Source of the DNA: Owenweeksia sp.
GTDB lineage: Bacteria > Bacteroidota > Bacteroidia > Flavobacteriales > Schleiferiaceae
Direction: 5' to 3'
DNA length: 61,414 bases
NCBI GenBank assembly: GCA_028277105.1
Contig: JANQHO010000174.1
Span: 1-61,414 of the forward strand
Under the pieces are notes generated by a model. That model did not search any database, was not told where the DNA came from, and was given only the letters and a program-made list of their open reading frames with translations. This document shows, one piece after another, positions 1 to 61,414 of the stretch (positions are counted from its first letter, which is position 1; every line of letters begins with the position of its first letter). Position numbers and translations under genes: made by a program.

Positions 1-887
1 CTTTCGTCAATGGGATTGCCCATTTTTAGCTTTTTGAGTTCTTTTTCATATAGCCTGATAAATTGATCGGCTATTTCTTCTACCAGAATAAACCTTTTGG
101 AGGCTATACAACTCTGGGCATTGTTGATCATGCGAGCTTTAACCCCGAGTTTTGCTGCCTTTTTCAAGTTAGCGTCTGCCAATACAATAAAAGCATTAGA
201 ACCTCCTAGCTCCAGTACCGTTTTCTTGATCTCACGGCCACATACTTCAGCTACTGCAGATCCAGCCATTTCGCTGCCGGTAACCGAAGCCGCTTTTACC
301 AAAGGATGGGTCAATACCTGCTCTACCCTGCCCGAGCCGATCATCAGGTTTTGAAAAACGCCTTTGGCAAAACCACTTTCGTAAAACAACTTCTCTATAA
401 GTAATGCTGAGCCCTGAACGCTAGAGGCATGTTTGAGAAGAGCTGTGTTACCAGCCATAATGGTAGGCGCTGCAAAGCGAAAAACCTGCCAAAAGGGAAA
501 ATTCCATGGCATCACGGCCAGTACTACGCCTATGGGATCATATACGACCATTGACTTTTGGGCATCGGTTTTGATTTCTTCCGCACGGAGAAACTTTTCG
601 GCATTTTTAGCGTAATATTCACATACCCAGGCGCATTTTTCTATTTCAGCCCGTGCTTCTTTAATGGGTTTGCCCATTTCTGTGGTAAGAGTTACTGCAT
701 AATGCTTGGCATTATCGCGCAGCAATTGAGCTAATACCAGCATCTTCTTCTTGCGTTGGGCAAAAGAAGTTTTGCGGTAATTCAGATAAGTTTCATGGGC
801 CAGCTTTATCTTGGAATCCAGTTTTTCGTCACTGTCTTCCGGGTACTCACCTACGAGCTTTAAATCATAAGGATTGATGCTTTTCAT
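1..887 (-). CDS. NAD(P)-dependent aldehyde dehydrogenase (succinate-semialdehyde type), C-terminus outside window
   Basis: The first 295 residues of an aldehyde dehydrogenase, reading leftward off the window edge. Visible landmarks are the cofactor-site motif PWNFPFW near residue 127, the general-base Glu in ELGG (about 226) and the catalytic Cys in NNAQSC (about 260). This is the YneI/GabD-like subgroup that oxidises succinate semialdehyde or related short aldehydes; the substrate is an inference. Family members are about 455-460 residues, so about 160 are missing. The ATG at 887 overlaps the TGA of the upstream peptidase gene (ATGA), which suggests translational coupling. Cytoplasmic; no signal peptide. 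Confidence 0.9.
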   Translation of the reverse strand, partial: MKSINPYDLKLVGEYPEDSDEKLDSKIKLAHETYLNYRKTSFAQRKKKMLVLAQLLRDNAKHYAVTLTTEMGKPIKEARAEIEKCAWVCEYYAKNAEKFLRAEEIKTDAQKSMVVYDPIGVVLAVMPWNFPFWQVFRFAAPTIMAGNTALLKHASSVQGSALLIEKLFYESGFAKGVFQNLMIGSGRVEQVLTHPLVKAASVTGSEMAGSAVAEVCGREIKKTVLELGGSNAFIVLADANLKKAAKLGVKARMINNAQSCIASKRFILVEEIADQFIRLYEKELKKLKMGNPIDE

Positions 888-2068
888 GATATCCTTTTAC
901 CTTGGTTAAATGTTAATTTAGAACCGTCTTTTAGTGTCAGGCTGAAATGTGCTGCCCTTTCAGGTTTTAAGGCTTTTACATCGCTAATGCTTCCACCTTT
1001 TAATTCTTCCAAACCTCGGTGCATAGAAAGGTCTCCTATTTCTGCCAATTGATAGATCTTTTCGAGACTCTGCCGTTCTGGGTCGGGAACTTCTTTGATC
1101 AAAAAGCCCAGGTCGAACGCCATTATCTCCTCATTCAGATTCAATTGATTGGAGCGCACGATCAGGTCCAGCATATTCTTTTCATTTTCCGGGATGCGAT
1201 AGTAGCTTTCTTCTGTATAAGCGTCAACCCGGTCTGCTGCAATTAACTCAAAAGCCCTTAAAAGCATCAGAAAATTCAACTTGCGGGCTGTGTCGCGATA
1301 ATAATCGTTATAATCAGCACCTGATTCTATCAACACGCATGGAATACCCTGCCCGTGAAAGAACTCTCCTAGTGCCCGGGGATAGTACTCGTCTGTATAG
1401 CGCCCAATTTGACCTGGGATGTGTTCTTCTGTCAGTTCTGTCAGGCCACTGATAAGCTTCATGGCCTTGCTTCTGGCAGTATTAAGTCTGCGGCTTTGCT
1501 CATAGGAAGCCGATAGAAAGCTTATAGTAGCAGGCTTTGGAGGGTTTCCTACCGAAAAGATATTCCTTTGATCATGCAGATTAAAAGCCCAATGAGGCTG
1601 AAACTCTTTCAGGGTATTCATAAAGACCCTCATCTCCATGGCTTGCTGTGACCTGGCATCGCGGTTTAGGTCTATCCCGAGGCTGTTATGACGTGTAAAA
1701 TACCAGGCTCCATCAGGATTTAAGAAGGGTATAAACAGCAAACTGAGCTTTTTACTGAGCCTAGACCGGTAAGAGTCGTAATCGTCAGAGGCAGATAAGA
1801 AACCAAAAAGATCGGCAAGCGCCATGGTTGCGGTAGGTTCATTGCCGTGCATTTGGGTCCACAGCAAAATCCTCTTTTTCCCCTTCCCCCACTTATAGCT
1901 GTTTATGGCTCTGTTTTCTGTGGACAAACCTATGCGGGTAACCTCAAAAGTATCTATAACAGCTTGTTGCCTTACTATTTCAAGCCAGTCTTCCGATTTC
2001 AGCCATCTTTTTTTCAAGTCATCCAGCTTATAGATTTCATAATCGCTGGCTTTGAACTGGAATTGCAT
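884..2068 (-). CDS. M14 family zinc carboxypeptidase
   Basis: A 394-residue metallocarboxypeptidase-like protein. The zinc ligands are visible as H74 and E77 in MHGNE and H165 in FNLHDQ; LNPDG (about 117-120) and GIDLNRDA (about 131-138) are further M14 signatures, and E248 in VLIESG is the likely catalytic Glu. An in-frame TTG allows a longer N-terminus to 2131, but the ATG at 2068 gives a normal M14 start and is preferred. No signal peptide from this start, so probably cytoplasmic peptide or amide hydrolysis. It overlaps the aldehyde dehydrogenase start by 4 bp and is divergent from the PhoD-like gene. Confidence 0.88.
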   Translation of the reverse strand: MQFQFKASDYEIYKLDDLKKRWLKSEDWLEIVRQQAVIDTFEVTRIGLSTENRAINSYKWGKGKKRILLWTQMHGNEPTATMALADLFGFLSASDDYDSYRSRLSKKLSLLFIPFLNPDGAWYFTRHNSLGIDLNRDARSQQAMEMRVFMNTLKEFQPHWAFNLHDQRNIFSVGNPPKPATISFLSASYEQSRRLNTARSKAMKLISGLTELTEEHIPGQIGRYTDEYYPRALGEFFHGQGIPCVLIESGADYNDYYRDTARKLNFLMLLRAFELIAADRVDAYTEESYYRIPENEKNMLDLIVRSNQLNLNEEIMAFDLGFLIKEVPDPERQSLEKIYQLAEIGDLSMHRGLEELKGGSISDVKALKPERAAHFSLTLKDGSKLTFNQGKRIS

Positions 2069-2139
2069 CAAAAAGAAATTTAAATCAAAGTAAACAATTA
2101 AGTTTATGTTAAGCCTCAAAGATTCTGACAAACTGATTT

Positions 2140-2147
2140 TACCTTTG
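2140..2147 (+). promoter_or_regulatory. Bacteroidota -7 box (TACCTTTG) for PhoD-like gene
   Basis: TACCTTTG fits the TAnnTTTG -7 consensus and lies 17 bp before the ATG at 2165, giving a very short leader. No clear -33 TTTG is visible. Confidence 0.5.
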
Positions 2148-2164
2148 ATCTAAAACACAAATTG

Positions 2165-3484
2165 ATGAACAAGCATCTCTCAACAATTTCAATAGTCCTG
2201 TTTTACATTTGTAATTTAGTAGCACAAAATGATATTCTTTCAGGACCAATGCTGGGATACAGCGAAATGAAAGAAGCTGTCGTATGGCTACAAACCAAAA
2301 AACCCTCAAGGATTCACGCGATTTACAATTCTAAAGAAAGGCCTGACGATAAATTCTATACCGATACCATATATACGAATCATAGCAAGGGGAATGCGGT
2401 TAAATTGTATTTTACAAATGTAACAAGTGGTAATAATTACGAATACTCCATCTATGTGAATGGAGTGAAGCAGGCTATATCCTATCCTCTAGAGTTCAGT
2501 ACCCAGCCTGATTGGAGTTACCGGACTGATCCCCCGGCCTTTAGTATGGCCCTGGGAAGCTGCGTTTACATTAACCAGGCCTCTACCGACAGGCCTGGTG
2601 AGCCCTACGGAGGAGGATATGAAATATTTGAATCGATTCACCAAAAACAGCCAGATGCCATGCTGTGGTTAGGCGATAATGCCTACCTGAGGCCAGCGGA
2701 TTGGTGGACACGTCAGGGCTATATAGAACGTTATACCCACACCCGTTCTTTACCAGAAATGCAAGAGCTATTGGCTAGCTGTAACCATTTTGCTATCTGG
2801 GACGATCACGAGTTTGGGCCCAATAATGCCACCGGTAGCTGGATACATAAGGACTTGGCCCTTGAAGTCTTTGAATTATTCTGGGCCAATCATAGCTACG
2901 GCTTTTCTGATCTGCCGGGTATTATGAGTGGTTTTAATTACATCGACATCAATTTTATATTGATGGATAATCGTTTTAACCGAACAGAGAATTATAACGA
3001 GGGGAAGAAACATATATTCGGCCGTAAACAATGCGATCGTTTGATAGATCTCTTAAAACAGAGCCGTTCACCTTTTAAAATAGTTGCTACCGGGGGACAA
3101 TTCCTCAATACAGCCAAAGTCTATGAAAACCACGCTAATTACGAAAAAGAGCAGCAGTATATTCTCAGGCGTTTGAACGAAGAAAATATCAAAGGCGTTG
3201 TATTTGTTTCAGGAGACCGCCACCACAGCGAAGTAATGAAGCATACACTACCCAATGGCAATGCTGTATTTGAGTTTACCGTCTCCCCTCTTACATCTGG
3301 AGCCAATAAAAATGTTACTGAAACCAATGACAATCGGATAGAAGGCTCGCTTATCCAGGAAAGGAACTTCGCTGTAATGCAATTTTCAGGTAAATACAGG
3401 GAAAGGGTATTGCAAATTGTTTACTACAACACCAAAGGGGAAAAACTTTATGAATACCAGGTTAATAGCAAGGATATTTACTAA
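2165..3484 (+). CDS. PhoD-like secreted metallophosphatase
   Basis: A 439-residue exported protein with a signal peptide at 1-21 (ending LVAQ). The N-terminal beta-sandwich-like part (about 25-115) is followed by a metallophosphatase core: LGSCVY (130-135), WLGDNAY (168-174), WDDHEFGPN (212-220) and GDRHHSE near residue 350. This is the layout of the PhoD-like alkaline phosphatase/phosphodiesterase group, active outside the cytoplasm on phosphate esters. The first codon in the open frame is a TTG at 2162, but ATG 2165 directly follows and starts the signal peptide. A -7 box lies just upstream. Monocistronic by spacing. Confidence 0.88.
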   Translation: MNKHLSTISIVLFYICNLVAQNDILSGPMLGYSEMKEAVVWLQTKKPSRIHAIYNSKERPDDKFYTDTIYTNHSKGNAVKLYFTNVTSGNNYEYSIYVNGVKQAISYPLEFSTQPDWSYRTDPPAFSMALGSCVYINQASTDRPGEPYGGGYEIFESIHQKQPDAMLWLGDNAYLRPADWWTRQGYIERYTHTRSLPEMQELLASCNHFAIWDDHEFGPNNATGSWIHKDLALEVFELFWANHSYGFSDLPGIMSGFNYIDINFILMDNRFNRTENYNEGKKHIFGRKQCDRLIDLLKQSRSPFKIVATGGQFLNTAKVYENHANYEKEQQYILRRLNEENIKGVVFVSGDRHHSEVMKHTLPNGNAVFEFTVSPLTSGANKNVTETNDNRIEGSLIQERNFAVMQFSGKYRERVLQIVYYNTKGEKLYEYQVNSKDIY

Positions 3485-3599
3485 AGTTAAATTCATTAAT
3501 AATTTATTTTTAAATGCCTTTCAGTCAGTTATTTGAAAATATTTAATTAAAGTGAAAATTCATTCTTAAATCCACTTGAATCTCTACTATTTCTTTCAT

Positions 3600-3607
3600 T
3601 ATATTTG
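3600..3607 (+). promoter_or_regulatory. -7 box (TATATTTG) for XRE regulator
   Basis: TATATTTG matches TAnnTTTG; a TTG at 3576-3578 is placed about right for the -33 element. The start codon is 28 bp downstream. Confidence 0.55.
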
Positions 3608-3634
3608 TAAAATCACTAATAAATTACAATTGTA

Positions 3635-4093
3635 ATGGATGAAATTTCAAACAGAGTAAAAAAATTGATCGAAGAGAGCGGTTTCAGCAATACGGAATTT
3701 GCTTCCAAAATAGACGTCAACCCAGCTATTATCAGTCATATACTCAGCGGAAGGAACAAACCTAGCTTGCAAATAATTCAAAAGATCAGTGATTCATTTA
3801 CAAATGTAAATTTAGCTTATTTAATCTCAGGTGAAGGGGCTCTGTTTAAGGAAAAAGAAGAAGAAACAACTAATATAGCTTCTGGATATAGTAGCTATAA
3901 TTTGCCGACTGAAGGAGTCAGGCCCGCCTCTATACCCGGCTCTGCGGATATGGGTTACCAAAGGAAAGAGAAAATGGAAGAAGAAACGCCCCCTCCTCTG
4001 CCCTCTTCAGGCATTGAACAAACAACAGAAAACGAAATAGACAAAATTGTAATCTTTTATAAGAATGGCCGATTTAAAGCTTACAGGCCTTGA
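3635..4093 (+). CDS. XRE-family HTH transcriptional regulator
   Basis: A 152-residue DNA-binding protein. Residues about 5-70 form a Cro/CI helix-turn-helix (NTEFASKIDVNPAIISHIL, then GRNKPS and a LAYLISGEG turn). A low-complexity, acidic and proline-rich linker (about 75-130) follows and the protein ends with IVIFYKNGRFKAYRP. Such HTH + linker + short basic tail proteins are common in Bacteroidota; targets are unknown. Its own promoter is visible upstream. Neighbours give no clear clue to the regulon, but the DUF6580 gene follows 49 bp later with its own -7 boxes. Confidence 0.85.
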   Translation: MDEISNRVKKLIEESGFSNTEFASKIDVNPAIISHILSGRNKPSLQIIQKISDSFTNVNLAYLISGEGALFKEKEEETTNIASGYSSYNLPTEGVRPASIPGSADMGYQRKEKMEEETPPPLPSSGIEQTTENEIDKIVIFYKNGRFKAYRP

Positions 4094-4096
4094 TTT

Positions 4097-4125
4097 TATC
4101 TTTGAGAAATCAATGCTTACTTTTG
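4097..4125 (+). promoter_or_regulatory. Two candidate -7 boxes (TATCTTTG, TACTTTTG) before DUF6580 gene
   Basis: TATCTTTG at 4097-4104 and TACTTTTG at 4118-4125 both match TAnnTTTG exactly, 14 bp apart. Either could initiate transcription of the gene at 4143; the second leaves a leader of about 11 nt. Confidence 0.5.
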
Positions 4126-4142
4126 CACTGTAAATATTCCAA

Positions 4143-4700
4143 ATGATGAAAAACAGGACTGTAGTTCTTATCCTTCTTATAATTACTGCTATAATGACCC
4201 GCTTTATTCCTCACCTGCCAAATTTTACAGCGGTAGGAGCGGTAGCTTTATTTTCAGGAGCTGTATTCAAGAAGAAAAGCATTGCCTTTATGGCTCCCTT
4301 TGCCATAATGTTTTTGAGCGACCTCCTTATCAATAATGTGATTTTAGCCAGTTATTATTCCGGTTTTCAATGGCTTACTCCCGGGTGGTTTGGTATTTAC
4401 CTGTCGTTTTTTGTAACCGTTCTATTAGGTATGCTTATTCATTCTTACAAGGTATTGCCTATTGCAACAGGCGCTGTAGTTTCGGCAGCTGTTTTCTTTC
4501 TTATTACAAATTTTGGCTCCTGGATGGGTAATCCTCTTTATTCCAAAGATGTAACAGGCCTGATGGCAGCCTATACCGCTGGTATACCATTTTTTGCTAA
4601 TCAGCTGTTAGGTAATCTTTTTTACAGTGCCTTGTTATTTGGTATGGCCTGGTTGCTGGTAGATCGTACAGCACTTAAGCCTTTAAAGGTCAAGCACTGA
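4143..4700 (+). CDS. DUF6580 family integral membrane protein, putative transporter
   Basis: A 185-residue protein with about five to six hydrophobic segments (roughly 7-24, 30-60, 75-105, 110-130, 150-178). The N-terminal pattern TRFIPHLPNFTAVGAVALF and FLSDLLINN is characteristic of the DUF6580 group. The size and topology resemble solitary or ECF-type substrate-binding S components, but that is inference. Two ATGs (4143, 4146) are possible. It ends 6 bp from the convergent stop of the CobT-like gene, which together with the BtuG-like gene suggests a corrinoid or corrinoid-precursor link. Confidence 0.75.
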   Translation: MMKNRTVVLILLIITAIMTRFIPHLPNFTAVGAVALFSGAVFKKKSIAFMAPFAIMFLSDLLINNVILASYYSGFQWLTPGWFGIYLSFFVTVLLGMLIHSYKVLPIATGAVVSAAVFFLITNFGSWMGNPLYSKDVTGLMAAYTAGIPFFANQLLGNLFYSALLFGMAWLLVDRTALKPLKVKH

Positions 4701-4706
4701 AGTACC

Positions 4707-5702
4707 TTATCTATTATTGAGCGATAAAGCTGATCTGACCAAAGAAATCATCAGATTAGCGTTTATTCCTTCTTCTTCTATACTTTCAGGAGTGTAGGCT
4801 TTAAGGTTGAGATTTTTCCTCAAAAAGTGGCTTTCTGTTCCTACAGATACACAATATTTTTTTACTCCGGGTTTAATAGTTTCTGCTACAGTGAGAGCCA
4901 CCAAGGCAGTAAGTCCATCTATGATGATGATCATTTGTTGACGGGCTGCTTCAATAATGGCTCCGCAAAGCGCTACTGTTTCAAAACCGCCAAATAAGGT
5001 AAGTATGGTAAAAGGATCGTGGGTTTTAGGGTGTTTATTCAGTGCCCTGGATACCAATTTCTTTTGTTCATCATTTAAGGCTTTTTCAGTTAAAATCTCG
5101 GTATCTTCCTCTAGTAAAGCCGAGGCTACTGTTATGGCACTAATATGATTATCGCTGTTAAGGGATGAGAGGGCCACAACATTGCCGTTATTCCTTTTTA
5201 CTCTCAACACGGCATTAACCCCCGTATCAAAAGCCTGCTCGCATTGGCGGCTTGTCATAGCGGGAAACTGGGTAAAATTGCGGGTAGAAAAAGCAATTTT
5301 TTTACTGCTCAGCAATTTCCCGTGATGATACCAGAATGAAAAACTACTTTCAAAGTTGAAGTTAACACCCAGGTCTATTATTCTGAGAGCTACGTTGTTT
5401 TGATTACAAAGAATGCTTACAGGGGAAGTACCTTGTAAACTGCCCAGTGTTTTTAAATAACTTTTAGTAGCTGGAAAATTGTTCTCTGCAATTCCATGAT
5501 CAGCGGCAAACATGAGCAAAGCGGGCTTTTTAAGCTGAGGAGATTGTGTTTTGAGAATAAGGCCGCAATGCACAATAATATTTTCCAGGTAACCTAAGGA
5601 TACGGAGGTTGTAATATCAGACCTTAAACTTTTTCTGATTTTTTTCTCCAGCTCCAGGTCACTGATGTCATTAACGGTGAAATCAATTTTGTTTAAACGC
5701 AA
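4707..5702 (-). CDS. CobT-like nicotinate-nucleotide--dimethylbenzimidazole phosphoribosyltransferase, divergent
   Basis: A 331-residue protein that lines up along its length with CobT, the enzyme that activates the lower-ligand base of cobalamin with nicotinate mononucleotide. Matches include SLGYLE (35-40), FAADHGIA (65-72), GTSPVSIL (91-98), DPFTILTLFGGFE (229-241), and IDGLTALVAL (261-270). E311 in EEEG aligns with the catalytic Glu (E317 in the Salmonella enzyme). The usual GMGxxNTT substrate-binding motif is replaced by NSDNHIS (182-188), so activity or base specificity may differ. No ATG is available: an in-frame TAA stands just upstream, so TTG 5702, inside the preceding lipoprotein gene (20-bp overlap), is the likely start. 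Confidence 0.75.
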   Translation of the reverse strand: MRLNKIDFTVNDISDLELEKKIRKSLRSDITTSVSLGYLENIIVHCGLILKTQSPQLKKPALLMFAADHGIAENNFPATKSYLKTLGSLQGTSPVSILCNQNNVALRIIDLGVNFNFESSFSFWYHHGKLLSSKKIAFSTRNFTQFPAMTSRQCEQAFDTGVNAVLRVKRNNGNVVALSSLNSDNHISAITVASALLEEDTEILTEKALNDEQKKLVSRALNKHPKTHDPFTILTLFGGFETVALCGAIIEAARQQMIIIIDGLTALVALTVAETIKPGVKKYCVSVGTESHFLRKNLNLKAYTPESIEEEGINANLMISLVRSALSLNNR

Positions 5703-6762
5703 AATTTATCGGAATTATGCCAACGGTAAACTCGTCCAATAAAGCCCCAGTATTATCATAGCGGTATACTCTTCCCGGAGATATGTCATCGACAGGATCG
5801 GATACATATATCTCCTCTTTTGACTGATCATAAACAATGGCGTTGAAGGAACCCGTCACAAATGGTAAAGAGGGCAAAGAAGGTATTAGGGGATCGTATT
5901 TCATGATACTTCCGCCCTTAAACAGGTCGAGAAAATAGAATGCATCTTTGGTACGGTTAGTAACAAGGCTATTGGGCCTTAGCTGATTATCAGCAAAATA
6001 CATGATAGTATCCACGGTTAAAGAGTCGGTATTAATAACAGAAATAGAACCAGGTGTACTGTTGATGGGAACGTCCTGATCTTCTATTCCACCGCTCAAA
6101 ACCATAACTGTGCTGTCGGAAGCCATAACAAGGCTATTGGGATTGTGACCAACCTCCAGCTGTGTAACTACAGTATCATAATTAGCATGCATAACCGTAA
6201 TAAGACTATCAGCCGGACCACCACCGCTATTAGTAATAAAGACCAAAGTGTCATTGACTAACAGCATTCTTTCAGGTCTTATGCCTACTTCAACCGTTTT
6301 AATGATACCATTGGTTTTGGAATTGTAAACATGAACGGCATTAATCCCCCAATCGGTAATATAGTATTTGTTTCCTATAATATGAGTCATATAACGAGGG
6401 GAATCAAAACCCGATGCTTTGAATTTTACCGTGAAATCTTCGGGATTGAGAGCAAATACCTCACCCCTGTTACTGATAATAGCAAAAATGGTGTTGTTAT
6501 GATTCAGCATACTGGCAAATGAGCCTCCCATAGTATATACATTGGCTTTGGCAAAAATATTTTGATCTACTCTTTTTACTGTGGGGTCGTACGTAGAAAG
6601 GCTCCCAGTTCCGTCAGGTGAAATACCTTCGTTAGCTATTAACAGTGTAGCTGATTCAGCTCCACCTGTACCACCGGAGCCACCAGCGGAATCTTCTTTT
6701 TTACAGGACGATCCCAAAACTATCAATGAAGCGACAACAAAAAATCGAAATACTTTTTCCAT
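5683..6762 (-). CDS. BtuG-like (DUF5074/YncE) beta-propeller lipoprotein
   Basis: A 359-residue lipoprotein: signal peptide with lipobox ending GSSC (lipidated Cys20), a Gly/Ser linker, then repeated propeller blades with YNC-E-type strings such as YITDWGINAVHVYN, TVEVGIRPERM and LEVGHNPNSLV. This is the DUF5074/YncE pattern. In Bacteroides the BtuG proteins of this fold bind corrinoids at the cell surface and pass them to BtuB. The next gene in the same direction is CobT-like and overlaps by 20 bp, which supports a corrinoid role. No btuB and no cobalamin riboswitch are visible in the short upstream gap, so the ligand remains inferred. Confidence 0.72.
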   Translation of the reverse strand: MEKVFRFFVVASLIVLGSSCKKEDSAGGSGGTGGAESATLLIANEGISPDGTGSLSTYDPTVKRVDQNIFAKANVYTMGGSFASMLNHNNTIFAIISNRGEVFALNPEDFTVKFKASGFDSPRYMTHIIGNKYYITDWGINAVHVYNSKTNGIIKTVEVGIRPERMLLVNDTLVFITNSGGGPADSLITVMHANYDTVVTQLEVGHNPNSLVMASDSTVMVLSGGIEDQDVPINSTPGSISVINTDSLTVDTIMYFADNQLRPNSLVTNRTKDAFYFLDLFKGGSIMKYDPLIPSLPSLPFVTGSFNAIVYDQSKEEIYVSDPVDDISPGRVYRYDNTGALLDEFTVGIIPINFAFKQN

Positions 6763-6863
6763 AAATAGGGTATTTAATCAAACTAAGTGATAAATATAAG
6801 TTAAGTACAGCATACACAAAAGGCTGATCAATATAACGAATGTATTATGGTAGATGATATGTT

Positions 6864-8513
6864 TCAATGCATCAAGGCCCGGGCATTCTCGAGAGCCGCA
6901 CTGGTAATTTTCTCCCCGCTCAGCATCCGGGCCAGTTCTTCTACCCTTTCGTTGTGCGATAATTCATGGATGGTGGTAGCAGTATAATTGCCCTTATTCT
7001 CTTTTATAACCTTGAAATGTTGCTGGCCAACTGAAGCTATCTGGGGTAAATGGCTAATGGCTACTACTTGCATGTACCGCCCCATGTTGCTTAAAATACC
7101 ACCTATTTTTCCAGCTGTTTCTCCAGAAACACCGGTGTCTATTTCATCAAAAATAACAGTTGGTAAGTTCTTGGTTTTGGACATTATAGCTTTTAATGCC
7201 AGCATTATGCGGCTCAATTCGCCACCCGAAGCTACTTTAGTAAGCGACTGAGGTTGTTGACCTTTGTTGGCGCTAAACAAAAATTCGACTTGATCATTAC
7301 CAGAGGAGGAAAACTCATCTAACAGGTCTATCTGTATTTTCAGTTTAGCATGGGGCATATTGAGAGAAACCAGAAGCTCGTCTATTTCTTTTTCTAATTG
7401 AGCGGTAATTTGTGTCCTAGACCGGTGAAGTTGATGGGCAGCTTCAACAAGTGCTTTCTTTACATCCTCTAATTGTTTTTCAAGCTTGGCTATCCGTTCG
7501 CCAAAATTTGCAATATTTTCTATTTTTTGCTGCAGTTCCTCTTTTTTAAGAATCAGGTTTTCTACGTCATTTACCCGGTGCTTTTTTTGTAGCATTATAA
7601 GTTGACTTAACCTGTTATCGAGTTGTTGGGCTTTTTCAGGATCAAACTCCATTGCATTGGCCTCATCCTCTATCTCAAGTCTTACATCATCTAACTCTAT
7701 TCTGATACTGTCAATTCGCTGAGCCAGGTTTTCAAGGTCAGAATTATAGACTGCCACCGAAGCCAGCGTGCCGTACACTCTTTGTAAATTGCTCAAAAGC
7801 CCGGCTTCTTCATTATTGATGAGGTTATTTGCTTCTGACAACTTAGTCTGGATCTCACCGGCATTTTGAAGAATATGTAATTCCCTCTCCAGTTCTTCCT
7901 GTTCATCAGGAACCAATTTAGCAGACTCTAATTCACTAAATAAAAATTCCAGGTAATCTATATCATAGCCTTCAGGGTCGGAATTCTGACGCACATCTTT
8001 GAGCTCTTTTTGAATATGGATGTATGAGTTGTAAACTTTGAGGAATTCATTTTTGATCTGCTCATTTTGAGCAAAATTGTCGAGCAGGTCTAATTGGAAA
8101 TTCTTGTTAGACAGCAGTAGATTTTGATGTTGCGAATGCACATCTATTAACCTTATGGCCAGCTTGTTCAACACATCCAGTGTAACGGGCGAGTCATTAA
8201 TAAAAGCCCTGGACTTCCCGGAAGGGCTTATCTCTCTGCGAATAATAGTTGTTTCGTCATAATCGAGATCCTGCTCTTCAAAAAAAGGAAGAAAGCTTTT
8301 ACTTGTTTCAAAATGCCCCTCAACCACACATTTTTTGCTTTCGTTCCCGAGTGCCTTTAGTTCGGCCCTTTTTCCCAAAATAAGCGATAATGCTCCCAGT
8401 ATAATAGATTTTCCCGCGCCTGTTTCACCGGTAATAACAGAAAAACCCTGGTGCAAAGTCAACTCAAGCTCTTCTATAAGGGCGTAGTTTTTTACTGATA
8501 GATGCTTTAACAT
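6864..8513 (-). CDS. recN: DNA repair protein RecN
   Basis: A 549-residue SMC-like ATPase that acts at double-strand breaks. Walker A GETGAGKS at 29-36, a long coiled-coil middle (about 150-390), the ABC signature SGGELSRIML near 430 and Walker B VIFDEIDTGVSG near 455 are all present, so the gene is intact and of normal length. It follows the porD unit, from which it is separated by a probable terminator, and has no strong promoter match (TAGATTTA upstream is one base off). Placement beside porD, coaBC, omega and bamD is common in the phylum. Confidence 0.97.
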   Translation of the reverse strand: MLKHLSVKNYALIEELELTLHQGFSVITGETGAGKSIILGALSLILGKRAELKALGNESKKCVVEGHFETSKSFLPFFEEQDLDYDETTIIRREISPSGKSRAFINDSPVTLDVLNKLAIRLIDVHSQHQNLLLSNKNFQLDLLDNFAQNEQIKNEFLKVYNSYIHIQKELKDVRQNSDPEGYDIDYLEFLFSELESAKLVPDEQEELERELHILQNAGEIQTKLSEANNLINNEEAGLLSNLQRVYGTLASVAVYNSDLENLAQRIDSIRIELDDVRLEIEDEANAMEFDPEKAQQLDNRLSQLIMLQKKHRVNDVENLILKKEELQQKIENIANFGERIAKLEKQLEDVKKALVEAAHQLHRSRTQITAQLEKEIDELLVSLNMPHAKLKIQIDLLDEFSSSGNDQVEFLFSANKGQQPQSLTKVASGGELSRIMLALKAIMSKTKNLPTVIFDEIDTGVSGETAGKIGGILSNMGRYMQVVAISHLPQIASVGQQHFKVIKENKGNYTATTIHELSHNERVEELARMLSGEKITSAALENARALMH

Positions 8514-8562
8514 AGTAGTGTAAATCTACTAATTAAGATAGGGATACTAAAAGCTCTGGGAC

Positions 8563-8587
8563 CAAAAAAAAGGGTATTAACTACCCT
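8563..8587 (-). terminator. Probable intrinsic terminator after porD
   Basis: On the minus strand AGGGTA and TACCCT (6-bp stem, 5-nt loop) are followed by eight T. The hairpin overlaps the porD stop codon. The stem is short, hence moderate confidence; it would end the bamD-to-porD transcript before recN. Confidence 0.5.
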
Positions 8588-9495
8588 GCTCCCATTTGTT
8601 CGTATTTGGAAGAATTGTTGGCATCCAGCTTTATCAGAAGCTCTTTGAGATCGGCCAGGGGAACAGGCTCTCCACTTCCAAAAATGTTTATGATCTCATT
8701 GACCTTGGCATCAAAGAACATTTGAATGAGAAAAGCGCCTGGCCTTCTTTGATTTACAGGTTCCAGCAACATTAAAGCTGCCTTGATATTTTCCTTGGCC
8801 GACTTGTGGTTGTTGATATCATACATCAGGTCAAGACCTTTGCGATGATATAGATATAGGGCTTTTTTAAAATCGTCAAAAGCAGGACTCTGAAGATTAT
8901 CCAATAACCAAAACCTGTTTTTGCGGTTTTCGAAACTACCCCATCCCGAAAAACCATTATTTTGTGCATTACTCACAATATTCTGTGCTTCAACGTAATA
9001 AGGATCACCTGATTTTTCTGCAAAAGTATCGTGATCTAATCCGATCACAACGTAGGCATAAAAAGCCAGCACTGAGGTGAGGTTTGATATAAAAGTATTT
9101 TTGGCAAAGTCTAAACGGTCAAACTCCAGATATTGAAAAGCAAAGTTGTTGTCCATGTGGACTAAAACCGGGGAGGCGTAGCCCGAGCGGTAGATGGGGC
9201 GACTGTATTGCACCTGTAAGGTAGCTTCAAACTGGTCTACCTGCCATTTGGTGACATTGATCACAAAAGAACAGGCGATTTTTTCGTTATTCTCATATAC
9301 TTCATCTGTCCAGCGGGTATTGTTCAGAAACTCCCGGATAGAATTTTCCAGTGTGGTAAAAACCTGTTTGTTGGTAGCTTGAATTTGAGGCGTGAGCACC
9401 TGTACCTGGGCATTGAGCTCTTGGGAATAAACCGATTTAGAGGTTAAGCTACAAACTAATGCTGCTGATAATATGATCCAGAATTTCCTTTGCAA
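8581..9495 (-). CDS. porD: DUF4835 family protein, T9SS-associated PorD
   Basis: A 304-residue exported protein (signal peptide 1-25, ending VYSQ). The sequence has the DUF4835 features: LNAQVQVL after the signal, the TNKQVFTTLENSIREFLNNTRW segment split here as TNKQVF and REFLNNTRW, and a C-terminal helical part. DUF4835 proteins are now named PorD and linked to the type IX secretion system; I recall that naming and did not check it. The reading frame overlaps the 3' end of coaBC by 47 bp and has no ATG before the signal peptide: an upstream in-frame TAA limits the start to TTG 9495. Probably translated from the bamD-omega-coaBC transcript. Confidence 0.82.
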   Translation of the reverse strand: MQRKFWIILSAALVCSLTSKSVYSQELNAQVQVLTPQIQATNKQVFTTLENSIREFLNNTRWTDEVYENNEKIACSFVINVTKWQVDQFEATLQVQYSRPIYRSGYASPVLVHMDNNFAFQYLEFDRLDFAKNTFISNLTSVLAFYAYVVIGLDHDTFAEKSGDPYYVEAQNIVSNAQNNGFSGWGSFENRKNRFWLLDNLQSPAFDDFKKALYLYHRKGLDLMYDINNHKSAKENIKAALMLLEPVNQRRPGAFLIQMFFDAKVNEIINIFGSGEPVPLADLKELLIKLDANNSSKYEQMGAG

Positions 9496-10657
9496 GTTCT
9501 TTTTTATTTTTTAAGCTTAGTTTTCTTTCGCTTTCGTTTCGGCTGATCAAAATTACTTCGTTTGTATCGTAACCAAAACCTGTTCCCTTATCGGAAGGTG
9601 AGTTTAAAACGATAAGATCGCAGTTTTTCTTATTCAGTTTCTTCCTGGCATTCTCTACCGCATTATTGGTCTCCAGGGCGAAACCGGCCAGAAACTGCTT
9701 CTCACTTTTCTTTTGACCAAGACCTGCTAAAATGTCGGGATTTTCTACTAGCTCCAGTACGAGTTTATTACCACTTTTTTTAATTTTTTCTCCCGCTGGG
9801 TCCAGGGGACGATAATCGGCAATGGCAGCCGCCAGGATAGCAATATCGCTGGAGGGAAATTCGTTTTCACAAACTTCATTCATCTCCAGGGCAGTGGTAA
9901 TATCAATGACATTTATTTCTTCTCTTCCTGGTCTTACGCTTCCCGGGCCCAGAGCTAGTGTTACTTCGGCCCCTTCATCACAGGCAGCCTCGGCCAGGGC
10001 TACGCCCATTTTTCCCGAAGAATGATTACCTATAAAGCGAACAGGGTCTATGGGCTCGTGGGTAGGGCCGGCATTTACTAACACCTTTTTGCCGTATAGC
10101 CGGGCCTGTTTTTTTAGATGATCCTGCACAAAATCTACAATATTTTCCGGTTCTGCCATACGGCCTTCCCCTACCAAACCGCTGGCAAGTTCCCCCGATT
10201 CGGATGGAATAAAGATATTACCGTATGATTGTAGCTTAGCGATATTTCCGTGAGTAGATGGATGCCGGTACATATCCAGATCCATAGCAGGGGCAAAATA
10301 GACCGGGCATTTGGCACTCATATACACTCCCATTAAAAGATTGTCGCAAGTACCAGCTGCCATCTTAGAAAGCGTATTGGAAGTGGCAGGGGCAATTAAT
10401 ATAAGATCGGCCCAAAGCCCCAGATCAACGTGGTTATTCCATTTCCCTTCTTCATCTTTTGGATCAAAGTATTCCCACAAAACAGGATTTTTGCTGAGGG
10501 TTGAAAGGGTAAGGGGGGTAACAAAATCCCGGGCAGCAGGAGTTAAAATAACTTTAACCTCTGCTCCGGCCTTAATCAGGTGACGAACAATATAAGTGGC
10601 TTTATATGCGGCAATGCTACCGGTTACACCCAGTAACACTTTTTTTCCGCTGAGCAT
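9449..10657 (-). CDS. coaBC: Bifunctional phosphopantothenoylcysteine decarboxylase / phosphopantothenate--cysteine ligase
   Basis: A 402-residue fusion enzyme of coenzyme A synthesis. The N-terminal flavin-dependent CoaC part shows GVTGSIAAYKA (10-20), the catalytic His in NHVDLG (H76), APATSNTLSKMA, and PAMD near 124; the substrate-flap motif reads LASGLVGEGRM. The CoaB part begins about residue 190 with VNAGPTHEPIDPVR and NHSSGKMG. An upstream open stretch to 10714 begins inside the omega gene; ATG 10657, two bases after the omega stop, is the clear start. Housekeeping gene in the bamD-omega-coaBC-porD unit. Confidence 0.95.
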   Translation of the reverse strand: MLSGKKVLLGVTGSIAAYKATYIVRHLIKAGAEVKVILTPAARDFVTPLTLSTLSKNPVLWEYFDPKDEEGKWNNHVDLGLWADLILIAPATSNTLSKMAAGTCDNLLMGVYMSAKCPVYFAPAMDLDMYRHPSTHGNIAKLQSYGNIFIPSESGELASGLVGEGRMAEPENIVDFVQDHLKKQARLYGKKVLVNAGPTHEPIDPVRFIGNHSSGKMGVALAEAACDEGAEVTLALGPGSVRPGREEINVIDITTALEMNEVCENEFPSSDIAILAAAIADYRPLDPAGEKIKKSGNKLVLELVENPDILAGLGQKKSEKQFLAGFALETNNAVENARKKLNKKNCDLIVLNSPSDKGTGFGYDTNEVILISRNESERKLSLKNKKELAKEILDHIISSISL

Positions 10658-10659
10658 AT

Positions 10660-10992
10660 TTATACTTCTGTTGTTTCTTCGGGCTTGCGGAAGTAGATCT
10701 CTCCGTTCTTCCATTCTTCAGCCGCCAGCATAACCGGCTTGGGAAGAGCTTCATAAAAGCGGGAAACTTCTATCTGCTCTTTGTTTTCAAAGATCTCTTC
10801 CAGTGATTCGTTGCTGGTAGCGAATTCATCGAGCTTGTCGTGTAATTCAGTTTTGAGCTCCTCTCCTATCTGGTCGGCTCGCTTAGAAAGAATAGACACT
10901 GTTTCATAGATATTATCAGTGGGGGCGTCCAACTCATTGTGGTTTTGAGTAATAGTGCTTTTAGGAGCTTTGCTCTTCTTGTGATCCATCAT
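10660..10992 (-). CDS. rpoZ: DNA-directed RNA polymerase omega subunit (Rpb6-like)
   Basis: A 110-residue omega/Rpb6-type protein in the form usual for Bacteroidota. The core is TDNIYETVSILSKRADQI (about 25-42), followed by an acidic helix and the end PKPVMLAAEEWKNGEIYFRKP. It helps assemble RNA polymerase. Two adjacent ATGs (10992, 10989) are possible. It overlaps the 3' end of bamD by 32 bp and is followed 2 bp later by coaBC, so the three are co-translated. Confidence 0.87.
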   Translation of the reverse strand: MMDHKKSKAPKSTITQNHNELDAPTDNIYETVSILSKRADQIGEELKTELHDKLDEFATSNESLEEIFENKEQIEVSRFYEALPKPVMLAAEEWKNGEIYFRKPEETTEV

Positions 10993-11815
10993 CTTCTAGT
11001 TGCTTATTTCTGAGTTGTTTTATTATTCCCTGAATCTCTCCGTAAATCTCGTTAGCTTTTTCGTTTTTAGGACTTTCAGGGTAGGTTTCTACAAAGTCAA
11101 AGTAAGCAGTTTGTGCTTCAATAAATCTTTGTAGCTTTTTACCTTCAATACTGTTGTCGGCTAATTTATATGCCGATTGAAGCCGCAAAAATAAAGCTTC
11201 TTCCCTAAATTCTGTATCGGGAAAGTCATTTAATGTATTATTAAAAGCTACAACGGCAGACATATAATACTCCGTTTCGTAATACAGCTTGGCTTTTTCA
11301 AAGGATTTCTTTTCCAGTTTAGCCCTTAGTTCGCTGATCAACTTATTACATTCGGATAACTTCTCACTTTCGGGATGAGTATTTACAAATAATTGCAATT
11401 CATTGATTGCTTTATAGGTATACGATTGGTCAAGGCTGTATGGAGGAGATTCCAAATTGTAACAATAGCCTACCATGAAGGCTGCTTCTTCTGCTTTGGC
11501 ATAGCCTGGAAATGTTTTGTAGAAATTCTTGAAATGGTAAGCCGCTAAAATATAATCTCCTATATGATAGTTGGTATAAGCATAATAATAATAAACGTCT
11601 TGTGCTTTCGGAGTACCTCGATAAAGTGTCAACAATTCATCAAAAAGAGGGTAAGCCTTGTTGTATTTTTCATCCTCGTAGTACTCAATGGCTTTCTTGA
11701 GTTTATATTCAAGATTGGTGCTTTTAAGTACTTTTTGGTATTCGCTACAACCAGCAAGAATACCTACAGCCGCTATGATGACTAATTTTCTCAGTGTTTT
11801 CAAAATATCGTGCAA
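10961..11815 (-). CDS. bamD: Outer membrane assembly lipoprotein BamD
   Basis: A 284-residue lipoprotein with lipobox LAGC and TPR-like repeats (for example YNKAYPLFDELL, YILAAYHFKNF, YYMSAVVAFNNTL, AQTAYFDFVETYP), which is the BamD/YfiO layout. It belongs to the BAM machine that inserts beta-barrel proteins in the outer membrane. No ATG precedes the lipobox: possible starts are TTG 11815 or TTG 11803; the latter gives MKTLRKLVIIAAVGILAGC, a neat lipoprotein signal. A -7-like box TAGTTTTG overlaps the first TTG, which favours the second. First gene of the bamD-omega-coaBC-porD unit. Confidence 0.87.
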   Translation of the reverse strand: MHDILKTLRKLVIIAAVGILAGCSEYQKVLKSTNLEYKLKKAIEYYEDEKYNKAYPLFDELLTLYRGTPKAQDVYYYYAYTNYHIGDYILAAYHFKNFYKTFPGYAKAEEAAFMVGYCYNLESPPYSLDQSYTYKAINELQLFVNTHPESEKLSECNKLISELRAKLEKKSFEKAKLYYETEYYMSAVVAFNNTLNDFPDTEFREEALFLRLQSAYKLADNSIEGKKLQRFIEAQTAYFDFVETYPESPKNEKANEIYGEIQGIIKQLRNKQLEDDGSQEEQSS

Positions 11816-11820
11816 AACTA
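11813..11820 (-). promoter_or_regulatory. Candidate -7 box (TAGTTTTG) for bamD
   Basis: TAGTTTTG on the minus strand fits TAnnTTTG. It overlaps the first possible TTG start, so if used, translation would begin at TTG 11803 with a leader of only a few bases. Confidence 0.4.
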
Positions 11821-11939
11821 CAAATACTGATAAAACTGTGAAACGTTATTGTACAATCTTCATTATTGGACGGGTTAAATAATTGTGGATTTGGCGGCTG
11901 AGTATATAGCGCAATAACTTTATACAATAAGGCTACAAG

Positions 11940-13124
11940 TTAGCGTATTAAGTGAATCAACTCATTAATCTGCTTGCTATCTACTATAATTTTTAGTGAA
12001 TAAACTCCTGGCATTGCCTCTTTGCCATTTACTTTACCATCCCAATTAAACAAACCAGGCCCTCCTTCTTTTTTATAAACCACTTGCCCCCATCTATTAT
12101 AGATACTTGCATTGTATTTCTCTACACCATATATCCAAAATTCTAGATGATCGTTTAAGCCATCGCCATTGGGGGTAAAAGCATTTGGGATATGTAAGGA
12201 TAATTCTTCTGAAGTAATAATAATGGTGTCCGAATAAGTATAACAGGGTTCTTCTATATTATACCAATAGGTTCCTGGTTTGGTCACCACAATTCTTTCT
12301 CCTATGTAGCCTGTGTTCCAAAAGGTATGTGCTATCCCTGTAACCAAGCTTAGGCTGCCTCCCGGGTAGACAGAAGTATCATTAGGAAGCAAGTTTAATA
12401 ATTCAGGCCTGGTAGGTATTTTCTCTAGTCTTATATCATCTATTGCCATGGGAACACCATCATGAAAAGGAGGTGTATAATCTAAATTAAATGGTAGGAA
12501 TTTTAGAGTATGGACACTTTGAGAAGGTGTAAATATTATTTCACGTTTTTCCCACCATAGTTTGGGATTGGGGTTGTTATAGTTGGTTCTGATTGAAGAA
12601 GGCAGACTCTTGCCAATCAAGCTGTCATCAAGATATACAGCCCAAATTCCAGAGGTGTCTAAACCCATAAAACTCACAAATACTGCTTGGGCAAAAGAGA
12701 CTTTGTAGATGCAGTTTACATTGAAGCCCGAGATTCTCTGCATGATCCCTTCGTGACCATTTAGACTATCTTGATTAAATGTGTTAAAGTATTTGAGAAA
12801 AACTCCACGTACAAATGATTTCCCACTATATGGCTGGCCAGGACTAGGTCCATTTATTCCGGTTTGGTCAGGTGTAGCTGTTTCAGGCTCGCTCGCTTGA
12901 CATACATCATCATCAAAAGGCACACTAAGCCAGTGATCTGGTAATTGGGAAATTTGAGTGGGATCAAAATCCCCCTCCAAGTCTCCATTTTTTAATTGCT
13001 GGGAAAAAAGCTGGCTTGAATAACAAAACCCACAGGTGATAACTATAGCTTTTAACACCCACAGTTTAATTTTTTTAGAAAAAATCAGATTATCCAAACG
13101 AATATTGTGGTTATAGAAAATCAT
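11940..13124 (-). CDS. Secreted protein with T9SS type B (CHU_C / gliding-associated) sorting domain
   Basis: A 394-residue exported protein. The N-terminus has a long signal region ending QLFSQ (about residue 43). The body includes a segment NGDLEGDFD, SGKSFVRGVF and KVSFAQAVF, reminiscent of carbohydrate-binding jelly-roll domains in cell-surface proteins. The C-terminus (about 310-394) is a type B CTD: IPNAFTPNGDGLNDHLEF, IYNRWGQVVY, FNWDGKVNGKEAMPGVY. That domain directs export by T9SS. ATG 13124 is chosen over a TTG at 13172 because it starts the signal region. Its base composition is more AT-rich than the housekeeping genes around it. No strong promoter seen in the 289-bp upstream gap. 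Confidence 0.85.
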   Translation of the reverse strand: MIFYNHNIRLDNLIFSKKIKLWVLKAIVITCGFCYSSQLFSQQLKNGDLEGDFDPTQISQLPDHWLSVPFDDDVCQASEPETATPDQTGINGPSPGQPYSGKSFVRGVFLKYFNTFNQDSLNGHEGIMQRISGFNVNCIYKVSFAQAVFVSFMGLDTSGIWAVYLDDSLIGKSLPSSIRTNYNNPNPKLWWEKREIIFTPSQSVHTLKFLPFNLDYTPPFHDGVPMAIDDIRLEKIPTRPELLNLLPNDTSVYPGGSLSLVTGIAHTFWNTGYIGERIVVTKPGTYWYNIEEPCYTYSDTIIITSEELSLHIPNAFTPNGDGLNDHLEFWIYGVEKYNASIYNRWGQVVYKKEGGPGLFNWDGKVNGKEAMPGVYSLKIIVDSKQINELIHLIR

Positions 13125-13413
13125 GAATATACGAGCCGTAATACTCTGTTTAGGTTTTGCTGTGTTTCGCAAATATTATCATTATTAAAGCCTTGGCTCA
13201 ATATTAAGTTTTTGGCTTCGGTGCAGATTAAAACCAAACAGAAAGGGCGCAATAATAGCTTTGCTTTTGTCATGGTTTTATAAGGTGCTTTAACTTTAGC
13301 ATCTGCATAGTTTATTACAAACGTCAACAGAACTTATAAATTACTTAAATAGAAATAGATCGGAGGTTATGTCAAAAAGTTAATTGGTATTAGCGAAAGC
13401 CATTTCGAAAGCC

Positions 13414-14436
13414 TCAATGACCTTTATCTAGTTTGTCAAAGATTCTTTTTTGGATAATCTCTTTAGTTTGATCCGGGTAATTCACTTGGATAGGTGAAGA
13501 ATTGGCAACCCACCTTTTAAGCTCTTCTAACGTATTGTGGTTTAAAAGCTTAATTGAAGGTATGCCTAGAGTTTTCATAGCCTCAGCATTACAAAACTGT
13601 TCATATTGCCCTTTGATAGGGATCACAAATAATTTTTTACCCATATAAATAGCTTCAGCAGGACTTTCAAAGCCTGCTGATGTGAGCAAACCTTCACAAG
13701 AGGTAAAGCTTTTTATAAAGCTCTGGTTGCTTACAGGGGAAAAAGAAAGGTTTTTGTAGGAGTAAGCTTTTGTGCAGTTTTTTGAGAAAATATGCCATTC
13801 TACATTTTGTATGAGACTCAAAAATTCTGTTAGCTTTTCATCACTGTAAGCTGGTAGATAAACTGTATAATGCCCCTTATTACTTATCTGAGCCTGCCTT
13901 ATTTCACTGCGGATAACGGGTTTTTCGACAAAATCGTCAAAATGGTCAAAATGAAAACCTATACGGTCTGTACAGGGAGCATAATTTTTTAAAATGAACT
14001 CTCCTATCCGGCTTTTTTTTGAGGGGCGGGGAACCTTAGGTGACAAAAAAGCTACCTGATGTCCTAAGCCAAAACACCTCTTACCGCGAATCTTACAAGC
14101 CCAGGCAGTAATGAATTCAAAGTCATTTATGATAACATCATAGTTGTTAACAGGAAAAGAACGAACTTCATTTATGATTTTAAGTAAATCATTTTTAAAT
14201 ATTGTCTTCCAATAACTTAGCCCTCCTTTTCTATTGTACACAAAAGTAAGTCCTTTGCTACGGTAAGTAATTTCACAGGGTAGATTTACCTCACTTTGGT
14301 CTCCGCTAAGTACAATATCCAGTTCGCCAAACTGCTGTAATAGGGGTATTATTTCACGGGCCCGGGCTACGTGGCCATTGCCGGTGCCTTGAATGGCATA
14401 AAGTATCTTAAGCGGTTTTTTCGAGGAACTCGTCAA
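13414..14436 (-). CDS. GT28/MurG-like glycosyltransferase
   Basis: A 340-residue predicted glycosyltransferase. The N-terminal LKILYAIQGTGNGHVARA (9-26) matches the nucleotide-sugar transferase group of the MurG/MJ1255 type; the C-terminal half has LTSAGFESPAEAIYMGK and PIKGQYEQFCNAEAM, the usual sugar-nucleotide-binding region. Donor and acceptor are unknown. The frame is closed by a TGA just upstream, so TTG 14436, inside the 3' end of the LpxH-like gene (29-bp overlap), is the only reasonable start. Coupling to the LpxH-like gene suggests envelope glycolipid work. Confidence 0.78.
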   Translation of the reverse strand: MTSSSKKPLKILYAIQGTGNGHVARAREIIPLLQQFGELDIVLSGDQSEVNLPCEITYRSKGLTFVYNRKGGLSYWKTIFKNDLLKIINEVRSFPVNNYDVIINDFEFITAWACKIRGKRCFGLGHQVAFLSPKVPRPSKKSRIGEFILKNYAPCTDRIGFHFDHFDDFVEKPVIRSEIRQAQISNKGHYTVYLPAYSDEKLTEFLSLIQNVEWHIFSKNCTKAYSYKNLSFSPVSNQSFIKSFTSCEGLLTSAGFESPAEAIYMGKKLFVIPIKGQYEQFCNAEAMKTLGIPSIKLLNHNTLEELKRWVANSSPIQVNYPDQTKEIIQKRIFDKLDKGH

Positions 14437-15256
14437 AGAGGGTCACTTTTTTAATCAGTTGGTGGATATCCAATTCATTCAGATCATCGTCTTCATCCAC
14501 TACTTTTTTGAAGTTTTCATCCTGGTACTGGAAAAGCGACCAGCGGTTTTTGTGAAACTCCAATGAAGTGAGGTTTTCTATCCAGTCGCCTGAATTCAAA
14601 TATACGCAACTCCCCTTCTTCTGTGTTACCAGCCGCATTTGCGGTTGATGAATATGCCCGCAAACCACGTAGTCATATTCATTATCTATGGCCAGCTCTG
14701 CGGCTGTTTCTTCAAAATCATTGATATATTTTACTGCTTTCTTAACGCTGTTCTTTATCATTTTAGAGAAGCTGTAACGTTCTCGCCCCATTTTTTCAAG
14801 GCACCAGTTACTCATGCTATTCATCATTATCAGCAAGTCGTAACCCCAACCGCCCAGTTTAGCAATCCATTTGGCATTCTGAATGGAAGCATCAAAAATA
14901 TCCCCGTGAAAGAACCAGGCTTTTTTGTCTCCTAAACGCAAAACCAGCTTGTCGGCCAAATTGATATTGCCCAGGTTCATGTCGGTAAACTTGCGCAACA
15001 TCTCATCGTGATTACCGGTAAGGTAATGTATATTAGTGCCTTTGGCCGCCATGGAAAATATCTGTTTCACTACTTTGAGGTGGTGCTTGGGGAAATAGCG
15101 CTTCCTGAACTGCCAGATATCGATAATATCACCATTTAGGATAAGAGTTTCAGGCTGTATGCTCTTGAGGTATTTGTACAATTCTTTAGCCCGGCAGCCA
15201 AAGGTACCCAGGTGGATATCTGACAGTACTACCAGTTCAACTTTGCGTTTGTCCAT
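14408..15256 (-). CDS. LpxH-like UDP-2,3-diacylglucosamine diphosphatase family metallophosphoesterase
   Basis: A 282-residue calcineurin-like phosphoesterase. Metal-binding motifs are in order: DIHLG (13-17), GDIIDIW (about 42), GNHD (about 81), HGDIFDA and GHIHQP. This is the LpxH-like subgroup, which in lipid A synthesis cleaves UDP-2,3-diacylglucosamine to lipid X; whether this copy is the main LpxH or a related hydrolase cannot be told. ATG 15256 is clear. It overlaps the downstream glycosyltransferase and is divergent from the KdsC-like phosphatase gene, consistent with an envelope-sugar locus. Confidence 0.8.
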   Translation of the reverse strand: MDKRKVELVVLSDIHLGTFGCRAKELYKYLKSIQPETLILNGDIIDIWQFRKRYFPKHHLKVVKQIFSMAAKGTNIHYLTGNHDEMLRKFTDMNLGNINLADKLVLRLGDKKAWFFHGDIFDASIQNAKWIAKLGGWGYDLLIMMNSMSNWCLEKMGRERYSFSKMIKNSVKKAVKYINDFEETAAELAIDNEYDYVVCGHIHQPQMRLVTQKKGSCVYLNSGDWIENLTSLEFHKNRWSLFQYQDENFKKVVDEDDDLNELDIHQLIKKVTLFDEFLEKTA

Positions 15257-15437
15257 AGTAAAGCTTTAAAGCTCTTGCAGTTAAGGCTGCAAAAGTGTCC
15301 CAAAGCTTCTTTTTAGATGTAAAGGCAAGTTTAACCTAAGTTTAAGCCTGTTAATCTTATAAACCTGCTATTGTTAACTTTTGAAAGCTTTGTCAAACTG
15401 GATAAGTTGGTAACTTAGCGTTAAAATACAAAGGATA

Positions 15438-16130
15438 ATGGATCTTACTCATATAGAAGACTTATTTGTAAATGCGGGCGGACAGTTTATCACTTCTGCT
15501 TTTGACCTTAGAGATAAACTCAGCAATATCAAAGCCTATGTATTTGACTGGGATGGTGTATTTAACAGCGGGCGCAAAGGCCTGGAAAACACCAGCGACT
15601 TCAGTGAAGTAGACTCTATGGGCGTAAATATGCTCCGTTTCGGGCATTTTCTGCAAAACAGCCAATCTCCTTATACGGTTATCATTACAGGTGAGGCCAA
15701 TCCTGCAGCTTTAAAATGGGCTGAACGGGAACACTTCAATGCTGTGTATACCCGTACTAAAGAAAAAGACCGGGCGCTCCTGCATTTTTGTGAAGAAAAT
15801 GGGATCACCCCTTCAGAGTTATGTTATTGTTACGATGATATCCTGGATATTCCGGTTGCCCGTATAGCTGGCATATCCCTAGCCGTAAAAAAGAACAGCA
15901 ACCCGGTTTTTATAGAGTATCTCAAGCATCGCGATTTGGCTGATTACTTTTCCGGTAGTGCTGGTCATGAGCACGCGGTCCGGGAGTTCTGCGAACTCTT
16001 GTTATGCCTTATGGGTAAACAGTTTGAAGTAATAGATAAAAGAGCTGACTTTGACGCTGATTATCAAAACTATTTTGAAAAGAGGCAGAAGACTGAAACT
16101 AAAATTTTGGAATACGGAAGGGATTATTAA
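15438..16130 (+). CDS. KdsC-like HAD-family phosphatase
   Basis: A 230-residue HAD hydrolase. Motif I reads FDWDGVF (39-45), motif II is IITGEAN, motif III includes KEKDRALLHF, and motif IV is CYDDILD. The compact form without a cap resembles KdsC, which removes phosphate from Kdo-8-phosphate, but it is longer at both ends than KdsC (about 170-190 residues), so the substrate may differ. Divergent from the LpxH-like and glycosyltransferase genes. Upstream TAACTTAG is a poor -7 match. It converges on a large PKD protein. Confidence 0.72.
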   Translation: MDLTHIEDLFVNAGGQFITSAFDLRDKLSNIKAYVFDWDGVFNSGRKGLENTSDFSEVDSMGVNMLRFGHFLQNSQSPYTVIITGEANPAALKWAEREHFNAVYTRTKEKDRALLHFCEENGITPSELCYCYDDILDIPVARIAGISLAVKKNSNPVFIEYLKHRDLADYFSGSAGHEHAVREFCELLLCLMGKQFEVIDKRADFDADYQNYFEKRQKTETKILEYGRDY

Positions 16131-16194
16131 CCGATTGGCATTGTCTCCATTTTCAGGTATAAAACTTTAAAGAAATAGCTTTAATTGATCCTTT

Positions 16195-18183
16195 TCAATA
16201 AGCTACCATCAGTTTCTTTATGATAATCAGGTCTTCTCCTTTTAGTTGAATAAAATATGCTCCCTTACCAATACCCGAAAGGTCAATATTTAGCTTTTTG
16301 CCTTCCCTTTCTAAAGGGGTTATTATATGCCTGCGGATGTTCTGGCCTTTGAGTGATACAATATCAATTGATTGAAAATTAGTGCCTTGCCCCCATTCTA
16401 CCATAATTCTTTCCTGTGCTGGATTGGGATAAATCTTAAGTTTTTCTTTGCTGAACTCTTCCAGACTTATTTCATTGAGCCGGTATGTCATGGTATTCGA
16501 TTCATTGCATTCATTGTATACAGTAAGACTTACCCTGTAAGTTAAAGTTGGGGTTACGTAAACATGCATAGGCATTAATGAGGTATTGTTAGTATTTCCA
16601 TCGCCAAAATTCCATTCAAAATAGCTCACTCCCTGGGAAGAAGACCCGTCAAATTGTATTTGCATACCAGTGCTGCCAGAACTGATTATAGTATAGGTCC
16701 AATTTGCTAATGGTACATCGCAAGGAACTACCGTAACAGGTATCAGGCTTGTATCACTTACTCCGCATTCATTTAAAACTATTAAAGAGACTACAAATGT
16801 CCCGGAGCTGTCATAAATGTGTTCGGCATTGATACCGTTAGCTGAGTTGCCATCGCCAAAATCCCAACTGTAACTTAAAGCCCCGGAAGAAGACGAAGCA
16901 TTAACCCAAACAGTATCGCGATTGATGGTATAGGTGAAATTAGCATTTAGAGGCGTTCCGCTCCGGCTGAAATACCGGATCGTATCCTGGGAAGGAAGCA
17001 GTTCATCACCGCAGATCGAATTGATAACGTTTCCGTCTGTACCATTGGCTGCCGTAATAGTAATAATATCTCCCGGAGGTACAGGGGTAGCCAACTGCAG
17101 TTCGATTATACTGTCTTGTATTACCCTGGCACTGCTAACTGCAATATTTCCCTGTAAAGCGGAATTAACCTGGAATTCGCTGCCGCTAGTGGTCATAGTT
17201 GGACTGGCTAACTTACGTGTTGCGGCTATGCGGATCTTATCTTCCAAACAATCCAACGAATCTGTAGTACCTGGAGGATAAATGAGGTTAAAAGGAACCG
17301 GTTGGCAAATGCCGGAGCCGATCAACAAGACATTAAACCGGCTCACCCCTATCAGGTCCCAGACAGCGGCTGCTGAATCGTAACGGTACTCGACATAGCG
17401 AATGGTAACGATATAGCTTCCAATATTACTCAACTGGGTACTGACCGTTCCTGTCAAAGAATCTACCGAATAATTACCTCCGCTGGCACCCACCGGATTA
17501 TTAACGCTAAAGCCAGGGTTGTAAGGTATATTACTTATTACTCCTGTAGCAGGTATTATTTGCTGGGGTCTTGAAGCCGAATAAAGAACACTGTCTCCGT
17601 CAGGTTCGCTAAAGCCGTAAAGAGAAAGAGGCTGGTTTAAACAAGCCTTAATCAATAAGTCATTACGGTCGAATTGAGGGGAGGAATTGGGCCCTTTGAC
17701 GTTATTTAATAATACAGAGAAATAGGCATCATTATGAGCTGGTGAGATATTATCGGCTGAGAGGTAAGGAGAGAGCCCACCGGAAATATATGAAATGCGA
17801 AAGTTCGGGCATACACCAGGCAAAACAATCGTATCGGTGTATACACCCAGTCCGTAATCAGTTGGGGAGAAACTGGCACTCACACAATAATTCAATCCCG
17901 CAATAGAAGACAACCCTCCGGGTCCACTGGCACTGATACGGGGAAGGATAACACTATAGTCATAAGCACACCCATCTATATTAATGGTTATATCAGTTGA
18001 AGGTGTAATGCCCGCAAGATCAAAAACCCGATAAACACTAATAACATATTCAAGGCTATTACCATTTACATGGGCTACACTTTCATAAGTAATAACTGCA
18101 CCTCCTTGTTCGTGACCACTGTATAGATTAAAGGAACTGAAGTGAAATAATAAAAAGACAGCAAAAGAAAGAATTCTTCTCAT
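16195..18183 (-). CDS. Large secreted PKD-domain protein with T9SS type A sorting domain
   Basis: A 662-residue exported protein. Signal peptide ends near residue 21 (FNLYS). The N-terminal half starts GGAVITYESVAHVNGNSLEY, a form of the GGxITY...Y.VxLxxYR repeat family common in Bacteroidota surface proteins. Two PKD domains follow (WDFGDGNSANG and FEWNFGDGNTNN), then a type A CTD (IYPNPAQERIMVEW ... GAYFIQLKGE). Probably a cell-surface or secreted adhesin or structural protein; ligand unknown. ATG 18183 starts the signal peptide and is preferred over ATG 18210. Confidence 0.87.
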   Translation of the reverse strand: MRRILSFAVFLLFHFSSFNLYSGHEQGGAVITYESVAHVNGNSLEYVISVYRVFDLAGITPSTDITINIDGCAYDYSVILPRISASGPGGLSSIAGLNYCVSASFSPTDYGLGVYTDTIVLPGVCPNFRISYISGGLSPYLSADNISPAHNDAYFSVLLNNVKGPNSSPQFDRNDLLIKACLNQPLSLYGFSEPDGDSVLYSASRPQQIIPATGVISNIPYNPGFSVNNPVGASGGNYSVDSLTGTVSTQLSNIGSYIVTIRYVEYRYDSAAAVWDLIGVSRFNVLLIGSGICQPVPFNLIYPPGTTDSLDCLEDKIRIAATRKLASPTMTTSGSEFQVNSALQGNIAVSSARVIQDSIIELQLATPVPPGDIITITAANGTDGNVINSICGDELLPSQDTIRYFSRSGTPLNANFTYTINRDTVWVNASSSSGALSYSWDFGDGNSANGINAEHIYDSSGTFVVSLIVLNECGVSDTSLIPVTVVPCDVPLANWTYTIISSGSTGMQIQFDGSSSQGVSYFEWNFGDGNTNNTSLMPMHVYVTPTLTYRVSLTVYNECNESNTMTYRLNEISLEEFSKEKLKIYPNPAQERIMVEWGQGTNFQSIDIVSLKGQNIRRHIITPLEREGKKLNIDLSGIGKGAYFIQLKGEDLIIIKKLMVAY

Positions 18184-18453
18184 GGCAAAGTGAGGTTGGT
18201 TTGACCACATAATTTAGTCACTCTTAGGGTAAATGGCAGGTATCAATGATTGAATGAACAGACTACATTTTTAAAAGAGATGTCGGTGATGGTCTTTAAT
18301 AGGTTTTGCTAGTATTGTATTGAGAGAACGGGCACCTGACTGATTGTGCGATAGGAGAAGTCAGGATCATGCCAGCTAATAATGATAAACCGTAATTTTC
18401 AATTCCTCTCAACAATAGTAAGGCTCTGATGTTGCCTGTATAAACTATTGTGT

Positions 18454-19719
18454 ATGAGTGGGCAATATGACGTAATCGTTATTGGTGCCGGACTGGCCGG
18501 ATTAACCGCAGCTAAAAAACTCGAAGAATACAATTTAAGAGTACTGGTACTGGAGGCAGAAGATCGCGTTGGCGGCAGGCTTAAAACCGATGAGAGTGAA
18601 GGTTTTCTATTTGACCAGGGCTTCCAGGTTTTGCTCACTGCTTATCCAGAAGCCCGGAAATACCTGAATTATGATGAGCTAAATCTCAAGACGTTTAAGG
18701 CAGGGGCTGTATGTTATAACAAAAAAAACGTGTTTACTGTCAAAGACGCAGGTAATAACCCGCTAACCGCTTTGAATATGGCTTTTTCCCCGGTAGGAAG
18801 CCTGATGGATAAGGTCAGGATGGGGAACCTGAAGGCCCGTTTAATGAAGAAGGATCTGGAAAGCATTTTTAACGATCCTGAGCTCTCTACCATAGAATAC
18901 CTCGAGCAAAAGGGTTTTTCCGACAGAATAATTCAGCGCTTTTTCAAACCTTTTTTTGGAGGTATCTTTTTGGAAAATGAGCTTGTTACTTCTTCCCGGA
19001 TGTTCGAGTTTGTCTTTAAAATGTTCAGTGAGGGACAAACTGCCGTTCCGGCAAAGGGGATGGAAGAAATTCCCAAACAACTGAAAGATAAGCTCAAAAC
19101 AAGCCGTTTCCGGTTTCATACCAAAGTGAAAAGTGTACGAGGCACCTCTGTTACCTTGGCAAATAGCGAAGTGATAGAAGCTAAACAGCTTATTATTGCT
19201 TGTGATGCAGAACATATACTAGAAAATATGAAAGGATCGATCAGGTGGAACAAAACGGCCAATTATTATTTTGAAGCCGATCGCTCTGTTCTAAAGCAAA
19301 ATATCATAGCACTGAATTACGCAGAAGATGGTTTGGTCAATCATTTTACGGTCATCAGTGATGCCGCTCCTGAGTACTCAGCTCGAGGAAAAAGCCTGGT
19401 TTCTGTGAGCCTGCGAGAAATACCCAACCGGTCGGTTGAAGAAGTAAGCCGGGATATCCAAAACGAGTTATCCGTTACTTATGGTCCTGAGGTACAGCAA
19501 TGGCGTTTTATTCGTAACTATCACATTAAAAAAGCTTTACCGGCTTTAACTGATCTAAAACATGAAGTATCATTTACCGAAACCCGCTTGGCAGAAAATC
19601 TATACCTGGCTGGTGATCATCTCCTCAACGGCAGCATTAATGCGGCTCTGAAAAGCGGTGAGTTGGCCGCCAAAGCCGCAGTGCTTGACCATCAGCCTTC
19701 CGATCCTGTCTCAAGTTGA
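18454..19719 (+). CDS. FAD-dependent amine-oxidase-type oxidoreductase
   Basis: A 421-residue flavoprotein. Dinucleotide-binding motif [19 protein letters not shown] begins at residue 7 and is followed by [15 protein letters not shown], the amine oxidase / protoporphyrinogen-oxidase-like signature; the C-terminus has [20 protein letters not shown], which closes the FAD site. The substrate cannot be read from the sequence. A TTG at 18448 precedes ATG 18454; ATG is chosen. It runs 28 bp into the convergent thioredoxin-like gene. Confidence 0.85.
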
Positions 19720-20303
19720 GATACCACTTCTTGTTCTATAGCCACTCCCCTGTCTCTCGAATACTTCAGCTGGACATCTTTGTTATAGTAAGCTTTAGGT
19801 ACTCCTGATCTTTTACTTTCAATGGCAAACTTTTGCAATTCTGCCGGTCTGGGGCCCCATACTCCCAATTCTTCGAGGGTATCTTTTTTTAAGCGGATAA
19901 GTATGGGAATGCTTCTGCTTCCGTTGGTGAGATACAGGTCCATCAGATCCGGATTTTCGTCCCGCAATACTATCTTGAGCTCAACTTTATCAGAAGCTTC
20001 TGCCAATGCGTTTATTACCGGAACCGAGTGTGCAGCATCGCCACACCAACCCTCGGTAATAACAAGCCATATTTCATCTGTTTTTAGTTGGTGGAGCTTG
20101 TCCTGTGTTTCTCCCTTAAGCGTGAAGTGTTTATCCCATTTGTTCATACGGGCCACATTCAGTTCAGTATAATGGATCATGTCTGGGCTGTGATCCTCCC
20201 CCGTGGTTTTATTATCTACCAGCAGCTTATCTACTAAAGTCCTGTAACCTTGATAAGTGATAGCATTTTCCAGAGCCATTTTTAAAACCTCTCTTCTTTC
20301 CAT
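19692..20303 (-). CDS. Thioredoxin-like protein with WCGDA motif
   Basis: A 203-residue thioredoxin-fold protein (Thioredoxin_9-like). The active-site region is [20 protein letters not shown], so the second Cys of CxxC is missing and only one Cys (in WCGD) remains at that site, as is usual for this family. A conserved SIPILI and [11 protein letters not shown] follow. Role is probably redox or bacillithiol/thiol-related, unproven. It is the last gene of a minus-strand run from the GIN lipoprotein gene and ends inside the convergent flavoprotein gene. Confidence 0.8.
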
Positions 20304-20362
20304 AGTGTTGATCTTGCTGCAAATTTCAGTCAGTATGAAGAAAAATATTATCGGGTGTATTA

Positions 20363-21250
20363 CTAGCTGAAAGCAGCAGAAACCCTCGCAGCTTTAGGGC
20401 CTTCGGAATAATCGTAAAAACCTTCTCCGGACTTAATGCCCAGTTTGCCAGCAGTAACCATGTTCACCAATAAAGGACAGGGAGCATATTTGGGATTGCC
20501 AAAACCTTCATGCAGTACATTTAAGATGGAAAGACAAACGTCAAGTCCAATAAAATCGGCTAATTGCAAAGGCCCCATAGGGTGGGCCATTCCCAACTTC
20601 ATAATGGTGTCTATTTCCTTTACCCCGGCAACGCCTTCAAAAAGTGCAATAATAGCCTCATTGATCATAGGCATAAGAATGCGATTGGCAACAAAGCCTG
20701 GATAGTCGTTACATTCGGTGGGTACTTTACCCAAAGACTTAGATAATTCCATGATGTTAGCGGTAACCACATCAGAAGTCGCGTAACCTCTTATCACTTC
20801 CACCAGTTTCATTACTGGAACCGGATTCATAAAATGCATTCCTATTACTTTATCTGGTCTTTGGGTAACAGCAGCTATTTTAGTGATGGAAATGGAAGAA
20901 GTATTGGTAGCCAGTATAGTTTGCGGATCACAGAATTCATCCAACTGGGCAAATATTTTCATTTTGAGGTCAATGTTTTCAGTGGCTGCTTCTATTACTA
21001 ATTCCGCGTCCTTTACAGCTTCTTTCAGTTTGGTGTAAGTGGTAATATTGGCCAGAGTCTTGCTTTTATCATCCTCTGTAATCAGCTCTTTTTTTATTTG
21101 CCTGTCCAGGTTCTTTCCAATGGTAGCCATTCCCTTTTCAAGGCTGGCAGCAGATATGTCTACCAGCCTTACCTGATGGTTGTGTTGGGCAAAAACATGA
21201 GCAATACCGTTACCCATGGTACCGGCTCCTATTACTGTTATGATTTTCAT
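20363..21250 (-). CDS. 3-hydroxyacyl-CoA (3-hydroxybutyryl-CoA) dehydrogenase
   Basis: A 295-residue NAD-dependent dehydrogenase that interconverts 3-hydroxyacyl-CoA and 3-oxoacyl-CoA. NAD motif GAGTMGNGIAH at 7-17; catalytic His in GMHFMNPVPVMKLVEV; substrate segment NDYPGFVANR; C-terminal helical dimer domain. Full-length for the short single-function (Hbd/PaaH-like) form. It sits 26 bp after the TlpA-like gene and 59 bp before the thioredoxin-like gene in the same direction. Confidence 0.93.
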   Translation of the reverse strand: MKIITVIGAGTMGNGIAHVFAQHNHQVRLVDISAASLEKGMATIGKNLDRQIKKELITEDDKSKTLANITTYTKLKEAVKDAELVIEAATENIDLKMKIFAQLDEFCDPQTILATNTSSISITKIAAVTQRPDKVIGMHFMNPVPVMKLVEVIRGYATSDVVTANIMELSKSLGKVPTECNDYPGFVANRILMPMINEAIIALFEGVAGVKEIDTIMKLGMAHPMGPLQLADFIGLDVCLSILNVLHEGFGNPKYAPCPLLVNMVTAGKLGIKSGEGFYDYSEGPKAARVSAAFS

Positions 21251-21276
21251 ATAGTTCAGGGTGATTTATGGTTTAT

Positions 21277-22524
21277 TTAATTAAGGTTTTCTTTATCAAT
21301 GAGTAGTATCTCCCGGATAGTGCTGTCGCTCTCTTGTACAAAACTATCGTAAACCGGAGTTCCCGGCCCGGAAAAGCCGGTATGTATTTTTACAACCCGG
21401 TGACTGCGATCGAGATAGATCGAAGTAGGAAAACTCATGATATGATTCAGCATGGGCAAAGCATCGGCTGCCCTGTCTTTCCGGGTAGAGCCTGCCAGTA
21501 AAACAGGATAGGGAATATCGAGATCGCGTTTCATTTTCCGGGCTCTGGCCAAAGCTGTTTCTTCATCTTTAGCTCTTTCAAAAGTAAGCCCTACTACTTC
21601 TAAGCCTTCCTGGTGATATTGATCATATACCTTTTTAAGATAACGGGTCTCGTCCATACAGTTGGGACACCAACTGCCCATGACCTGAACAACAACGGCT
21701 TTGCCTTTAAAGTGATCATCAGAAAGTGATATAGCATTACCCTCCAGATCGGGAAATAAAAAAGCCAAGCTATTGAAACCAGGTTTGAGATAGGTCAACG
21801 TATCGGGGTCAGCCAGTTCAAAATCATCATCGCGGTAAGCTACCCAGTATTCCAGCCTCGAGCGGCCTGAGAATAAACGACCATTCATTTTTTGACCATC
21901 TTCAATTACGGCCTCCAGATAATATAAGTGAGCCCCGTCAAAGGTGGAAAGCTGGAGTATATTACCGTTCAATACTCCTTCCAGGTAGCGGTAATCGCCC
22001 GTTTCAGTCATAAAAGTGCCTGTTACCTTATTCCCTTCTTGCTCAAAGTAGCCAATAGCGGGATCCTCATTGTCTGTCCCGGGGCTGAACTTCACGGCCC
22101 ATTTTTTATTGATATCACAACAATTCTGAGTTTCTACTGGAAAACGCATTTCGTTGCCAAACTCCGCCTTTAAGGGGAGCAGGTAGTTGGCTCCATCAGG
22201 GTTAACGTAATAACCTTCCATTTCAGTTTCTCCCTTCTTGAGTAGCAAATAGTTGGCAAAAACCGGCATTTGAATTTTCAGGGTATCCCCTCCTATCAGA
22301 GTAACATCTTTTATTTCAATGGCTTCGTCAGCATTGTAAATAGTTATATGATAAGCTTCGTCAACTTTCTCCAGTTTAAAATTAAAAGGGAGGTCAATGG
22401 AATCATTCAAAGCTATAATAGCCCGCCAAATTCCGCTTTTAGGCTCAACAGTGTTTTTGGTAAACTGCTGGCAGCTTGCTAATAAAGCTATAAGGCTTAA
22501 AATTAAAAATTTACCCAATTTCAT
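21277..22524 (-). CDS. TlpA-family thioredoxin lipoprotein
   Basis: A 415-residue lipoprotein. Lipobox LLASC (Cys18), an N-terminal beta-rich domain of about 240 residues that resembles the DUF4369-like region found before TlpA domains, then a redoxin/TlpA domain with the active site SWCPNC (CxxC intact) and the cis-Pro loop SFPTSIYLD. Predicted to hold or reduce thiols in the periplasm or to act as an envelope disulfide reductase. In line with the GT39 gene upstream (24-bp gap) and the dehydrogenase downstream. Confidence 0.87.
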   Translation of the reverse strand: MKLGKFLILSLIALLASCQQFTKNTVEPKSGIWRAIIALNDSIDLPFNFKLEKVDEAYHITIYNADEAIEIKDVTLIGGDTLKIQMPVFANYLLLKKGETEMEGYYVNPDGANYLLPLKAEFGNEMRFPVETQNCCDINKKWAVKFSPGTDNEDPAIGYFEQEGNKVTGTFMTETGDYRYLEGVLNGNILQLSTFDGAHLYYLEAVIEDGQKMNGRLFSGRSRLEYWVAYRDDDFELADPDTLTYLKPGFNSLAFLFPDLEGNAISLSDDHFKGKAVVVQVMGSWCPNCMDETRYLKKVYDQYHQEGLEVVGLTFERAKDEETALARARKMKRDLDIPYPVLLAGSTRKDRAADALPMLNHIMSFPTSIYLDRSHRVVKIHTGFSGPGTPVYDSFVQESDSTIREILLIDKENLN

Positions 22525-22548
22525 CAGCTGTTGTTTTAACGGTTGTGA

Positions 22549-24255
22549 TCATTCTTTGCTTTCAATCGCTTTTACCAAATAGACTGGTTTCACTTTTGTG
22601 GAACGCTTTTCGGCCATTAAAAAATCTATTGATAGGTTAGTTACAGGGTAACTCCTTACTTTTTTCAGAATATCCAGTTCAAAATCTCTTTGCAGATCTG
22701 CCAGATCCCTTTTAGTGGTTATGATATAAGTCTCTTCTCCTCTTTCCAGTCTTTCTTTAATGCTTTCATCATGGATGGTTTCTACGGTAGCCTGAACATA
22801 ATATCCGTAGCTAAATATAAAGTAGCGGTAAAAAAACACATTATGAGGATCGATGTTTTTCTGGTTGGAGTACTTTGCCAGGTTTGAACCGGCCTGGTAC
22901 TCTAACAATTCGGGATAAAACCAGGTATTCATGGTATAGTTAGCTGATACAGAAACTATAGCAGAGGCAATTATGAGATTGATACCTTTTCCCCTGGGCT
23001 TAAACATGAAATAAATAGCTATGGCTATTCCGGTAAAGGCGATCATGATCTCTACAGCGGTGGCTCCGGGAAAAAAATAGAAATAGATGAAATAAACGAT
23101 CATAAAACTGCTGATCACTACTAACAATTGCAGAAAAAGGCTGAGATTATATCGCCAGGAGGTAAACTTACCGGGAAGCATGATTTTTTCGTGCCACCAG
23201 CCGGCCAGTAATATGGAAGCCAGAGGGTAAATCACAAAAATGTAATGAGGCAACTTATAATTAGAAAGTGAAAGGGCAATAAACGGTAACAGAAATCCTA
23301 AGAGCGTAAGCAATTCCGGGAGTTTTTTACCTTTCAATATAACTTTTAAGATGTCGACTATCCTGCTAAAAAAAGCGAGTATGAATAAAAGTGACCAGGG
23401 TAAAAACGACCAAATGAAATTATGAACAAAAAAGAACGGCCCTGAATTGTCTTTCCACACATTTTCTCCGGTAAGGCGTCCAAAACTCTGAGTCCAAAAA
23501 TAAAATTCAATACCCGAAACACCGGTTTGAAGCTGAACACCGTCACTACTTACAAAACGAACCGTTTTTTCTGGATGCATATCGTATTGCTGGTATAAAC
23601 CGTAAAGCATGGGTGACAGCATTAACCCGATCAGAAGCAAGGCTACCAAATACTGCCAGCGGAATATGTCCCCCCACCGCCCTGCACCTATCAGATAGCC
23701 TCCAATGGCCAAAACAGGCACCATTAATCCGATAGGCCCTTTGGCCAACATAGCCAGTGCCATGCCTGCTGAAGCTCCGATCAACCATTTCCATTTGTTA
23801 TCGTGGAGCCATTCTACCAACTGCCATATGGCAAAAATCACTGAACCAGTAAGAATGGTATCTGTCCGCAAATCGTGATTAAAAAGAAAAAAGGCCTGAC
23901 AGGTGAACAACATTAAAGCTGCCAGCCGGCCAACGGTTATGTTATACAGCAGCTTTCCCAAACGGTAGGTACTGTATACTCCTAATAAGGTAAAAAGAAA
24001 ACCTCCTATTTTAAACGACCAGTTATGATAGCCAAAGAGCTTGAAAAAAAGAGAGCTTACCCAAAATAACAAAGGGGGTTTATCCAAATAGTCGTCTCCG
24101 CGATGCTTTACCTGAAGGTAATTTCCCGTTTCCGCCATCTCCCGGCTAATACTGGCGTATTGAGACGAATCAACCCCCATTATATCAATGGACAACCCAA
24201 AAACATATACGATACAGGCCAGCAATAATAACTTGAATAAAAGAGATAATTTCAA
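22549..24255 (-). CDS. GT39/ArnT-like lipid-linked-sugar glycosyltransferase
   Basis: A 568-residue polytopic membrane enzyme with about a dozen hydrophobic segments. The first extracytoplasmic loop holds GVDSSQYASISREM and DDYLDKPPLLFW, the DxxxY and KPPL hallmarks of the GT39/PMT family (ArnT and relatives), which use polyprenyl-phosphate sugars at the outer face of the inner membrane. Target (lipid A, protein or glycan) is not known. No ATG is present upstream of the first membrane segment: an in-frame TGA lies just before, leaving TTG 24255 as the start. Part of the minus-strand run with pgcA-like gene upstream. Confidence 0.87.
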   Translation of the reverse strand: MKLSLLFKLLLLACIVYVFGLSIDIMGVDSSQYASISREMAETGNYLQVKHRGDDYLDKPPLLFWVSSLFFKLFGYHNWSFKIGGFLFTLLGVYSTYRLGKLLYNITVGRLAALMLFTCQAFFLFNHDLRTDTILTGSVIFAIWQLVEWLHDNKWKWLIGASAGMALAMLAKGPIGLMVPVLAIGGYLIGAGRWGDIFRWQYLVALLLIGLMLSPMLYGLYQQYDMHPEKTVRFVSSDGVQLQTGVSGIEFYFWTQSFGRLTGENVWKDNSGPFFFVHNFIWSFLPWSLLFILAFFSRIVDILKVILKGKKLPELLTLLGFLLPFIALSLSNYKLPHYIFVIYPLASILLAGWWHEKIMLPGKFTSWRYNLSLFLQLLVVISSFMIVYFIYFYFFPGATAVEIMIAFTGIAIAIYFMFKPRGKGINLIIASAIVSVSANYTMNTWFYPELLEYQAGSNLAKYSNQKNIDPHNVFFYRYFIFSYGYYVQATVETIHDESIKERLERGEETYIITTKRDLADLQRDFELDILKKVRSYPVTNLSIDFLMAEKRSTKVKPVYLVKAIESKE

Positions 24256-24280
24256 ATCATAAAGATTTAATCAGACAAAT

Positions 24281-25999
24281 TTACAATCCCAACGATTTTT
24301 TAAAACCGTCAATTCTATGCCATAATTCTTTTTGCTTATCGCTGAAATCACCAACATCATTTAAAGAGGTATTTACGCTAAAATAAAACTTGATCTTGGG
24401 TTCTGTCCCAGAAGGCCGGGCAGTAATAACACTTCCTTTTTCTGTAACAAATTGAATAACATTACTTTTGGGTAAATCAATTGCTGTTTCTACACCCGTA
24501 GATTTATTGCGGGAAACGGATGTTTGATAATCGAGTAATTGAACTATCCTTTCTCCCCCTATAACTTCTGGCGGATTATTACGGAAACCTTCAATCATGG
24601 CTGCTATTTCTTCTGCTCCGCTTTTACCTTTTTTAGTAAGCGAAACCAAACCCTCCTGATAATAACCGAACTTCTGATAGATATCCATTAACAAGCCGTA
24701 AAGGGAGGAGCCACGGGATATAGCCCAGGCTGCAGCTTCAGCCAGCATTACTGCCGAAGCAATAGCATCTTTGTCCCTTACAAAATCACCTATCAGATAG
24801 CCGTAGCTCTCTTCTCCTCCACCGATAAAGTTTTTTTCCTCTTCATTATTCCTGATGAGTTCGGCAATCCATTTAAAGCCAGTGAGGCACTGCATACTTT
24901 CAACCTCATAATGTTCGGCCATTTTATCCAGCAAGGCAGTCGTAACTACAGTGCGGGTAATAAATTCCTTGCCTTTAAACCTGCCGTTTTCTTTCCATTT
25001 TTCAAGGAGGTAATAGATTAATACAGAGGCCGCCTGATTGCCATTGAGCAGTATTAGTTTACCCTCCATATCTCTTACAGCGAGGCCCACCCGGTCAGAA
25101 TCAGGGTCAGTTCCTATTACCAGGTCAGCCTGAATTTCCTCCGCCTTTTTTACAGCCATACTCAAAGCTTCTGCCTCTTCAGGATTAGGTGACTCTACGG
25201 TGGGAAAATTGCCATCGGGCACAGATTGTTCTTCTACCAGGTGAAAATCGGAAAAGCCAAAAGCTTCAAAAGCAGCTGGCATTAAGGTGATGCTGGTGCC
25301 ATGAATAGGGGTAAAAACAACTTTTAATTTATCCTTACCGTCATCACTAAGGCTCAGTTTTTTCAGGGCTTGCAGGTAAGCTTCATCTAATTGCTGACCA
25401 ATAATTTCTACAAGCTCACTATTACCTTTAAACTTTACTTCTGCAGGGCTCACCTTACGGACTTCGGCTATTACTCCTTTGTCGTGAGGAGGAACCAGCT
25501 GACCTCCATCATTCCAATAAACTTTATAACCGTTGTATTCCGGTGGGTTATGTGAAGCAGTAATCACAATTCCACTGTGACACTTTAAGTGGCGAATGGC
25601 AAAGGAGAGTTCCGGAGTCGGCCTGAGGTCTTCAAAAAGATAAACCCTGATATTATTGGCAGCCAGTACTTCCGCAACCTGAGAGGCAAAATTTTTACTG
25701 TTGTTACGGCTGTCGTAGGCAATAGCCACTTTGTGATCTTCTCCGGGAAACTGACTCTTTATATAGTTGGCTAACCCCTGGGTAGCTGTACCTAAAGTAT
25801 ATCTATTGATGCGGTTGGTACCAACTCCCATAATGCCTCTCATTCCCCCGGTACCAAAATCCAGGTCTTTGTAAAAGGCATCATTATAGGCTTCTCCCCC
25901 TTCTTCTATCAGTTTTTTTACTTCTTCCCGTGTTTGCTGGTCGTAAGGTTCCTTAGTCCACTGCCTGGCTTTTTCCAGGGGACTCCATGTTTCTGTCAT
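24281..25999 (-). CDS. Phosphosugar mutase (phosphoglucomutase/phosphomannomutase family)
   Basis: A 572-residue alpha-D-phosphohexomutase. The catalytic serine loop is TASHNPPEYNGYK, the metal-binding loop is GTDPDSDRVG, the sugar-binding loop is GGGEESYGYLIGD, and the phosphate-binding loop is TARPSGTEPKIK; all four are intact. The length and sequence fit the PgcA-type phosphoglucomutase. It makes the sugar-1-phosphates used for nucleotide sugars. It lies 11 bp after the GIN lipoprotein gene and 25 bp before the GT39 gene, so likely cotranscribed with both. Confidence 0.93.
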   Translation of the reverse strand: MTETWSPLEKARQWTKEPYDQQTREEVKKLIEEGGEAYNDAFYKDLDFGTGGMRGIMGVGTNRINRYTLGTATQGLANYIKSQFPGEDHKVAIAYDSRNNSKNFASQVAEVLAANNIRVYLFEDLRPTPELSFAIRHLKCHSGIVITASHNPPEYNGYKVYWNDGGQLVPPHDKGVIAEVRKVSPAEVKFKGNSELVEIIGQQLDEAYLQALKKLSLSDDGKDKLKVVFTPIHGTSITLMPAAFEAFGFSDFHLVEEQSVPDGNFPTVESPNPEEAEALSMAVKKAEEIQADLVIGTDPDSDRVGLAVRDMEGKLILLNGNQAASVLIYYLLEKWKENGRFKGKEFITRTVVTTALLDKMAEHYEVESMQCLTGFKWIAELIRNNEEEKNFIGGGEESYGYLIGDFVRDKDAIASAVMLAEAAAWAISRGSSLYGLLMDIYQKFGYYQEGLVSLTKKGKSGAEEIAAMIEGFRNNPPEVIGGERIVQLLDYQTSVSRNKSTGVETAIDLPKSNVIQFVTEKGSVITARPSGTEPKIKFYFSVNTSLNDVGDFSDKQKELWHRIDGFKKSLGL

Positions 26000-26010
26000 A
26001 TTATACTAAA

Positions 26011-26706
26011 TCAACTTCTGGGGTGTATAGATGCTGCTCCGCTAATCTCTTTGGTAATATTGGGATTACCGGAATATTCTATCTCTGCTGCTCCGCTGAT
26101 CTTTACCTCCAGTTCCCGGGATACATCAACGTCTATATCGCTGGCACCGCTGGCTGAAATATACATTTCGCTAACCTGCATACCTCCTGCGTCAATTTCA
26201 GCTGCTCCTGAGGTTTCTATCCTTACTCTTTCTACATTACCCATCAAATCCAATTCAGCAGCCCCGCTACAGTCAACACTCAATTTCTGGTAGCTTAGAT
26301 TTAACTCTGCTTCCACCGCTCCCGAAAAATCAATATCCAGGCTATTACCACTAAGTTGCCCCTGACTGTGAATATCACAGGCTCCGCTTCCATCCAGTAC
26401 CGTTAACTCGGGAACAGTTATGTATACGGCCAGCTTTTTTGCTCTTCGAATAGGTTCGTTTGAGGATATCTTAAGCACACCATCACTGACCTCTGTTTTG
26501 ATTATAGGTAGGAGGTTGTCATCCGCTTCTACTACTACTTTATGCTTATTTCCCTGCTTCAGGTAAATATCAAAAGCCCCTCCAACGTCTATTTTGTCAA
26601 AAGAGCCCACTTCCCTTTCCTGGGTGTTTACATTGCCATTACCCTTAGTGCCCCAACAGGAGCTTATGGAAGCAGCGAGAGCGATAAAAAGAATTAAATT
26701 TTTCAT
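26011..26706 (-). CDS. Head GIN-domain (DUF2807) lipoprotein
   Basis: A 231-residue lipoprotein with lipobox SISSC (Cys17). The rest is a right-handed-helix-like GIN domain: repeated short strands such as DVGGAFDIYLKQG, LDGSGACDIHSQG, DFSGAVEAEL, DCSGAAELDL, ISGAAEIEYSG. GIN-domain proteins are frequent in the phylum and are placed at the cell envelope; the function is not established. First gene of the run that leads into the phosphosugar mutase. The 3' end of htpG with its terminator lies upstream. Confidence 0.85.
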   Translation of the reverse strand: MKNLILFIALAASISSCWGTKGNGNVNTQEREVGSFDKIDVGGAFDIYLKQGNKHKVVVEADDNLLPIIKTEVSDGVLKISSNEPIRRAKKLAVYITVPELTVLDGSGACDIHSQGQLSGNSLDIDFSGAVEAELNLSYQKLSVDCSGAAELDLMGNVERVRIETSGAAEIDAGGMQVSEMYISASGASDIDVDVSRELEVKISGAAEIEYSGNPNITKEISGAASIHPRS

Positions 26707-26762
26707 TTTAATGTAGTTTTAGTTAATGCTCTAAATTAAACATTTACAGGGCATAATTAAAC

Positions 26763-26788
26763 AAAAAAAAGCCACGCATGTGCGTGGC
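26763..26788 (-). terminator. Strong intrinsic terminator after htpG
   Basis: On the minus strand the arms GCCACGC and GCGTGGC form a perfect GC-rich stem with a 4-nt loop (26771-26788), followed by eight T (26770-26763). It lies 15 bp beyond the htpG stop. Confidence 0.9.
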
Positions 26789-26803
26789 CCTGTGAATAAT
26801 TAT

Positions 26804-28702
26804 TTAACTCTTGAGCTTTTCAAAGCTTTGATCGATAAAGCTCGTCAGTTCTTCCCCGTGTAAAAGGTTTTGGGCCAGCATGGCCAGCTTGGTACCTTGC
26901 TCTATCATATCCTTTTGTTTACTTTCATCGCTTTCTTCCAGAATACGGCTTACCAAATCGTTATTGGTATTAACTACCAGATTATACATTTCGGGCATAT
27001 TGTCCATGCCCATAAAACCTCCTCCTCCAGTCATACTCATCTCCCGCATTCTGCGCATAAATTCTGGTACTGTTATAACAAAGGGGTTTTCATTACTGTC
27101 CAGGTTTTCCATTTGTACGGTAAACTTTTCTTTATTTACCGCTTTTTCAATTACGGGCTTCAATTTCTCTATCTGTTCTTCGCTCAGTTTGGAGGGGACT
27201 TCCTCTTCTTTTTTGATCAGCTTATCGATAGAGTCGGAATCTACCCTGGCAAAGCGCAGCTTTTCATTCTCGGTTTCCAGTTTCTGGATCAGGTGGCTGA
27301 TGATAGGGCTATCCAACAGCAGCACATCATAGCCCTTAGTCTCAGCGCGTTGAATGAAGCTATGCTGGGCATCTTTATGAGCAGCATAAAGTACAATGAG
27401 GTTACCGTCTTTATCAGTTTGCAGGTCTTTGATCTTTTCTTTGTATTCCTCAAAAGTGAAATACTGTTCTTTTACGTTTTTGTAAAGCGCAAATTTGGCG
27501 GAGCGATCGTAAAATTTTTGATCGCTGAGCATACCGTATTCAATAATAACCTTGATGTCCTCCCACTTTTTCTGGAAGTCTTCACGGTCGCCTTTAAAAA
27601 GCTCATCCAGTTTATCGGCTACCTTTTTAGTAATGTGGTTGCTGATCTTCTTTACACTGGCATCGCTTTGCAGGTAAGAGCGGGAAACGTTAAGGGGAAT
27701 GTCTTTGCTATCGATAACTCCGTGTAGTAAAGTAAGAAAATCAGGTACTATGCCTTCCAGGTTATCCGTAACAAACACCTGGTTTTGGTAGAGTTGTATC
27801 TTGTTGCGGTTCAGCTCCATATTGGGCTTAATGCGGGGAAAGAACAATATACCGGTGAGGTCAAAGGGATAATCTACATTGAGATGGATATGAAAAAGTG
27901 GTTCTTCAAAGGTAAAAGGGTATAATTCGCGGTAAAAGCTTTTGTAATCCTCTTCTTTGAGATCGTTGGGCGCTTTGGTCCAGGCCGGCTCAGGATTGTT
28001 AACGATGTCGTCAACTACTTCCTTTTTAGGTTCCTTCTTATCCTCTCCTTCTACAGCAGCCTCATCATCTACCGTTATTTCCTTGGTGCCGAATTTAATG
28101 GGAACCGGCAGGAATTTACAGTACTTATTGAGCAACTCGCGGATGCGGGCTTCCTCCAGGAATTCTTCTGAATCCTCATTGATGTGCAGGATGATATCAG
28201 TTCCGCGGCTTTCTTTCTCCGATTCTTCCAGGCTAAACTCAGGGTTGCCTTCACAGGTCCAGTGAGCTGCTTTGACGCCTTCTTTATGGCTTTGTGAAAG
28301 GATCTCCACCTTATGGGCAATCATAAAGGAAGAATAAAAACCCAATCCAAAATGACCGATGATAGCTGCCCCGTCTGTTTTGTCTTTGTATTTCTGAACG
28401 AATTCCTCAGCCCCGGAAAAAGCTACCTGGTTGATGTACTTTTCTACTTCATCCGTAGTCATGCCAATCCCACAGTCACTTACGGTAATGGTCTTATTCT
28501 CCTTATCGACTTTAATCTCGATCTTGAGATCACCCAGCTCGCTGCTTGTTTCCCCCAAGCGGGCCAGGGTCTTGAGCTTCTGGGTAGCGTCTACGGCATT
28601 GGATACCAATTCTCTTAGAAATATTTCGTGATCGGAGTAGAGAAACTTTTTAATGATGGGAAAAATGTTATCGGCCGTTACATTGATCTTTCCGGTGCTC
28701 AT
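26804..28702 (-). CDS. htpG: Molecular chaperone HtpG (Hsp90)
   Basis: A 632-residue Hsp90. The N-terminal ATPase domain carries LRELVSNAVDA, DCGIGMT, and GHFGLGFYSSFM; the middle domain has GILFFPRI and NRNKIQLYQNQVFV; the C-terminal dimer domain follows. An acidic insertion near residue 230-250 (DEAAVEGEDKKEPKKE) is typical of Bacteroidota HtpG. The open frame extends to 28765 without similarity; ATG 28702 (MSTGKIN) is the start. A strong terminator follows. Heat-shock control is expected but no clear promoter was found. Confidence 0.97.
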   Translation of the reverse strand: MSTGKINVTADNIFPIIKKFLYSDHEIFLRELVSNAVDATQKLKTLARLGETSSELGDLKIEIKVDKENKTITVSDCGIGMTTDEVEKYINQVAFSGAEEFVQKYKDKTDGAAIIGHFGLGFYSSFMIAHKVEILSQSHKEGVKAAHWTCEGNPEFSLEESEKESRGTDIILHINEDSEEFLEEARIRELLNKYCKFLPVPIKFGTKEITVDDEAAVEGEDKKEPKKEVVDDIVNNPEPAWTKAPNDLKEEDYKSFYRELYPFTFEEPLFHIHLNVDYPFDLTGILFFPRIKPNMELNRNKIQLYQNQVFVTDNLEGIVPDFLTLLHGVIDSKDIPLNVSRSYLQSDASVKKISNHITKKVADKLDELFKGDREDFQKKWEDIKVIIEYGMLSDQKFYDRSAKFALYKNVKEQYFTFEEYKEKIKDLQTDKDGNLIVLYAAHKDAQHSFIQRAETKGYDVLLLDSPIISHLIQKLETENEKLRFARVDSDSIDKLIKKEEEVPSKLSEEQIEKLKPVIEKAVNKEKFTVQMENLDSNENPFVITVPEFMRRMREMSMTGGGGFMGMDNMPEMYNLVVNTNNDLVSRILEESDESKQKDMIEQGTKLAMLAQNLLHGEELTSFIDQSFEKLKS

Positions 28703-28833
28703 AATTATAGTTTGATGTTTAACGTTTGTAGTTTGAAGTTTTCGACCTTCATATACCGCTCCCATGTTGACAAAGGCTATGCCGCAGGGGCAGAGGTGAC
28801 AAAGTGGCGGGGTATTTTACAATGCCATATTAA

Positions 28834-28841
28834 TATCTTTG
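28834..28841 (+). promoter_or_regulatory. -7 box (TATCTTTG) for T9SS cargo gene
   Basis: TATCTTTG matches TAnnTTTG, with a T-rich stretch near the -33 position. The ATG follows 31 bp later. Confidence 0.5.
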
Positions 28842-28872
28842 CAAACAATTGAAATCAACTAGCTCGTAGATC

Positions 28873-29904
28873 ATGTTAAAAAAAAATTGCCTTTTACTAT
28901 ATATCCTACTCGTTTCCTTAACTAGTCATGCTCAATTTACAGTTGATCAATCCTTAAAAGTTATTAAAGAACTGTATTTCTACAAGTGTGTTTATGGTGA
29001 TCAGCTAATGGATTTTGACAGGCTTGAAATATACCAGGATACGAATACGCCCTACAGAAACTATTTTAAAGGGAATTTCTTCATGAGTGGCGACTTTAAA
29101 TATATCTTAACAGGATCTTCTTTATCAGATACATACATTAGCGACTTCAATAATAATGTACTCTCAACACATCATATTGAGGTGTCTTTAGGTAGAAAGC
29201 CCGATACTATTGCTTCCTATCTTTTTTATAAAAATAGGATGGGTCAAGACAGCTTAATAGAGAGATATGGGTATCACAATGATTCTTCCTTTCTGGTATC
29301 GAGAGATTTGCTTTTTTTTGTTAATAACAGGATTAGCTCAAAAATATCAACCTACAGTAACTATAATAATTTTAACGATACTTCCTTTACATATTATTAT
29401 TTCTCAAGAGATTTAATTGATAGTACTATATCAAAGGGAAACTCATCATCTACGTCTTCAAAACTTATATTTAAATATGATGCAAATGATAAATTGATTG
29501 AAGCAAATCTTTATCCTCCTTTTGGTGAATATCGATATAAATATAATAGCGAGGGGAAGATTAAAGAAATAGAACTTGTTGATTTTTTAGGATCATATGC
29601 CGATGCTACTTACAGGTTTTACAAAACAAATTCTTTTGATATTGATGAAAATGATAATGGAATACAATTTAATGTTTACCCCTCTCCAGCAATTGAGTAT
29701 CTGAATGTAAGCTATTCTGATAGCTTCAAAGACAAACCTTCATTCCGGATTTTTGACCTGACAGGCAAATTAATGCTCAACGGAACTTTGGAAAGCAAAA
29801 GAATAAGTGTTGTCAACTTATTACCAGGCACTTATATTTTGGAGTTGCAGACAAAGGACGGCTTCCCTAGCCGACAAAAGATCATTAGGTCATCAGAAAA
29901 CTAA
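28873..29904 (+). CDS. Secreted T9SS type A cargo protein, AT-rich
   Basis: A 343-residue exported protein (signal peptide ends SHAQ, about residue 21). The middle has short repeats around tyrosines and DS pairs (DSLIERYGYHND, LIFKYDANDKLIEANLY, EYRYKYNSEGKIKEIEL), a loose YD-repeat-like pattern. The last 80 residues are a type A CTD (NVYPSPAIEYLNVSYS ... LLPGTYILELQTKDG). It is a distant relative of the tandem pair at 33868 and 35246. It is notably AT-rich compared with htpG next door, consistent with rapid turnover or transfer. Function unknown. Confidence 0.8.
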   Translation: MLKKNCLLLYILLVSLTSHAQFTVDQSLKVIKELYFYKCVYGDQLMDFDRLEIYQDTNTPYRNYFKGNFFMSGDFKYILTGSSLSDTYISDFNNNVLSTHHIEVSLGRKPDTIASYLFYKNRMGQDSLIERYGYHNDSSFLVSRDLLFFVNNRISSKISTYSNYNNFNDTSFTYYYFSRDLIDSTISKGNSSSTSSKLIFKYDANDKLIEANLYPPFGEYRYKYNSEGKIKEIELVDFLGSYADATYRFYKTNSFDIDENDNGIQFNVYPSPAIEYLNVSYSDSFKDKPSFRIFDLTGKLMLNGTLESKRISVVNLLPGTYILELQTKDGFPSRQKIIRSSEN

Positions 29905-30002
29905 AATTACTCTCTCTATCTGCTTTTCATAAAGCATCAAAATTCTAGTATAATAAAAGCATATTTATCTAATGTGTTACTTTAGCACTAAACCTCAGCC
30001 TT

Positions 30003-30359
30003 ATGAAAAAGACAGCTTTACTTTTTATCCTGGCCCTGGCTATACAAGCGTGTAACAAAGATGATGACGACATTGAGAAGCACTACCAGGGCGCCTGGGA
30101 CTTCAGCGTAAGTGAAGGAGGCTTCGATACTACCATCACAACTAACATCAATGGCAGCGGTGATTTTTCATACTCATTGGACGCTAACAACAGTGTAACG
30201 GGAAGTGTTGATGGCGATGGCAATGTTTCGGGTTCGGTAAATGTTTCCAATATTCCCGCAGGAAATGTCAATGGGAAACTGCGAACTAACGGCACAGGTA
30301 GTGGCAACTTTACCTTCTTGAACGGAAGCTCTGTTGCCTGGACCGCGCAGAAACAATAG
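30003..30359 (+). CDS. Small lipoprotein, paralogue A
   Basis: A 118-residue lipoprotein: signal peptide with lipobox IQAC (Cys17), an acidic stretch NKDDDDIEKHY, then a Gly/Asn/Ser-rich beta domain (NINGSGDFSYSL, GSVDGDGNVSGSVN, GTGSGNFTFLNGSSVAW) ending TAQKQ. Not recognised as a named family. It is a clear paralogue of the next gene: both share IEKHxxGxW, GSxxxSY-type strands and the end xxAWTxQKQ. Possibly a small beta-barrel or sandwich displayed at the envelope. Confidence 0.7.
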   Translation: MKKTALLFILALAIQACNKDDDDIEKHYQGAWDFSVSEGGFDTTITTNINGSGDFSYSLDANNSVTGSVDGDGNVSGSVNVSNIPAGNVNGKLRTNGTGSGNFTFLNGSSVAWTAQKQ

Positions 30360-30379
30360 AATATTTAGCTCCCGCATTG

Positions 30380-30387
30380 TATTTTTG
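30380..30387 (+). promoter_or_regulatory. -7 box (TATTTTTG) for second small lipoprotein
   Basis: TATTTTTG fits TAnnTTTG and lies 17 bp before ATG 30405, so the second paralogue probably has its own promoter. Confidence 0.5.
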
Positions 30388-30404
30388 CCTCTGATCCTAT
30401 CCCT

Positions 30405-30782
30405 ATGAAACAACTGACGGCCCTACTCTGTCTTTCAGCCCTGCTTCTTACCGCCTGTGAGCGCGAGGAAACTTTTATAGAGAAGCATTTTGCCGGAGAC
30501 TGGCAGATTGATATCAACGATGCGGGAATGGATACTACTCTCTTCTTTTACATCCGCAATAGCGGCAGCTTTGCCTACAAACTTGACTTTGATAGCGTTC
30601 AAAGCACCATTTCGGGCAGAGTTAATGAAAATGGACAATTAAACGGAAAAATCCGTTTGGTTCAGGGCAGTTTTAATATTGACCTTGGTAATATGGATGG
30701 CCAGCTCAATACTTCAGGGAATGGGCAGGGTTTTTATTATATAATCAACGACTCTATTGCCTGGACCACCCAGAAGCAGTGA
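30405..30782 (+). CDS. Small lipoprotein, paralogue B
   Basis: A 125-residue lipoprotein with lipobox LTAC (Cys18) and the same plan as the gene before it: FIEKHFAGDWQID, a run of strands with ISGRVNENGQLNGKI, MDGQLNTSGNGQGFYYI, and the end SIAWTTQKQ. Family unknown. The pair arose by tandem duplication. The stop TGA is immediately followed by the convergent stop of the next gene, so the sequence TGATCA serves as both stops. Confidence 0.7.
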   Translation: MKQLTALLCLSALLLTACEREETFIEKHFAGDWQIDINDAGMDTTLFFYIRNSGSFAYKLDFDSVQSTISGRVNENGQLNGKIRLVQGSFNIDLGNMDGQLNTSGNGQGFYYIINDSIAWTTQKQ

Positions 30783-31700
30783 TCATTCAACCTTTACGAT
30801 CAGTCCCCTCAAGCCCATATCTACCAGCTTTTCGTTTTTAGCAGGGTCTGTATCAAAATCGAGCTCACCGTTGCTGTTCAGGTCAGCCCATTCAATACTT
30901 TCATTAATTGAAAACGAAAGATTAAGGGTTTTGCCTTCGGTTTCGTTACCACTTATAACCAATGGTGGAACAATCTGTCCTGTAATGATACATGAACCCG
31001 GTGGAACATCCACAGTACCGGCCAAAGGATTTACAACAGTAGTGGCATTGGCTGGAGCTTGTCCGGAATAGAGATCGCTGAAACTGTTGTAGGGTTCGCT
31101 GAGGTTAGTTTCCATAGCCCAGAATCCCTGTAAGCGGTCGTCATTTACGGCCAGTGTTTTTTCGTGGACTGTATAATCACTTATATAAGTATTAAAACCC
31201 AAAAAAGATGCTAGCGTAGCAGTTTGGCCTTCCAAATTACCTATAGTTGGAATATTGTTAATGTTAAAAACTATATCTCCTTTTTGATAAGCGATAGAAG
31301 TCCTTAACCATTCATAAGTACCCGCGGGTAAATTGCTAAGATCAACGTTTAAAAACACCTCGCCATTTTCGGCTATCCTGGCCTGATCAAAATCTATAGC
31401 AGCATCACCTCCGGCATTGGTTTCTATACCCTTATACACTTCTACACCACCATTTAAAGGGGTCAACTGATTAGGAGCCAGTTCAATCCAGTGTACACAC
31501 ATTTCCTGCATACCAGGTGTTTGAGTGGCATTGCCATTGGGCACAGTGGAAGTTTGCCCTGAATTATTCAGGCGTTGTTGATCAGGATCAAAAGTGACTT
31601 TAAAGGATAACTGTGCGCTGGAACTGTTATCATCATTATCTTCTTTATTACAGCTGACAAGAAGAATAGTTGCGACAATTAGAGGCAATAGTAGTTTCAT
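30783..31700 (-). CDS. Uncharacterised lipoprotein
   Basis: A 305-residue lipoprotein with lipobox LVSC (Cys17) and an Asn/Asp/Ser-rich linker. The body includes LSFKVTFDPDQQRLNN, MCVHWIELAPNQLTPL, LPAGTYEWLRTSIAYQ and, near the C-terminus, LTFSINES-like and DLNSNGELDFDTDPAKN, the latter resembling a calcium-binding loop. I do not recognise a named family; similar proteins of unknown role occur in Bacteroidota. ATG 31700 starts the signal peptide and is chosen over the upstream in-frame start at 31736. A -7 box lies 16-23 bp upstream. Confidence 0.7.
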   Translation of the reverse strand: MKLLLPLIVATILLVSCNKEDNDDNSSSAQLSFKVTFDPDQQRLNNSGQTSTVPNGNATQTPGMQEMCVHWIELAPNQLTPLNGGVEVYKGIETNAGGDAAIDFDQARIAENGEVFLNVDLSNLPAGTYEWLRTSIAYQKGDIVFNINNIPTIGNLEGQTATLASFLGFNTYISDYTVHEKTLAVNDDRLQGFWAMETNLSEPYNSFSDLYSGQAPANATTVVNPLAGTVDVPPGSCIITGQIVPPLVISGNETEGKTLNLSFSINESIEWADLNSNGELDFDTDPAKNEKLVDMGLRGLIVKVE

Positions 31701-31715
31701 AATCACGACTTTGCT

Positions 31716-31723
31716 CAAAAATA
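31716..31723 (-). promoter_or_regulatory. -7 box (TATTTTTG) for lipoprotein gene
   Basis: Minus-strand TATTTTTG matches TAnnTTTG and ends 16 bp before the ATG at 31700, supporting that start and a short leader. Confidence 0.5.
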
Positions 31724-31807
31724 TAAAAAGCCTCAATACGTAACAATATCCCTGCGAAAAAACAACGCTACTTTTTTACGAACCTGTAGAAGAAAGCCAG
31801 TTCAAGA

Positions 31808-32683
31808 CTACCGTATCACTATATTTTTAGCATATATTTTTTGGCCGTGGATCAATTGCAAAATATAACTACCAGACCCGAGCTTCGTATCGAGTTCCAG
31901 TTTTTCTCCCTGGCTTATCACATGTTTTTCAAAGAGTATTTTGCCTCCCAGATCGCTAATACTGAGATACAGTTCGGCATTTTCCGGAAAATGATGGTGT
32001 AGTTGCAGTTGTCCATCAGAAGGGTTGGGAAAAACAGACAAACCCTTCTCCTTTTTGACCTCCTGAAGCCCGATCCCCGGGCTGATCACCATATCCCCCC
32101 AGGTAGATGGATCGGTGTGATCAATACCTGCAGGCCAATAACTCCAGTTGCTGAAAGTATTGGTAGTTAAAAAAGCTATGCCTATTGTATCCCCGCTTTG
32201 GGAGCTATAAGCCAGAGTAGCTAAAGGTATTTGTATCTCTACCGTATCCACCGTATTGCCCAGACTAAAATTGGGCTCAGCCAGCCAATTAGGGCGAATT
32301 AATGCACAACTGTCATAATTGGCGTATTGCCCCTGGTATTCACAGTCGGTAGCCGATACGTGAAACCACCAGTCGTCTGCCTGAAAGCTACCGGCTTCAT
32401 CGTGGTTTACATCCAGTAAGATCTCGGGAAAGCGCACATTCTGGGATTCCAGATTATCCGTAAAGGCAAAGTAAAAATTGTTTTGATCGCGCATATACCA
32501 AACCGTAGTAGTAATATTAGGCGATAATTCTATCAAAACGGTTCCGGCATTAGACCATTCTCCACTGCTGAAATGGCCGTCAATTTGCGGAGCAACAGCG
32601 GGATTCATAAAAATGGTGTTTTGGGCCGGAGCATAGCTCAAAACAAAAAGAAGTATTGCAATAAAGAAGTAGCCCTGTTTCAT
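31808..32683 (-). CDS. Secreted CBM9-like protein with T9SS type A sorting domain
   Basis: A 291-residue exported protein (signal peptide ends APAQ, about 21). Residues about 25-200 look like a family-9-type carbohydrate-binding domain: PQIDGHFSSGEWSNAG, VWYMRDQNNFYFAF, LLDVNHDEAGSFQADDWWFHV. The C-terminus (about 210-291) is a type A CTD (SVFPNPSDGQLQLHH ... SGSYILQLIHGQ). Likely secreted or surface-attached, perhaps binding glycans. No enzyme domain is attached. Confidence 0.8.
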   Translation of the reverse strand: MKQGYFFIAILLFVLSYAPAQNTIFMNPAVAPQIDGHFSSGEWSNAGTVLIELSPNITTTVWYMRDQNNFYFAFTDNLESQNVRFPEILLDVNHDEAGSFQADDWWFHVSATDCEYQGQYANYDSCALIRPNWLAEPNFSLGNTVDTVEIQIPLATLAYSSQSGDTIGIAFLTTNTFSNWSYWPAGIDHTDPSTWGDMVISPGIGLQEVKKEKGLSVFPNPSDGQLQLHHHFPENAELYLSISDLGGKILFEKHVISQGEKLELDTKLGSGSYILQLIHGQKIYAKNIVIR

Positions 32684-32768
32684 CGAAGTTCAGATTAATC
32701 AGGCTTAAAAATAGGCACTCCCTACTGTAGCAATAGTTAAAGGCTTGTTAACCTGACATCTGAAACTG

Positions 32769-33641
32769 TTAAAAACCCGGCAAAGGCACATAGCCTTCAT
32801 CATTCCTCATGGCTGGAAAGCGGTGATTTTTCCAATTTTCTTTAGCCTGCTCAATTTTTTCTTTAGCAGAAGCCACAAAATTCCAGTAAATATGGCGTCC
32901 CTCCGGGAAAGCTTCCCCTCCGAGTAAAATACAATGAGAGCCAGCCGTAAGCTTAAACTCACAGTTGTTATCATCTTTTGCCACTAACAAATGACCTTTT
33001 TGAATGGTTTCTCCGCAGGCTTGTACCGAACCCTCCAGTACGTAAAGGGCTATTTCTCCTTTGAGTTTACCTCCCAGGTTTAGATGATGGTGCTCTCCGC
33101 TTTTGATCTCTACCATAAACAATTCAGAATAGACCGGTACGGGTGATTCCCGTGCAAAAGCTTTACCGGCTATCAGTTTGTAAAGGGTTTTTCCCTCTTC
33201 CCACTGGGGTAGTTCATCAGCTGCAATATGATGGAATGAAGGTTCCATATCCTCCTTTTCTTTGGGCAGGGCCACCCATATCTGCAGACCGTGCATGCGA
33301 TTGGACCGATCAGCTGGGTTTTCTGGTGAACGCTCTGAATGCACTATCCCCCGGCCTGCTGTCATCCAGTTGACTGCTCCGGGTGTTATTTCCTGTTCAC
33401 TGCCTAAACTGTCGCGGTGCACCACCTTACCTTCCAGCAAATAGGTTAAAGTAGAAAGCCCTATATGAGGATGCGGGCCAATATCCATTCGCTCTCCGGG
33501 ACTAAACTCTTTTGGGCCCATATGATCCAGAAAAATGAAAGGCCCCACCATGCGTTTCTTGCGAAAAGGCAGCAACCGCCCCACTAAAAAATCCCCAATG
33601 TCGCGGGAACGTTCTTCTATAATCAAGCCTATATTAGACAT
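32769..33641 (-). CDS. Pirin family protein
   Basis: A 290-residue bicupin. The N-terminal cupin carries the metal-binding set HPHIGLSTLTYLLEG with the following HRDSLG and E/H residues in GRGIVHSER; the C-terminal cupin is present. Pirins include quercetin-2,3-dioxygenase-like enzymes and redox sensors; the role here is not known. Intact and of normal length. Starts at ATG 33641 with no clear promoter. Confidence 0.92.
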   Translation of the reverse strand: MSNIGLIIEERSRDIGDFLVGRLLPFRKKRMVGPFIFLDHMGPKEFSPGERMDIGPHPHIGLSTLTYLLEGKVVHRDSLGSEQEITPGAVNWMTAGRGIVHSERSPENPADRSNRMHGLQIWVALPKEKEDMEPSFHHIAADELPQWEEGKTLYKLIAGKAFARESPVPVYSELFMVEIKSGEHHHLNLGGKLKGEIALYVLEGSVQACGETIQKGHLLVAKDDNNCEFKLTAGSHCILLGGEAFPEGRHIYWNFVASAKEKIEQAKENWKNHRFPAMRNDEGYVPLPGF

Positions 33642-33867
33642 ACCTCACTTTTTTATTTAAAAGCTAAGCTAAAGCAAAAAGCTTGGAAGCATTATATTAA
33701 ATATACCTTTTTAAGTTTTCAGCGTCTATAGAATATTCGTCATCATGATTGAATAGTTGAGTTAGCTAAAACCGGCTTTTAACAAGGTCTTCTTTTTTTC
33801 AGGCAACAGTTGCAGCTTTTTGAGTCTGATAAACATTATACTAAATGTTTAAACTAAATCATTACTA

Positions 33868-34905
33868 ATGAAAAAGCTATTACCCATCACTTTACTTTTT
33901 GGTTTTATTTATTCCCTTTATGGCCAAAACGACCCTATGAGTATTCATACTATAGGTGTATCTGATCTTAACTACATAGAATTTGACTCTATAGTTACCT
34001 ACTCTGACACTGCCGCAGGTGCCATGTACCAAAGTGCTGGAAAATATATTATCCGAAATAGAAATAGGATTGTAGAAGGTTTCGCGAATTTTCAGTTAGT
34101 AAGCATTTCTTATATTTCCGAACAAACCCCTCAAGCCTACATCGTTTATGAAATAACCTCGTTTGCCACCAATGATACGGCAGGTGCTTACTTTTTTTAC
34201 GAAGATCAAAACGGGCGCGATACCAGCATTGTACAGGCCTTTTACTCTAATGGGGTGTTTACACCAACTATTGAAAACCGCTACTATTACGATAGCCAAG
34301 GTTTGATAGATTCCCTTAACTTATACTTTTATCAGTCTCCCACTACGCCTGTAAAACAAGTAACCCAAATTTATTACCGTTCCAACCGCTTAGACAGTAT
34401 TTACCATTTCTCTTTTTCGGCCATACCTACCCAACAGCCCGTAAAATACTATCACACCTATGGAGGAAATGGGCGCTTATTGTTAATAGAGGGGTATAGG
34501 GATGAAGGTATGGGCTATGAAGTCTTTATCTACTCAATAACACATCACAATTCTTTCGATGAGATTATTAAGATAGATAGCTATTCCAGGCTTTCCGGTT
34601 CTCAGGTTTTTAATGTTTCCCAAGTCGTAGAGTTCCACCAATCTCCCACTTTTGAAATCCCCGAAAACCGGTTGGCACAATTTGCGGTTTACCCCAACCC
34701 CTCCAGCGATTTCATCCAAATTGAAGGCTATGCCCCTTCAAAAAAGCTCAGCTACAATATTTATAATTTAAGTGGTATGCCCGTTAAAGAAGGAATTTTA
34801 AACACTCAAAGTATAGATATAAGCACTTTAAGCAATGGAACCTATATTTTAAAATTTTCTGAAAGCGGGTCCTGCCCCGGCCATTTCCGCTTCATTAAAA
34901 ATTAA
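33868..34905 (+). CDS. Secreted T9SS type A cargo protein, tandem copy 1
   Basis: A 345-residue exported protein (signal peptide ends LYGQ, about residue 20). Starts NDPMSIHTIGVSDLNYIEFD; the middle is a run of YYYDSQGLIDSLN-type segments; the end is a type A CTD (VYPNPSSDFIQIEGY ... NGTYILKFSESG). It is strongly similar along its length to the next gene, with 1378 bp between the two start codons. Function unknown. Followed by a terminator hairpin with G-U pairs that only form in the plus-strand RNA. Confidence 0.82.
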   Translation: MKKLLPITLLFGFIYSLYGQNDPMSIHTIGVSDLNYIEFDSIVTYSDTAAGAMYQSAGKYIIRNRNRIVEGFANFQLVSISYISEQTPQAYIVYEITSFATNDTAGAYFFYEDQNGRDTSIVQAFYSNGVFTPTIENRYYYDSQGLIDSLNLYFYQSPTTPVKQVTQIYYRSNRLDSIYHFSFSAIPTQQPVKYYHTYGGNGRLLLIEGYRDEGMGYEVFIYSITHHNSFDEIIKIDSYSRLSGSQVFNVSQVVEFHQSPTFEIPENRLAQFAVYPNPSSDFIQIEGYAPSKKLSYNIYNLSGMPVKEGILNTQSIDISTLSNGTYILKFSESGSCPGHFRFIKN

Positions 34906-34927
34906 TCTTCAATCTCTCTATCCCCGC

Positions 34928-34967
34928 CCAGTCAGTATTCCCTTAATATTGGCTGGCCCTTTTATTG
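34928..34967 (+). terminator. Intrinsic terminator after cargo copy 1
   Basis: Arms CCAGTCAGTATT (34928-34939) and AATATTGGCTGG (34945-34956) pair over 12 bp with two G-U pairs and a 5-nt loop, followed by CCCTTTTATTG. The wobble pairs mean it works only on the plus strand. Confidence 0.65.
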
Positions 34968-35006
34968 GGGATAATGTCATCGGCCTATCCATTAGCTCCC
35001 CTATTA

Positions 35007-35023
35007 TTTTAGTAACATTGTAG
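35007..35023 (+). promoter_or_regulatory. Duplicated promoter block, copy 1
   Basis: TTTTAGTAACATTGTAG is identical to 36384-36400, which lies directly before the gene at 36416. TAACATTG is one base off TAnnTTTG. Here no gene follows at the matching distance. Confidence 0.45.
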
Positions 35024-35150
35024 CCATAGCTTCAGGCTAAGAGAGGTTCCTTAAAGTTAAATAATTGTTAACACAGAACTTTTCGGCCAAACAAGCGTTT
35101 TACATAAATACGATTCATTACATGATTCAAAAACAGAGTTTAGCTTATCA

Positions 35151-35176
35151 AACCGGCTTCAGGCCGGTTTTTTTTT
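35151..35176 (+). terminator. Strong intrinsic terminator in leader of cargo copy 2
   Basis: AACCGGC and GCCGGTT form a perfect 7-bp stem with loop TTCAG, followed by nine T ending at 35176. It stands 70 bp before the ATG at 35246. Confidence 0.85.
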
Positions 35177-35245
35177 GCTATCCCAGCGCAACCATACACT
35201 TAGGGAAATCATCTTTCAGTTGTTTAACCCTTAATCATCATCAAA

Positions 35246-36286
35246 ATGAGAAGCATTTTACTCTGTATGGTTTTTACAACTACTTCGCTAGCTGTGCATG
35301 CCCAAACCGATCCTATGAATATTTTTCGGATTGATGCTTTACAACTGAACTACACTGAATTTGATTCCATAACGGTTTATAACGATACGGCTGCAGGAAC
35401 ACCGGTAGAAAGCTCGGCAAAGTATTTATTACAAAACCGCAGGTATATCCTAGAAGGGAAGGTCAATTTTATAGCTAATACTGTCTTTTATACATCGGAA
35501 CAAACTCCCCAGGCTTTTATAGTTTATGAGACTCATGCTACCCATGGCAATGATACTTTAGGCGCTTATTTCATCTATCGCAATAAACAAGGACGCGACA
35601 GCGCCATTGTGCAGAACACCGTAACCAACGGTGTTTATTCACCCATTTATGCCCATCACTATTATTTCGATAACCAGGGATTAATAGATTCGGTTAACAC
35701 TTTCTTTTTTCCGACCCCTACTAGCCCTGTAAGACAAATAAAGGATATTTATTACCGTTCTGGCAGCCGTATAGACAGTATGTACAGCTATTTCTTTACA
35801 CCCATACCCAGCGGCAAGCCGTTTAAATACATTTATGACTATGACAATAATGGCAAACTCTTACAGATAAATAGATTATCAGATATAGGCCCTGGTTACG
35901 AACCCTTCAGTAAAACGGTGATGTACCACAACAGCCAGGGAGAGATCATCAGAGAAGAGCTGTATATGAAAATGCAACCAACGGATCCTTTTACCATCGC
36001 CCAGGTAGTAGAATATTCCAAATCTCAAACCTTTGATATTCCTGAGAATAAACTAGATCGATTATCAGTATTCCCCAATCCTGCTAAAGACATCATCCAG
36101 CTTGCAGGATATAATGCCTTGCAAAAACTAGACTATGAAGTTTATGGTTTGAGCGGTAAACTCATTAAAGAAGGCCATTTAGAGCAACAAAGTCTGGATA
36201 TCAGCACATTTAAAAAAGGTATATACATCCTGAAAATTTCCGGTGACGGATTCGCTCCCCAAAGCTTCCGTCTCCTTAAAAATTAA
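35246..36286 (+). CDS. Secreted T9SS type A cargo protein, tandem copy 2
   Basis: A 346-residue exported protein (signal peptide ends VHAQ, about 20), nearly collinear with the gene at 33868: TDPMNIFRIDALQLNYTEFDS, FYTSEQTPQAFIVYE, YYFDNQGLIDSVN, and a type A CTD (VFPNPAKDIIQLAGY ... KGIYILKISGDG). It differs by many substitutions, so the duplication is not recent. Followed by a terminator and then the promoter block of the DUF5996-like gene. Role unknown. Confidence 0.82.
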   Translation: MRSILLCMVFTTTSLAVHAQTDPMNIFRIDALQLNYTEFDSITVYNDTAAGTPVESSAKYLLQNRRYILEGKVNFIANTVFYTSEQTPQAFIVYETHATHGNDTLGAYFIYRNKQGRDSAIVQNTVTNGVYSPIYAHHYYFDNQGLIDSVNTFFFPTPTSPVRQIKDIYYRSGSRIDSMYSYFFTPIPSGKPFKYIYDYDNNGKLLQINRLSDIGPGYEPFSKTVMYHNSQGEIIREELYMKMQPTDPFTIAQVVEYSKSQTFDIPENKLDRLSVFPNPAKDIIQLAGYNALQKLDYEVYGLSGKLIKEGHLEQQSLDISTFKKGIYILKISGDGFAPQSFRLLKN

Positions 36287-36305
36287 ATCCCTCAGTTTCA
36301 TCCCT

Positions 36306-36352
36306 ACCCGGTCGGCAGTTCCTTTGTGCTGGCTGGGTTTCTTTTTGTTTTT
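36306..36352 (+). terminator. Intrinsic terminator after cargo copy 2
   Basis: ACCCGGTCGGCA (36306-36317) pairs with TGCTGGCTGGGT (36327-36338) over 12 bp with four G-U pairs, loop of 9 nt, then TTCTTTTTGTTTTTG. Homologous to the hairpin at 34928; only the plus-strand RNA folds. Confidence 0.7.
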
Positions 36353-36383
36353 GTAGTCAATACGTCAATAAGCGTCCTCCCAT

Positions 36384-36400
36384 TTTTAGTAACATTGTAG
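36384..36400 (+). promoter_or_regulatory. Promoter block, copy 2, before DUF5996-like gene
   Basis: TTTTAGTAACATTGTAG with near-consensus -7 TAACATTG, 16 bp from ATG 36416. Identical to the block at 35007-35023. Confidence 0.5.
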
Positions 36401-36415
36401 GGGAAACACAACAAT

Positions 36416-37222
36416 ATGCCCAAACCTTTATACACTTCCACTTTCAATCAAAGTGAAATTCAAATTCATCATTTAAGCCAGTTTTTAGCGGTTACGGCTA
36501 AACATTTTCTGGAAGAAAAAGCTGACGACAGCCATACTAATGTGGGTTGGGAAAACCATTACATTACCAGCCGCCTTATTCAGAATTTACAGTTGCAAGT
36601 GAACGTCCCTGAATTTCAATTGGAAATATGGGCAAACAGAACTTTAGAAAAGCCTTTGGAAGCGGATGGCAAGAGTAAAAGTGAACTATTTGAAGCATTA
36701 AAAGAGGAATTAAACCATTTGAGTTTAGATACTTCCACTTTTGAAAATAAACTGCATTACGAATTACCCGAACACGCTCTGGATAAAGGCGCTGCCTTTG
36801 CAAAACCTGCGGCTGAAGATCTACAAGCCTGGATAAACCTCAGGGATTTGGCCCAACAGTGCATGATCAAACTCAACACAGCTTTTAACAACAGTTCTGA
36901 AATCCGCATTTGGCCACACCATTTTGACACAGGCGTTTATTTTGAATTGAATACCGAAGGCACTAAATCCATAGGCGCTGGTTTGGCAATAGCTGATAGG
37001 GTGATAAAAACCCCCTACTTCTATATTTACGGTTGGCAAAAAGATCAGGAGATTGATTTTGCTACTAAGGCCGGATTAAAGAACGGACGCTGGATCATTG
37101 AAAACTGGAAAGGGGCGGTTTTGCCAGCCGATGATTTAAGTCAACTGGATAAGCCTTTGGAAACTGCCAATGATTTCTTCGAACAAAGCGTTAACTGGTA
37201 CCGTTCCATTTTAAATTTCTGA
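36416..37222 (+). CDS. Uncharacterised protein with weak DUF5996-like C-terminus
   Basis: A 268-residue cytoplasmic protein with no signal peptide. I do not recognise the first half (FNQSEIQIHHLSQFL, AVTAKHFLEEKADDSHTNVGW). The C-terminal part has IRIWPHHFDTGVYFEL, TPYFYIYGW and ENWKGAVLPADDL, which weakly resembles DUF5996. It starts 15 bp after a duplicated promoter block and is followed 20 bp later by the Rieske-ThDP enzyme, so they form an operon. A shared role is inferred only from that arrangement. Confidence 0.68.
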   Translation: MPKPLYTSTFNQSEIQIHHLSQFLAVTAKHFLEEKADDSHTNVGWENHYITSRLIQNLQLQVNVPEFQLEIWANRTLEKPLEADGKSKSELFEALKEELNHLSLDTSTFENKLHYELPEHALDKGAAFAKPAAEDLQAWINLRDLAQQCMIKLNTAFNNSSEIRIWPHHFDTGVYFELNTEGTKSIGAGLAIADRVIKTPYFYIYGWQKDQEIDFATKAGLKNGRWIIENWKGAVLPADDLSQLDKPLETANDFFEQSVNWYRSILNF

Positions 37223-37242
37223 ACCTTAATATTTCCCCTCAA

Positions 37243-39174
37243 ATGAGATGGATCAAAATTCTAGACGATAAAAAATTCCTGCAGGAAGGTCGTGTGATGA
37301 CCGTGGAAGCCAACCACAAACAATTTTGCCTGGCGCATTACAAAGGCGAGTACAGCGCTTTGGACAATAAATGTCCCCACCAGGGTGGGCCCTTGGGCGA
37401 AGGCAGTATCGAAAAAGGTTTGTTGCGCTGCCCCTGGCACGGTTGGGATTACGATCCTATCTCCGGTAAAGCGCCCGGTTTTGACGATGGGGTGGAGAAA
37501 TTCCCGCTTAAAGTTGAAGGAGATGAAATTTACATCGGTCTGGAAGAGGAAAAACCACGCGAAACCACCGTTTCTGACCTGATGGTAGAAACCATGATCA
37601 ACTGGGGCGTAGATACCGTATTTGGTATGGTAGGCCATTCCAACCTCGGTTTAGCCGATGCTTTCCGCGAAAAGGTGAATGAAAAGAAAATGCAGTATAT
37701 CGCCATCCGTCACGAAGGTGGTGGCGCTTTTGCCGCTTCGGCTTACGGCAAGTTAACAGGCAGGCCCGCTGCCTGCTTTGCTATTGCCGGGCCCGGTTCT
37801 ACCAATATGTTTACCGGTATGTGGGACGCCAAAGTAGACCGCGCTCCCCTACTCGCCTTAACGGGACAGGTAGCCACCCAGGTTTTGGGAACAGGCAACT
37901 TCCAGGAATTAGACCTGGTAAAGGCTTTTGGCTCTGTAGCCGAATTCAACCATCGCGTGCAAAGCGATTCCAAACATACCGAATTAATGGCTTTGGCCGT
38001 AAAACACGCCATTTTAAACCGGGATGTGAGTCACCTTACTTTTCCGGACGAAATACAGCAATTGCCCGCCAAGGGTAAAAAAGCCCAAACTCCGGAAGGC
38101 CGTATTACTCCTTTGGATATTACGCCTCCTCAATCCATGCTGAAGCAAGCCATTGAAATGATCAAAGCAGCTAAACGCCCTGTGATTATTGTGGGACACG
38201 GCAGCCGTTTTCACATGGATACCATTACGGAACTGGCAGAAGAACTGGATTGCCCAGTGCTGACCACTTTTAAAGGTAAGGGTTTGATCTCTGATCATCA
38301 TGCTTTAGGTTGTGGCGTATTGGGACGCAGCGGTACGCCCATTGCCTCCCACTTTATGAACGAAAGCGACCTTTTAATAGTGATGGGGGCTTCCTTCTCC
38401 AACCATACGGGCATTACTCCAAAGAAACCTACCATCCAAATTGATTTTGACCCTCTGGCCTTGAGTAAATTCCATCGGGTAGATTGTGCCGTTTGGGGCG
38501 AAATATCGGTTACGGCTCAATTAATCATAGAGGCCGTTAAAGGCCAGCACCAGGCTGAAAGCCAAAGGGAAGAAATTGCGCAACGCTGGAGCATTTGGCA
38601 GGCCGAAAAGCAAAAGCGCTTAAGCGAAGACCGCGGACAGGGCATCAGCGCTTCCTGGGTGTTCCATACCATGAATGAATTAGCGCCCGAAAATGCCGTT
38701 ATGTGCGTGGATGTGGGCAATAACGCCTATTCCTTTGGGCGCTATTACGAGAGCAAAAACAACAGCTTTTTAATGTCCGGTTATTTGGGTTCCATTGGTT
38801 TTGCCTTACCTGCCTCCATGGGCGCCTGGGCTGCGGTAAAAAATGAAAGACCTGTGATTGCTGTAGCTGGCGATGGCGGTTTTGGTCAGTATATGGCTGA
38901 AATGATGACCCTGGTAAAGTATAACATGGACGTTAAAGTGATTATTCTCAATAACAATGAATTAGGTAAAATATCCAAGGAGCAACGGGCTTTGGAAGTA
39001 GATGTTTGGGCTACCGATCTGGTAAACCCTGATTTTGCTGCCCATGCCAGCAGCATGGGAGCTAAAGGTTTAAAGGTCAGGGACAAAGACCGGCTTCACG
39101 CTGCTATGAAGGAAGTGCTGGAGCACGATGGCCCCGCCTTGCTGGAGATCTGTACGGATGTGATGTTGGTTTAA
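37243..39174 (+). CDS. Rieske 2Fe-2S domain fused to pyruvate-oxidase-like ThDP enzyme
   Basis: A 643-residue fusion. Residues about 1-100 form a Rieske domain with ligands C44, H46 (CPHQGG) and C63, H66 (CPWHGW). Residues about 108-643 form a ThDP enzyme: catalytic Glu158 in IRHEGGGAFAASAYG, GPGSTNMFTG, GNFQELDLVKAF and, near 544, GDGGFGQYMAEMM with Asn about 27 residues later, the ThDP/Mg motif. The nearest relatives in pattern are pyruvate oxidase and acetolactate synthase (VSHLTFPDEIQ resembles PoxB). The reaction is not known; the Rieske centre suggests an electron-transfer step on a 2-oxoacid. Its 3' end is duplicated at 44018-44080. Confidence 0.87.
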   Translation: MRWIKILDDKKFLQEGRVMTVEANHKQFCLAHYKGEYSALDNKCPHQGGPLGEGSIEKGLLRCPWHGWDYDPISGKAPGFDDGVEKFPLKVEGDEIYIGLEEEKPRETTVSDLMVETMINWGVDTVFGMVGHSNLGLADAFREKVNEKKMQYIAIRHEGGGAFAASAYGKLTGRPAACFAIAGPGSTNMFTGMWDAKVDRAPLLALTGQVATQVLGTGNFQELDLVKAFGSVAEFNHRVQSDSKHTELMALAVKHAILNRDVSHLTFPDEIQQLPAKGKKAQTPEGRITPLDITPPQSMLKQAIEMIKAAKRPVIIVGHGSRFHMDTITELAEELDCPVLTTFKGKGLISDHHALGCGVLGRSGTPIASHFMNESDLLIVMGASFSNHTGITPKKPTIQIDFDPLALSKFHRVDCAVWGEISVTAQLIIEAVKGQHQAESQREEIAQRWSIWQAEKQKRLSEDRGQGISASWVFHTMNELAPENAVMCVDVGNNAYSFGRYYESKNNSFLMSGYLGSIGFALPASMGAWAAVKNERPVIAVAGDGGFGQYMAEMMTLVKYNMDVKVIILNNNELGKISKEQRALEVDVWATDLVNPDFAAHASSMGAKGLKVRDKDRLHAAMKEVLEHDGPALLEICTDVMLV

Positions 39175-39204
39175 GAATTACTTTTAAGACACATTTAGAG
39201 TTGC

Positions 39205-39212
39205 TAAGTTTG
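39205..39212 (+). promoter_or_regulatory. -7 box (TAAGTTTG) for adhesin gene
   Basis: TAAGTTTG matches TAnnTTTG, with TTTT about 20 bp upstream. It lies between the ThDP stop and the adhesin ATG at 39277, giving the adhesin its own promoter. Confidence 0.5.
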
Positions 39213-39276
39213 CAGGTGTGCAATAGCTAACCCTTATCAGCAGCTGTAGATGAATCTAATAACCAATGGCTACTCA

Positions 39277-42200
39277 ATGAAAAAGCATTTTTTTCTCCTA
39301 GCCTTCTTTTATTTATTGAACATAACTTCTTTACTATCACAATTATGCGCTACTCCTGTTATTGCACCATGGTCTGAAGATTTTGATGGAACGGACTTTA
39401 TTTCAAGCCAAACAGGTCTAGGTTCAATAAATAATTGTTGGCATAGAACACCTCTCTCTGATTATTTTTGGACTCCAGGTGAGGGGTGGTTATCACATCA
39501 AATTAATACTGGCCCACATCAAGATCATACTACTGGATCGGGTCAGTACCTTTTCACCAGATCAACTTTCTCTTTTCCTCCAGTCTTACGACCACATAAT
39601 GCTTTTGTAGAAACCCCTTTAATTGACCTATCTAGCCTCACTGCACCGGAACTCACTTTTTGGTATCATATGTTTGGACACGATATTGGTAGTTTGGAAG
39701 TAGAAATAGACAATGGTTCAGGATATATAAAATTGGAAACCTTTATTGGACAACAACATTATTCCAGTCGTTCTGCTTGGACTGAAAGACTTATAGACCT
39801 TTCTGCTTACACCAATGACACTATACGCCTTAGGTTCCATGCTAATAAACCATTTTTCTCCCCAGCAGCAGATGTGGCTATTGATGACATAGATATTCAT
39901 GAGACACCTTCCTGTGCCAAACCGTATAACTTAACTGTTACTGCTAAAACTGGTAATTCTGTTACTTTAAATTGGACGCCTAGAGGGGCCGCCAATTGGC
40001 AAATTGAATATGGCCACACAGGGTTTATTCAGGGCAGCGGAACAATTATAACAGCTGACACTATCCCTTTTACAATTACTGGTTTAAACTCATCAACAAC
40101 CTATGATTTTTACGTTCGGGAAAGTTGTGATAGTTTAAATCATAGTAATTGGTCAAACCCAACGTATACTACTACAGACTGCTTACCTAGAGTAGCACCC
40201 TGGTTTGAAAATTTTGATGGGGTGGATTTTCTCATCGATTTAGGTTTTATAGGTGATACAGATATTGTAAATGACTGCTGGTATAGAACACCTCTTGCAT
40301 TATATTTTTGGGCACCTGCTACTTCTTACCGTAGTTTTTACAATACTGGGCCAACTCAGGATCATACAACTGGATCTGGTCAATATCTTTTTACAGAAAC
40401 TTCTTTATCCTTACCTAATCCAACTTTACCACTTAATGCTTTTATAGAAACTCCTTATATTGATTTATCAAACCTTTCAGTACCTGAGCTTACTTTTTGG
40501 TACCATATGTTTGGGGCAGATATAGGGAGCTTGGAAGTAGAAATTGACAACGGTTCTGGCTATACTAATCTAACTACTATCTTAGGTCAGCAGCAAAATT
40601 CAGGTAATGCTCCTTGGGTTGAAAGTATTATTAACCTATCTGCATATACAAACGATACTATTCGCATAAGATTAAAAGCAACAAAACCTACTTTTGGGAC
40701 AGCATCTAAAATTGCTGTTGATGATATTTCTATAGATGCAGCCCCTACTTGCCCTAAGCCTCTTTCTTTGACATTAGATGGTTCCAGCTTTAATTCCATT
40801 ACCTTAAGTTGGGTAACTGGAGGGGCCACAAACTGGCAAATTGAATATGGCCCCCAAGGCTTTACTTTGGGTACGGGAACAATAGTGTCAGCTTCTACTA
40901 ATCCGTATACTGTAAGCGGCTTGCTCCCTTTTACTACGTATGATTTTTACGTTAGAGATAGTTGTGGGATAAGTGATGTGAGTAATTGGAGTGCTGTTGT
41001 ATCTGCTATAACTGATTGTTTACCCATTACTGCTCCATGGTCAGAAGATTTTGATAGTGTGGACTTTGTACCAAGTCTAAGCTTTGCTGGTACAGGCACC
41101 ATTAATAATTGTTGGGACAGAACACCACTCAATACTTATTTTTGGGCACCAGGGCCTCCTGCCCACATTCCTTCAAATACTGGCCCAATTGCAGATCATA
41201 CAACTGGATCAGGTCAATACATTTTTTCAGAATCATCTTTTCCCCCTAACCCCTTACAGCCATTAGGTGCTTTTGTAGAGACTCCTTTTATAGATCTATC
41301 AGCCCTTACAGCTCCTGAACTTACCTTTTGGTATCATATGTATGGACAAGATATTGATAGTTTAGAAGTTGAAATTGATAATGGTTCAGGTTATATTAAC
41401 TTAATAACTATTACTGGTCAACAGCAAAGTTCAAGTAATGACCCATGGCTTGAAAGTATAATAAGCCTTACCGCTTACGCAAATGATACCATTAGAATTC
41501 GATTTAAGGCTACAAAACCAATTTTTGGTAATACAGCCAATATTGCCATCGATGATATTGCCGTTAATGAAACCCCTTCTTGCCCTAAGCCACAGTCTTT
41601 ATCTATTACAGGTGGCATTTCCAATTCAATTACATTAAGTTGGAAAACGGGAGGGGCTACTAATTGGCAGCTTGAATACGGTATTCACGGATTTACTCAT
41701 GGCACAGGTACCTTAATCAATGTTTCTTCCAATCCCTTTACCATTTCAGGGCTTTCTCCAAGTACAGCTTACCAATTTTATGTAAGGGATAGTTGCGGTA
41801 TGGGAGACGTTAGTGAATGGTCTGCACCTATTTCCGACACTACAAATTGTATTGCTTTGGTGGCTCCATGGAGTGAGGGTTTTGATAGTAGCGTATGGCA
41901 GCAAGGAACAGGTTCACTTAATAATAATGACTCTATTGACCCTTGTTGGGATAGAAATCCAATTACAGGTGGAAATAAGTGGGGCACGGGTTTTGGCGCC
42001 ACTTTATCTGGTGGCACATCAGGTCCATTGCAGGATAATAGCGGAACAGGCAAATATATATATGTCGAAGCCAGTGCAACTGATGGTACAGCAGAGTTAG
42101 AAACACCTCCTTTACTAATTCCTAAAACAATGGACGACCCTGTGTTGACATTCTTTTACCATATGTTTGGTTCTGGAATTAATAGCTTATCGATAAGCAT

Positions 42201-43884
42201 AGATACTGGCGTGGGTTATGGAGCACCCGTTTTAACCTTAACCGGACAGCAACAGTTTTCCCAAACCGACCCTTGGAAAAGTGATACTGTAGATTTAACT
42301 GCCTACAGGGGAACCACTATGAGAATTAAGTTTTCTGGTACTGAGACAGGTTTCCAAGGTGATATGGCTATAGATGATATTAAAATTGATAATGATTGTT
42401 CTGGTCCTAACAATCTGGCATTTAGCAACATTTCTTTTACTACAGCTAATGTCACATGGGATACAACTGGCAGCAACTTTGATATTGAACTAACTTTTGC
42501 TGGCTCTCCTCAAGGTTCAGGAACAATTATTAGCGGGGTTTCCTCACCTTACAGTTACAATAATCTTACTCCAAATACTGCCTATAAGGTTTATGTAAGA
42601 AAAAATTGTGGTTTCTCTCAAAGCCATTGGTTAGCCGATACTTTTACAACTGCGATTTGCCCTGCGACAACAGTTAGCTTTAGTTCTACAGCTACTTTTC
42701 TATCTGTATCTTTCGATGGATCAGCTTCTATTAATGCAGATACATTGTTTTGGGATTTTGGCGATGGAAATTCAAATTCAGGAACATCTCCCATTGTTAA
42801 TCACAATTACAATTCTGCAGGCACTTATACCGTAACCCTTTGGGGTAAAAATATTTGTGGATTAAACGATACCATTAGTCAAACCATTACCATCTGTGAT
42901 ATACCCTCAGCTGGATTTGGTTACAATAATAACCTGTTATCAGTCAGTTTTAATGGCTCTTCTACGATAAATTCAGATAGTATTTATTGGAACTTTGGTG
43001 ATGGCAATAACGACACAGGCTTTTCGGCTACTCATACTTATTTAATCGCAGGCAGCTATAAAGTTACCTTATACGCTTATAATGTTTGTGGAGATATTGA
43101 TTCTACTTCACAAACAGTGGTTGTTTGTGATAGTATCGCTGCAGACTTTAGCATTAATCAAAGTGGCGATACAGTTAATGTAATAGCTGATACAAATCTA
43201 GGGGCTACATCCTATTACTGGGATTTAGATGGATTTGTCGCAACAGGCTTTTCAGTTACAAGAGTATTTTCTGGAGGAGGTATTAAAACTATCTCTTTAA
43301 TTACGGTAAATGATTGTGGCGATTCAGCTAGCATTTCTAAAATTGTAAACCTATGCGAACTTCCAGTAGCTGATTGGACTTACAACATAATCCAAACTAG
43401 TGTAAATACTCTAGAAGTTCAATTTGACGGTAGTGCCTCACAAAATGCAACAATATATAATTGGGACTTTGGTGATGGTACACAAATTAGTTCAGGAGCT
43501 TTACCTACCCATACCTATACTAATCCCAATTTATTATACACGGTCTGCTTGAGAGTAGAAAACTCCTGTGGTGACTTCGATGAATTGTGTAATAGGTTAG
43601 ATCAAATAGGCTTAAATGAAGAATTGATTGACAATTCCATTAATATATACCCAAACCCAGCTAGCGATAAAATAATACTGAGCTGGGAAAAATCTGAAAT
43701 AATATCTATAGTTGCTGTATACAATCTTCAGGGTAAGAAAATTGTAGAAATAAATACCAGTGAACTGAATAAAATAGAAAAAAAGCTCGAGTTAAATGTC
43801 AAAAGTTGGCCTTCCGGTATATATATGTTCCAAGTAGAAACCACTGATAATAGCATTAATTATCACAGTATAGTTAAGAATTGA
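39277..43884 (+). CDS. Giant secreted repeat protein: four MAM/Fn3 units, PKD domains, T9SS type A sorting domain
   Basis: A 1535-residue exported protein; signal peptide ends SLLSQ (about 22). Four units of about 277-279 residues begin near residues 30, 307, 586 and 863; each has a MAM-like sandwich (APWSEDFDG, DHTTGSGQY, ELTFWYHMFG, EIDNGSGY, IDDI) and an Fn3 part (SWTTGGATNW-type, YDFYVRDSCG). Unit 4 is diverged. About four PKD domains follow (1129-1441; WDFGDGNSNSG, WNFGDGNNDTG, WDLDGF, WDFGDGTQIS), then a type A CTD (INIYPNPASDKIIL). Likely surface adhesin. ATG 39277 starts the signal peptide. AT-rich against the ThDP gene. Confidence 0.87.
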   Translation: MKKHFFLLAFFYLLNITSLLSQLCATPVIAPWSEDFDGTDFISSQTGLGSINNCWHRTPLSDYFWTPGEGWLSHQINTGPHQDHTTGSGQYLFTRSTFSFPPVLRPHNAFVETPLIDLSSLTAPELTFWYHMFGHDIGSLEVEIDNGSGYIKLETFIGQQHYSSRSAWTERLIDLSAYTNDTIRLRFHANKPFFSPAADVAIDDIDIHETPSCAKPYNLTVTAKTGNSVTLNWTPRGAANWQIEYGHTGFIQGSGTIITADTIPFTITGLNSSTTYDFYVRESCDSLNHSNWSNPTYTTTDCLPRVAPWFENFDGVDFLIDLGFIGDTDIVNDCWYRTPLALYFWAPATSYRSFYNTGPTQDHTTGSGQYLFTETSLSLPNPTLPLNAFIETPYIDLSNLSVPELTFWYHMFGADIGSLEVEIDNGSGYTNLTTILGQQQNSGNAPWVESIINLSAYTNDTIRIRLKATKPTFGTASKIAVDDISIDAAPTCPKPLSLTLDGSSFNSITLSWVTGGATNWQIEYGPQGFTLGTGTIVSASTNPYTVSGLLPFTTYDFYVRDSCGISDVSNWSAVVSAITDCLPITAPWSEDFDSVDFVPSLSFAGTGTINNCWDRTPLNTYFWAPGPPAHIPSNTGPIADHTTGSGQYIFSESSFPPNPLQPLGAFVETPFIDLSALTAPELTFWYHMYGQDIDSLEVEIDNGSGYINLITITGQQQSSSNDPWLESIISLTAYANDTIRIRFKATKPIFGNTANIAIDDIAVNETPSCPKPQSLSITGGISNSITLSWKTGGATNWQLEYGIHGFTHGTGTLINVSSNPFTISGLSPSTAYQFYVRDSCGMGDVSEWSAPISDTTNCIALVAPWSEGFDSSVWQQGTGSLNNNDSIDPCWDRNPITGGNKWGTGFGATLSGGTSGPLQDNSGTGKYIYVEASATDGTAELETPPLLIPKTMDDPVLTFFYHMFGSGINSLSISIDTGVGYGAPVLTLTGQQQFSQTDPWKSDTVDLTAYRGTTMRIKFSGTETGFQGDMAIDDIKIDNDCSGPNNLAFSNISFTTANVTWDTTGSNFDIELTFAGSPQGSGTIISGVSSPYSYNNLTPNTAYKVYVRKNCGFSQSHWLADTFTTAICPATTVSFSSTATFLSVSFDGSASINADTLFWDFGDGNSNSGTSPIVNHNYNSAGTYTVTLWGKNICGLNDTISQTITICDIPSAGFGYNNNLLSVSFNGSSTINSDSIYWNFGDGNNDTGFSATHTYLIAGSYKVTLYAYNVCGDIDSTSQTVVVCDSIAADFSINQSGDTVNVIADTNLGATSYYWDLDGFVATGFSVTRVFSGGGIKTISLITVNDCGDSASISKIVNLCELPVADWTYNIIQTSVNTLEVQFDGSASQNATIYNWDFGDGTQISSGALPTHTYTNPNLLYTVCLRVENSCGDFDELCNRLDQIGLNEELIDNSINIYPNPASDKIILSWEKSEIISIVAVYNLQGKKIVEINTSELNKIEKKLELNVKSWPSGIYMFQVETTDNSINYHSIVKN

Positions 43885-44017
43885 GATTAAACCTAGCTAA
43901 GTGCTTATTAAAAAGACTGTTTAAAAGGGAGTTTTTTATAAGCCCTTTATAAATATTAACATAAGTCGAATCCAAACAACCCCACCCCATTATTATCACT
44001 TTCTCTATAACAGAAAT

Positions 44018-44080
44018 GAAGTCCTCGAGCACGAAGGCCCTGCCCTGCTGGAGATCTGTACGGATGTGATGTTGGTGTAA
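44018..44080 (+). pseudogene. Remnant/duplicate of the 3' end of the Rieske-ThDP gene
   Basis: These 63 bp repeat 39112-39174 in the same orientation and reading frame, including the stop codon: 57 of 63 bases agree. Five of six differences are silent; the only amino-acid change is Asp to Glu (EHDGPALLE versus EHEGPALLE). No further upstream similarity was found. It ends 3 bp before the stop of the convergent MarR gene. This is either a relic of a second copy or one end of a direct repeat around the adhesin gene. Confidence 0.85.
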
Positions 44081-44083
44081 TAC

Positions 44084-44707
44084 TTATAACTTAAACCGGT
44101 CTATGATCTCCTCCCGGCTCTTTTCAGCGTGTAGCTTATCGTGAAAACGGTTGAGCTTGTCCAGTACCGGCAGGAGGTTCTTCTTTTCCATCTCACTGAG
44201 GTTGCCTACCAGCAAACTGGCCAGGGCGGTCATTTTCCGGGTTGAAATGTCGGTGATATTTTTTCCTGTTTCGGTTAAGCTCACCCGGTGTACTCTTTTA
44301 TCCTGCTCATCGGCAAAATCCTCGATCAGGCCGTCCCTTTTCATCCTCTTCAATACTTCAAAGCAGGTACTGGGCTCCATAACAAATGATTCTACGATCA
44401 TCTTTTTAGTAGGAGTGCCCATAGCTTCTATGGTCTTGAGAATACCAAAATCCTCAAAACTCACTATTGGTATGTCCCTGAAAGTGAGCTTCATCCATTT
44501 ATTTATAAAGTTGAATAAACCTCCGAGCAAATAAGCTGTTTTAGTATCCAATCCTCCCCGGTTAACCCCCTCTTGATCAGTGTTTATTTCAGGTTGGCCC
44601 TTTTTGCCCTGATGATGTAGCCACTGAGCAAAGTCTTGCATGTTGTCAGATTGGGTTTCCACATGGAATTGTTCCCAGTAAGTTAAAAGCTCAATGGCTT
44701 TTTTCAT
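44084..44707 (-). CDS. MarR-family transcriptional regulator
   Basis: A 207-residue winged-helix regulator. The DNA-binding part lies about residues 75-165: FGILKTIEAMGTPTKKMIVES, CFEVLKRMKRDGLIEDF, DEQDKRVHRVSLTETG. It is longer than classical MarR (about 140), with an extra 70 residues at the N-terminus (from MKKAIELLTYWEQFH). It is divergent from the TonB-dependent receptor gene with a symmetric operator between them, so autoregulation and control of the receptor are likely. Ligand unknown. Confidence 0.87.
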   Translation of the reverse strand: MKKAIELLTYWEQFHVETQSDNMQDFAQWLHHQGKKGQPEINTDQEGVNRGGLDTKTAYLLGGLFNFINKWMKLTFRDIPIVSFEDFGILKTIEAMGTPTKKMIVESFVMEPSTCFEVLKRMKRDGLIEDFADEQDKRVHRVSLTETGKNITDISTRKMTALASLLVGNLSEMEKKNLLPVLDKLNRFHDKLHAEKSREEIIDRFKL

Positions 44708-44726
44708 AAATTAATTACATTGTTGT

Positions 44727-44758
44727 ACAAATATAAAACAATATTGTAATACATTTGT
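44727..44758. promoter_or_regulatory. Divergent promoters and dyad operator between MarR and TonB-receptor genes
   Basis: The minus-strand -7 box TATATTTG (44728-44735) serves the regulator; the plus-strand -7 box TACATTTG (44750-44757) serves the receptor. Both lie in a 32-bp dyad centred at 44742.5 in which 13 of 16 base pairs are symmetric. Its core is the perfect palindrome ACAATATTGT (44738-44747) and its outer arms are ACAAAT and ATTTGT. Confidence 0.75.
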
Positions 44759-44781
44759 TCTGGCTTATCAAATACTGTAAA

Positions 44782-47145
44782 ATGAAATTACCATTCTTCC
44801 TGCTCTTCAGTTTACTCATAAGTTTCGGCCTTCAGGCACAAAACAATGGAAAAATAGAAGGAACCGTTAAAGATGTCCGCACAGGGGAACTACTTATAGG
44901 GGTAGCTGTTCAGGTAGAGGGCACTCAGATTGGCGGAGTTACTGACGTAAATGGCTTCTACCAGATAGCGGATGTGCCGGCCACTACCTATAACCTCACC
45001 GCTTCTTACATAGGCTATAAAAACAGTACCCAGTTTGGGGTGGTGGTGCGTTCGGGTGGCACTACCGATATCAATTTTCAACTGGAAGAAACTACCAGTG
45101 AGTTGGAAGATGTTACGGTGATTGCCAACCCTTTTGAAAAAGTAGATGAAACTCCCCTCTCTATTCAACGCCTGTCTCAGGAAGAAGTAGCCACCTATCC
45201 GGGAGGTAATAATGATATTGCCAAAGTGGTACAGTCGCTGCCCGGGGTTTCCGGCTCGGCAGCCGGTTTCCGCAATGATGTGATCATACGCGGAGGGGCG
45301 CCTAACGAAAATGTATATTATTTAGATGGGATCGAGATCCCCAACATCAACCACTTCGCTACCCAGGGCAGTGCCGGAGGGCCGGTAGGCTTGCTCAACG
45401 TGAGTTTTTTTGAAGGGGTTACCCTCAGCAGCAGCTCCTTTGGCGCACAATACGATAATGTATTATCCGGAGTATTGCAATTTGACCAACGCGATGGCAA
45501 CAGAAGGGAAGTTGAGGGTAACGTAAGGGTGAGCGCCAGTGAAGCGGCCTTAACAGTGGAAGGCCCTTTATTCAAAGGCGATAAGGAAATGAGTAATACC
45601 TCTTACATCGCTTCGGTAAGGCGGTCGTACCTCCAGTTTCTATTCAATATTATAGATCTCCCCTTTTTACCTGATTACTGGGATTACCAGTATAAAGTTA
45701 CCCATAAGCTTTCCAAATTCGATGAGCTTATTTTTACCGGGGTGGGCTCTATTGATGATCTTGCTATCAACGCACCGGAGGAGTTCAGCCCCGAACAGCA
45801 GGCCACCCTGGATCAATTGCCTATTATCCGGCAATGGACCACTACCTCTGGTTTGAGCTGGCGCAGGCGCTTTAAGGATTATTCCGGTTATATGCTCACC
45901 AGCCTTAGCACCAATATCCTTAACAATAATTTTCAGCAATACGAGGATAATGTGAATGAACAAGGGCTTTATTTTAACAATGACTCTAGGGAATGGGAAA
46001 CCAAGCTACGCTACGAGTATACCAGGTTTTCCGGCCTTTGGGAATTCAGAAGCGGTTTTACGGCCCAACATGCCTTTTACTCCAACGCCACCTTAAACCT
46101 GGTGAATGACTTTGCTTTTGACAATTCCATCGATTTTTACCGCTACGGCTTTTTTGGTCAGGCCAACCGCAGCTTTTTTACCGATCAGTTAAATATTTCC
46201 GGAGGCTTTCGCTTTGATGGCAATACCTTTACCGATAATGGCAACGATATTTTGCGCACTTTCAGCCCCAGGCTGTCAGCCTCTTTAAAACTGGACGATG
46301 CCGAAAAATGGACCTTAAATGCTTCGGTAGGGCGTTATTTCAAAATACCCCCTTACACTATTTTAGGTTTTGTAGACAACCAGGGAAATCTGGCTAACCG
46401 CAGTGTGGAGTATATCCAAAGTGACCACTATGTAGCGGGAATAGAATACTTGCTGAACCGCTCGGCCCGCATTACCGTAGAAGGCTTTTACAAGCAATAC
46501 GACAATTATCCGGTATCCAATACCGATAGTGTTTCCCTGGCTAACCTAGGAGGTGGTTTTGAGGTGCTGGGCAATGAGCCCGTTTCCAGCGTGGGTTTGG
46601 GTAGAACTTATGGTGTAGAACTCCTCTTTCAGCAAAAATTATCCAGAAATTTTTACGGCATACTGGCCTTAACGTTTTACAAAAGCGAGTATACGGGCTT
46701 TGACCGGGATGAATACCTGTCCTCTGTATGGGACAACGGGCAGTTGATCACCTTTACCGGGGGGTATAAATTCGGCAAAAACTGGGAAGTCAGTCTGCGG
46801 GTACGCTACCTGGGCGAAACACCTTACGCCCCTATAGACCAGCAGGCCACCCTGGCTAATTATCCCGCTATTGTCAGGGATTACCAGCGTTTGGGCGAGG
46901 TACAGTTGGGGGCTTTTAACCAAACTGATGTTCGTATTGACAAGAAATTCAACTTCAAAAACTGGACTTTGGATATTTTCCTCGATGTACAAAATGTTTT
47001 GGCCAGCCAGTTGCCCAGCGAGCCTTCTTTTGGGCTCGATCGCGATGGTGATGGTAATGTGATCACTCCTGAAGCTCTGGTGCAAATTGAAGAAGTGGAT
47101 AATTCTTCGGTTTTACCTTCTTTAGGGATAGTGATTGATTTTTAA
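44782..47145 (+). CDS. TonB-dependent receptor with carboxypeptidase-regulatory-like N-terminal domain
   Basis: A 787-residue outer-membrane receptor. Signal peptide ends LQAQ (about 20), then a CarboxypepD_reg-like domain (EGTVKDVRTGELLIGVAVQVEG split as GTVKDVRTGE and LLIGVAV), a plug domain (about 130-240; QSLPGVSGSAAGFRNDV, IRGGAPNENVYYLDGIEIP) and a 22-strand barrel. It is not SusC-sized, and no SusD follows, so it more likely takes up a siderophore, metal or small ligand than a glycan. ATG 44782 (MKLPFF) is chosen over TTG 44755, which lies within the -7 box. MarR control is likely. Confidence 0.9.
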   Translation: MKLPFFLLFSLLISFGLQAQNNGKIEGTVKDVRTGELLIGVAVQVEGTQIGGVTDVNGFYQIADVPATTYNLTASYIGYKNSTQFGVVVRSGGTTDINFQLEETTSELEDVTVIANPFEKVDETPLSIQRLSQEEVATYPGGNNDIAKVVQSLPGVSGSAAGFRNDVIIRGGAPNENVYYLDGIEIPNINHFATQGSAGGPVGLLNVSFFEGVTLSSSSFGAQYDNVLSGVLQFDQRDGNRREVEGNVRVSASEAALTVEGPLFKGDKEMSNTSYIASVRRSYLQFLFNIIDLPFLPDYWDYQYKVTHKLSKFDELIFTGVGSIDDLAINAPEEFSPEQQATLDQLPIIRQWTTTSGLSWRRRFKDYSGYMLTSLSTNILNNNFQQYEDNVNEQGLYFNNDSREWETKLRYEYTRFSGLWEFRSGFTAQHAFYSNATLNLVNDFAFDNSIDFYRYGFFGQANRSFFTDQLNISGGFRFDGNTFTDNGNDILRTFSPRLSASLKLDDAEKWTLNASVGRYFKIPPYTILGFVDNQGNLANRSVEYIQSDHYVAGIEYLLNRSARITVEGFYKQYDNYPVSNTDSVSLANLGGGFEVLGNEPVSSVGLGRTYGVELLFQQKLSRNFYGILALTFYKSEYTGFDRDEYLSSVWDNGQLITFTGGYKFGKNWEVSLRVRYLGETPYAPIDQQATLANYPAIVRDYQRLGEVQLGAFNQTDVRIDKKFNFKNWTLDIFLDVQNVLASQLPSEPSFGLDRDGDGNVITPEALVQIEEVDNSSVLPSLGIVIDF

Positions 47146-47475
47146 GGTGGGTTCAATATATAATTAAGGTGTCAGCTTGAGTGTCACGCAGGAGGCGTGA
47201 TGTATCTACCTATCGGTAGTCAAGTCGAAAGCTGTTAGTTTTGCCTCATGGTCTTGCATCTAAATCACGTATTTTTATTTCAAGCTTCCTGTGACCTTCA
47301 GCAAAATCCTTAAAAATCAAGGAATCAATCTTTTTAATGGTCATGCTGTACGCAGATCCGGGAGGCAGGCATCTCGACTACGTTCGATGTTCCCGCGATG
47401 ACCTTCAAACCCTGACATTCTTCATGTTTTAAGAACTACTTTCATTTTTCCTTTGCGTTGAATTAAAAACAAACT
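47146..47475. repeat. 330-bp gap with two structured REP-like elements
   Basis: No gene seen. Element 1 (47173-47234): outer stem CAGCTT/AAGCTG enclosing two hairpins, TCACGC/GCGTGA and CTACC/GGTAG. Element 2 (47339-47403): outer stem GGTCAT/ATGACC with inner stem CGGGA/TCCCG and a further small hairpin. The form resembles extragenic palindromes of Bacteroidota, which would be repeated elsewhere in the genome; only one pair occurs here. A weak -7 box TTCCTTTG stands at 47448-47455 before the next gene. Confidence 0.55.
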
Positions 47476-48744
47476 ATGAAAATTGTTTCTGCTTCAGAGG
47501 CGGTTGAAGTCATAAAAAGTAATAAGCGGGTTTTTGTCCACTCCGTAGCAATGGCCCCACAGCAATTAGTTAAAGCTATGGCGGCAAGGGCTCCTGGATT
47601 ACGGGGAGTGGAGGTGTGCCATTTACACACTGAAGGCGAAGCTCCTTATGCCGATCCGGCTCTGAAAGATTCGTTTCACGTGAATTCCCTTTTTATCGGG
47701 GCCAATGTACGCCACACTATCAAAGCGGGTAATGGCTCTTATACACCGGTATTTCTCAGCGAAGTGCCTTTTTTATTTCGCGGGAATATATTGCCGGTAG
47801 ACGTTGCCCTGATACAGGTAAGCCCGCCTGACAAACACGGCTATTGCTCGCTGGGAAGCAGTGTGGATGCTACTCTAGCGGCTGTGCAGCAAGCCCGTTC
47901 TGTAGTAGCCCAGGTCAACCCCAATGTTCCACGTTCCCACGGGGATGGTATCATTCATCACACAGAGATCAACTTTGGCGTGGAAGTAAATGATGCCATG
48001 CTCACACACGAGATCAGGCAGCCCGATGAAACAGAACAGAAGATCGGGAGAAATGTGGCTTCACTCATCGAAGACGGCAGCACCTTGCAAATGGGCATTG
48101 GCGCTATACCCAACGCTGTTTTAGGCGAGCTGGAGCACCTCAAAGATTTGGGTATCCACACCGAAATGTTCAGCGATGGCATACTGCCCCTGGTAGAAAA
48201 AGGGGTGATCAACGGCATTCGCAAAAAAGTACAGCCGGGAAATATTATTGCCGGCTTTGCTTTGGGTTCGCAAAAACTCTATGATTTTATAGACGACAAC
48301 CCGGTGGTCAATTTGTGCGATATCGAGTGGGTAAACGATACCAAAGTGATCCGCAAAAACCCCAAAGTAGTTTCTATTAACTCAGCCATAGAAGTTGACC
48401 TGACAGGGCAGGTTTGTGCCGATTCCATAGGAACTCGTATGTATTCAGGAGTGGGTGGTCAAATGGACTTTATCAGAGGGGCTTCCCTTTCGGAAGGCGG
48501 TAAACCGATTATTGCCCTGCCCAGTGTGACCAGAAGAGGCGAAAGTCGCATTGTTCCCTTTCTGAAAAAAGGGGCCGGTGTGGTTACCACCCGCGCTCAC
48601 GTGCACTACATTGTAACGGAATACGGCATAGCTGATCTTTACGGTAAAAGTATAGAACAACGCGCCAAGGCTCTGGCTTCTATTGCCCACCCGGAACACC
48701 GGGAGCGGGTTTACCACGAATTCACCAAGGCAAAACAGTATTAA
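47476..48744 (+). CDS. Acetyl-CoA hydrolase/CoA-transferase family protein (4-hydroxybutyrate CoA-transferase-like)
   Basis: A 422-residue family I CoA-transferase. Typical segments: VEVCHLHTEGEAPYADP (45-60), SPPDKHGYCSLGSSVDAT (116-133), GIGAIPNAVL, the expected thioester Glu230 in GIHTEMFSDG, and EYGIADLYGKSIEQRAKAL near the end. It moves CoA between acetyl-CoA and another acid; the second acid is not clear from sequence. Stops abut the convergent DoxX gene (TAATTA). A related dehydrogenase for 3-hydroxyacyl-CoA lies far away at 20363, without an operon link. Confidence 0.88.
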   Translation: MKIVSASEAVEVIKSNKRVFVHSVAMAPQQLVKAMAARAPGLRGVEVCHLHTEGEAPYADPALKDSFHVNSLFIGANVRHTIKAGNGSYTPVFLSEVPFLFRGNILPVDVALIQVSPPDKHGYCSLGSSVDATLAAVQQARSVVAQVNPNVPRSHGDGIIHHTEINFGVEVNDAMLTHEIRQPDETEQKIGRNVASLIEDGSTLQMGIGAIPNAVLGELEHLKDLGIHTEMFSDGILPLVEKGVINGIRKKVQPGNIIAGFALGSQKLYDFIDDNPVVNLCDIEWVNDTKVIRKNPKVVSINSAIEVDLTGQVCADSIGTRMYSGVGGQMDFIRGASLSEGGKPIIALPSVTRRGESRIVPFLKKGAGVVTTRAHVHYIVTEYGIADLYGKSIEQRAKALASIAHPEHRERVYHEFTKAKQY

Positions 48745-49167
48745 TTACTGTTGCATTTTGAGGTGGTAATCGGCCGAATGCTTGCCGGAGCCGTATACCA
48801 TAAAGCAAATACTGAGTATAAGCACTACGGAAGAGGTGATAAGGTTATTAGCGTTCATCTCACCAATGAAATTGATGGCCACCGCTCCCAGTAAGATAGG
48901 AAGTTGAGCGATCACCGCCCAGCGGGTGAGCAAACCAAAGGCTATTAAAACCCCTCCTATGAGATGGGCGGGCGCCACGTAATGAATGAGAAAAAGCGTG
49001 CCTCCCAGGTCGTTTAAAGGCTTCACAATATCGACCAGATATTGGGTGCTCGACAAAAAAGTAGTGCCTTTATAAAAGAGAAAAATACCCAGCATAATAC
49101 GGGCCAGGTCTACCGGATAGTAAGTATGCGCATTGGCCCATTTGTTTAAAGATTTGATCGTCCCCAT
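48745..49167 (-). CDS. DoxX family membrane protein
   Basis: A 140-residue protein with four membrane segments (about 22-40, 55-72, 78-98, 105-128) and the DoxX pattern DLARIMLGIFLFYKG and GGVLIAFGLLTRWA. DoxX-like proteins have been linked to quinone or thiosulfate redox reactions and to membrane thiol stress; the role here is unknown. It ends directly at the stop of the convergent CoA-transferase gene, with no space for a terminator. Confidence 0.88.
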   Translation of the reverse strand: MGTIKSLNKWANAHTYYPVDLARIMLGIFLFYKGTTFLSSTQYLVDIVKPLNDLGGTLFLIHYVAPAHLIGGVLIAFGLLTRWAVIAQLPILLGAVAINFIGEMNANNLITSSVVLILSICFMVYGSGKHSADYHLKMQQ

Positions 49168-49243
49168 AATGCCAGCTTTTTAGTTCATAATCATCAAGAT
49201 ACGAAAATTATCAGGCCGGAGCAAATGAAAACAATCTCGCAGA

Positions 49244-49576
49244 TCAGCTCACCTTGGCCCTGCTGAGGGGCTCAAACCCTTTATTATTTTGAAGCAATAA
49301 GCTTTTTTTGATGTGTAGATAGGTCTGGTGCATCTGGTAGATCATGATACCGTAAAGAAAGGCCTTATCCATAAACTTGCGATTGTTTTTAAGGCACCAC
49401 AGACCCAGTTTCCAAAAATATTTGAGATAGGAGCTGTTTTTAGCAAAAAAGCGGAAAACCATAAAGAGAGTTTTGAGATCTTCCCGGTCTAAAAGTAAGA
49501 TAGGTATTGTGGTGGTCTGCCCGTTCAATAAAGTGCATACCACAAAACAACTCATTAAAAGGTACTTAATGCCCAT
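49244..49576 (-). pseudogene. Probable C-terminal fragment of a DUF4070-type B12-binding radical SAM protein
   Basis: A 110-residue frame whose middle reads DLKTLFMVFRFFAK, YLKYFWKLGLWCLKNNRKF and LYGIMIYQMHQTYLHIKK. In my recall this matches the C-terminal tail (FWxLxxxTLxxxPRxLPxAxTLAIYGYHFR-like) of DUF4070-containing radical SAM proteins, while the SAM and B12 domains are absent and there is no space for them upstream before fabH. The first 20 residues (MGIKYLLMSCFVVCTLLNGQ) look like unrelated or frame-changed sequence. It could instead be an unrecognised small membrane protein. Confidence 0.4.
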
Positions 49577-49748
49577 GAATTTGCTAAATAGGCTAATTTG
49601 GTTTGTAATCTGCTTATTATTGTAAAGCCCGTGTTAAATTCCAGTTATTACCACAAACAGGCATTCTACAAATGGTTATTTTTCAGAGGTTTAAATCAGG
49701 GACAATTTTGGCAGATTTGCTTTTTCTTTGCACCTAAAGCTTTGGAAT

Positions 49749-50756
49749 ATGATACGGACCAAAATAGCAGGAGTTGGCCATTATGTGCCTGAAAATGTAG
49801 TGACCAATCACGACCTGGAAAAGTTAATGGACACCAGCGATGCCTGGATACAGGAAAGGACGGGGATTAAAGAAAGGCGCTGGGCCCTGCCCGGCAGCGA
49901 TGACAATCCTTCTGTTATGGGGACCAGAGCTTCGCAGATGGCTATGAAAAATGCAGGGATAGAAGCAGATGAGATCGACTTCATCATCTTTGCCACGCTT
50001 TCTCCCGACTACTATTTCCCCGGACCTGGCGTAATGGTACAGGATCAATTAGGGATTAAAGAAATAGGGGCTCTTGACGTACGCAACCAATGTTCCGGTT
50101 TTATCTATGGCCTTTCAGTGGCTGATCAGTTTATCAGAACCGGAACCTATAAGAATATTCTGTTGATCGGTTCAGAGCTGCACAGTGGCGGTTTAGATAA
50201 AACTACCCGCGGCCGCGGTGTTTCGGTGATCTTTGGCGATGGTGCCGGAGCAGTTGTTTTACAACCTACACAGGAAGAGGGTAAAGGTGTTTTAACCACT
50301 CATTTGCATTCCGAAGGAAAACACGCTAAAGAGCTGGCTTTACTAGGCCCCAGTACGTCTCACTGGGTTCCCGAGATCATTGAGAAAAACGACCCTGACG
50401 ACCTGAGCTACTACCCTTACATGAATGGCAACTTTGTTTTCAAACATGCTGTTACCCGTTTTGGAGAGGTCATAGGCGAAGCCTTACAAGCTACCGGTTA
50501 TCAAACCAGCGACATTGACCTGCTGATACCCCATCAGGCTAACTTGCGTATCAGTCAATACCTACAGCAAAAGATGGGATTAAAAGAAGATCAAGTCTTT
50601 AATAACATACAGAAATACGGAAATACCACCGCAGCTTCTATACCTATTGCCTTGAGTGAAGCTTTGCAGGAAGGCAAACTTAAAAATGGCGACTTGCTTT
50701 GTTTAGCTGCTTTTGGCAGCGGATTTACCTGGGGCAGCACTCTTATCAGGTGGTAG
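49749..50756 (+). CDS. fabH: 3-oxoacyl-ACP synthase III (FabH family)
   Basis: A 335-residue ketosynthase III that begins fatty-acid chains by condensing an acyl-CoA with malonyl-ACP. The catalytic triad is visible: C115 in DVRNQCSGF, H262 in PHQANLR and N292 in KYGNTTA. The open frame extends to 49728 through a TTG; ATG 49749 (MIRTKIAGVG) matches family starts. Bacteroidota often have more than one FabH-like enzyme, so this may serve a branched or special pathway. First gene of the plus-strand run into the zinc-ribbon and DinB genes. Confidence 0.93.
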   Translation: MIRTKIAGVGHYVPENVVTNHDLEKLMDTSDAWIQERTGIKERRWALPGSDDNPSVMGTRASQMAMKNAGIEADEIDFIIFATLSPDYYFPGPGVMVQDQLGIKEIGALDVRNQCSGFIYGLSVADQFIRTGTYKNILLIGSELHSGGLDKTTRGRGVSVIFGDGAGAVVLQPTQEEGKGVLTTHLHSEGKHAKELALLGPSTSHWVPEIIEKNDPDDLSYYPYMNGNFVFKHAVTRFGEVIGEALQATGYQTSDIDLLIPHQANLRISQYLQQKMGLKEDQVFNNIQKYGNTTAASIPIALSEALQEGKLKNGDLLCLAAFGSGFTWGSTLIRW

Positions 50757-50763
50757 CATTTAC

Positions 50764-50771
50764 TACCTTTG
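50764..50771 (+). promoter_or_regulatory. -7 box (TACCTTTG) five bases before the zinc-ribbon ATG
   Basis: TACCTTTG is an exact TAnnTTTG match ending at 50771; the ATG is at 50776, so transcription from it would start at or near the start codon. Confidence 0.4.
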
Positions 50772-50775
50772 CATT

Positions 50776-51090
50776 ATGATATTTATTTTCGGTTACCATC
50801 CCATAAATAAAACTATCGGCCCGGTAGAAGAAAAAGAATGTCCCAACTGTCATAATACCAAGCATTGGTTGTTAGAGAAAAGTACTTATTACATCAGTCT
50901 TTTTTTTCTTCCGCTGATCCCCACTAAAACAGATTACTTTCAATACTGCCCGGTTTGTCGTTTTAAGGAACTTCTTACCCGTAGTGAATTTGAGCGTAGG
51001 GAAGCCTTGGCTCAGTTGAATAATGAGGCTTTGCGTTCCAATATGAGTGAGGAAGAATACCAACAAAAGCTAAAGAATATCAACCGATGA
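50776..51090 (+). CDS. Small zinc-ribbon protein
   Basis: A 104-residue protein. It starts MIFIFGYHPINKTIG, typical of the zinc-ribbon_15 group, and has two Cys pairs for zinc (CPNCHN near residue 23 and YCPVCRF near 61) around a hydrophobic LFFLPLIPTKTDYFQ. The C-terminal 35 residues are helical. Binding partner unknown. The open frame extends upstream into fabH (to 50713); ATG 50776 is chosen. Its TGA overlaps the ATG of the DinB gene (ATGA). Confidence 0.82.
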   Translation: MIFIFGYHPINKTIGPVEEKECPNCHNTKHWLLEKSTYYISLFFLPLIPTKTDYFQYCPVCRFKELLTRSEFERREALAQLNNEALRSNMSEEEYQQKLKNINR

Positions 51091-51596
51091 GAAGACCTGA
51101 AACCAGCGAATATAGTTCTTATTACCAGTCGTATATTGATTTAACCAGGGGGGTTGACTTCCTGCAAAACTTACAGGATAGCGGAGACCAACTGATCCAT
51201 TTTTTAGAAAATCTGGAAACAGACCGTTGGGATTACGCCTACCAGGAGGGCAAATGGACAGTCAAACAAGTGATCCAACACATAATTGATTGTGATATTG
51301 TTTTTCTATATCGTGCCCTCACTATTGTACGCGGTGATACGGAAACCTCCTTGCCTGGCTTTGATCAGGATCTGTTTGCCCACAGCAGTAAGCTTGACCA
51401 CATTGATGGAAGAGGAATAATCGAAAATTTCAGAAACTTAAGAAGCCTTATTATTTCCATGTTCAAAAGTTTTGATTCCGAAAAAATGGATTTATCGGGT
51501 ACAGCCAATAACAATTCCCTTACCCCCCTCAGCACTGCTTTTATCATAGCCGGTCATACTTTTCATCACCTCAGTGTATTGAAAGAACGCTACTAA
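51087..51596 (+). CDS. DinB/YfiT-like putative metal-dependent protein
   Basis: A 169-residue four-helix DinB-fold protein. Metal-binding His residues are in WTVKQVIQHIIDCD and in AGHTFHHLSVLKERY. DinB-fold proteins include thiol-transferases using bacillithiol or mycothiol, and many of unknown function. Coupled to the genes on both sides: ATGA overlap with the zinc-ribbon gene and one-base overlap (TAATG) with the NTF2-like gene. Confidence 0.85.
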   Translation: MRRPETSEYSSYYQSYIDLTRGVDFLQNLQDSGDQLIHFLENLETDRWDYAYQEGKWTVKQVIQHIIDCDIVFLYRALTIVRGDTETSLPGFDQDLFAHSSKLDHIDGRGIIENFRNLRSLIISMFKSFDSEKMDLSGTANNNSLTPLSTAFIIAGHTFHHLSVLKERY

Positions 51597-52024
51597 TGAA
51601 TAAGTTTTTACTCCTTACGCTGATAGTTTCCATACAATCGTCCTGTTGTAACAACACCGGTGATGGCAGGGATGAAATATTCTCCCTTATGGAGCAACAG
51701 GAGCAAGCCTGGAATAAAGGAGATATCAAAGGATTTATGAAACCTTATTGGAATTCTGACAGTTTGATCTTTATCGGAAGCAGGGGATTTACCTACGGTT
51801 GGCAAACAACCCTGGACCGCTATCGCCAAAGTTATCCCGATAAGGTAGCTATGGGTCAACTACTTTTTGAAAACAAAAGCTACAAAACTCTTGGTAAAAA
51901 TCATAGCCTGGTTTTAGGAAGATGGATCTTATACCGCGAAAAAGACACTCTGCGTGGAAGTTATTCATTAACCTGGCAAAAGATTGACGGCAAGTGGCAG
52001 ATCATTGCCGATCACTCCAGTTAA
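51596..52024 (+). CDS. NTF2-like (SnoaL/DUF4440) lipoprotein
   Basis: A 142-residue protein with an N-terminal signal peptide and a possible lipobox QSSC (Cys17). The rest has the NTF2-like cone fold: EIFSLMEQQEQAWNKGDIKGF, YWNSDSLIFIGSRGFTYGW, SLTWQKIDGKWQIIADHSS. Such proteins bind or turn over small molecules; no catalytic set is clear. It is joined to DinB by a one-base overlap and to the glycosyltransferase with one base between. Confidence 0.82.
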   Translation: MNKFLLLTLIVSIQSSCCNNTGDGRDEIFSLMEQQEQAWNKGDIKGFMKPYWNSDSLIFIGSRGFTYGWQTTLDRYRQSYPDKVAMGQLLFENKSYKTLGKNHSLVLGRWILYREKDTLRGSYSLTWQKIDGKWQIIADHSS

Positions 52025-52025
52025 T

Positions 52026-52982
52026 ATGAAGATCAGCGGATTTACTTTTGTGCGCAATGCCACCAGGCTTTATATTCCGGCCAAAGAAGCCATTGCTTCT
52101 GTTCTTCCGTTGGTAGACGAATTTATAGTGGTTTTGGGAAAAGGTGATGAAGACGACTATACAGAAGAAGAAGTTCTCTCTCTGGAAAGTGAAAAGATCC
52201 GAATTATCTACTCCGAATGGGAGACGGAAAAATATCCCAAAAACACCATTTTTGCCCAGCAAACTGATCTTGCCAAGCAGTCTTGTAAGGGCGATTGGTT
52301 ATTTTACATTCAATGCGATGAGGCTTTGCATGAAAAGTACATTCCAGTAGTTAAGGCAGCTATGGAAAAGTACCTGAGCGATATCCGGGTAGAAGGTTTG
52401 CTTTTTCACTATAAACACTTCTGGGGTGATTTTGACCATTACAACCCTTCCCATGCTTTTTATTCCAGGGAAATAAGGGTTATTCGCAATTTACCGGAGA
52501 TACACAGCTGGAAAGATGCGCAATCCTTCCGTTTTCATTACGACCCTTTTGAGCCCAGCTTTGAGAATTACCAAAAGAAGAAAGGTACCCGCAAGCTCAA
52601 TGTGGCACAAATAGAAGCCGAGATCTACCACTACGGTTGGGTGAGGCCACCCAGGCTTATGGGGCAAAAACGAAAAATATCCAGTACTACCTACCGCGGT
52701 AAAGAAGCTACTGAAAGAAAATTTAAAGAAGCCGAAGAGTTGTTCGATTACGGGCCTTTAAACCGGGTAAGACTATTTAAAGGCACTCATCCCCGTACAA
52801 TGCAGCAATGGATCAAAAAGATTGATTGGCAGGGTCAGTTGCAATACTCCGGGCCGCGCAGGAAAAAGGCAGTAAAAGCAAAGCATGAAAAGTTGAAGTA
52901 TTTGATCCTGACCTGGATAGAAACCAAACTGTTAGGAGGAAAACAAATAGGAGAGTTCAAGAACTTCAGGCGTATACGTTAG
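52026..52982 (+). CDS. GT2-like glycosyltransferase
   Basis: A 318-residue predicted glycosyltransferase. Starts MKISGFTFVRNATRL; a donor-site segment is EFIVVLGKGDEDDY and the metal-binding motif appears as YIQCDEALHEKYI (a DxD-like CDE). A C-terminal stretch is basic (RKKAVKAKHEKLK). Donor and acceptor unknown. The frame extends to 51984 in the NTF2-like gene; ATG 52026 is chosen because MKISGFTFVRN is a common start of this family. Confidence 0.8.
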   Translation: MKISGFTFVRNATRLYIPAKEAIASVLPLVDEFIVVLGKGDEDDYTEEEVLSLESEKIRIIYSEWETEKYPKNTIFAQQTDLAKQSCKGDWLFYIQCDEALHEKYIPVVKAAMEKYLSDIRVEGLLFHYKHFWGDFDHYNPSHAFYSREIRVIRNLPEIHSWKDAQSFRFHYDPFEPSFENYQKKKGTRKLNVAQIEAEIYHYGWVRPPRLMGQKRKISSTTYRGKEATERKFKEAEELFDYGPLNRVRLFKGTHPRTMQQWIKKIDWQGQLQYSGPRRKKAVKAKHEKLKYLILTWIETKLLGGKQIGEFKNFRRIR

Positions 52983-53011
52983 TTGTATTTTTATGAATTC
53001 TTAGCATCAGC

Positions 53012-54343
53012 ATGAACAGTCTCAATATACCCGATACCAATCTGGAAAGAGTAGTTGTAGTCGGTTGTGGTTTTGCCGGGCTTAATCTGGTTAAAAAACT
53101 CAACAATAAGCCTTTTCAGTTGGTAATGATCGACAAACACAATTATCACACCTTTCAGCCCTTGCTTTACCAGGTGGCTACTGCCGGCCTGGAGCCGGAT
53201 TCCATTGCCTACCCCATCCGCAATATTTTTAAGAAGCAAAAAAACTTCTTCTTCAGGCTGGCGGTAGCAGATGGTATCATTCCTGAGAAGAACATATTGA
53301 AGACCAATATAGGGGAATTGGATTACGATCACCTGGTAATTGCCACCGGTAGCAGTACCAATTACTTTGGCAATAAAAATATCGAGCGCGACAGCGTTCC
53401 TATGAAAAGCGTTCCCGAAGCACTAAACCTCAGAAGTATTATTCTACAAAATTTTGAAGCGGCTTCCCTTACCGACAATCTCAAGGAAAGGGAAAAGCTT
53501 ATGAATTTTGTAATAGTAGGCGGTGGACCAACCGGAGTAGAACTGGCTGGGGCACTTGCCGAATTGAAACTCCACGTTTTGCCCAATGACTACCCCGATC
53601 TGGACTTCAGGAGAATGTCTATCCATCTGCTGGAAGGACAGGATAGGGTACTTCCTCCCATGAGCAGCAAAGCCTCTGATTACGCCCTTAATTACCTTGA
53701 ATCATTAGGAGTTCAGGTATGGTTAGACACTATGGTAAAAGACTACGATGGCTCGGTGGTTACTACCAATAAAAAGAATTTACCGGCTTCTACCCTTATT
53801 TGGGCAGCAGGCGTAAAGGGGACCATTGTTAAAGGTACCCGCGAAGAATCGGTAGAAAAAAGTCGCTACCTGGTTAATGAATACAATCAGCTTAAAGGTT
53901 ACGATAATATCTATGCTATAGGTGATGTAGCAGCTATGTTAACTGATGAACACCCGCGGGGACATCCTATGCTGGCCCAGGTAGCGATCCAGCAGGGAGA
54001 GAACCTGGCAAAAAACCTGGTGAGATGGCAAAAAAAGCAAGAGGCAATCGCATTTAAATACAAAGACCCCGGTACTATGGCTACGGTAGGCCGCAATAAG
54101 GCTGTAGCCGATCTGGGTAAAATAAAAGTAGGTGGTGTTTTAGGCTGGTTTCTATGGATGGTAGTTCACCTGATCAGTTTAGTAGGCTTTCGAAATAAAG
54201 TGGTGGTTTTGATCAATTGGTTTTTCAATTATTTTAGTTACGACAGGAAAATACGATTAATCATCCGTCCGGTAAACCGGGGAATAGTAAATGAGCCTGT
54301 TTCTTCTGGCGAAGCAAGCCCGGAAATATCGGGAAAACAATAA
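53012..54343 (+). CDS. ndh: Type II NADH:quinone dehydrogenase (NDH-2)
   Basis: A 443-residue flavoprotein. FAD motif VVVVGCGFAGLNLVKKL (10-26), the family segment NYHTFQPLLYQVATAGLEP, NADH motif VGGGPTGVELAGALAE, quinone/FAD segment YAIGDVAAM, and a C-terminal amphipathic and hydrophobic stretch (GWFLWMVVHLISLVGF). It passes electrons from NADH to menaquinone at the inner membrane without pumping protons. Intact and of normal length. ATG 53012 is clear. Own promoter not found. Confidence 0.93.
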   Translation: MNSLNIPDTNLERVVVVGCGFAGLNLVKKLNNKPFQLVMIDKHNYHTFQPLLYQVATAGLEPDSIAYPIRNIFKKQKNFFFRLAVADGIIPEKNILKTNIGELDYDHLVIATGSSTNYFGNKNIERDSVPMKSVPEALNLRSIILQNFEAASLTDNLKEREKLMNFVIVGGGPTGVELAGALAELKLHVLPNDYPDLDFRRMSIHLLEGQDRVLPPMSSKASDYALNYLESLGVQVWLDTMVKDYDGSVVTTNKKNLPASTLIWAAGVKGTIVKGTREESVEKSRYLVNEYNQLKGYDNIYAIGDVAAMLTDEHPRGHPMLAQVAIQQGENLAKNLVRWQKKQEAIAFKYKDPGTMATVGRNKAVADLGKIKVGGVLGWFLWMVVHLISLVGFRNKVVVLINWFFNYFSYDRKIRLIIRPVNRGIVNEPVSSGEASPEISGKQ

Positions 54344-54396
54344 AAAGTGTAATTTGCCCGACAGGGGAACTACTTACAAATTAATTGATTTGTTAC

Positions 54397-54909
54397 ATGG
54401 ATAATCTAAAAGAGGCTAGTTGTAAGACTTTACTGCAACTTGTAGACTTACTAAAAGATTTAGATGAAAACCAATACCGTTTAGCACTTACTGTATTCAG
54501 AGGAGCAAGTATAGGAAAACATATACGTCATATTATTGAGTTTTATCAATGTTTGTTTGATGCAAGGGAAAATATTGTCAACTACGACCTGCGTCTGCGC
54601 GATACAAATATTGAAGTTGATAAAGATGTAGCTATTGATAGGATTAGCGAAATAATAACCCTTCTCAGCGAGGTTACAGCTGATAACGCCTTAGAATTAC
54701 ACACCAACTATACCATTGACGGTAGGCACAACAGTATTTTTAAATCTTCTTTTTTACGCGAGCTGGCTTACAACCTGGAACACACGATTCACCATATGGC
54801 CATTTTGCGTATCGGTATAGAGTCCTTCTTACCTGAATATGAGTTTCCCGAAAACTTTGGTATTGCCGTCAGCACCTTGCGTGATCAAAAACAAACACAA
54901 GGAGTTTAA
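54397..54909 (+). CDS. Second DinB-fold protein
   Basis: A 170-residue DinB-fold protein. Metal His residues appear in GKHIRHIIEFYQCL (near N-terminus) and NLEHTIHHMAILRIG. It is not closely like the DinB at 51087. TTG 54385 would add four residues; ATG 54397 is chosen. It is followed 6 bp later by the NRDE gene and is likely cotranscribed with it and the ATP-grasp gene. Confidence 0.82.
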   Translation: MDNLKEASCKTLLQLVDLLKDLDENQYRLALTVFRGASIGKHIRHIIEFYQCLFDARENIVNYDLRLRDTNIEVDKDVAIDRISEIITLLSEVTADNALELHTNYTIDGRHNSIFKSSFLRELAYNLEHTIHHMAILRIGIESFLPEYEFPENFGIAVSTLRDQKQTQGV

Positions 54910-54915
54910 AGGATA

Positions 54916-55629
54916 ATGTGTACTCTTACTTACTTACCGCTTCGTAACGGTTATATTTTTACCCATAACCGCGATGAAAGGAAAGACCGGCCTTCTTCAC
55001 AAGACTTCAGGAAGAAAGAGCTGGAAGATCAGACTATTTATTACCCCGAAGATCTGGAAGCCCACGGGACCTGGTTTGCCTTTTCAAACAGAGGTACTGC
55101 TGCCTGTATACTAAATGGCGGCAGTAAGCCACACCAAAGAAAAGCCCGTTACCGCAAAAGCAGGGGGCTGGTTGTAATAGAAAGTTTTGATTTTCCCACC
55201 CCAGATACTTTTTATCAGCAATATAATTTTGAAGGCATTGAACCCTTTACTCTATTGATCTATTCCGGTTCCCAACTGGTGCAGATTATTCATAACGAGG
55301 ACGATACTCATTTAAAGATGCTGGATACCGCTTCACAGTACATTTGGTCGTCCACTACCCTGTATACCAAAGAGGTAAGAGATAAACGCAAAAAATGGTT
55401 CATCAACTGGTTGTCGCGCAAACCCCTGATAAACCCGGAAAACACCCGTAACTTCCATACCAGTACAGGTGATGGTGATACGGAGAATGATCTGATCATG
55501 AGCCGTTGGGGGATACTGAAAACGGTGAGCCTTACCCAGGTAGCCGTAAAGGAAAATCAAGCTGCTCTTTATTATAATGACATGGTAAATCATAGCTTAG
55601 CTGAGGAAAGCCTACGGTTAGAAGAATGA
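54916..55629 (+). CDS. NRDE (TANGO2-like) family protein
   Basis: A 237-residue protein beginning MCTLTYLPLRNGYIFTHNRDERKDRP. It carries the NRDE motif with an N-terminal Cys2 that may be exposed after Met removal, as in Ntn-hydrolases; this is an inference from the family. Homologues (TANGO2 in animals) are linked to haem or lipid handling, not settled. It overlaps the ATP-grasp gene by ATGA. Confidence 0.85.
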   Translation: MCTLTYLPLRNGYIFTHNRDERKDRPSSQDFRKKELEDQTIYYPEDLEAHGTWFAFSNRGTAACILNGGSKPHQRKARYRKSRGLVVIESFDFPTPDTFYQQYNFEGIEPFTLLIYSGSQLVQIIHNEDDTHLKMLDTASQYIWSSTTLYTKEVRDKRKKWFINWLSRKPLINPENTRNFHTSTGDGDTENDLIMSRWGILKTVSLTQVAVKENQAALYYNDMVNHSLAEESLRLEE

Positions 55630-56666
55630 CTTTAAAAGACAGATGGCGCAGAAGATTAATAATCATCAGCCACTGGGAGTTCTGGCCGTGGAAAGTGATC
55701 TATTTTCCTGTGTTTCTTTATTACCTTCTGTTGTGTATCAGAGCCCGTACCTACGTATTTTTCACTGTACCCAACAAACTCTACATGAAACATGGTGGTA
55801 TACTGGAAGAGTCTAAGTTAGAGATGTATCGCAAAACCCCCGAAGGTTTAATGCCAGTAACCCTTCCTTTTCAATCGGGTATACACAATGATCTGGCTGC
55901 CTGGCTGGAAAAAAACAACTTGCAATTCCCATTAATTGTTAAACCTGACCGCGGCATGCGTGGCATGGGAATACAGATAATCAATTCGATAGAGGAATTG
56001 GAAACTATTGTTTTAAAGCCCGGATTCAATTACATTATCCAGGAGTTTTTAGATTATCCTAAGGAAGCGGGAATTTTCTGCATTAAGAATCCTAAGACCG
56101 GCCGGTGGAAGGTCACTTCTATAATGGAAAGAGAATTTCTCACAGTTAGCGGTAATGGCATATCTACTTTGGAAGAGCTCATCCGGAAGGATTTTCGTGC
56201 TTTCCTGCAATTATCCCGCTGGCAAAAAGAAAATAAATTTAACCTTGACGAAGTACTTCCCAAAAAGAAGGTCAAAGTGATGGAGAAATTGGGAAACCAT
56301 CGTTTGGGAACCTGTTTCGTTGATAAAATGAGTTGTAATACTCCTGATCTGCAAAAAGCCATGGCTGCTCTTTGTGAACAGCTGGAAGGCTTTGAATACG
56401 GCAGGCTTGATATTCGTTTTGAAAGCTGGGAAAAGCTGGAAAAACTGAGAGCGTTTAAGATCATCGAAGTTAACGGTACCAACTCCGAACCTGCTCATAT
56501 TTACGACCCTAAACACAGCATTTTTTACGCCTGGAAGGTGCTTTTTTATCATTGGAACTGGGTTTTCAGGATCAGTATCTATCGAATGAAAGAAGGCGTA
56601 TCTCCCTTACCCTACTCCAAGTACAAAATTCTCTATAAAGATTACCTCCGTTTGATGAAGTACTAA
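55626..56666 (+). CDS. ATP-grasp domain protein with N-terminal membrane segment
   Basis: A 346-residue ATP-grasp protein. A hydrophobic segment near residues 18-40 (FWPWKVIYFPVFLYYLLLC) likely anchors it; then PNKLYMKHGGILEESK, the ATP-binding VKPDRGMRGMGIQII and IIQEFLD, and the metal-binding FKIIEVNGTNSEPAH. This is the D-Ala-D-Ala-ligase-like clan, making a peptide-type or ester bond at ATP cost; substrate unknown. Coupled to NRDE by ATGA. Confidence 0.8.
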   Translation: MTLKDRWRRRLIIISHWEFWPWKVIYFPVFLYYLLLCIRARTYVFFTVPNKLYMKHGGILEESKLEMYRKTPEGLMPVTLPFQSGIHNDLAAWLEKNNLQFPLIVKPDRGMRGMGIQIINSIEELETIVLKPGFNYIIQEFLDYPKEAGIFCIKNPKTGRWKVTSIMEREFLTVSGNGISTLEELIRKDFRAFLQLSRWQKENKFNLDEVLPKKKVKVMEKLGNHRLGTCFVDKMSCNTPDLQKAMAALCEQLEGFEYGRLDIRFESWEKLEKLRAFKIIEVNGTNSEPAHIYDPKHSIFYAWKVLFYHWNWVFRISIYRMKEGVSPLPYSKYKILYKDYLRLMKY

Positions 56667-56705
56667 TTTTTTATTCTGATAATCAGCCACTTGAAAAATA
56701 TTATG

Positions 56706-56747
56706 GTACTATGTATTGCATAGTACTATCTTTTTAATATATCTTTG
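56706..56747 (+). promoter_or_regulatory. PadR-type operator and -7 box for DUF4252-PadR-PspC operon
   Basis: A perfect 8-bp inverted repeat (GTACTATG 56706-56713, CATAGTAC 56719-56726, spacer TATTG) covers the -33 region of the promoter with -7 box TATCTTTG (56740-56747). Operators with TACTAT...ATAGTA arms are known for PadR proteins. The first gene starts at 56768. Confidence 0.75.
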
Positions 56748-56767
56748 CATAGACTAAATACATAAAA

Positions 56768-57229
56768 ATGAAAAAACGCGCTCTTTTATTAACCTTTTCC
56801 TTGCTGGGCAGTATTGTCATGGCGCAGGATAAAAGCAAGCTCTACGATCTTATTGACAACTACTCCCAAAGGGAAGGCGCTTTTGCCCTCTCTCTGAATA
56901 GGAATATGCTGGATGCTGTTGACCTTGACTTTGATCTCGAAGAACACATGAAAAATGTCAGCGGAGATATCCATGAGATCAAACTCCTGGTTTTTTCGAG
57001 AACTGATGAAGCCCACAAACTGGTTAAAAAACTGGATGCAGGCATAGCCAAAGCTGGTTTTGAACGTCAGGATTTTGAACTGGAAGAGTCTGATCTCCGG
57101 TTCTTCAGGATTTATGGCAACAACAAGGGAAAAACCTTTGAAAATGTACAGATCCTGGCTCACACAGAAGACAACAATGTAATAATGCTAGCCATTAACG
57201 GTAAGCTCAAAGTGAAAAACATCCGGTAA
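56768..57229 (+). CDS. DUF4252 family exported protein
   Basis: A 153-residue exported protein (signal peptide ends VMAQ, about 19). DUF4252 features include LYDLIDNYSQREGAFALSLN, HEIKLLVFSRTDE and VQILAHTEDNNVIMLAINGKLK. No catalytic site can be seen. Members often lie beside regulators or anti-sigma factors. One-base overlap with the PadR gene shows translational coupling; the operator above implies PadR control. Confidence 0.85.
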   Translation: MKKRALLLTFSLLGSIVMAQDKSKLYDLIDNYSQREGAFALSLNRNMLDAVDLDFDLEEHMKNVSGDIHEIKLLVFSRTDEAHKLVKKLDAGIAKAGFERQDFELEESDLRFFRIYGNNKGKTFENVQILAHTEDNNVIMLAINGKLKVKNIR

Positions 57230-57561
57230 TGAATATAGAAAACACCAAAGCTCAAATGCGCAAAGGTGTACTGGAGTTTTGTATACTCTCTCTGCTACAG
57301 CACAAAGATGCTTACACTTCAGACATTATTGCCGAGCTGAAACAAGCAAAAATAATAGTGGTGGAAGGAACTCTGTACCCTTTGCTTACCCGACTAAAAA
57401 ATGCAGGTCTTCTATCCTACCGCTGGGAGGAGTCTACCTCCGGGCCTCCCCGCAAATACTACTCTCTTACCGAAAATGGTAAAAGTGTTTTGACAGAATT
57501 GCAAAACACCTGGAATGATCTTGTACAGGCAGTTAACAAAACCACTCAAAATCCTAAATAG
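57229..57561 (+). CDS. PadR-family transcriptional regulator
   Basis: A 110-residue winged-helix regulator. Starts MNIENTKAQMRKGVLEFCILSLL; the wing and recognition segment read VVEGTLYPLLTRLKNAGLLSYRW and SGPPRKYYSLTENGKSVL, the PadR signature. The protein is the short form with a brief C-terminal helix. It probably represses its own operon through the inverted repeat at 56706-56726. Envelope stress or a small molecule may be the signal, by analogy with PadR-PspC pairs. Confidence 0.9.
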   Translation: MNIENTKAQMRKGVLEFCILSLLQHKDAYTSDIIAELKQAKIIVVEGTLYPLLTRLKNAGLLSYRWEESTSGPPRKYYSLTENGKSVLTELQNTWNDLVQAVNKTTQNPK

Positions 57562-57564
57562 AAA

Positions 57565-59241
57565 ATGAAAAAAACTTTTAATATCAATCTGGCCGGACTC
57601 ATTTTTCACATTGACGAAGACGCCTTTGAAAAACTGGACCGGTATCTTTCTACCTTGAAGCAACAATTCTCGGGAACCGAAGGCAACAAGGAAATTATTA
57701 CCGACATAGAAGCCCGCATTGCCGAACTCTTTAAAGATAAGATCACTGACTCTAAAGAAGTGATCACCACCAATGACGTAGAGGAGGTGATAGAAGTAAT
57801 GGGTAAACCCGAAGATTATATAGAAGGGGAAAATGTTGGCAATTCCTACAGCGATGACGATAGCAGCTATGAGAGCTACCGCTCTAACCGCAGGATATTT
57901 CGCGATGGTGATGAGCGGATAATTGGCGGGGTTGCAGCCGGTTTTGCAGCCTACTTCAATACCGATCCTTTATGGATGAGGATTTTATTTGTGTTACTGT
58001 TTTTCCTGAGTGGATTTGGAATACTGGTATACCTTGTTCTGTGGGCTGTAATACCCAGAGCCCGTACTACCGCAGAAAAGCTTCAAATGAGGGGAGAATC
58101 TGTTAATATCTCCAATATTGAGAAGTCCATCAAAGAAGAAATGGAAGGTTTTAAAAAAAAAGTAAGCCGGCCACGTCACAGGAGTAGAAGCCACACCCGC
58201 TCAGAAAACAAAATAGGCAGTTTTTTTGAAGAAATACTGGACTTTATACTGGAACTGGTGCGTTTTGTTTTCCGGTTTGTTGTAAAACTCCTGGGGTTTA
58301 TTTTCATCTTTCTCGGCTTCATGCTCCTGCTGGCCATGATAACCGCTTTATTTACCGGAGGGGCTATAATGCTGAATGGAAATGAAGTAAACGATATATG
58401 GGGCTTCCTGCATATCCTTTCTATTGATGATCTACATCAAAACCTCCTGATTGCGGGTGTAGTACTGCTAATCCTGGCTCCTCTTTTACTCCTTATTTAT
58501 TGGGGAGTCCGGATCATCTTCAAACTACCACCTTTAAATCAAACGGTTAGAGGATCGCTGGCTTTAGCAGGAGCAATCGGATTCATTTGCCTGTTTATCA
58601 GTGCTATAAGCCTCAGTATGCAGTTTAAAAGCTATGCTCAGTTCAGCATAACCCAATATATAGAACCTTCTGCAGAAGTTTTAGAACTGAAATTAAAGAA
58701 TGATGAAATATCCGGACAATTCAAAGATCTTTCCTATATCAGTATCGACAGCCTGGATGCTTTTCACGAAGTAGAAATGGATATCCGCAAGTCTAATGAC
58801 AGCGCTTCCTTTCTCGAAATCATTTACAAGTCCAAGGGACAAAACCGCAGAGATGCTATTACTAATGCCCGCATGGTCAATTATGAGGTGGAGTTAAAAC
58901 CCGGAGAAATCATATTACCCTCGTATTATACCCTGGCAGAAGACGGAAAATTCAGAAGCCAAAGAGTAAAAGTTGTACTTTACTTAATTGAGGGGGAGAG
59001 CATCTTCCTGTCGCCTGACATGCTGGATATCATCTACGATATCCAAAATGTAGACAATATGTGGGATCATGAAATGACCGGGCATAGTTGGATTATGACC
59101 GATAAAGGATTGAAATGCAGCGATTGTCCCAGAAAAAAAGAAGAAAAGGAAGAGGAAGCGATTGACAGCTTGCTGAATAAAGCAAACTTACCTGTTGCTT
59201 TTATCAGTCCTGTGGCAAGCCTGCAAAGGCTGGCTATTTAA
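57565..59241 (+). CDS. PspC-domain membrane protein
   Basis: A 558-residue membrane protein. The N-terminus (about 1-90) is soluble and acidic (MKKTFNINLAGLIFHIDEDAFE); a PspC domain spans about 110-170 (DERIIGGVAAGFAAYFN ... YLVLWAVIPRA); then basic and coiled parts, several membrane segments (about 235-260, 290-320, 330-350) and a periplasmic domain with a CSDCPRKKEE end. PspC senses membrane stress in other bacteria. It follows PadR by 3 bp and is the last gene before a terminator. Confidence 0.88.
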   Translation: MKKTFNINLAGLIFHIDEDAFEKLDRYLSTLKQQFSGTEGNKEIITDIEARIAELFKDKITDSKEVITTNDVEEVIEVMGKPEDYIEGENVGNSYSDDDSSYESYRSNRRIFRDGDERIIGGVAAGFAAYFNTDPLWMRILFVLLFFLSGFGILVYLVLWAVIPRARTTAEKLQMRGESVNISNIEKSIKEEMEGFKKKVSRPRHRSRSHTRSENKIGSFFEEILDFILELVRFVFRFVVKLLGFIFIFLGFMLLLAMITALFTGGAIMLNGNEVNDIWGFLHILSIDDLHQNLLIAGVVLLILAPLLLLIYWGVRIIFKLPPLNQTVRGSLALAGAIGFICLFISAISLSMQFKSYAQFSITQYIEPSAEVLELKLKNDEISGQFKDLSYISIDSLDAFHEVEMDIRKSNDSASFLEIIYKSKGQNRRDAITNARMVNYEVELKPGEIILPSYYTLAEDGKFRSQRVKVVLYLIEGESIFLSPDMLDIIYDIQNVDNMWDHEMTGHSWIMTDKGLKCSDCPRKKEEKEEEAIDSLLNKANLPVAFISPVASLQRLAI

Positions 59242-59352
59242 CTGGAGTTAGGTATGATAGATGTCAGACTGAGTATAAATTCTGTAAGAACTGTATATCG
59301 AAGTCTGTTTGTTAGCTGATTTATCTTGAATTCATACTATCCTCAGAGTATT

Positions 59353-59384
59353 AAGCCTGGCTGATGTAACAGCCAGGCTTTTCT
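59353..59384 (+). terminator. Intrinsic terminator after PspC operon
   Basis: AAGCCTGGCTG (59353-59363) and CAGCCAGGCTT (59370-59380) form a perfect 11-bp stem with loop ATGTAA, followed by TTCT. It ends right before the -7 box of the next gene. Confidence 0.8.
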
Positions 59385-59391
59385 ATATTTG
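59384..59391 (+). promoter_or_regulatory. -7 box (TATATTTG) for M1-like gene
   Basis: TATATTTG matches TAnnTTTG and ends 16 bp before TTG 59407, which supports that start codon over the TTG at 59389 that falls inside the box. Confidence 0.55.
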
Positions 59392-59406
59392 CCCAAAATA
59401 CCCGCT

Positions 59407-61414
59407 TTGAGGAAAATCTTTCTTTTTTCTTTTTGTATTCTCATTAACACCCTCCTCTCAGCCCAACCCCATCAATATCACTACCGTATAAGCCTGGATA
59501 CCGCCACCCATCAGGTAAATGGTAGTGTTACCATTGATTTTAACAACCGTTCAGGCAAAAGCCTTTCTAAACTTTTCTTTCACCTTCCTCCCCGTTCCCA
59601 GCAATGGAAAGAATCTTTTTTAAACCGGCAGTTAATAGATTTTCAATACAAAGAAGCCCATTTTACTGATTCAACAGAAACAGGCTGGATAGAAGTTGAC
59701 TCCCTGATCGTAAGCAACAGGCCATATAAGATATGTACCCAGTGTGAATTTGTAGAGCTACCTCTCAATAGCCCATTGGCATCAGGATCTACAGTAAAGA
59801 TTGAAGTAAGCTTTACAATAGGCTTAAGCTCAAATATTTCCCATATCAAAGGTTACAATAAAGGCACTTATCATATAATAGATTGGTTACCCCGTATGGC
59901 CCCTCTGGATAGCAGCGGTTTTAAACTGTATCCCCTTACCTTTTATCGCGATCACTATCAGAATTTTGATGAATTCGAGCTTGAGCTTAGTCTGCCAGCT
60001 AACTTCATTGTCGCTTCAAATTCAAAGCTTACCACTGAGGAAGAATTAAAACTCATCAACGATTTTATTGAAGATCCCTATCGCAAGAGAGAAAACCGCC
60101 AAGGGTTTAAAACGCTGAACTTCAAACACCAGGGCGTTAATCTCCAGTTCATTATTTCCAAAAACTTTTACCTGCATTCCATAAGCGATAACATCAAGCT
60201 ATATTCCCTTGAAGAAGACCCTTACCTGCCGGTAATGGTCAAAAATTCGATGGAAAAGGTAAATCGATTCTTTGCTGAACAACTCGGAGAAGATCCGGCA
60301 ACAGATTTTGATATTGTGATCCTGCCCGAGAAGTCCGTGGAATACCAATCAGACGCCTTGCTCAGCCTTGAATATCCCAAAACAGACTTTGAATTATCGC
60401 GTAAACTGGCTCATGCCAAAGCCGAGATGCTATTTCGCTATCGTCTCAATCCCGATGGAATAAAATACGTATGGTTGGCCCGCGGTATTCCCTATTACTA
60501 CAAATACCGCTTTATTGAGTTGGAATATCCGCAAGAAAGATGGCTTCCTTTCAGCAATAGCTTTGTCGGCCGTTTTTTTGGTCTGGATAATTTCGGGTAT
60601 TCCTTCCAAAATCAATTTTTATTTCAGTTTTTGGCCCGCCAGGGTTTGGATCAAAAGATGTCTGAACCGGCTGACTCTCTTACCCGGCTCAATTACGAAG
60701 CCATAGCCCAGGCCAAGACTTTTTTGGCAATCAATCATTTAAGGGAATACACCGGGAGAGAAAATTTTGCCAGAACTATGCGCGACTACTACTACCAAAA
60801 TACCGGAAGTCATCCTACACCCAGGCAATTGCGCCAAAACATGGATTACTATGTTTTTAAAAATGTGGATTGGTTTTTTAATGATTGGGTGAATTCGTAC
60901 GGAAAATACGATTACCGCTTAGTAGCTACCGATTACTGCCCTACCGTGGCCACTGCTACCGTAAGGAATATAGGTGATCTCAAGCTTCCCTATTCCTTAA
61001 CCGGGTTTAAAAACGGGAAACCGGTGCTAACCGAATGGCATGAAGGACATGACGGAAAAAGATCAGTACAGATGTACCATGAAAAATATGATAAAGTAGT
61101 ACTGAATCACCATCAAAATATTCCCGAATACAACCAGAAGGACAACACTATACGAACAAAAGGGCTTTTCAAAAAAGTAGAACCCCTTAGCCTTCAGCTT
61201 TACGGAACCCTGGACGATCCCTCCCATACCCAGATCTTCTGGATGCCTACCGCCAATTACAATGCTTATGACAAACTGCTGTTGGGTATCACTTTTTACA
61301 ACGAAAACCTTATTCAAAAACCTTTTGAGTATGTCATAGGCCCAGATTATAGCACCGGGACCGGAAAAATTACCGGCTATGGCAGTTTTCAATTTAATTT
61401 CGTGACTTCAAGAA
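59407..61414 (+). CDS. M1-peptidase-like protein with degenerate zinc site and C-terminal beta-barrel, cut by window edge
   Basis: At least 669 residues, running off the window. Signal peptide ends LLSAQ (about 20). The N-terminal lobe resembles M1 aminopeptidases (YRISLDTATHQVNGSVTIDF, FFHLPPRSQQW, RDHYQNFDEFELELSLP). Where the zinc motif HExxH should be, the sequence reads HAKAE (336-340), and the following DEG is ARG (358-360), so peptidase activity is not expected. The C-terminal part starts a barrel-like region (GKRSVQMY, QIFWMPTANYNAYDKLLLG, FEYVIGPDY). No ATG is available near the signal; TTG 59407 fits the promoter. Confidence 0.8.
   Translation, partial: MRKIFLFSFCILINTLLSAQPHQYHYRISLDTATHQVNGSVTIDFNNRSGKSLSKLFFHLPPRSQQWKESFLNRQLIDFQYKEAHFTDSTETGWIEVDSLIVSNRPYKICTQCEFVELPLNSPLASGSTVKIEVSFTIGLSSNISHIKGYNKGTYHIIDWLPRMAPLDSSGFKLYPLTFYRDHYQNFDEFELELSLPANFIVASNSKLTTEEELKLINDFIEDPYRKRENRQGFKTLNFKHQGVNLQFIISKNFYLHSISDNIKLYSLEEDPYLPVMVKNSMEKVNRFFAEQLGEDPATDFDIVILPEKSVEYQSDALLSLEYPKTDFELSRKLAHAKAEMLFRYRLNPDGIKYVWLARGIPYYYKYRFIELEYPQERWLPFSNSFVGRFFGLDNFGYSFQNQFLFQFLARQGLDQKMSEPADSLTRLNYEAIAQAKTFLAINHLREYTGRENFARTMRDYYYQNTGSHPTPRQLRQNMDYYVFKNVDWFFNDWVNSYGKYDYRLVATDYCPTVATATVRNIGDLKLPYSLTGFKNGKPVLTEWHEGHDGKRSVQMYHEKYDKVVLNHHQNIPEYNQKDNTIRTKGLFKKVEPLSLQLYGTLDDPSHTQIFWMPTANYNAYDKLLLGITFYNENLIQKPFEYVIGPDYSTGTGKITGYGSFQFNFVTSR

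Follow-up and report, generated by a model that had tools for sequence, protein, structure and literature searches.

A second, probably displaced and mainly silently diverged 3' end of a Rieske-ThDP enzyme gene beyond a single adhesin-like gene in Owenweeksia sp.

The window analyzed here is the whole stretch of 61,414 nucleotides of contig JANQHO010000174.1 (assembly GCA_028277105.1, Owenweeksia sp.). On its forward strand, a gene at 37243–39174 encodes an intact fused enzyme with a Rieske part and a ThDP-dependent part of the acetolactate synthase or pyruvate oxidase-like type (Pfam Rieske and TPP_enzyme_N, M and C). It is preceded on the same strand by a conserved gene (36416–37222) that matched no Pfam family. 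In a tblastn comparison with the loci of 80 relatives, a homologue of this gene lay within about 4 kb of the ThDP gene in many of them. On the other side are a convergent gene for a MarR-type regulator (44084–44707, reverse strand; Pfam MarR), a forward-strand gene for a TonB-dependent receptor (44755–47145; Pfam) and a gene for an acetyl-CoA hydrolase/transferase.

The best plasmid matches of the Rieske-ThDP fusion (58–60%) were in haloarchaea, and the closest genome matches (up to 72%) were scattered over Bacteroidota. No close copy of this widely transferred enzyme was present in those members of its own family that were sampled. Elsewhere in the window, two adjoining T9SS-tailed genes (33868–36286) are tandem paralogues, in which a 134-bp stretch is 71% identical at a spacing of 1378.

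Repeat search and blastn showed that the terminal 66 bp of the Rieske-ThDP gene (39109–39174) recur at 44015–44080 on the same strand, in the same frame and with the same stop codon. The two tails are identical at 59 of 66 positions (E about 1e-19 within the window), and the repeat is real, beyond chance. A genome-wide DNA search found these two copies and no third. The earlier note had reported a repeat of 63 bp (39112–39174 and 44018–44080) in the same direction and frame with 57 identical bases. This was reproduced over that span, and 39109 and 44080 proved slightly better bounds than 39112 and 44080. The edges of the repeat were sharp: the sequences upstream of the two tails were unrelated to each other beyond chance, and so were those downstream. 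The left copy serves the ThDP gene as its functional 3' end. The right copy, which we interpret as a displaced and presumably native ThDP 3' end, stops 3 bp short of the convergent MarR stop codon (44084), in agreement with the earlier description.

Between the tails lies one gene only, as had been claimed. Its longest open reading frame spans 39250–43884 on the forward strand, and the 1535-residue product probably starts at the second ATG (39277), which opens a signal-peptide-like sequence. The product of 39277–43884 contains four MAM, four fn3 and three PKD domains and a Por_Secre_tail (Pfam). From these domains we regard it as a putative T9SS-secreted adhesin-like protein. The intergenic sequence before the gene (39175–39276) was unlike that after the right copy. 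The AT-rich spacer behind it (43885–44014) had no significant second copy in the genome and is thus not a dispersed repeat, and it did not resemble the part of the ThDP gene that precedes the tail. The absence of a transposase or integrase, noted before, held in the Pfam scans: no such domain was present in nine flanking proteins or in six proteins at the locus.

The nearest paralogue of the adhesin gene in this genome is 60–68% identical. It appears split over two contig ends (C54:17213–18409 and C111:92562–96179) and is probably one gene broken by assembly at internal repeats. No flanking gene-end repeat was found at these two contig ends.

The base composition changed abruptly at the adhesin gene. 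The GC3 values of the ThDP gene (0.519), the MarR gene (0.519), the TonB-dependent receptor gene (0.507) and the acetyl-CoA hydrolase/transferase gene (0.496) rank among the highest 7% in a sample of 155 ORFs of the genome. The GC3 of the adhesin gene, 0.256, was the lowest among the 155. Other large secreted repeat proteins of the genome, including the nearest paralogue (0.377), mostly had values of 0.36–0.44, so that the class alone does not account for the low GC3. The adhesin gene therefore looks inserted between the ThDP and MarR genes, breaking a uniform block of high GC3.

The GC3 match also suggested that MarR was the original neighbor of the ThDP gene. The natural reading is an older state in which ThDP was directly convergent with MarR, the intact gene now standing at one side of the insert and its partial remnant beside MarR. 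This polarity would follow from composition and from analogy with other loci (below), since no empty-site relative of the locus was present among the genomes compared. The nearest ThDP proteins were 72% identical and lay in unrelated gene neighborhoods, with no MarR homologue within those loci. Nor was a close MarR homologue found in 88 family or 395 phylum genomes, and the genus is represented by one genome in the comparison set.

The two tails resemble each other far more than they resemble any relative. Over 63 bases, the left tail matched the 80 relatives at 45 positions at most and the right tail at 43 at most, versus 57 between the two. Both end in EICTDVMLV, in which the C and M are rare at those positions in the 80 relatives, and the lineage-specific end CTDVMLV is common to both. 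This suggests that the tails are two alleles of one lineage, both of which would have been functional while they diverged.

The differences were mostly silent; the earlier note had called them almost all silent. In the 63-bp span, five of the six differing codons were synonymous, and the sixth changed D to E (P 0.007 against random change). When the three scars of this genome were pooled (two are described below), 13 of 18 differing codons were synonymous (P = 4e-5). Against a model in which the copies began identical and the right one then decayed, P was 0.006 for the pooled codons and a marginal 0.06 for the window alone. A tail freshly copied and then decayed thus fits less well than two alleles. 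The silent bias indicates that most of the divergence predates the insertion, as is expected of donor and recipient alleles. The bases at the mismatches of the right copy (C, C, A, T, C and G) were not adenine-biased, so the TR/VR signature of a diversity-generating retroelement was absent, and no reverse transcriptase domain was found in the neighbor proteins scanned.

Copies of gene ends outside genes were then sought in 4.14 Mb of Bacteroidota sequence. This included about 0.64 Mb of the present genome (about 16% of it), picked partly around adhesin paralogues and secreted repeat proteins. The same scar was present at two more loci of this genome (C129 and C158) and in three other genomes (L043, L045 and L265).

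In C129 (L241, 1–4600), a gene for an ABC-F ATPase ends at 1115, and copies of its tail are found at 2569–2616 (90%) and 4550–4594 (80%). The first interval contains a gene for a 367-aa protein, and the second an Mrr restriction endonuclease gene with a ParDE toxin-antitoxin pair. With the gene's own end, there are thus three ABC-F tails in a row, and the 3'-end scars form a stacked array. ABC-F genes were also found in genomes of the family. In C158 (L247, 8147–12955), a gene of the methylmalonyl-CoA-mutase type (B12-binding, MeaB and mutase domains) ends at 11740. Its last 73 bp recur at 12883–12955 (85%), and a gene for a 355-aa protein lies in between.

In L043 (4698–7992), an LTXXQ-family gene in a sigma-factor gene cluster is followed by a gene for a 727-aa Ig-domain protein and then by an in-frame copy of its own last 258 bp (84.6%). 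In L265 (974–6933), two genes are inserted between neighbors, with a 206-bp 3'-end copy (95%) and a reciprocal 78-bp 5' copy of the next gene; such duplication of both gene ends is the pattern of a long target duplication. The targets, the cargo and the repeat lengths (48–258 bp) differed among the cases. The search for further cassettes behind 3' gene ends that the earlier note had proposed therefore did find them, with mixed cargo rather than adhesins.

Several other candidates were rejected. L091 was a neighboring paralogue at the edge of a locus, L138 a contig-end repeat, and L279, L195 and L246 tandem repeats. L221 was a near-identical paralogue, L024 a full paralogue pair, and L067 a decayed copy with no gene between.

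In all samples together, seven clean downstream 3' scars were counted versus one distant 5' copy (L173), in addition to the reciprocal 5' copy of L265. The sample of this genome gave four 3' scars and no 5' scar. The excess of 3' over 5' is suggestive only, because the sample was small and chosen partly around secreted repeat proteins.

These parallels also bear on the quality of the assembly. The genome is a draft of 174 contigs, and a misassembly or a chimera of strains might have joined the two tails. The longest exact run shared by them is only 31 bp, and similar scars occur in independent assemblies, which makes a misassembly unlikely. The insert is, moreover, one intact 4.6-kb gene of different composition, and the contamination estimate is 0.5%. 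We consider an artefact extremely improbable.

One of the Roseivirga loci allowed the polarity to be read directly. In L045, a gene for a 295-aa protein lies between the malic enzyme gene (12596–14206) and a decayed copy of its tail (15292–15354), and a DUF427 gene comes next. In L044, the malic enzyme is 93.7% identical and DUF427 follows after about 70 bp with no gene between, which represents the empty site. In L027, the distance from the malic enzyme gene to DUF427 is likewise short, about 57 bp. In L045, the stretch that runs from the right tail through the intergenic region into DUF427 (15305–15964) aligned continuously with L044 8303–8970 (81% over 669 bp). At the left copy, similarity to L044 stopped at the stop codon. 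Because it is the right tail, not the left, that aligns on into DUF427, it can be identified as native, and the incoming unit consisted of the left gene end and the new gene. A third Roseivirga (L038) has a homologue (70%) of the new gene between ThDP and DUF427, and thus the gene circulates in the Roseivirga group.

The earlier note had offered, as its second explanation, that a second ThDP copy was mostly deleted. In this case ThDP would have been doubled, the adhesin gene would have entered between the duplicates, and all but the last 66 bp of the second ThDP would have been lost. The silent-biased divergence is compatible with two once-functional copies. On the other hand, three events are needed (a duplication, an insertion and a precise large deletion), and both flank boundaries are sharp. 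Remnants of 5' ends would be expected as often as those of 3' ends, at variance with the four and zero seen in the sample of this genome, and the polarised parallel in L045 is a displaced native tail instead. We regard a decayed tandem duplicate as quite unlikely.

The other explanation in the earlier note, a cassette that was placed at the 3' end and brought its own version of that end, was supported by the step in GC3, the mostly silent divergence and the parallels, with L045 polarised; the interpretation of the note as a whole, with its two alternatives, is partly supported. We consider it probable that a homology-anchored insertion brought in a donor ThDP 3' end with the adhesin gene, and that the native tail was displaced in the process. 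The route would be homology-facilitated illegitimate recombination (HFIR) or a single crossover of a circularised fragment.

From this structure we infer the donor, the route of DNA uptake and the route of joining. The fragment would have come from a related bacterium in which the adhesin gene lay just downstream of the ThDP gene. Homology in the ThDP coding region would have anchored the fragment on one side. On the other side, with no extended homology, it would have been attached to the resident ThDP gene about 66 bp short of the gene's end, either through HFIR or because the fragment was end-joined into a circle that then integrated by a single crossover. The product would be a whole ThDP gene with a donor 3' part, the donor adhesin gene, the displaced native tail of 66 bp and the native neighbor MarR, and no enzyme would need to travel with the insert. 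Accordingly, the 3' part of the present intact ThDP gene is probably donor-derived, and the right edge of the spacer (44014) is the presumed illegitimate junction. A homology anchor with a non-homologous join near the gene end would explain the intact gene, the displaced tail, the silent bias, the variable length of the tails and the absence of an enzyme.

At the junction, a search for microhomology of 3–10 bp revealed at most a few ambiguous bases (44015–44018), the donor sequence beyond the junction lying outside the comparison. A ComEC homologue is encoded in the genome; many bacteria for which competence is not known also have ComEC. HFIR events are rare and mostly accompanied by loss of recipient DNA, and in an E. 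coli conjugation test, single-crossover products with duplications of 109–950 bp were commoner than true HFIR (PMC3240628). The single-crossover version is favored here, since recipient DNA was duplicated, not deleted. The seven-to-one asymmetry of 3' and 5' scars is not obviously expected from a direction-blind process and, small as the numbers are, is suggestive evidence against homology-anchored insertion.

Site-specific integration would be favored by this preference for 3' ends. A small non-autonomous cassette would have carried an attachment site mimicking the ThDP 3' end, the integrase would have acted in trans or been lost, and the native tail would have become the right copy. The same geometry is predicted, the repeat contains the 31-bp identical core (P about 0.1 by chance), and the two successive scars at one ABC-F gene look like tandem integration. 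Against this, no integrase was found in the insert or among the neighbor proteins scanned, and four tyrosine-recombinase matches were found genome-wide, one of them weak and none on this contig. By eye, the ThDP, ABC-F and mutase tails had no common core (the two ABC-F scars counting as one target). The repeat lengths ranged from 48 to 258 bp across the cases, and the 29-bp core was not found in viral contigs. Site-specific integration is therefore, in our estimate, unlikely. A broader version, which we hold very doubtful, is that a trans-acting integrase-like or recombination-assisted system places single-gene cassettes (surface proteins, or Mrr with ParDE) directly after housekeeping genes, with a replacement 3' tail in every cassette, so that scars would pile up at 3' ends.

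Integration at 3' ends is familiar from genomic islands with tyrosine recombinases, which enter at tRNA genes and at the 3' ends of some protein genes; the insert supplies a replacement 3' end and the target stays whole. The target at the present locus likewise stays whole through a replacement 3' end. It differs in that there is no integrase in the insert, the cargo is a single gene, and no common core was seen among the cases.

Insertion with long target duplication was described for restriction-modification genes of Helicobacter pylori by Nobusato et al. 2000, as summarised in PMC1643837 and PMC4978471. In that pattern a long direct repeat of the target stands on both sides of the insertion, and no transposase is involved, as here. 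Applied to the window, the last 66 bp would have been copied exactly and the redundant right copy would have drifted. The tie of this pattern to restriction-modification genes (PMC1643837) may be set beside the C129 cassette that contains the Mrr endonuclease and ParDE, and the L265 duplication spans two gene ends. Drift from identity, however, predicts mostly non-synonymous differences. The mainly silent differences between the repeats here speak against simple copying of a resident target, though only marginally so for the window alone. We judge this explanation highly improbable for the window.

The HFIR and single-crossover duplications of PMC3240628 resemble the present locus in that one side is anchored by homology and the other is not, no mobile-element enzyme takes part, and the single-crossover products partly duplicate the anchor gene. 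They differ in that what is seen here is only an evolutionary product between divergent alleles, in which recipient DNA was duplicated and not deleted. They are known from naturally transformable bacteria and from E. coli conjugation, and the present host, with its ComEC homologue, would be a candidate for competence.

HFIR was also proposed for the T6SS effector-immunity arrays of Vibrio cholerae, which have displaced effector 3' ends (PMC5361080). In these arrays, newly acquired genes are added after a conserved anchor, the older genes and an old effector 3' end are moved downstream, and repeated additions can become stacked. The two stacked scars at the ABC-F locus of C129 resemble this stacking. 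Unlike in Vibrio, the targets here are metabolic or housekeeping genes that stay intact, and the cargo is not an effector-immunity pair; it is a surface protein at this locus and an Mrr endonuclease with ParDE elsewhere.

In Bacteroidota genomes, single genes for surface proteins or defence often appear without any mobile element. Scarring by a 3' tail seems to be a recurrent, not fundamentally new, way to gain single genes without a transposon. A 3' tail that was displaced and has diverged silently can be read as a scar, which shows where and in which direction the insertion took place, which gene was the anchor and how closely the donor was related. Counts of such scars across genomes would measure how frequently genes are gained by homology-anchored insertion. 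The excess of 3' over 5' scars, if it held, would indicate a polarity in the process.
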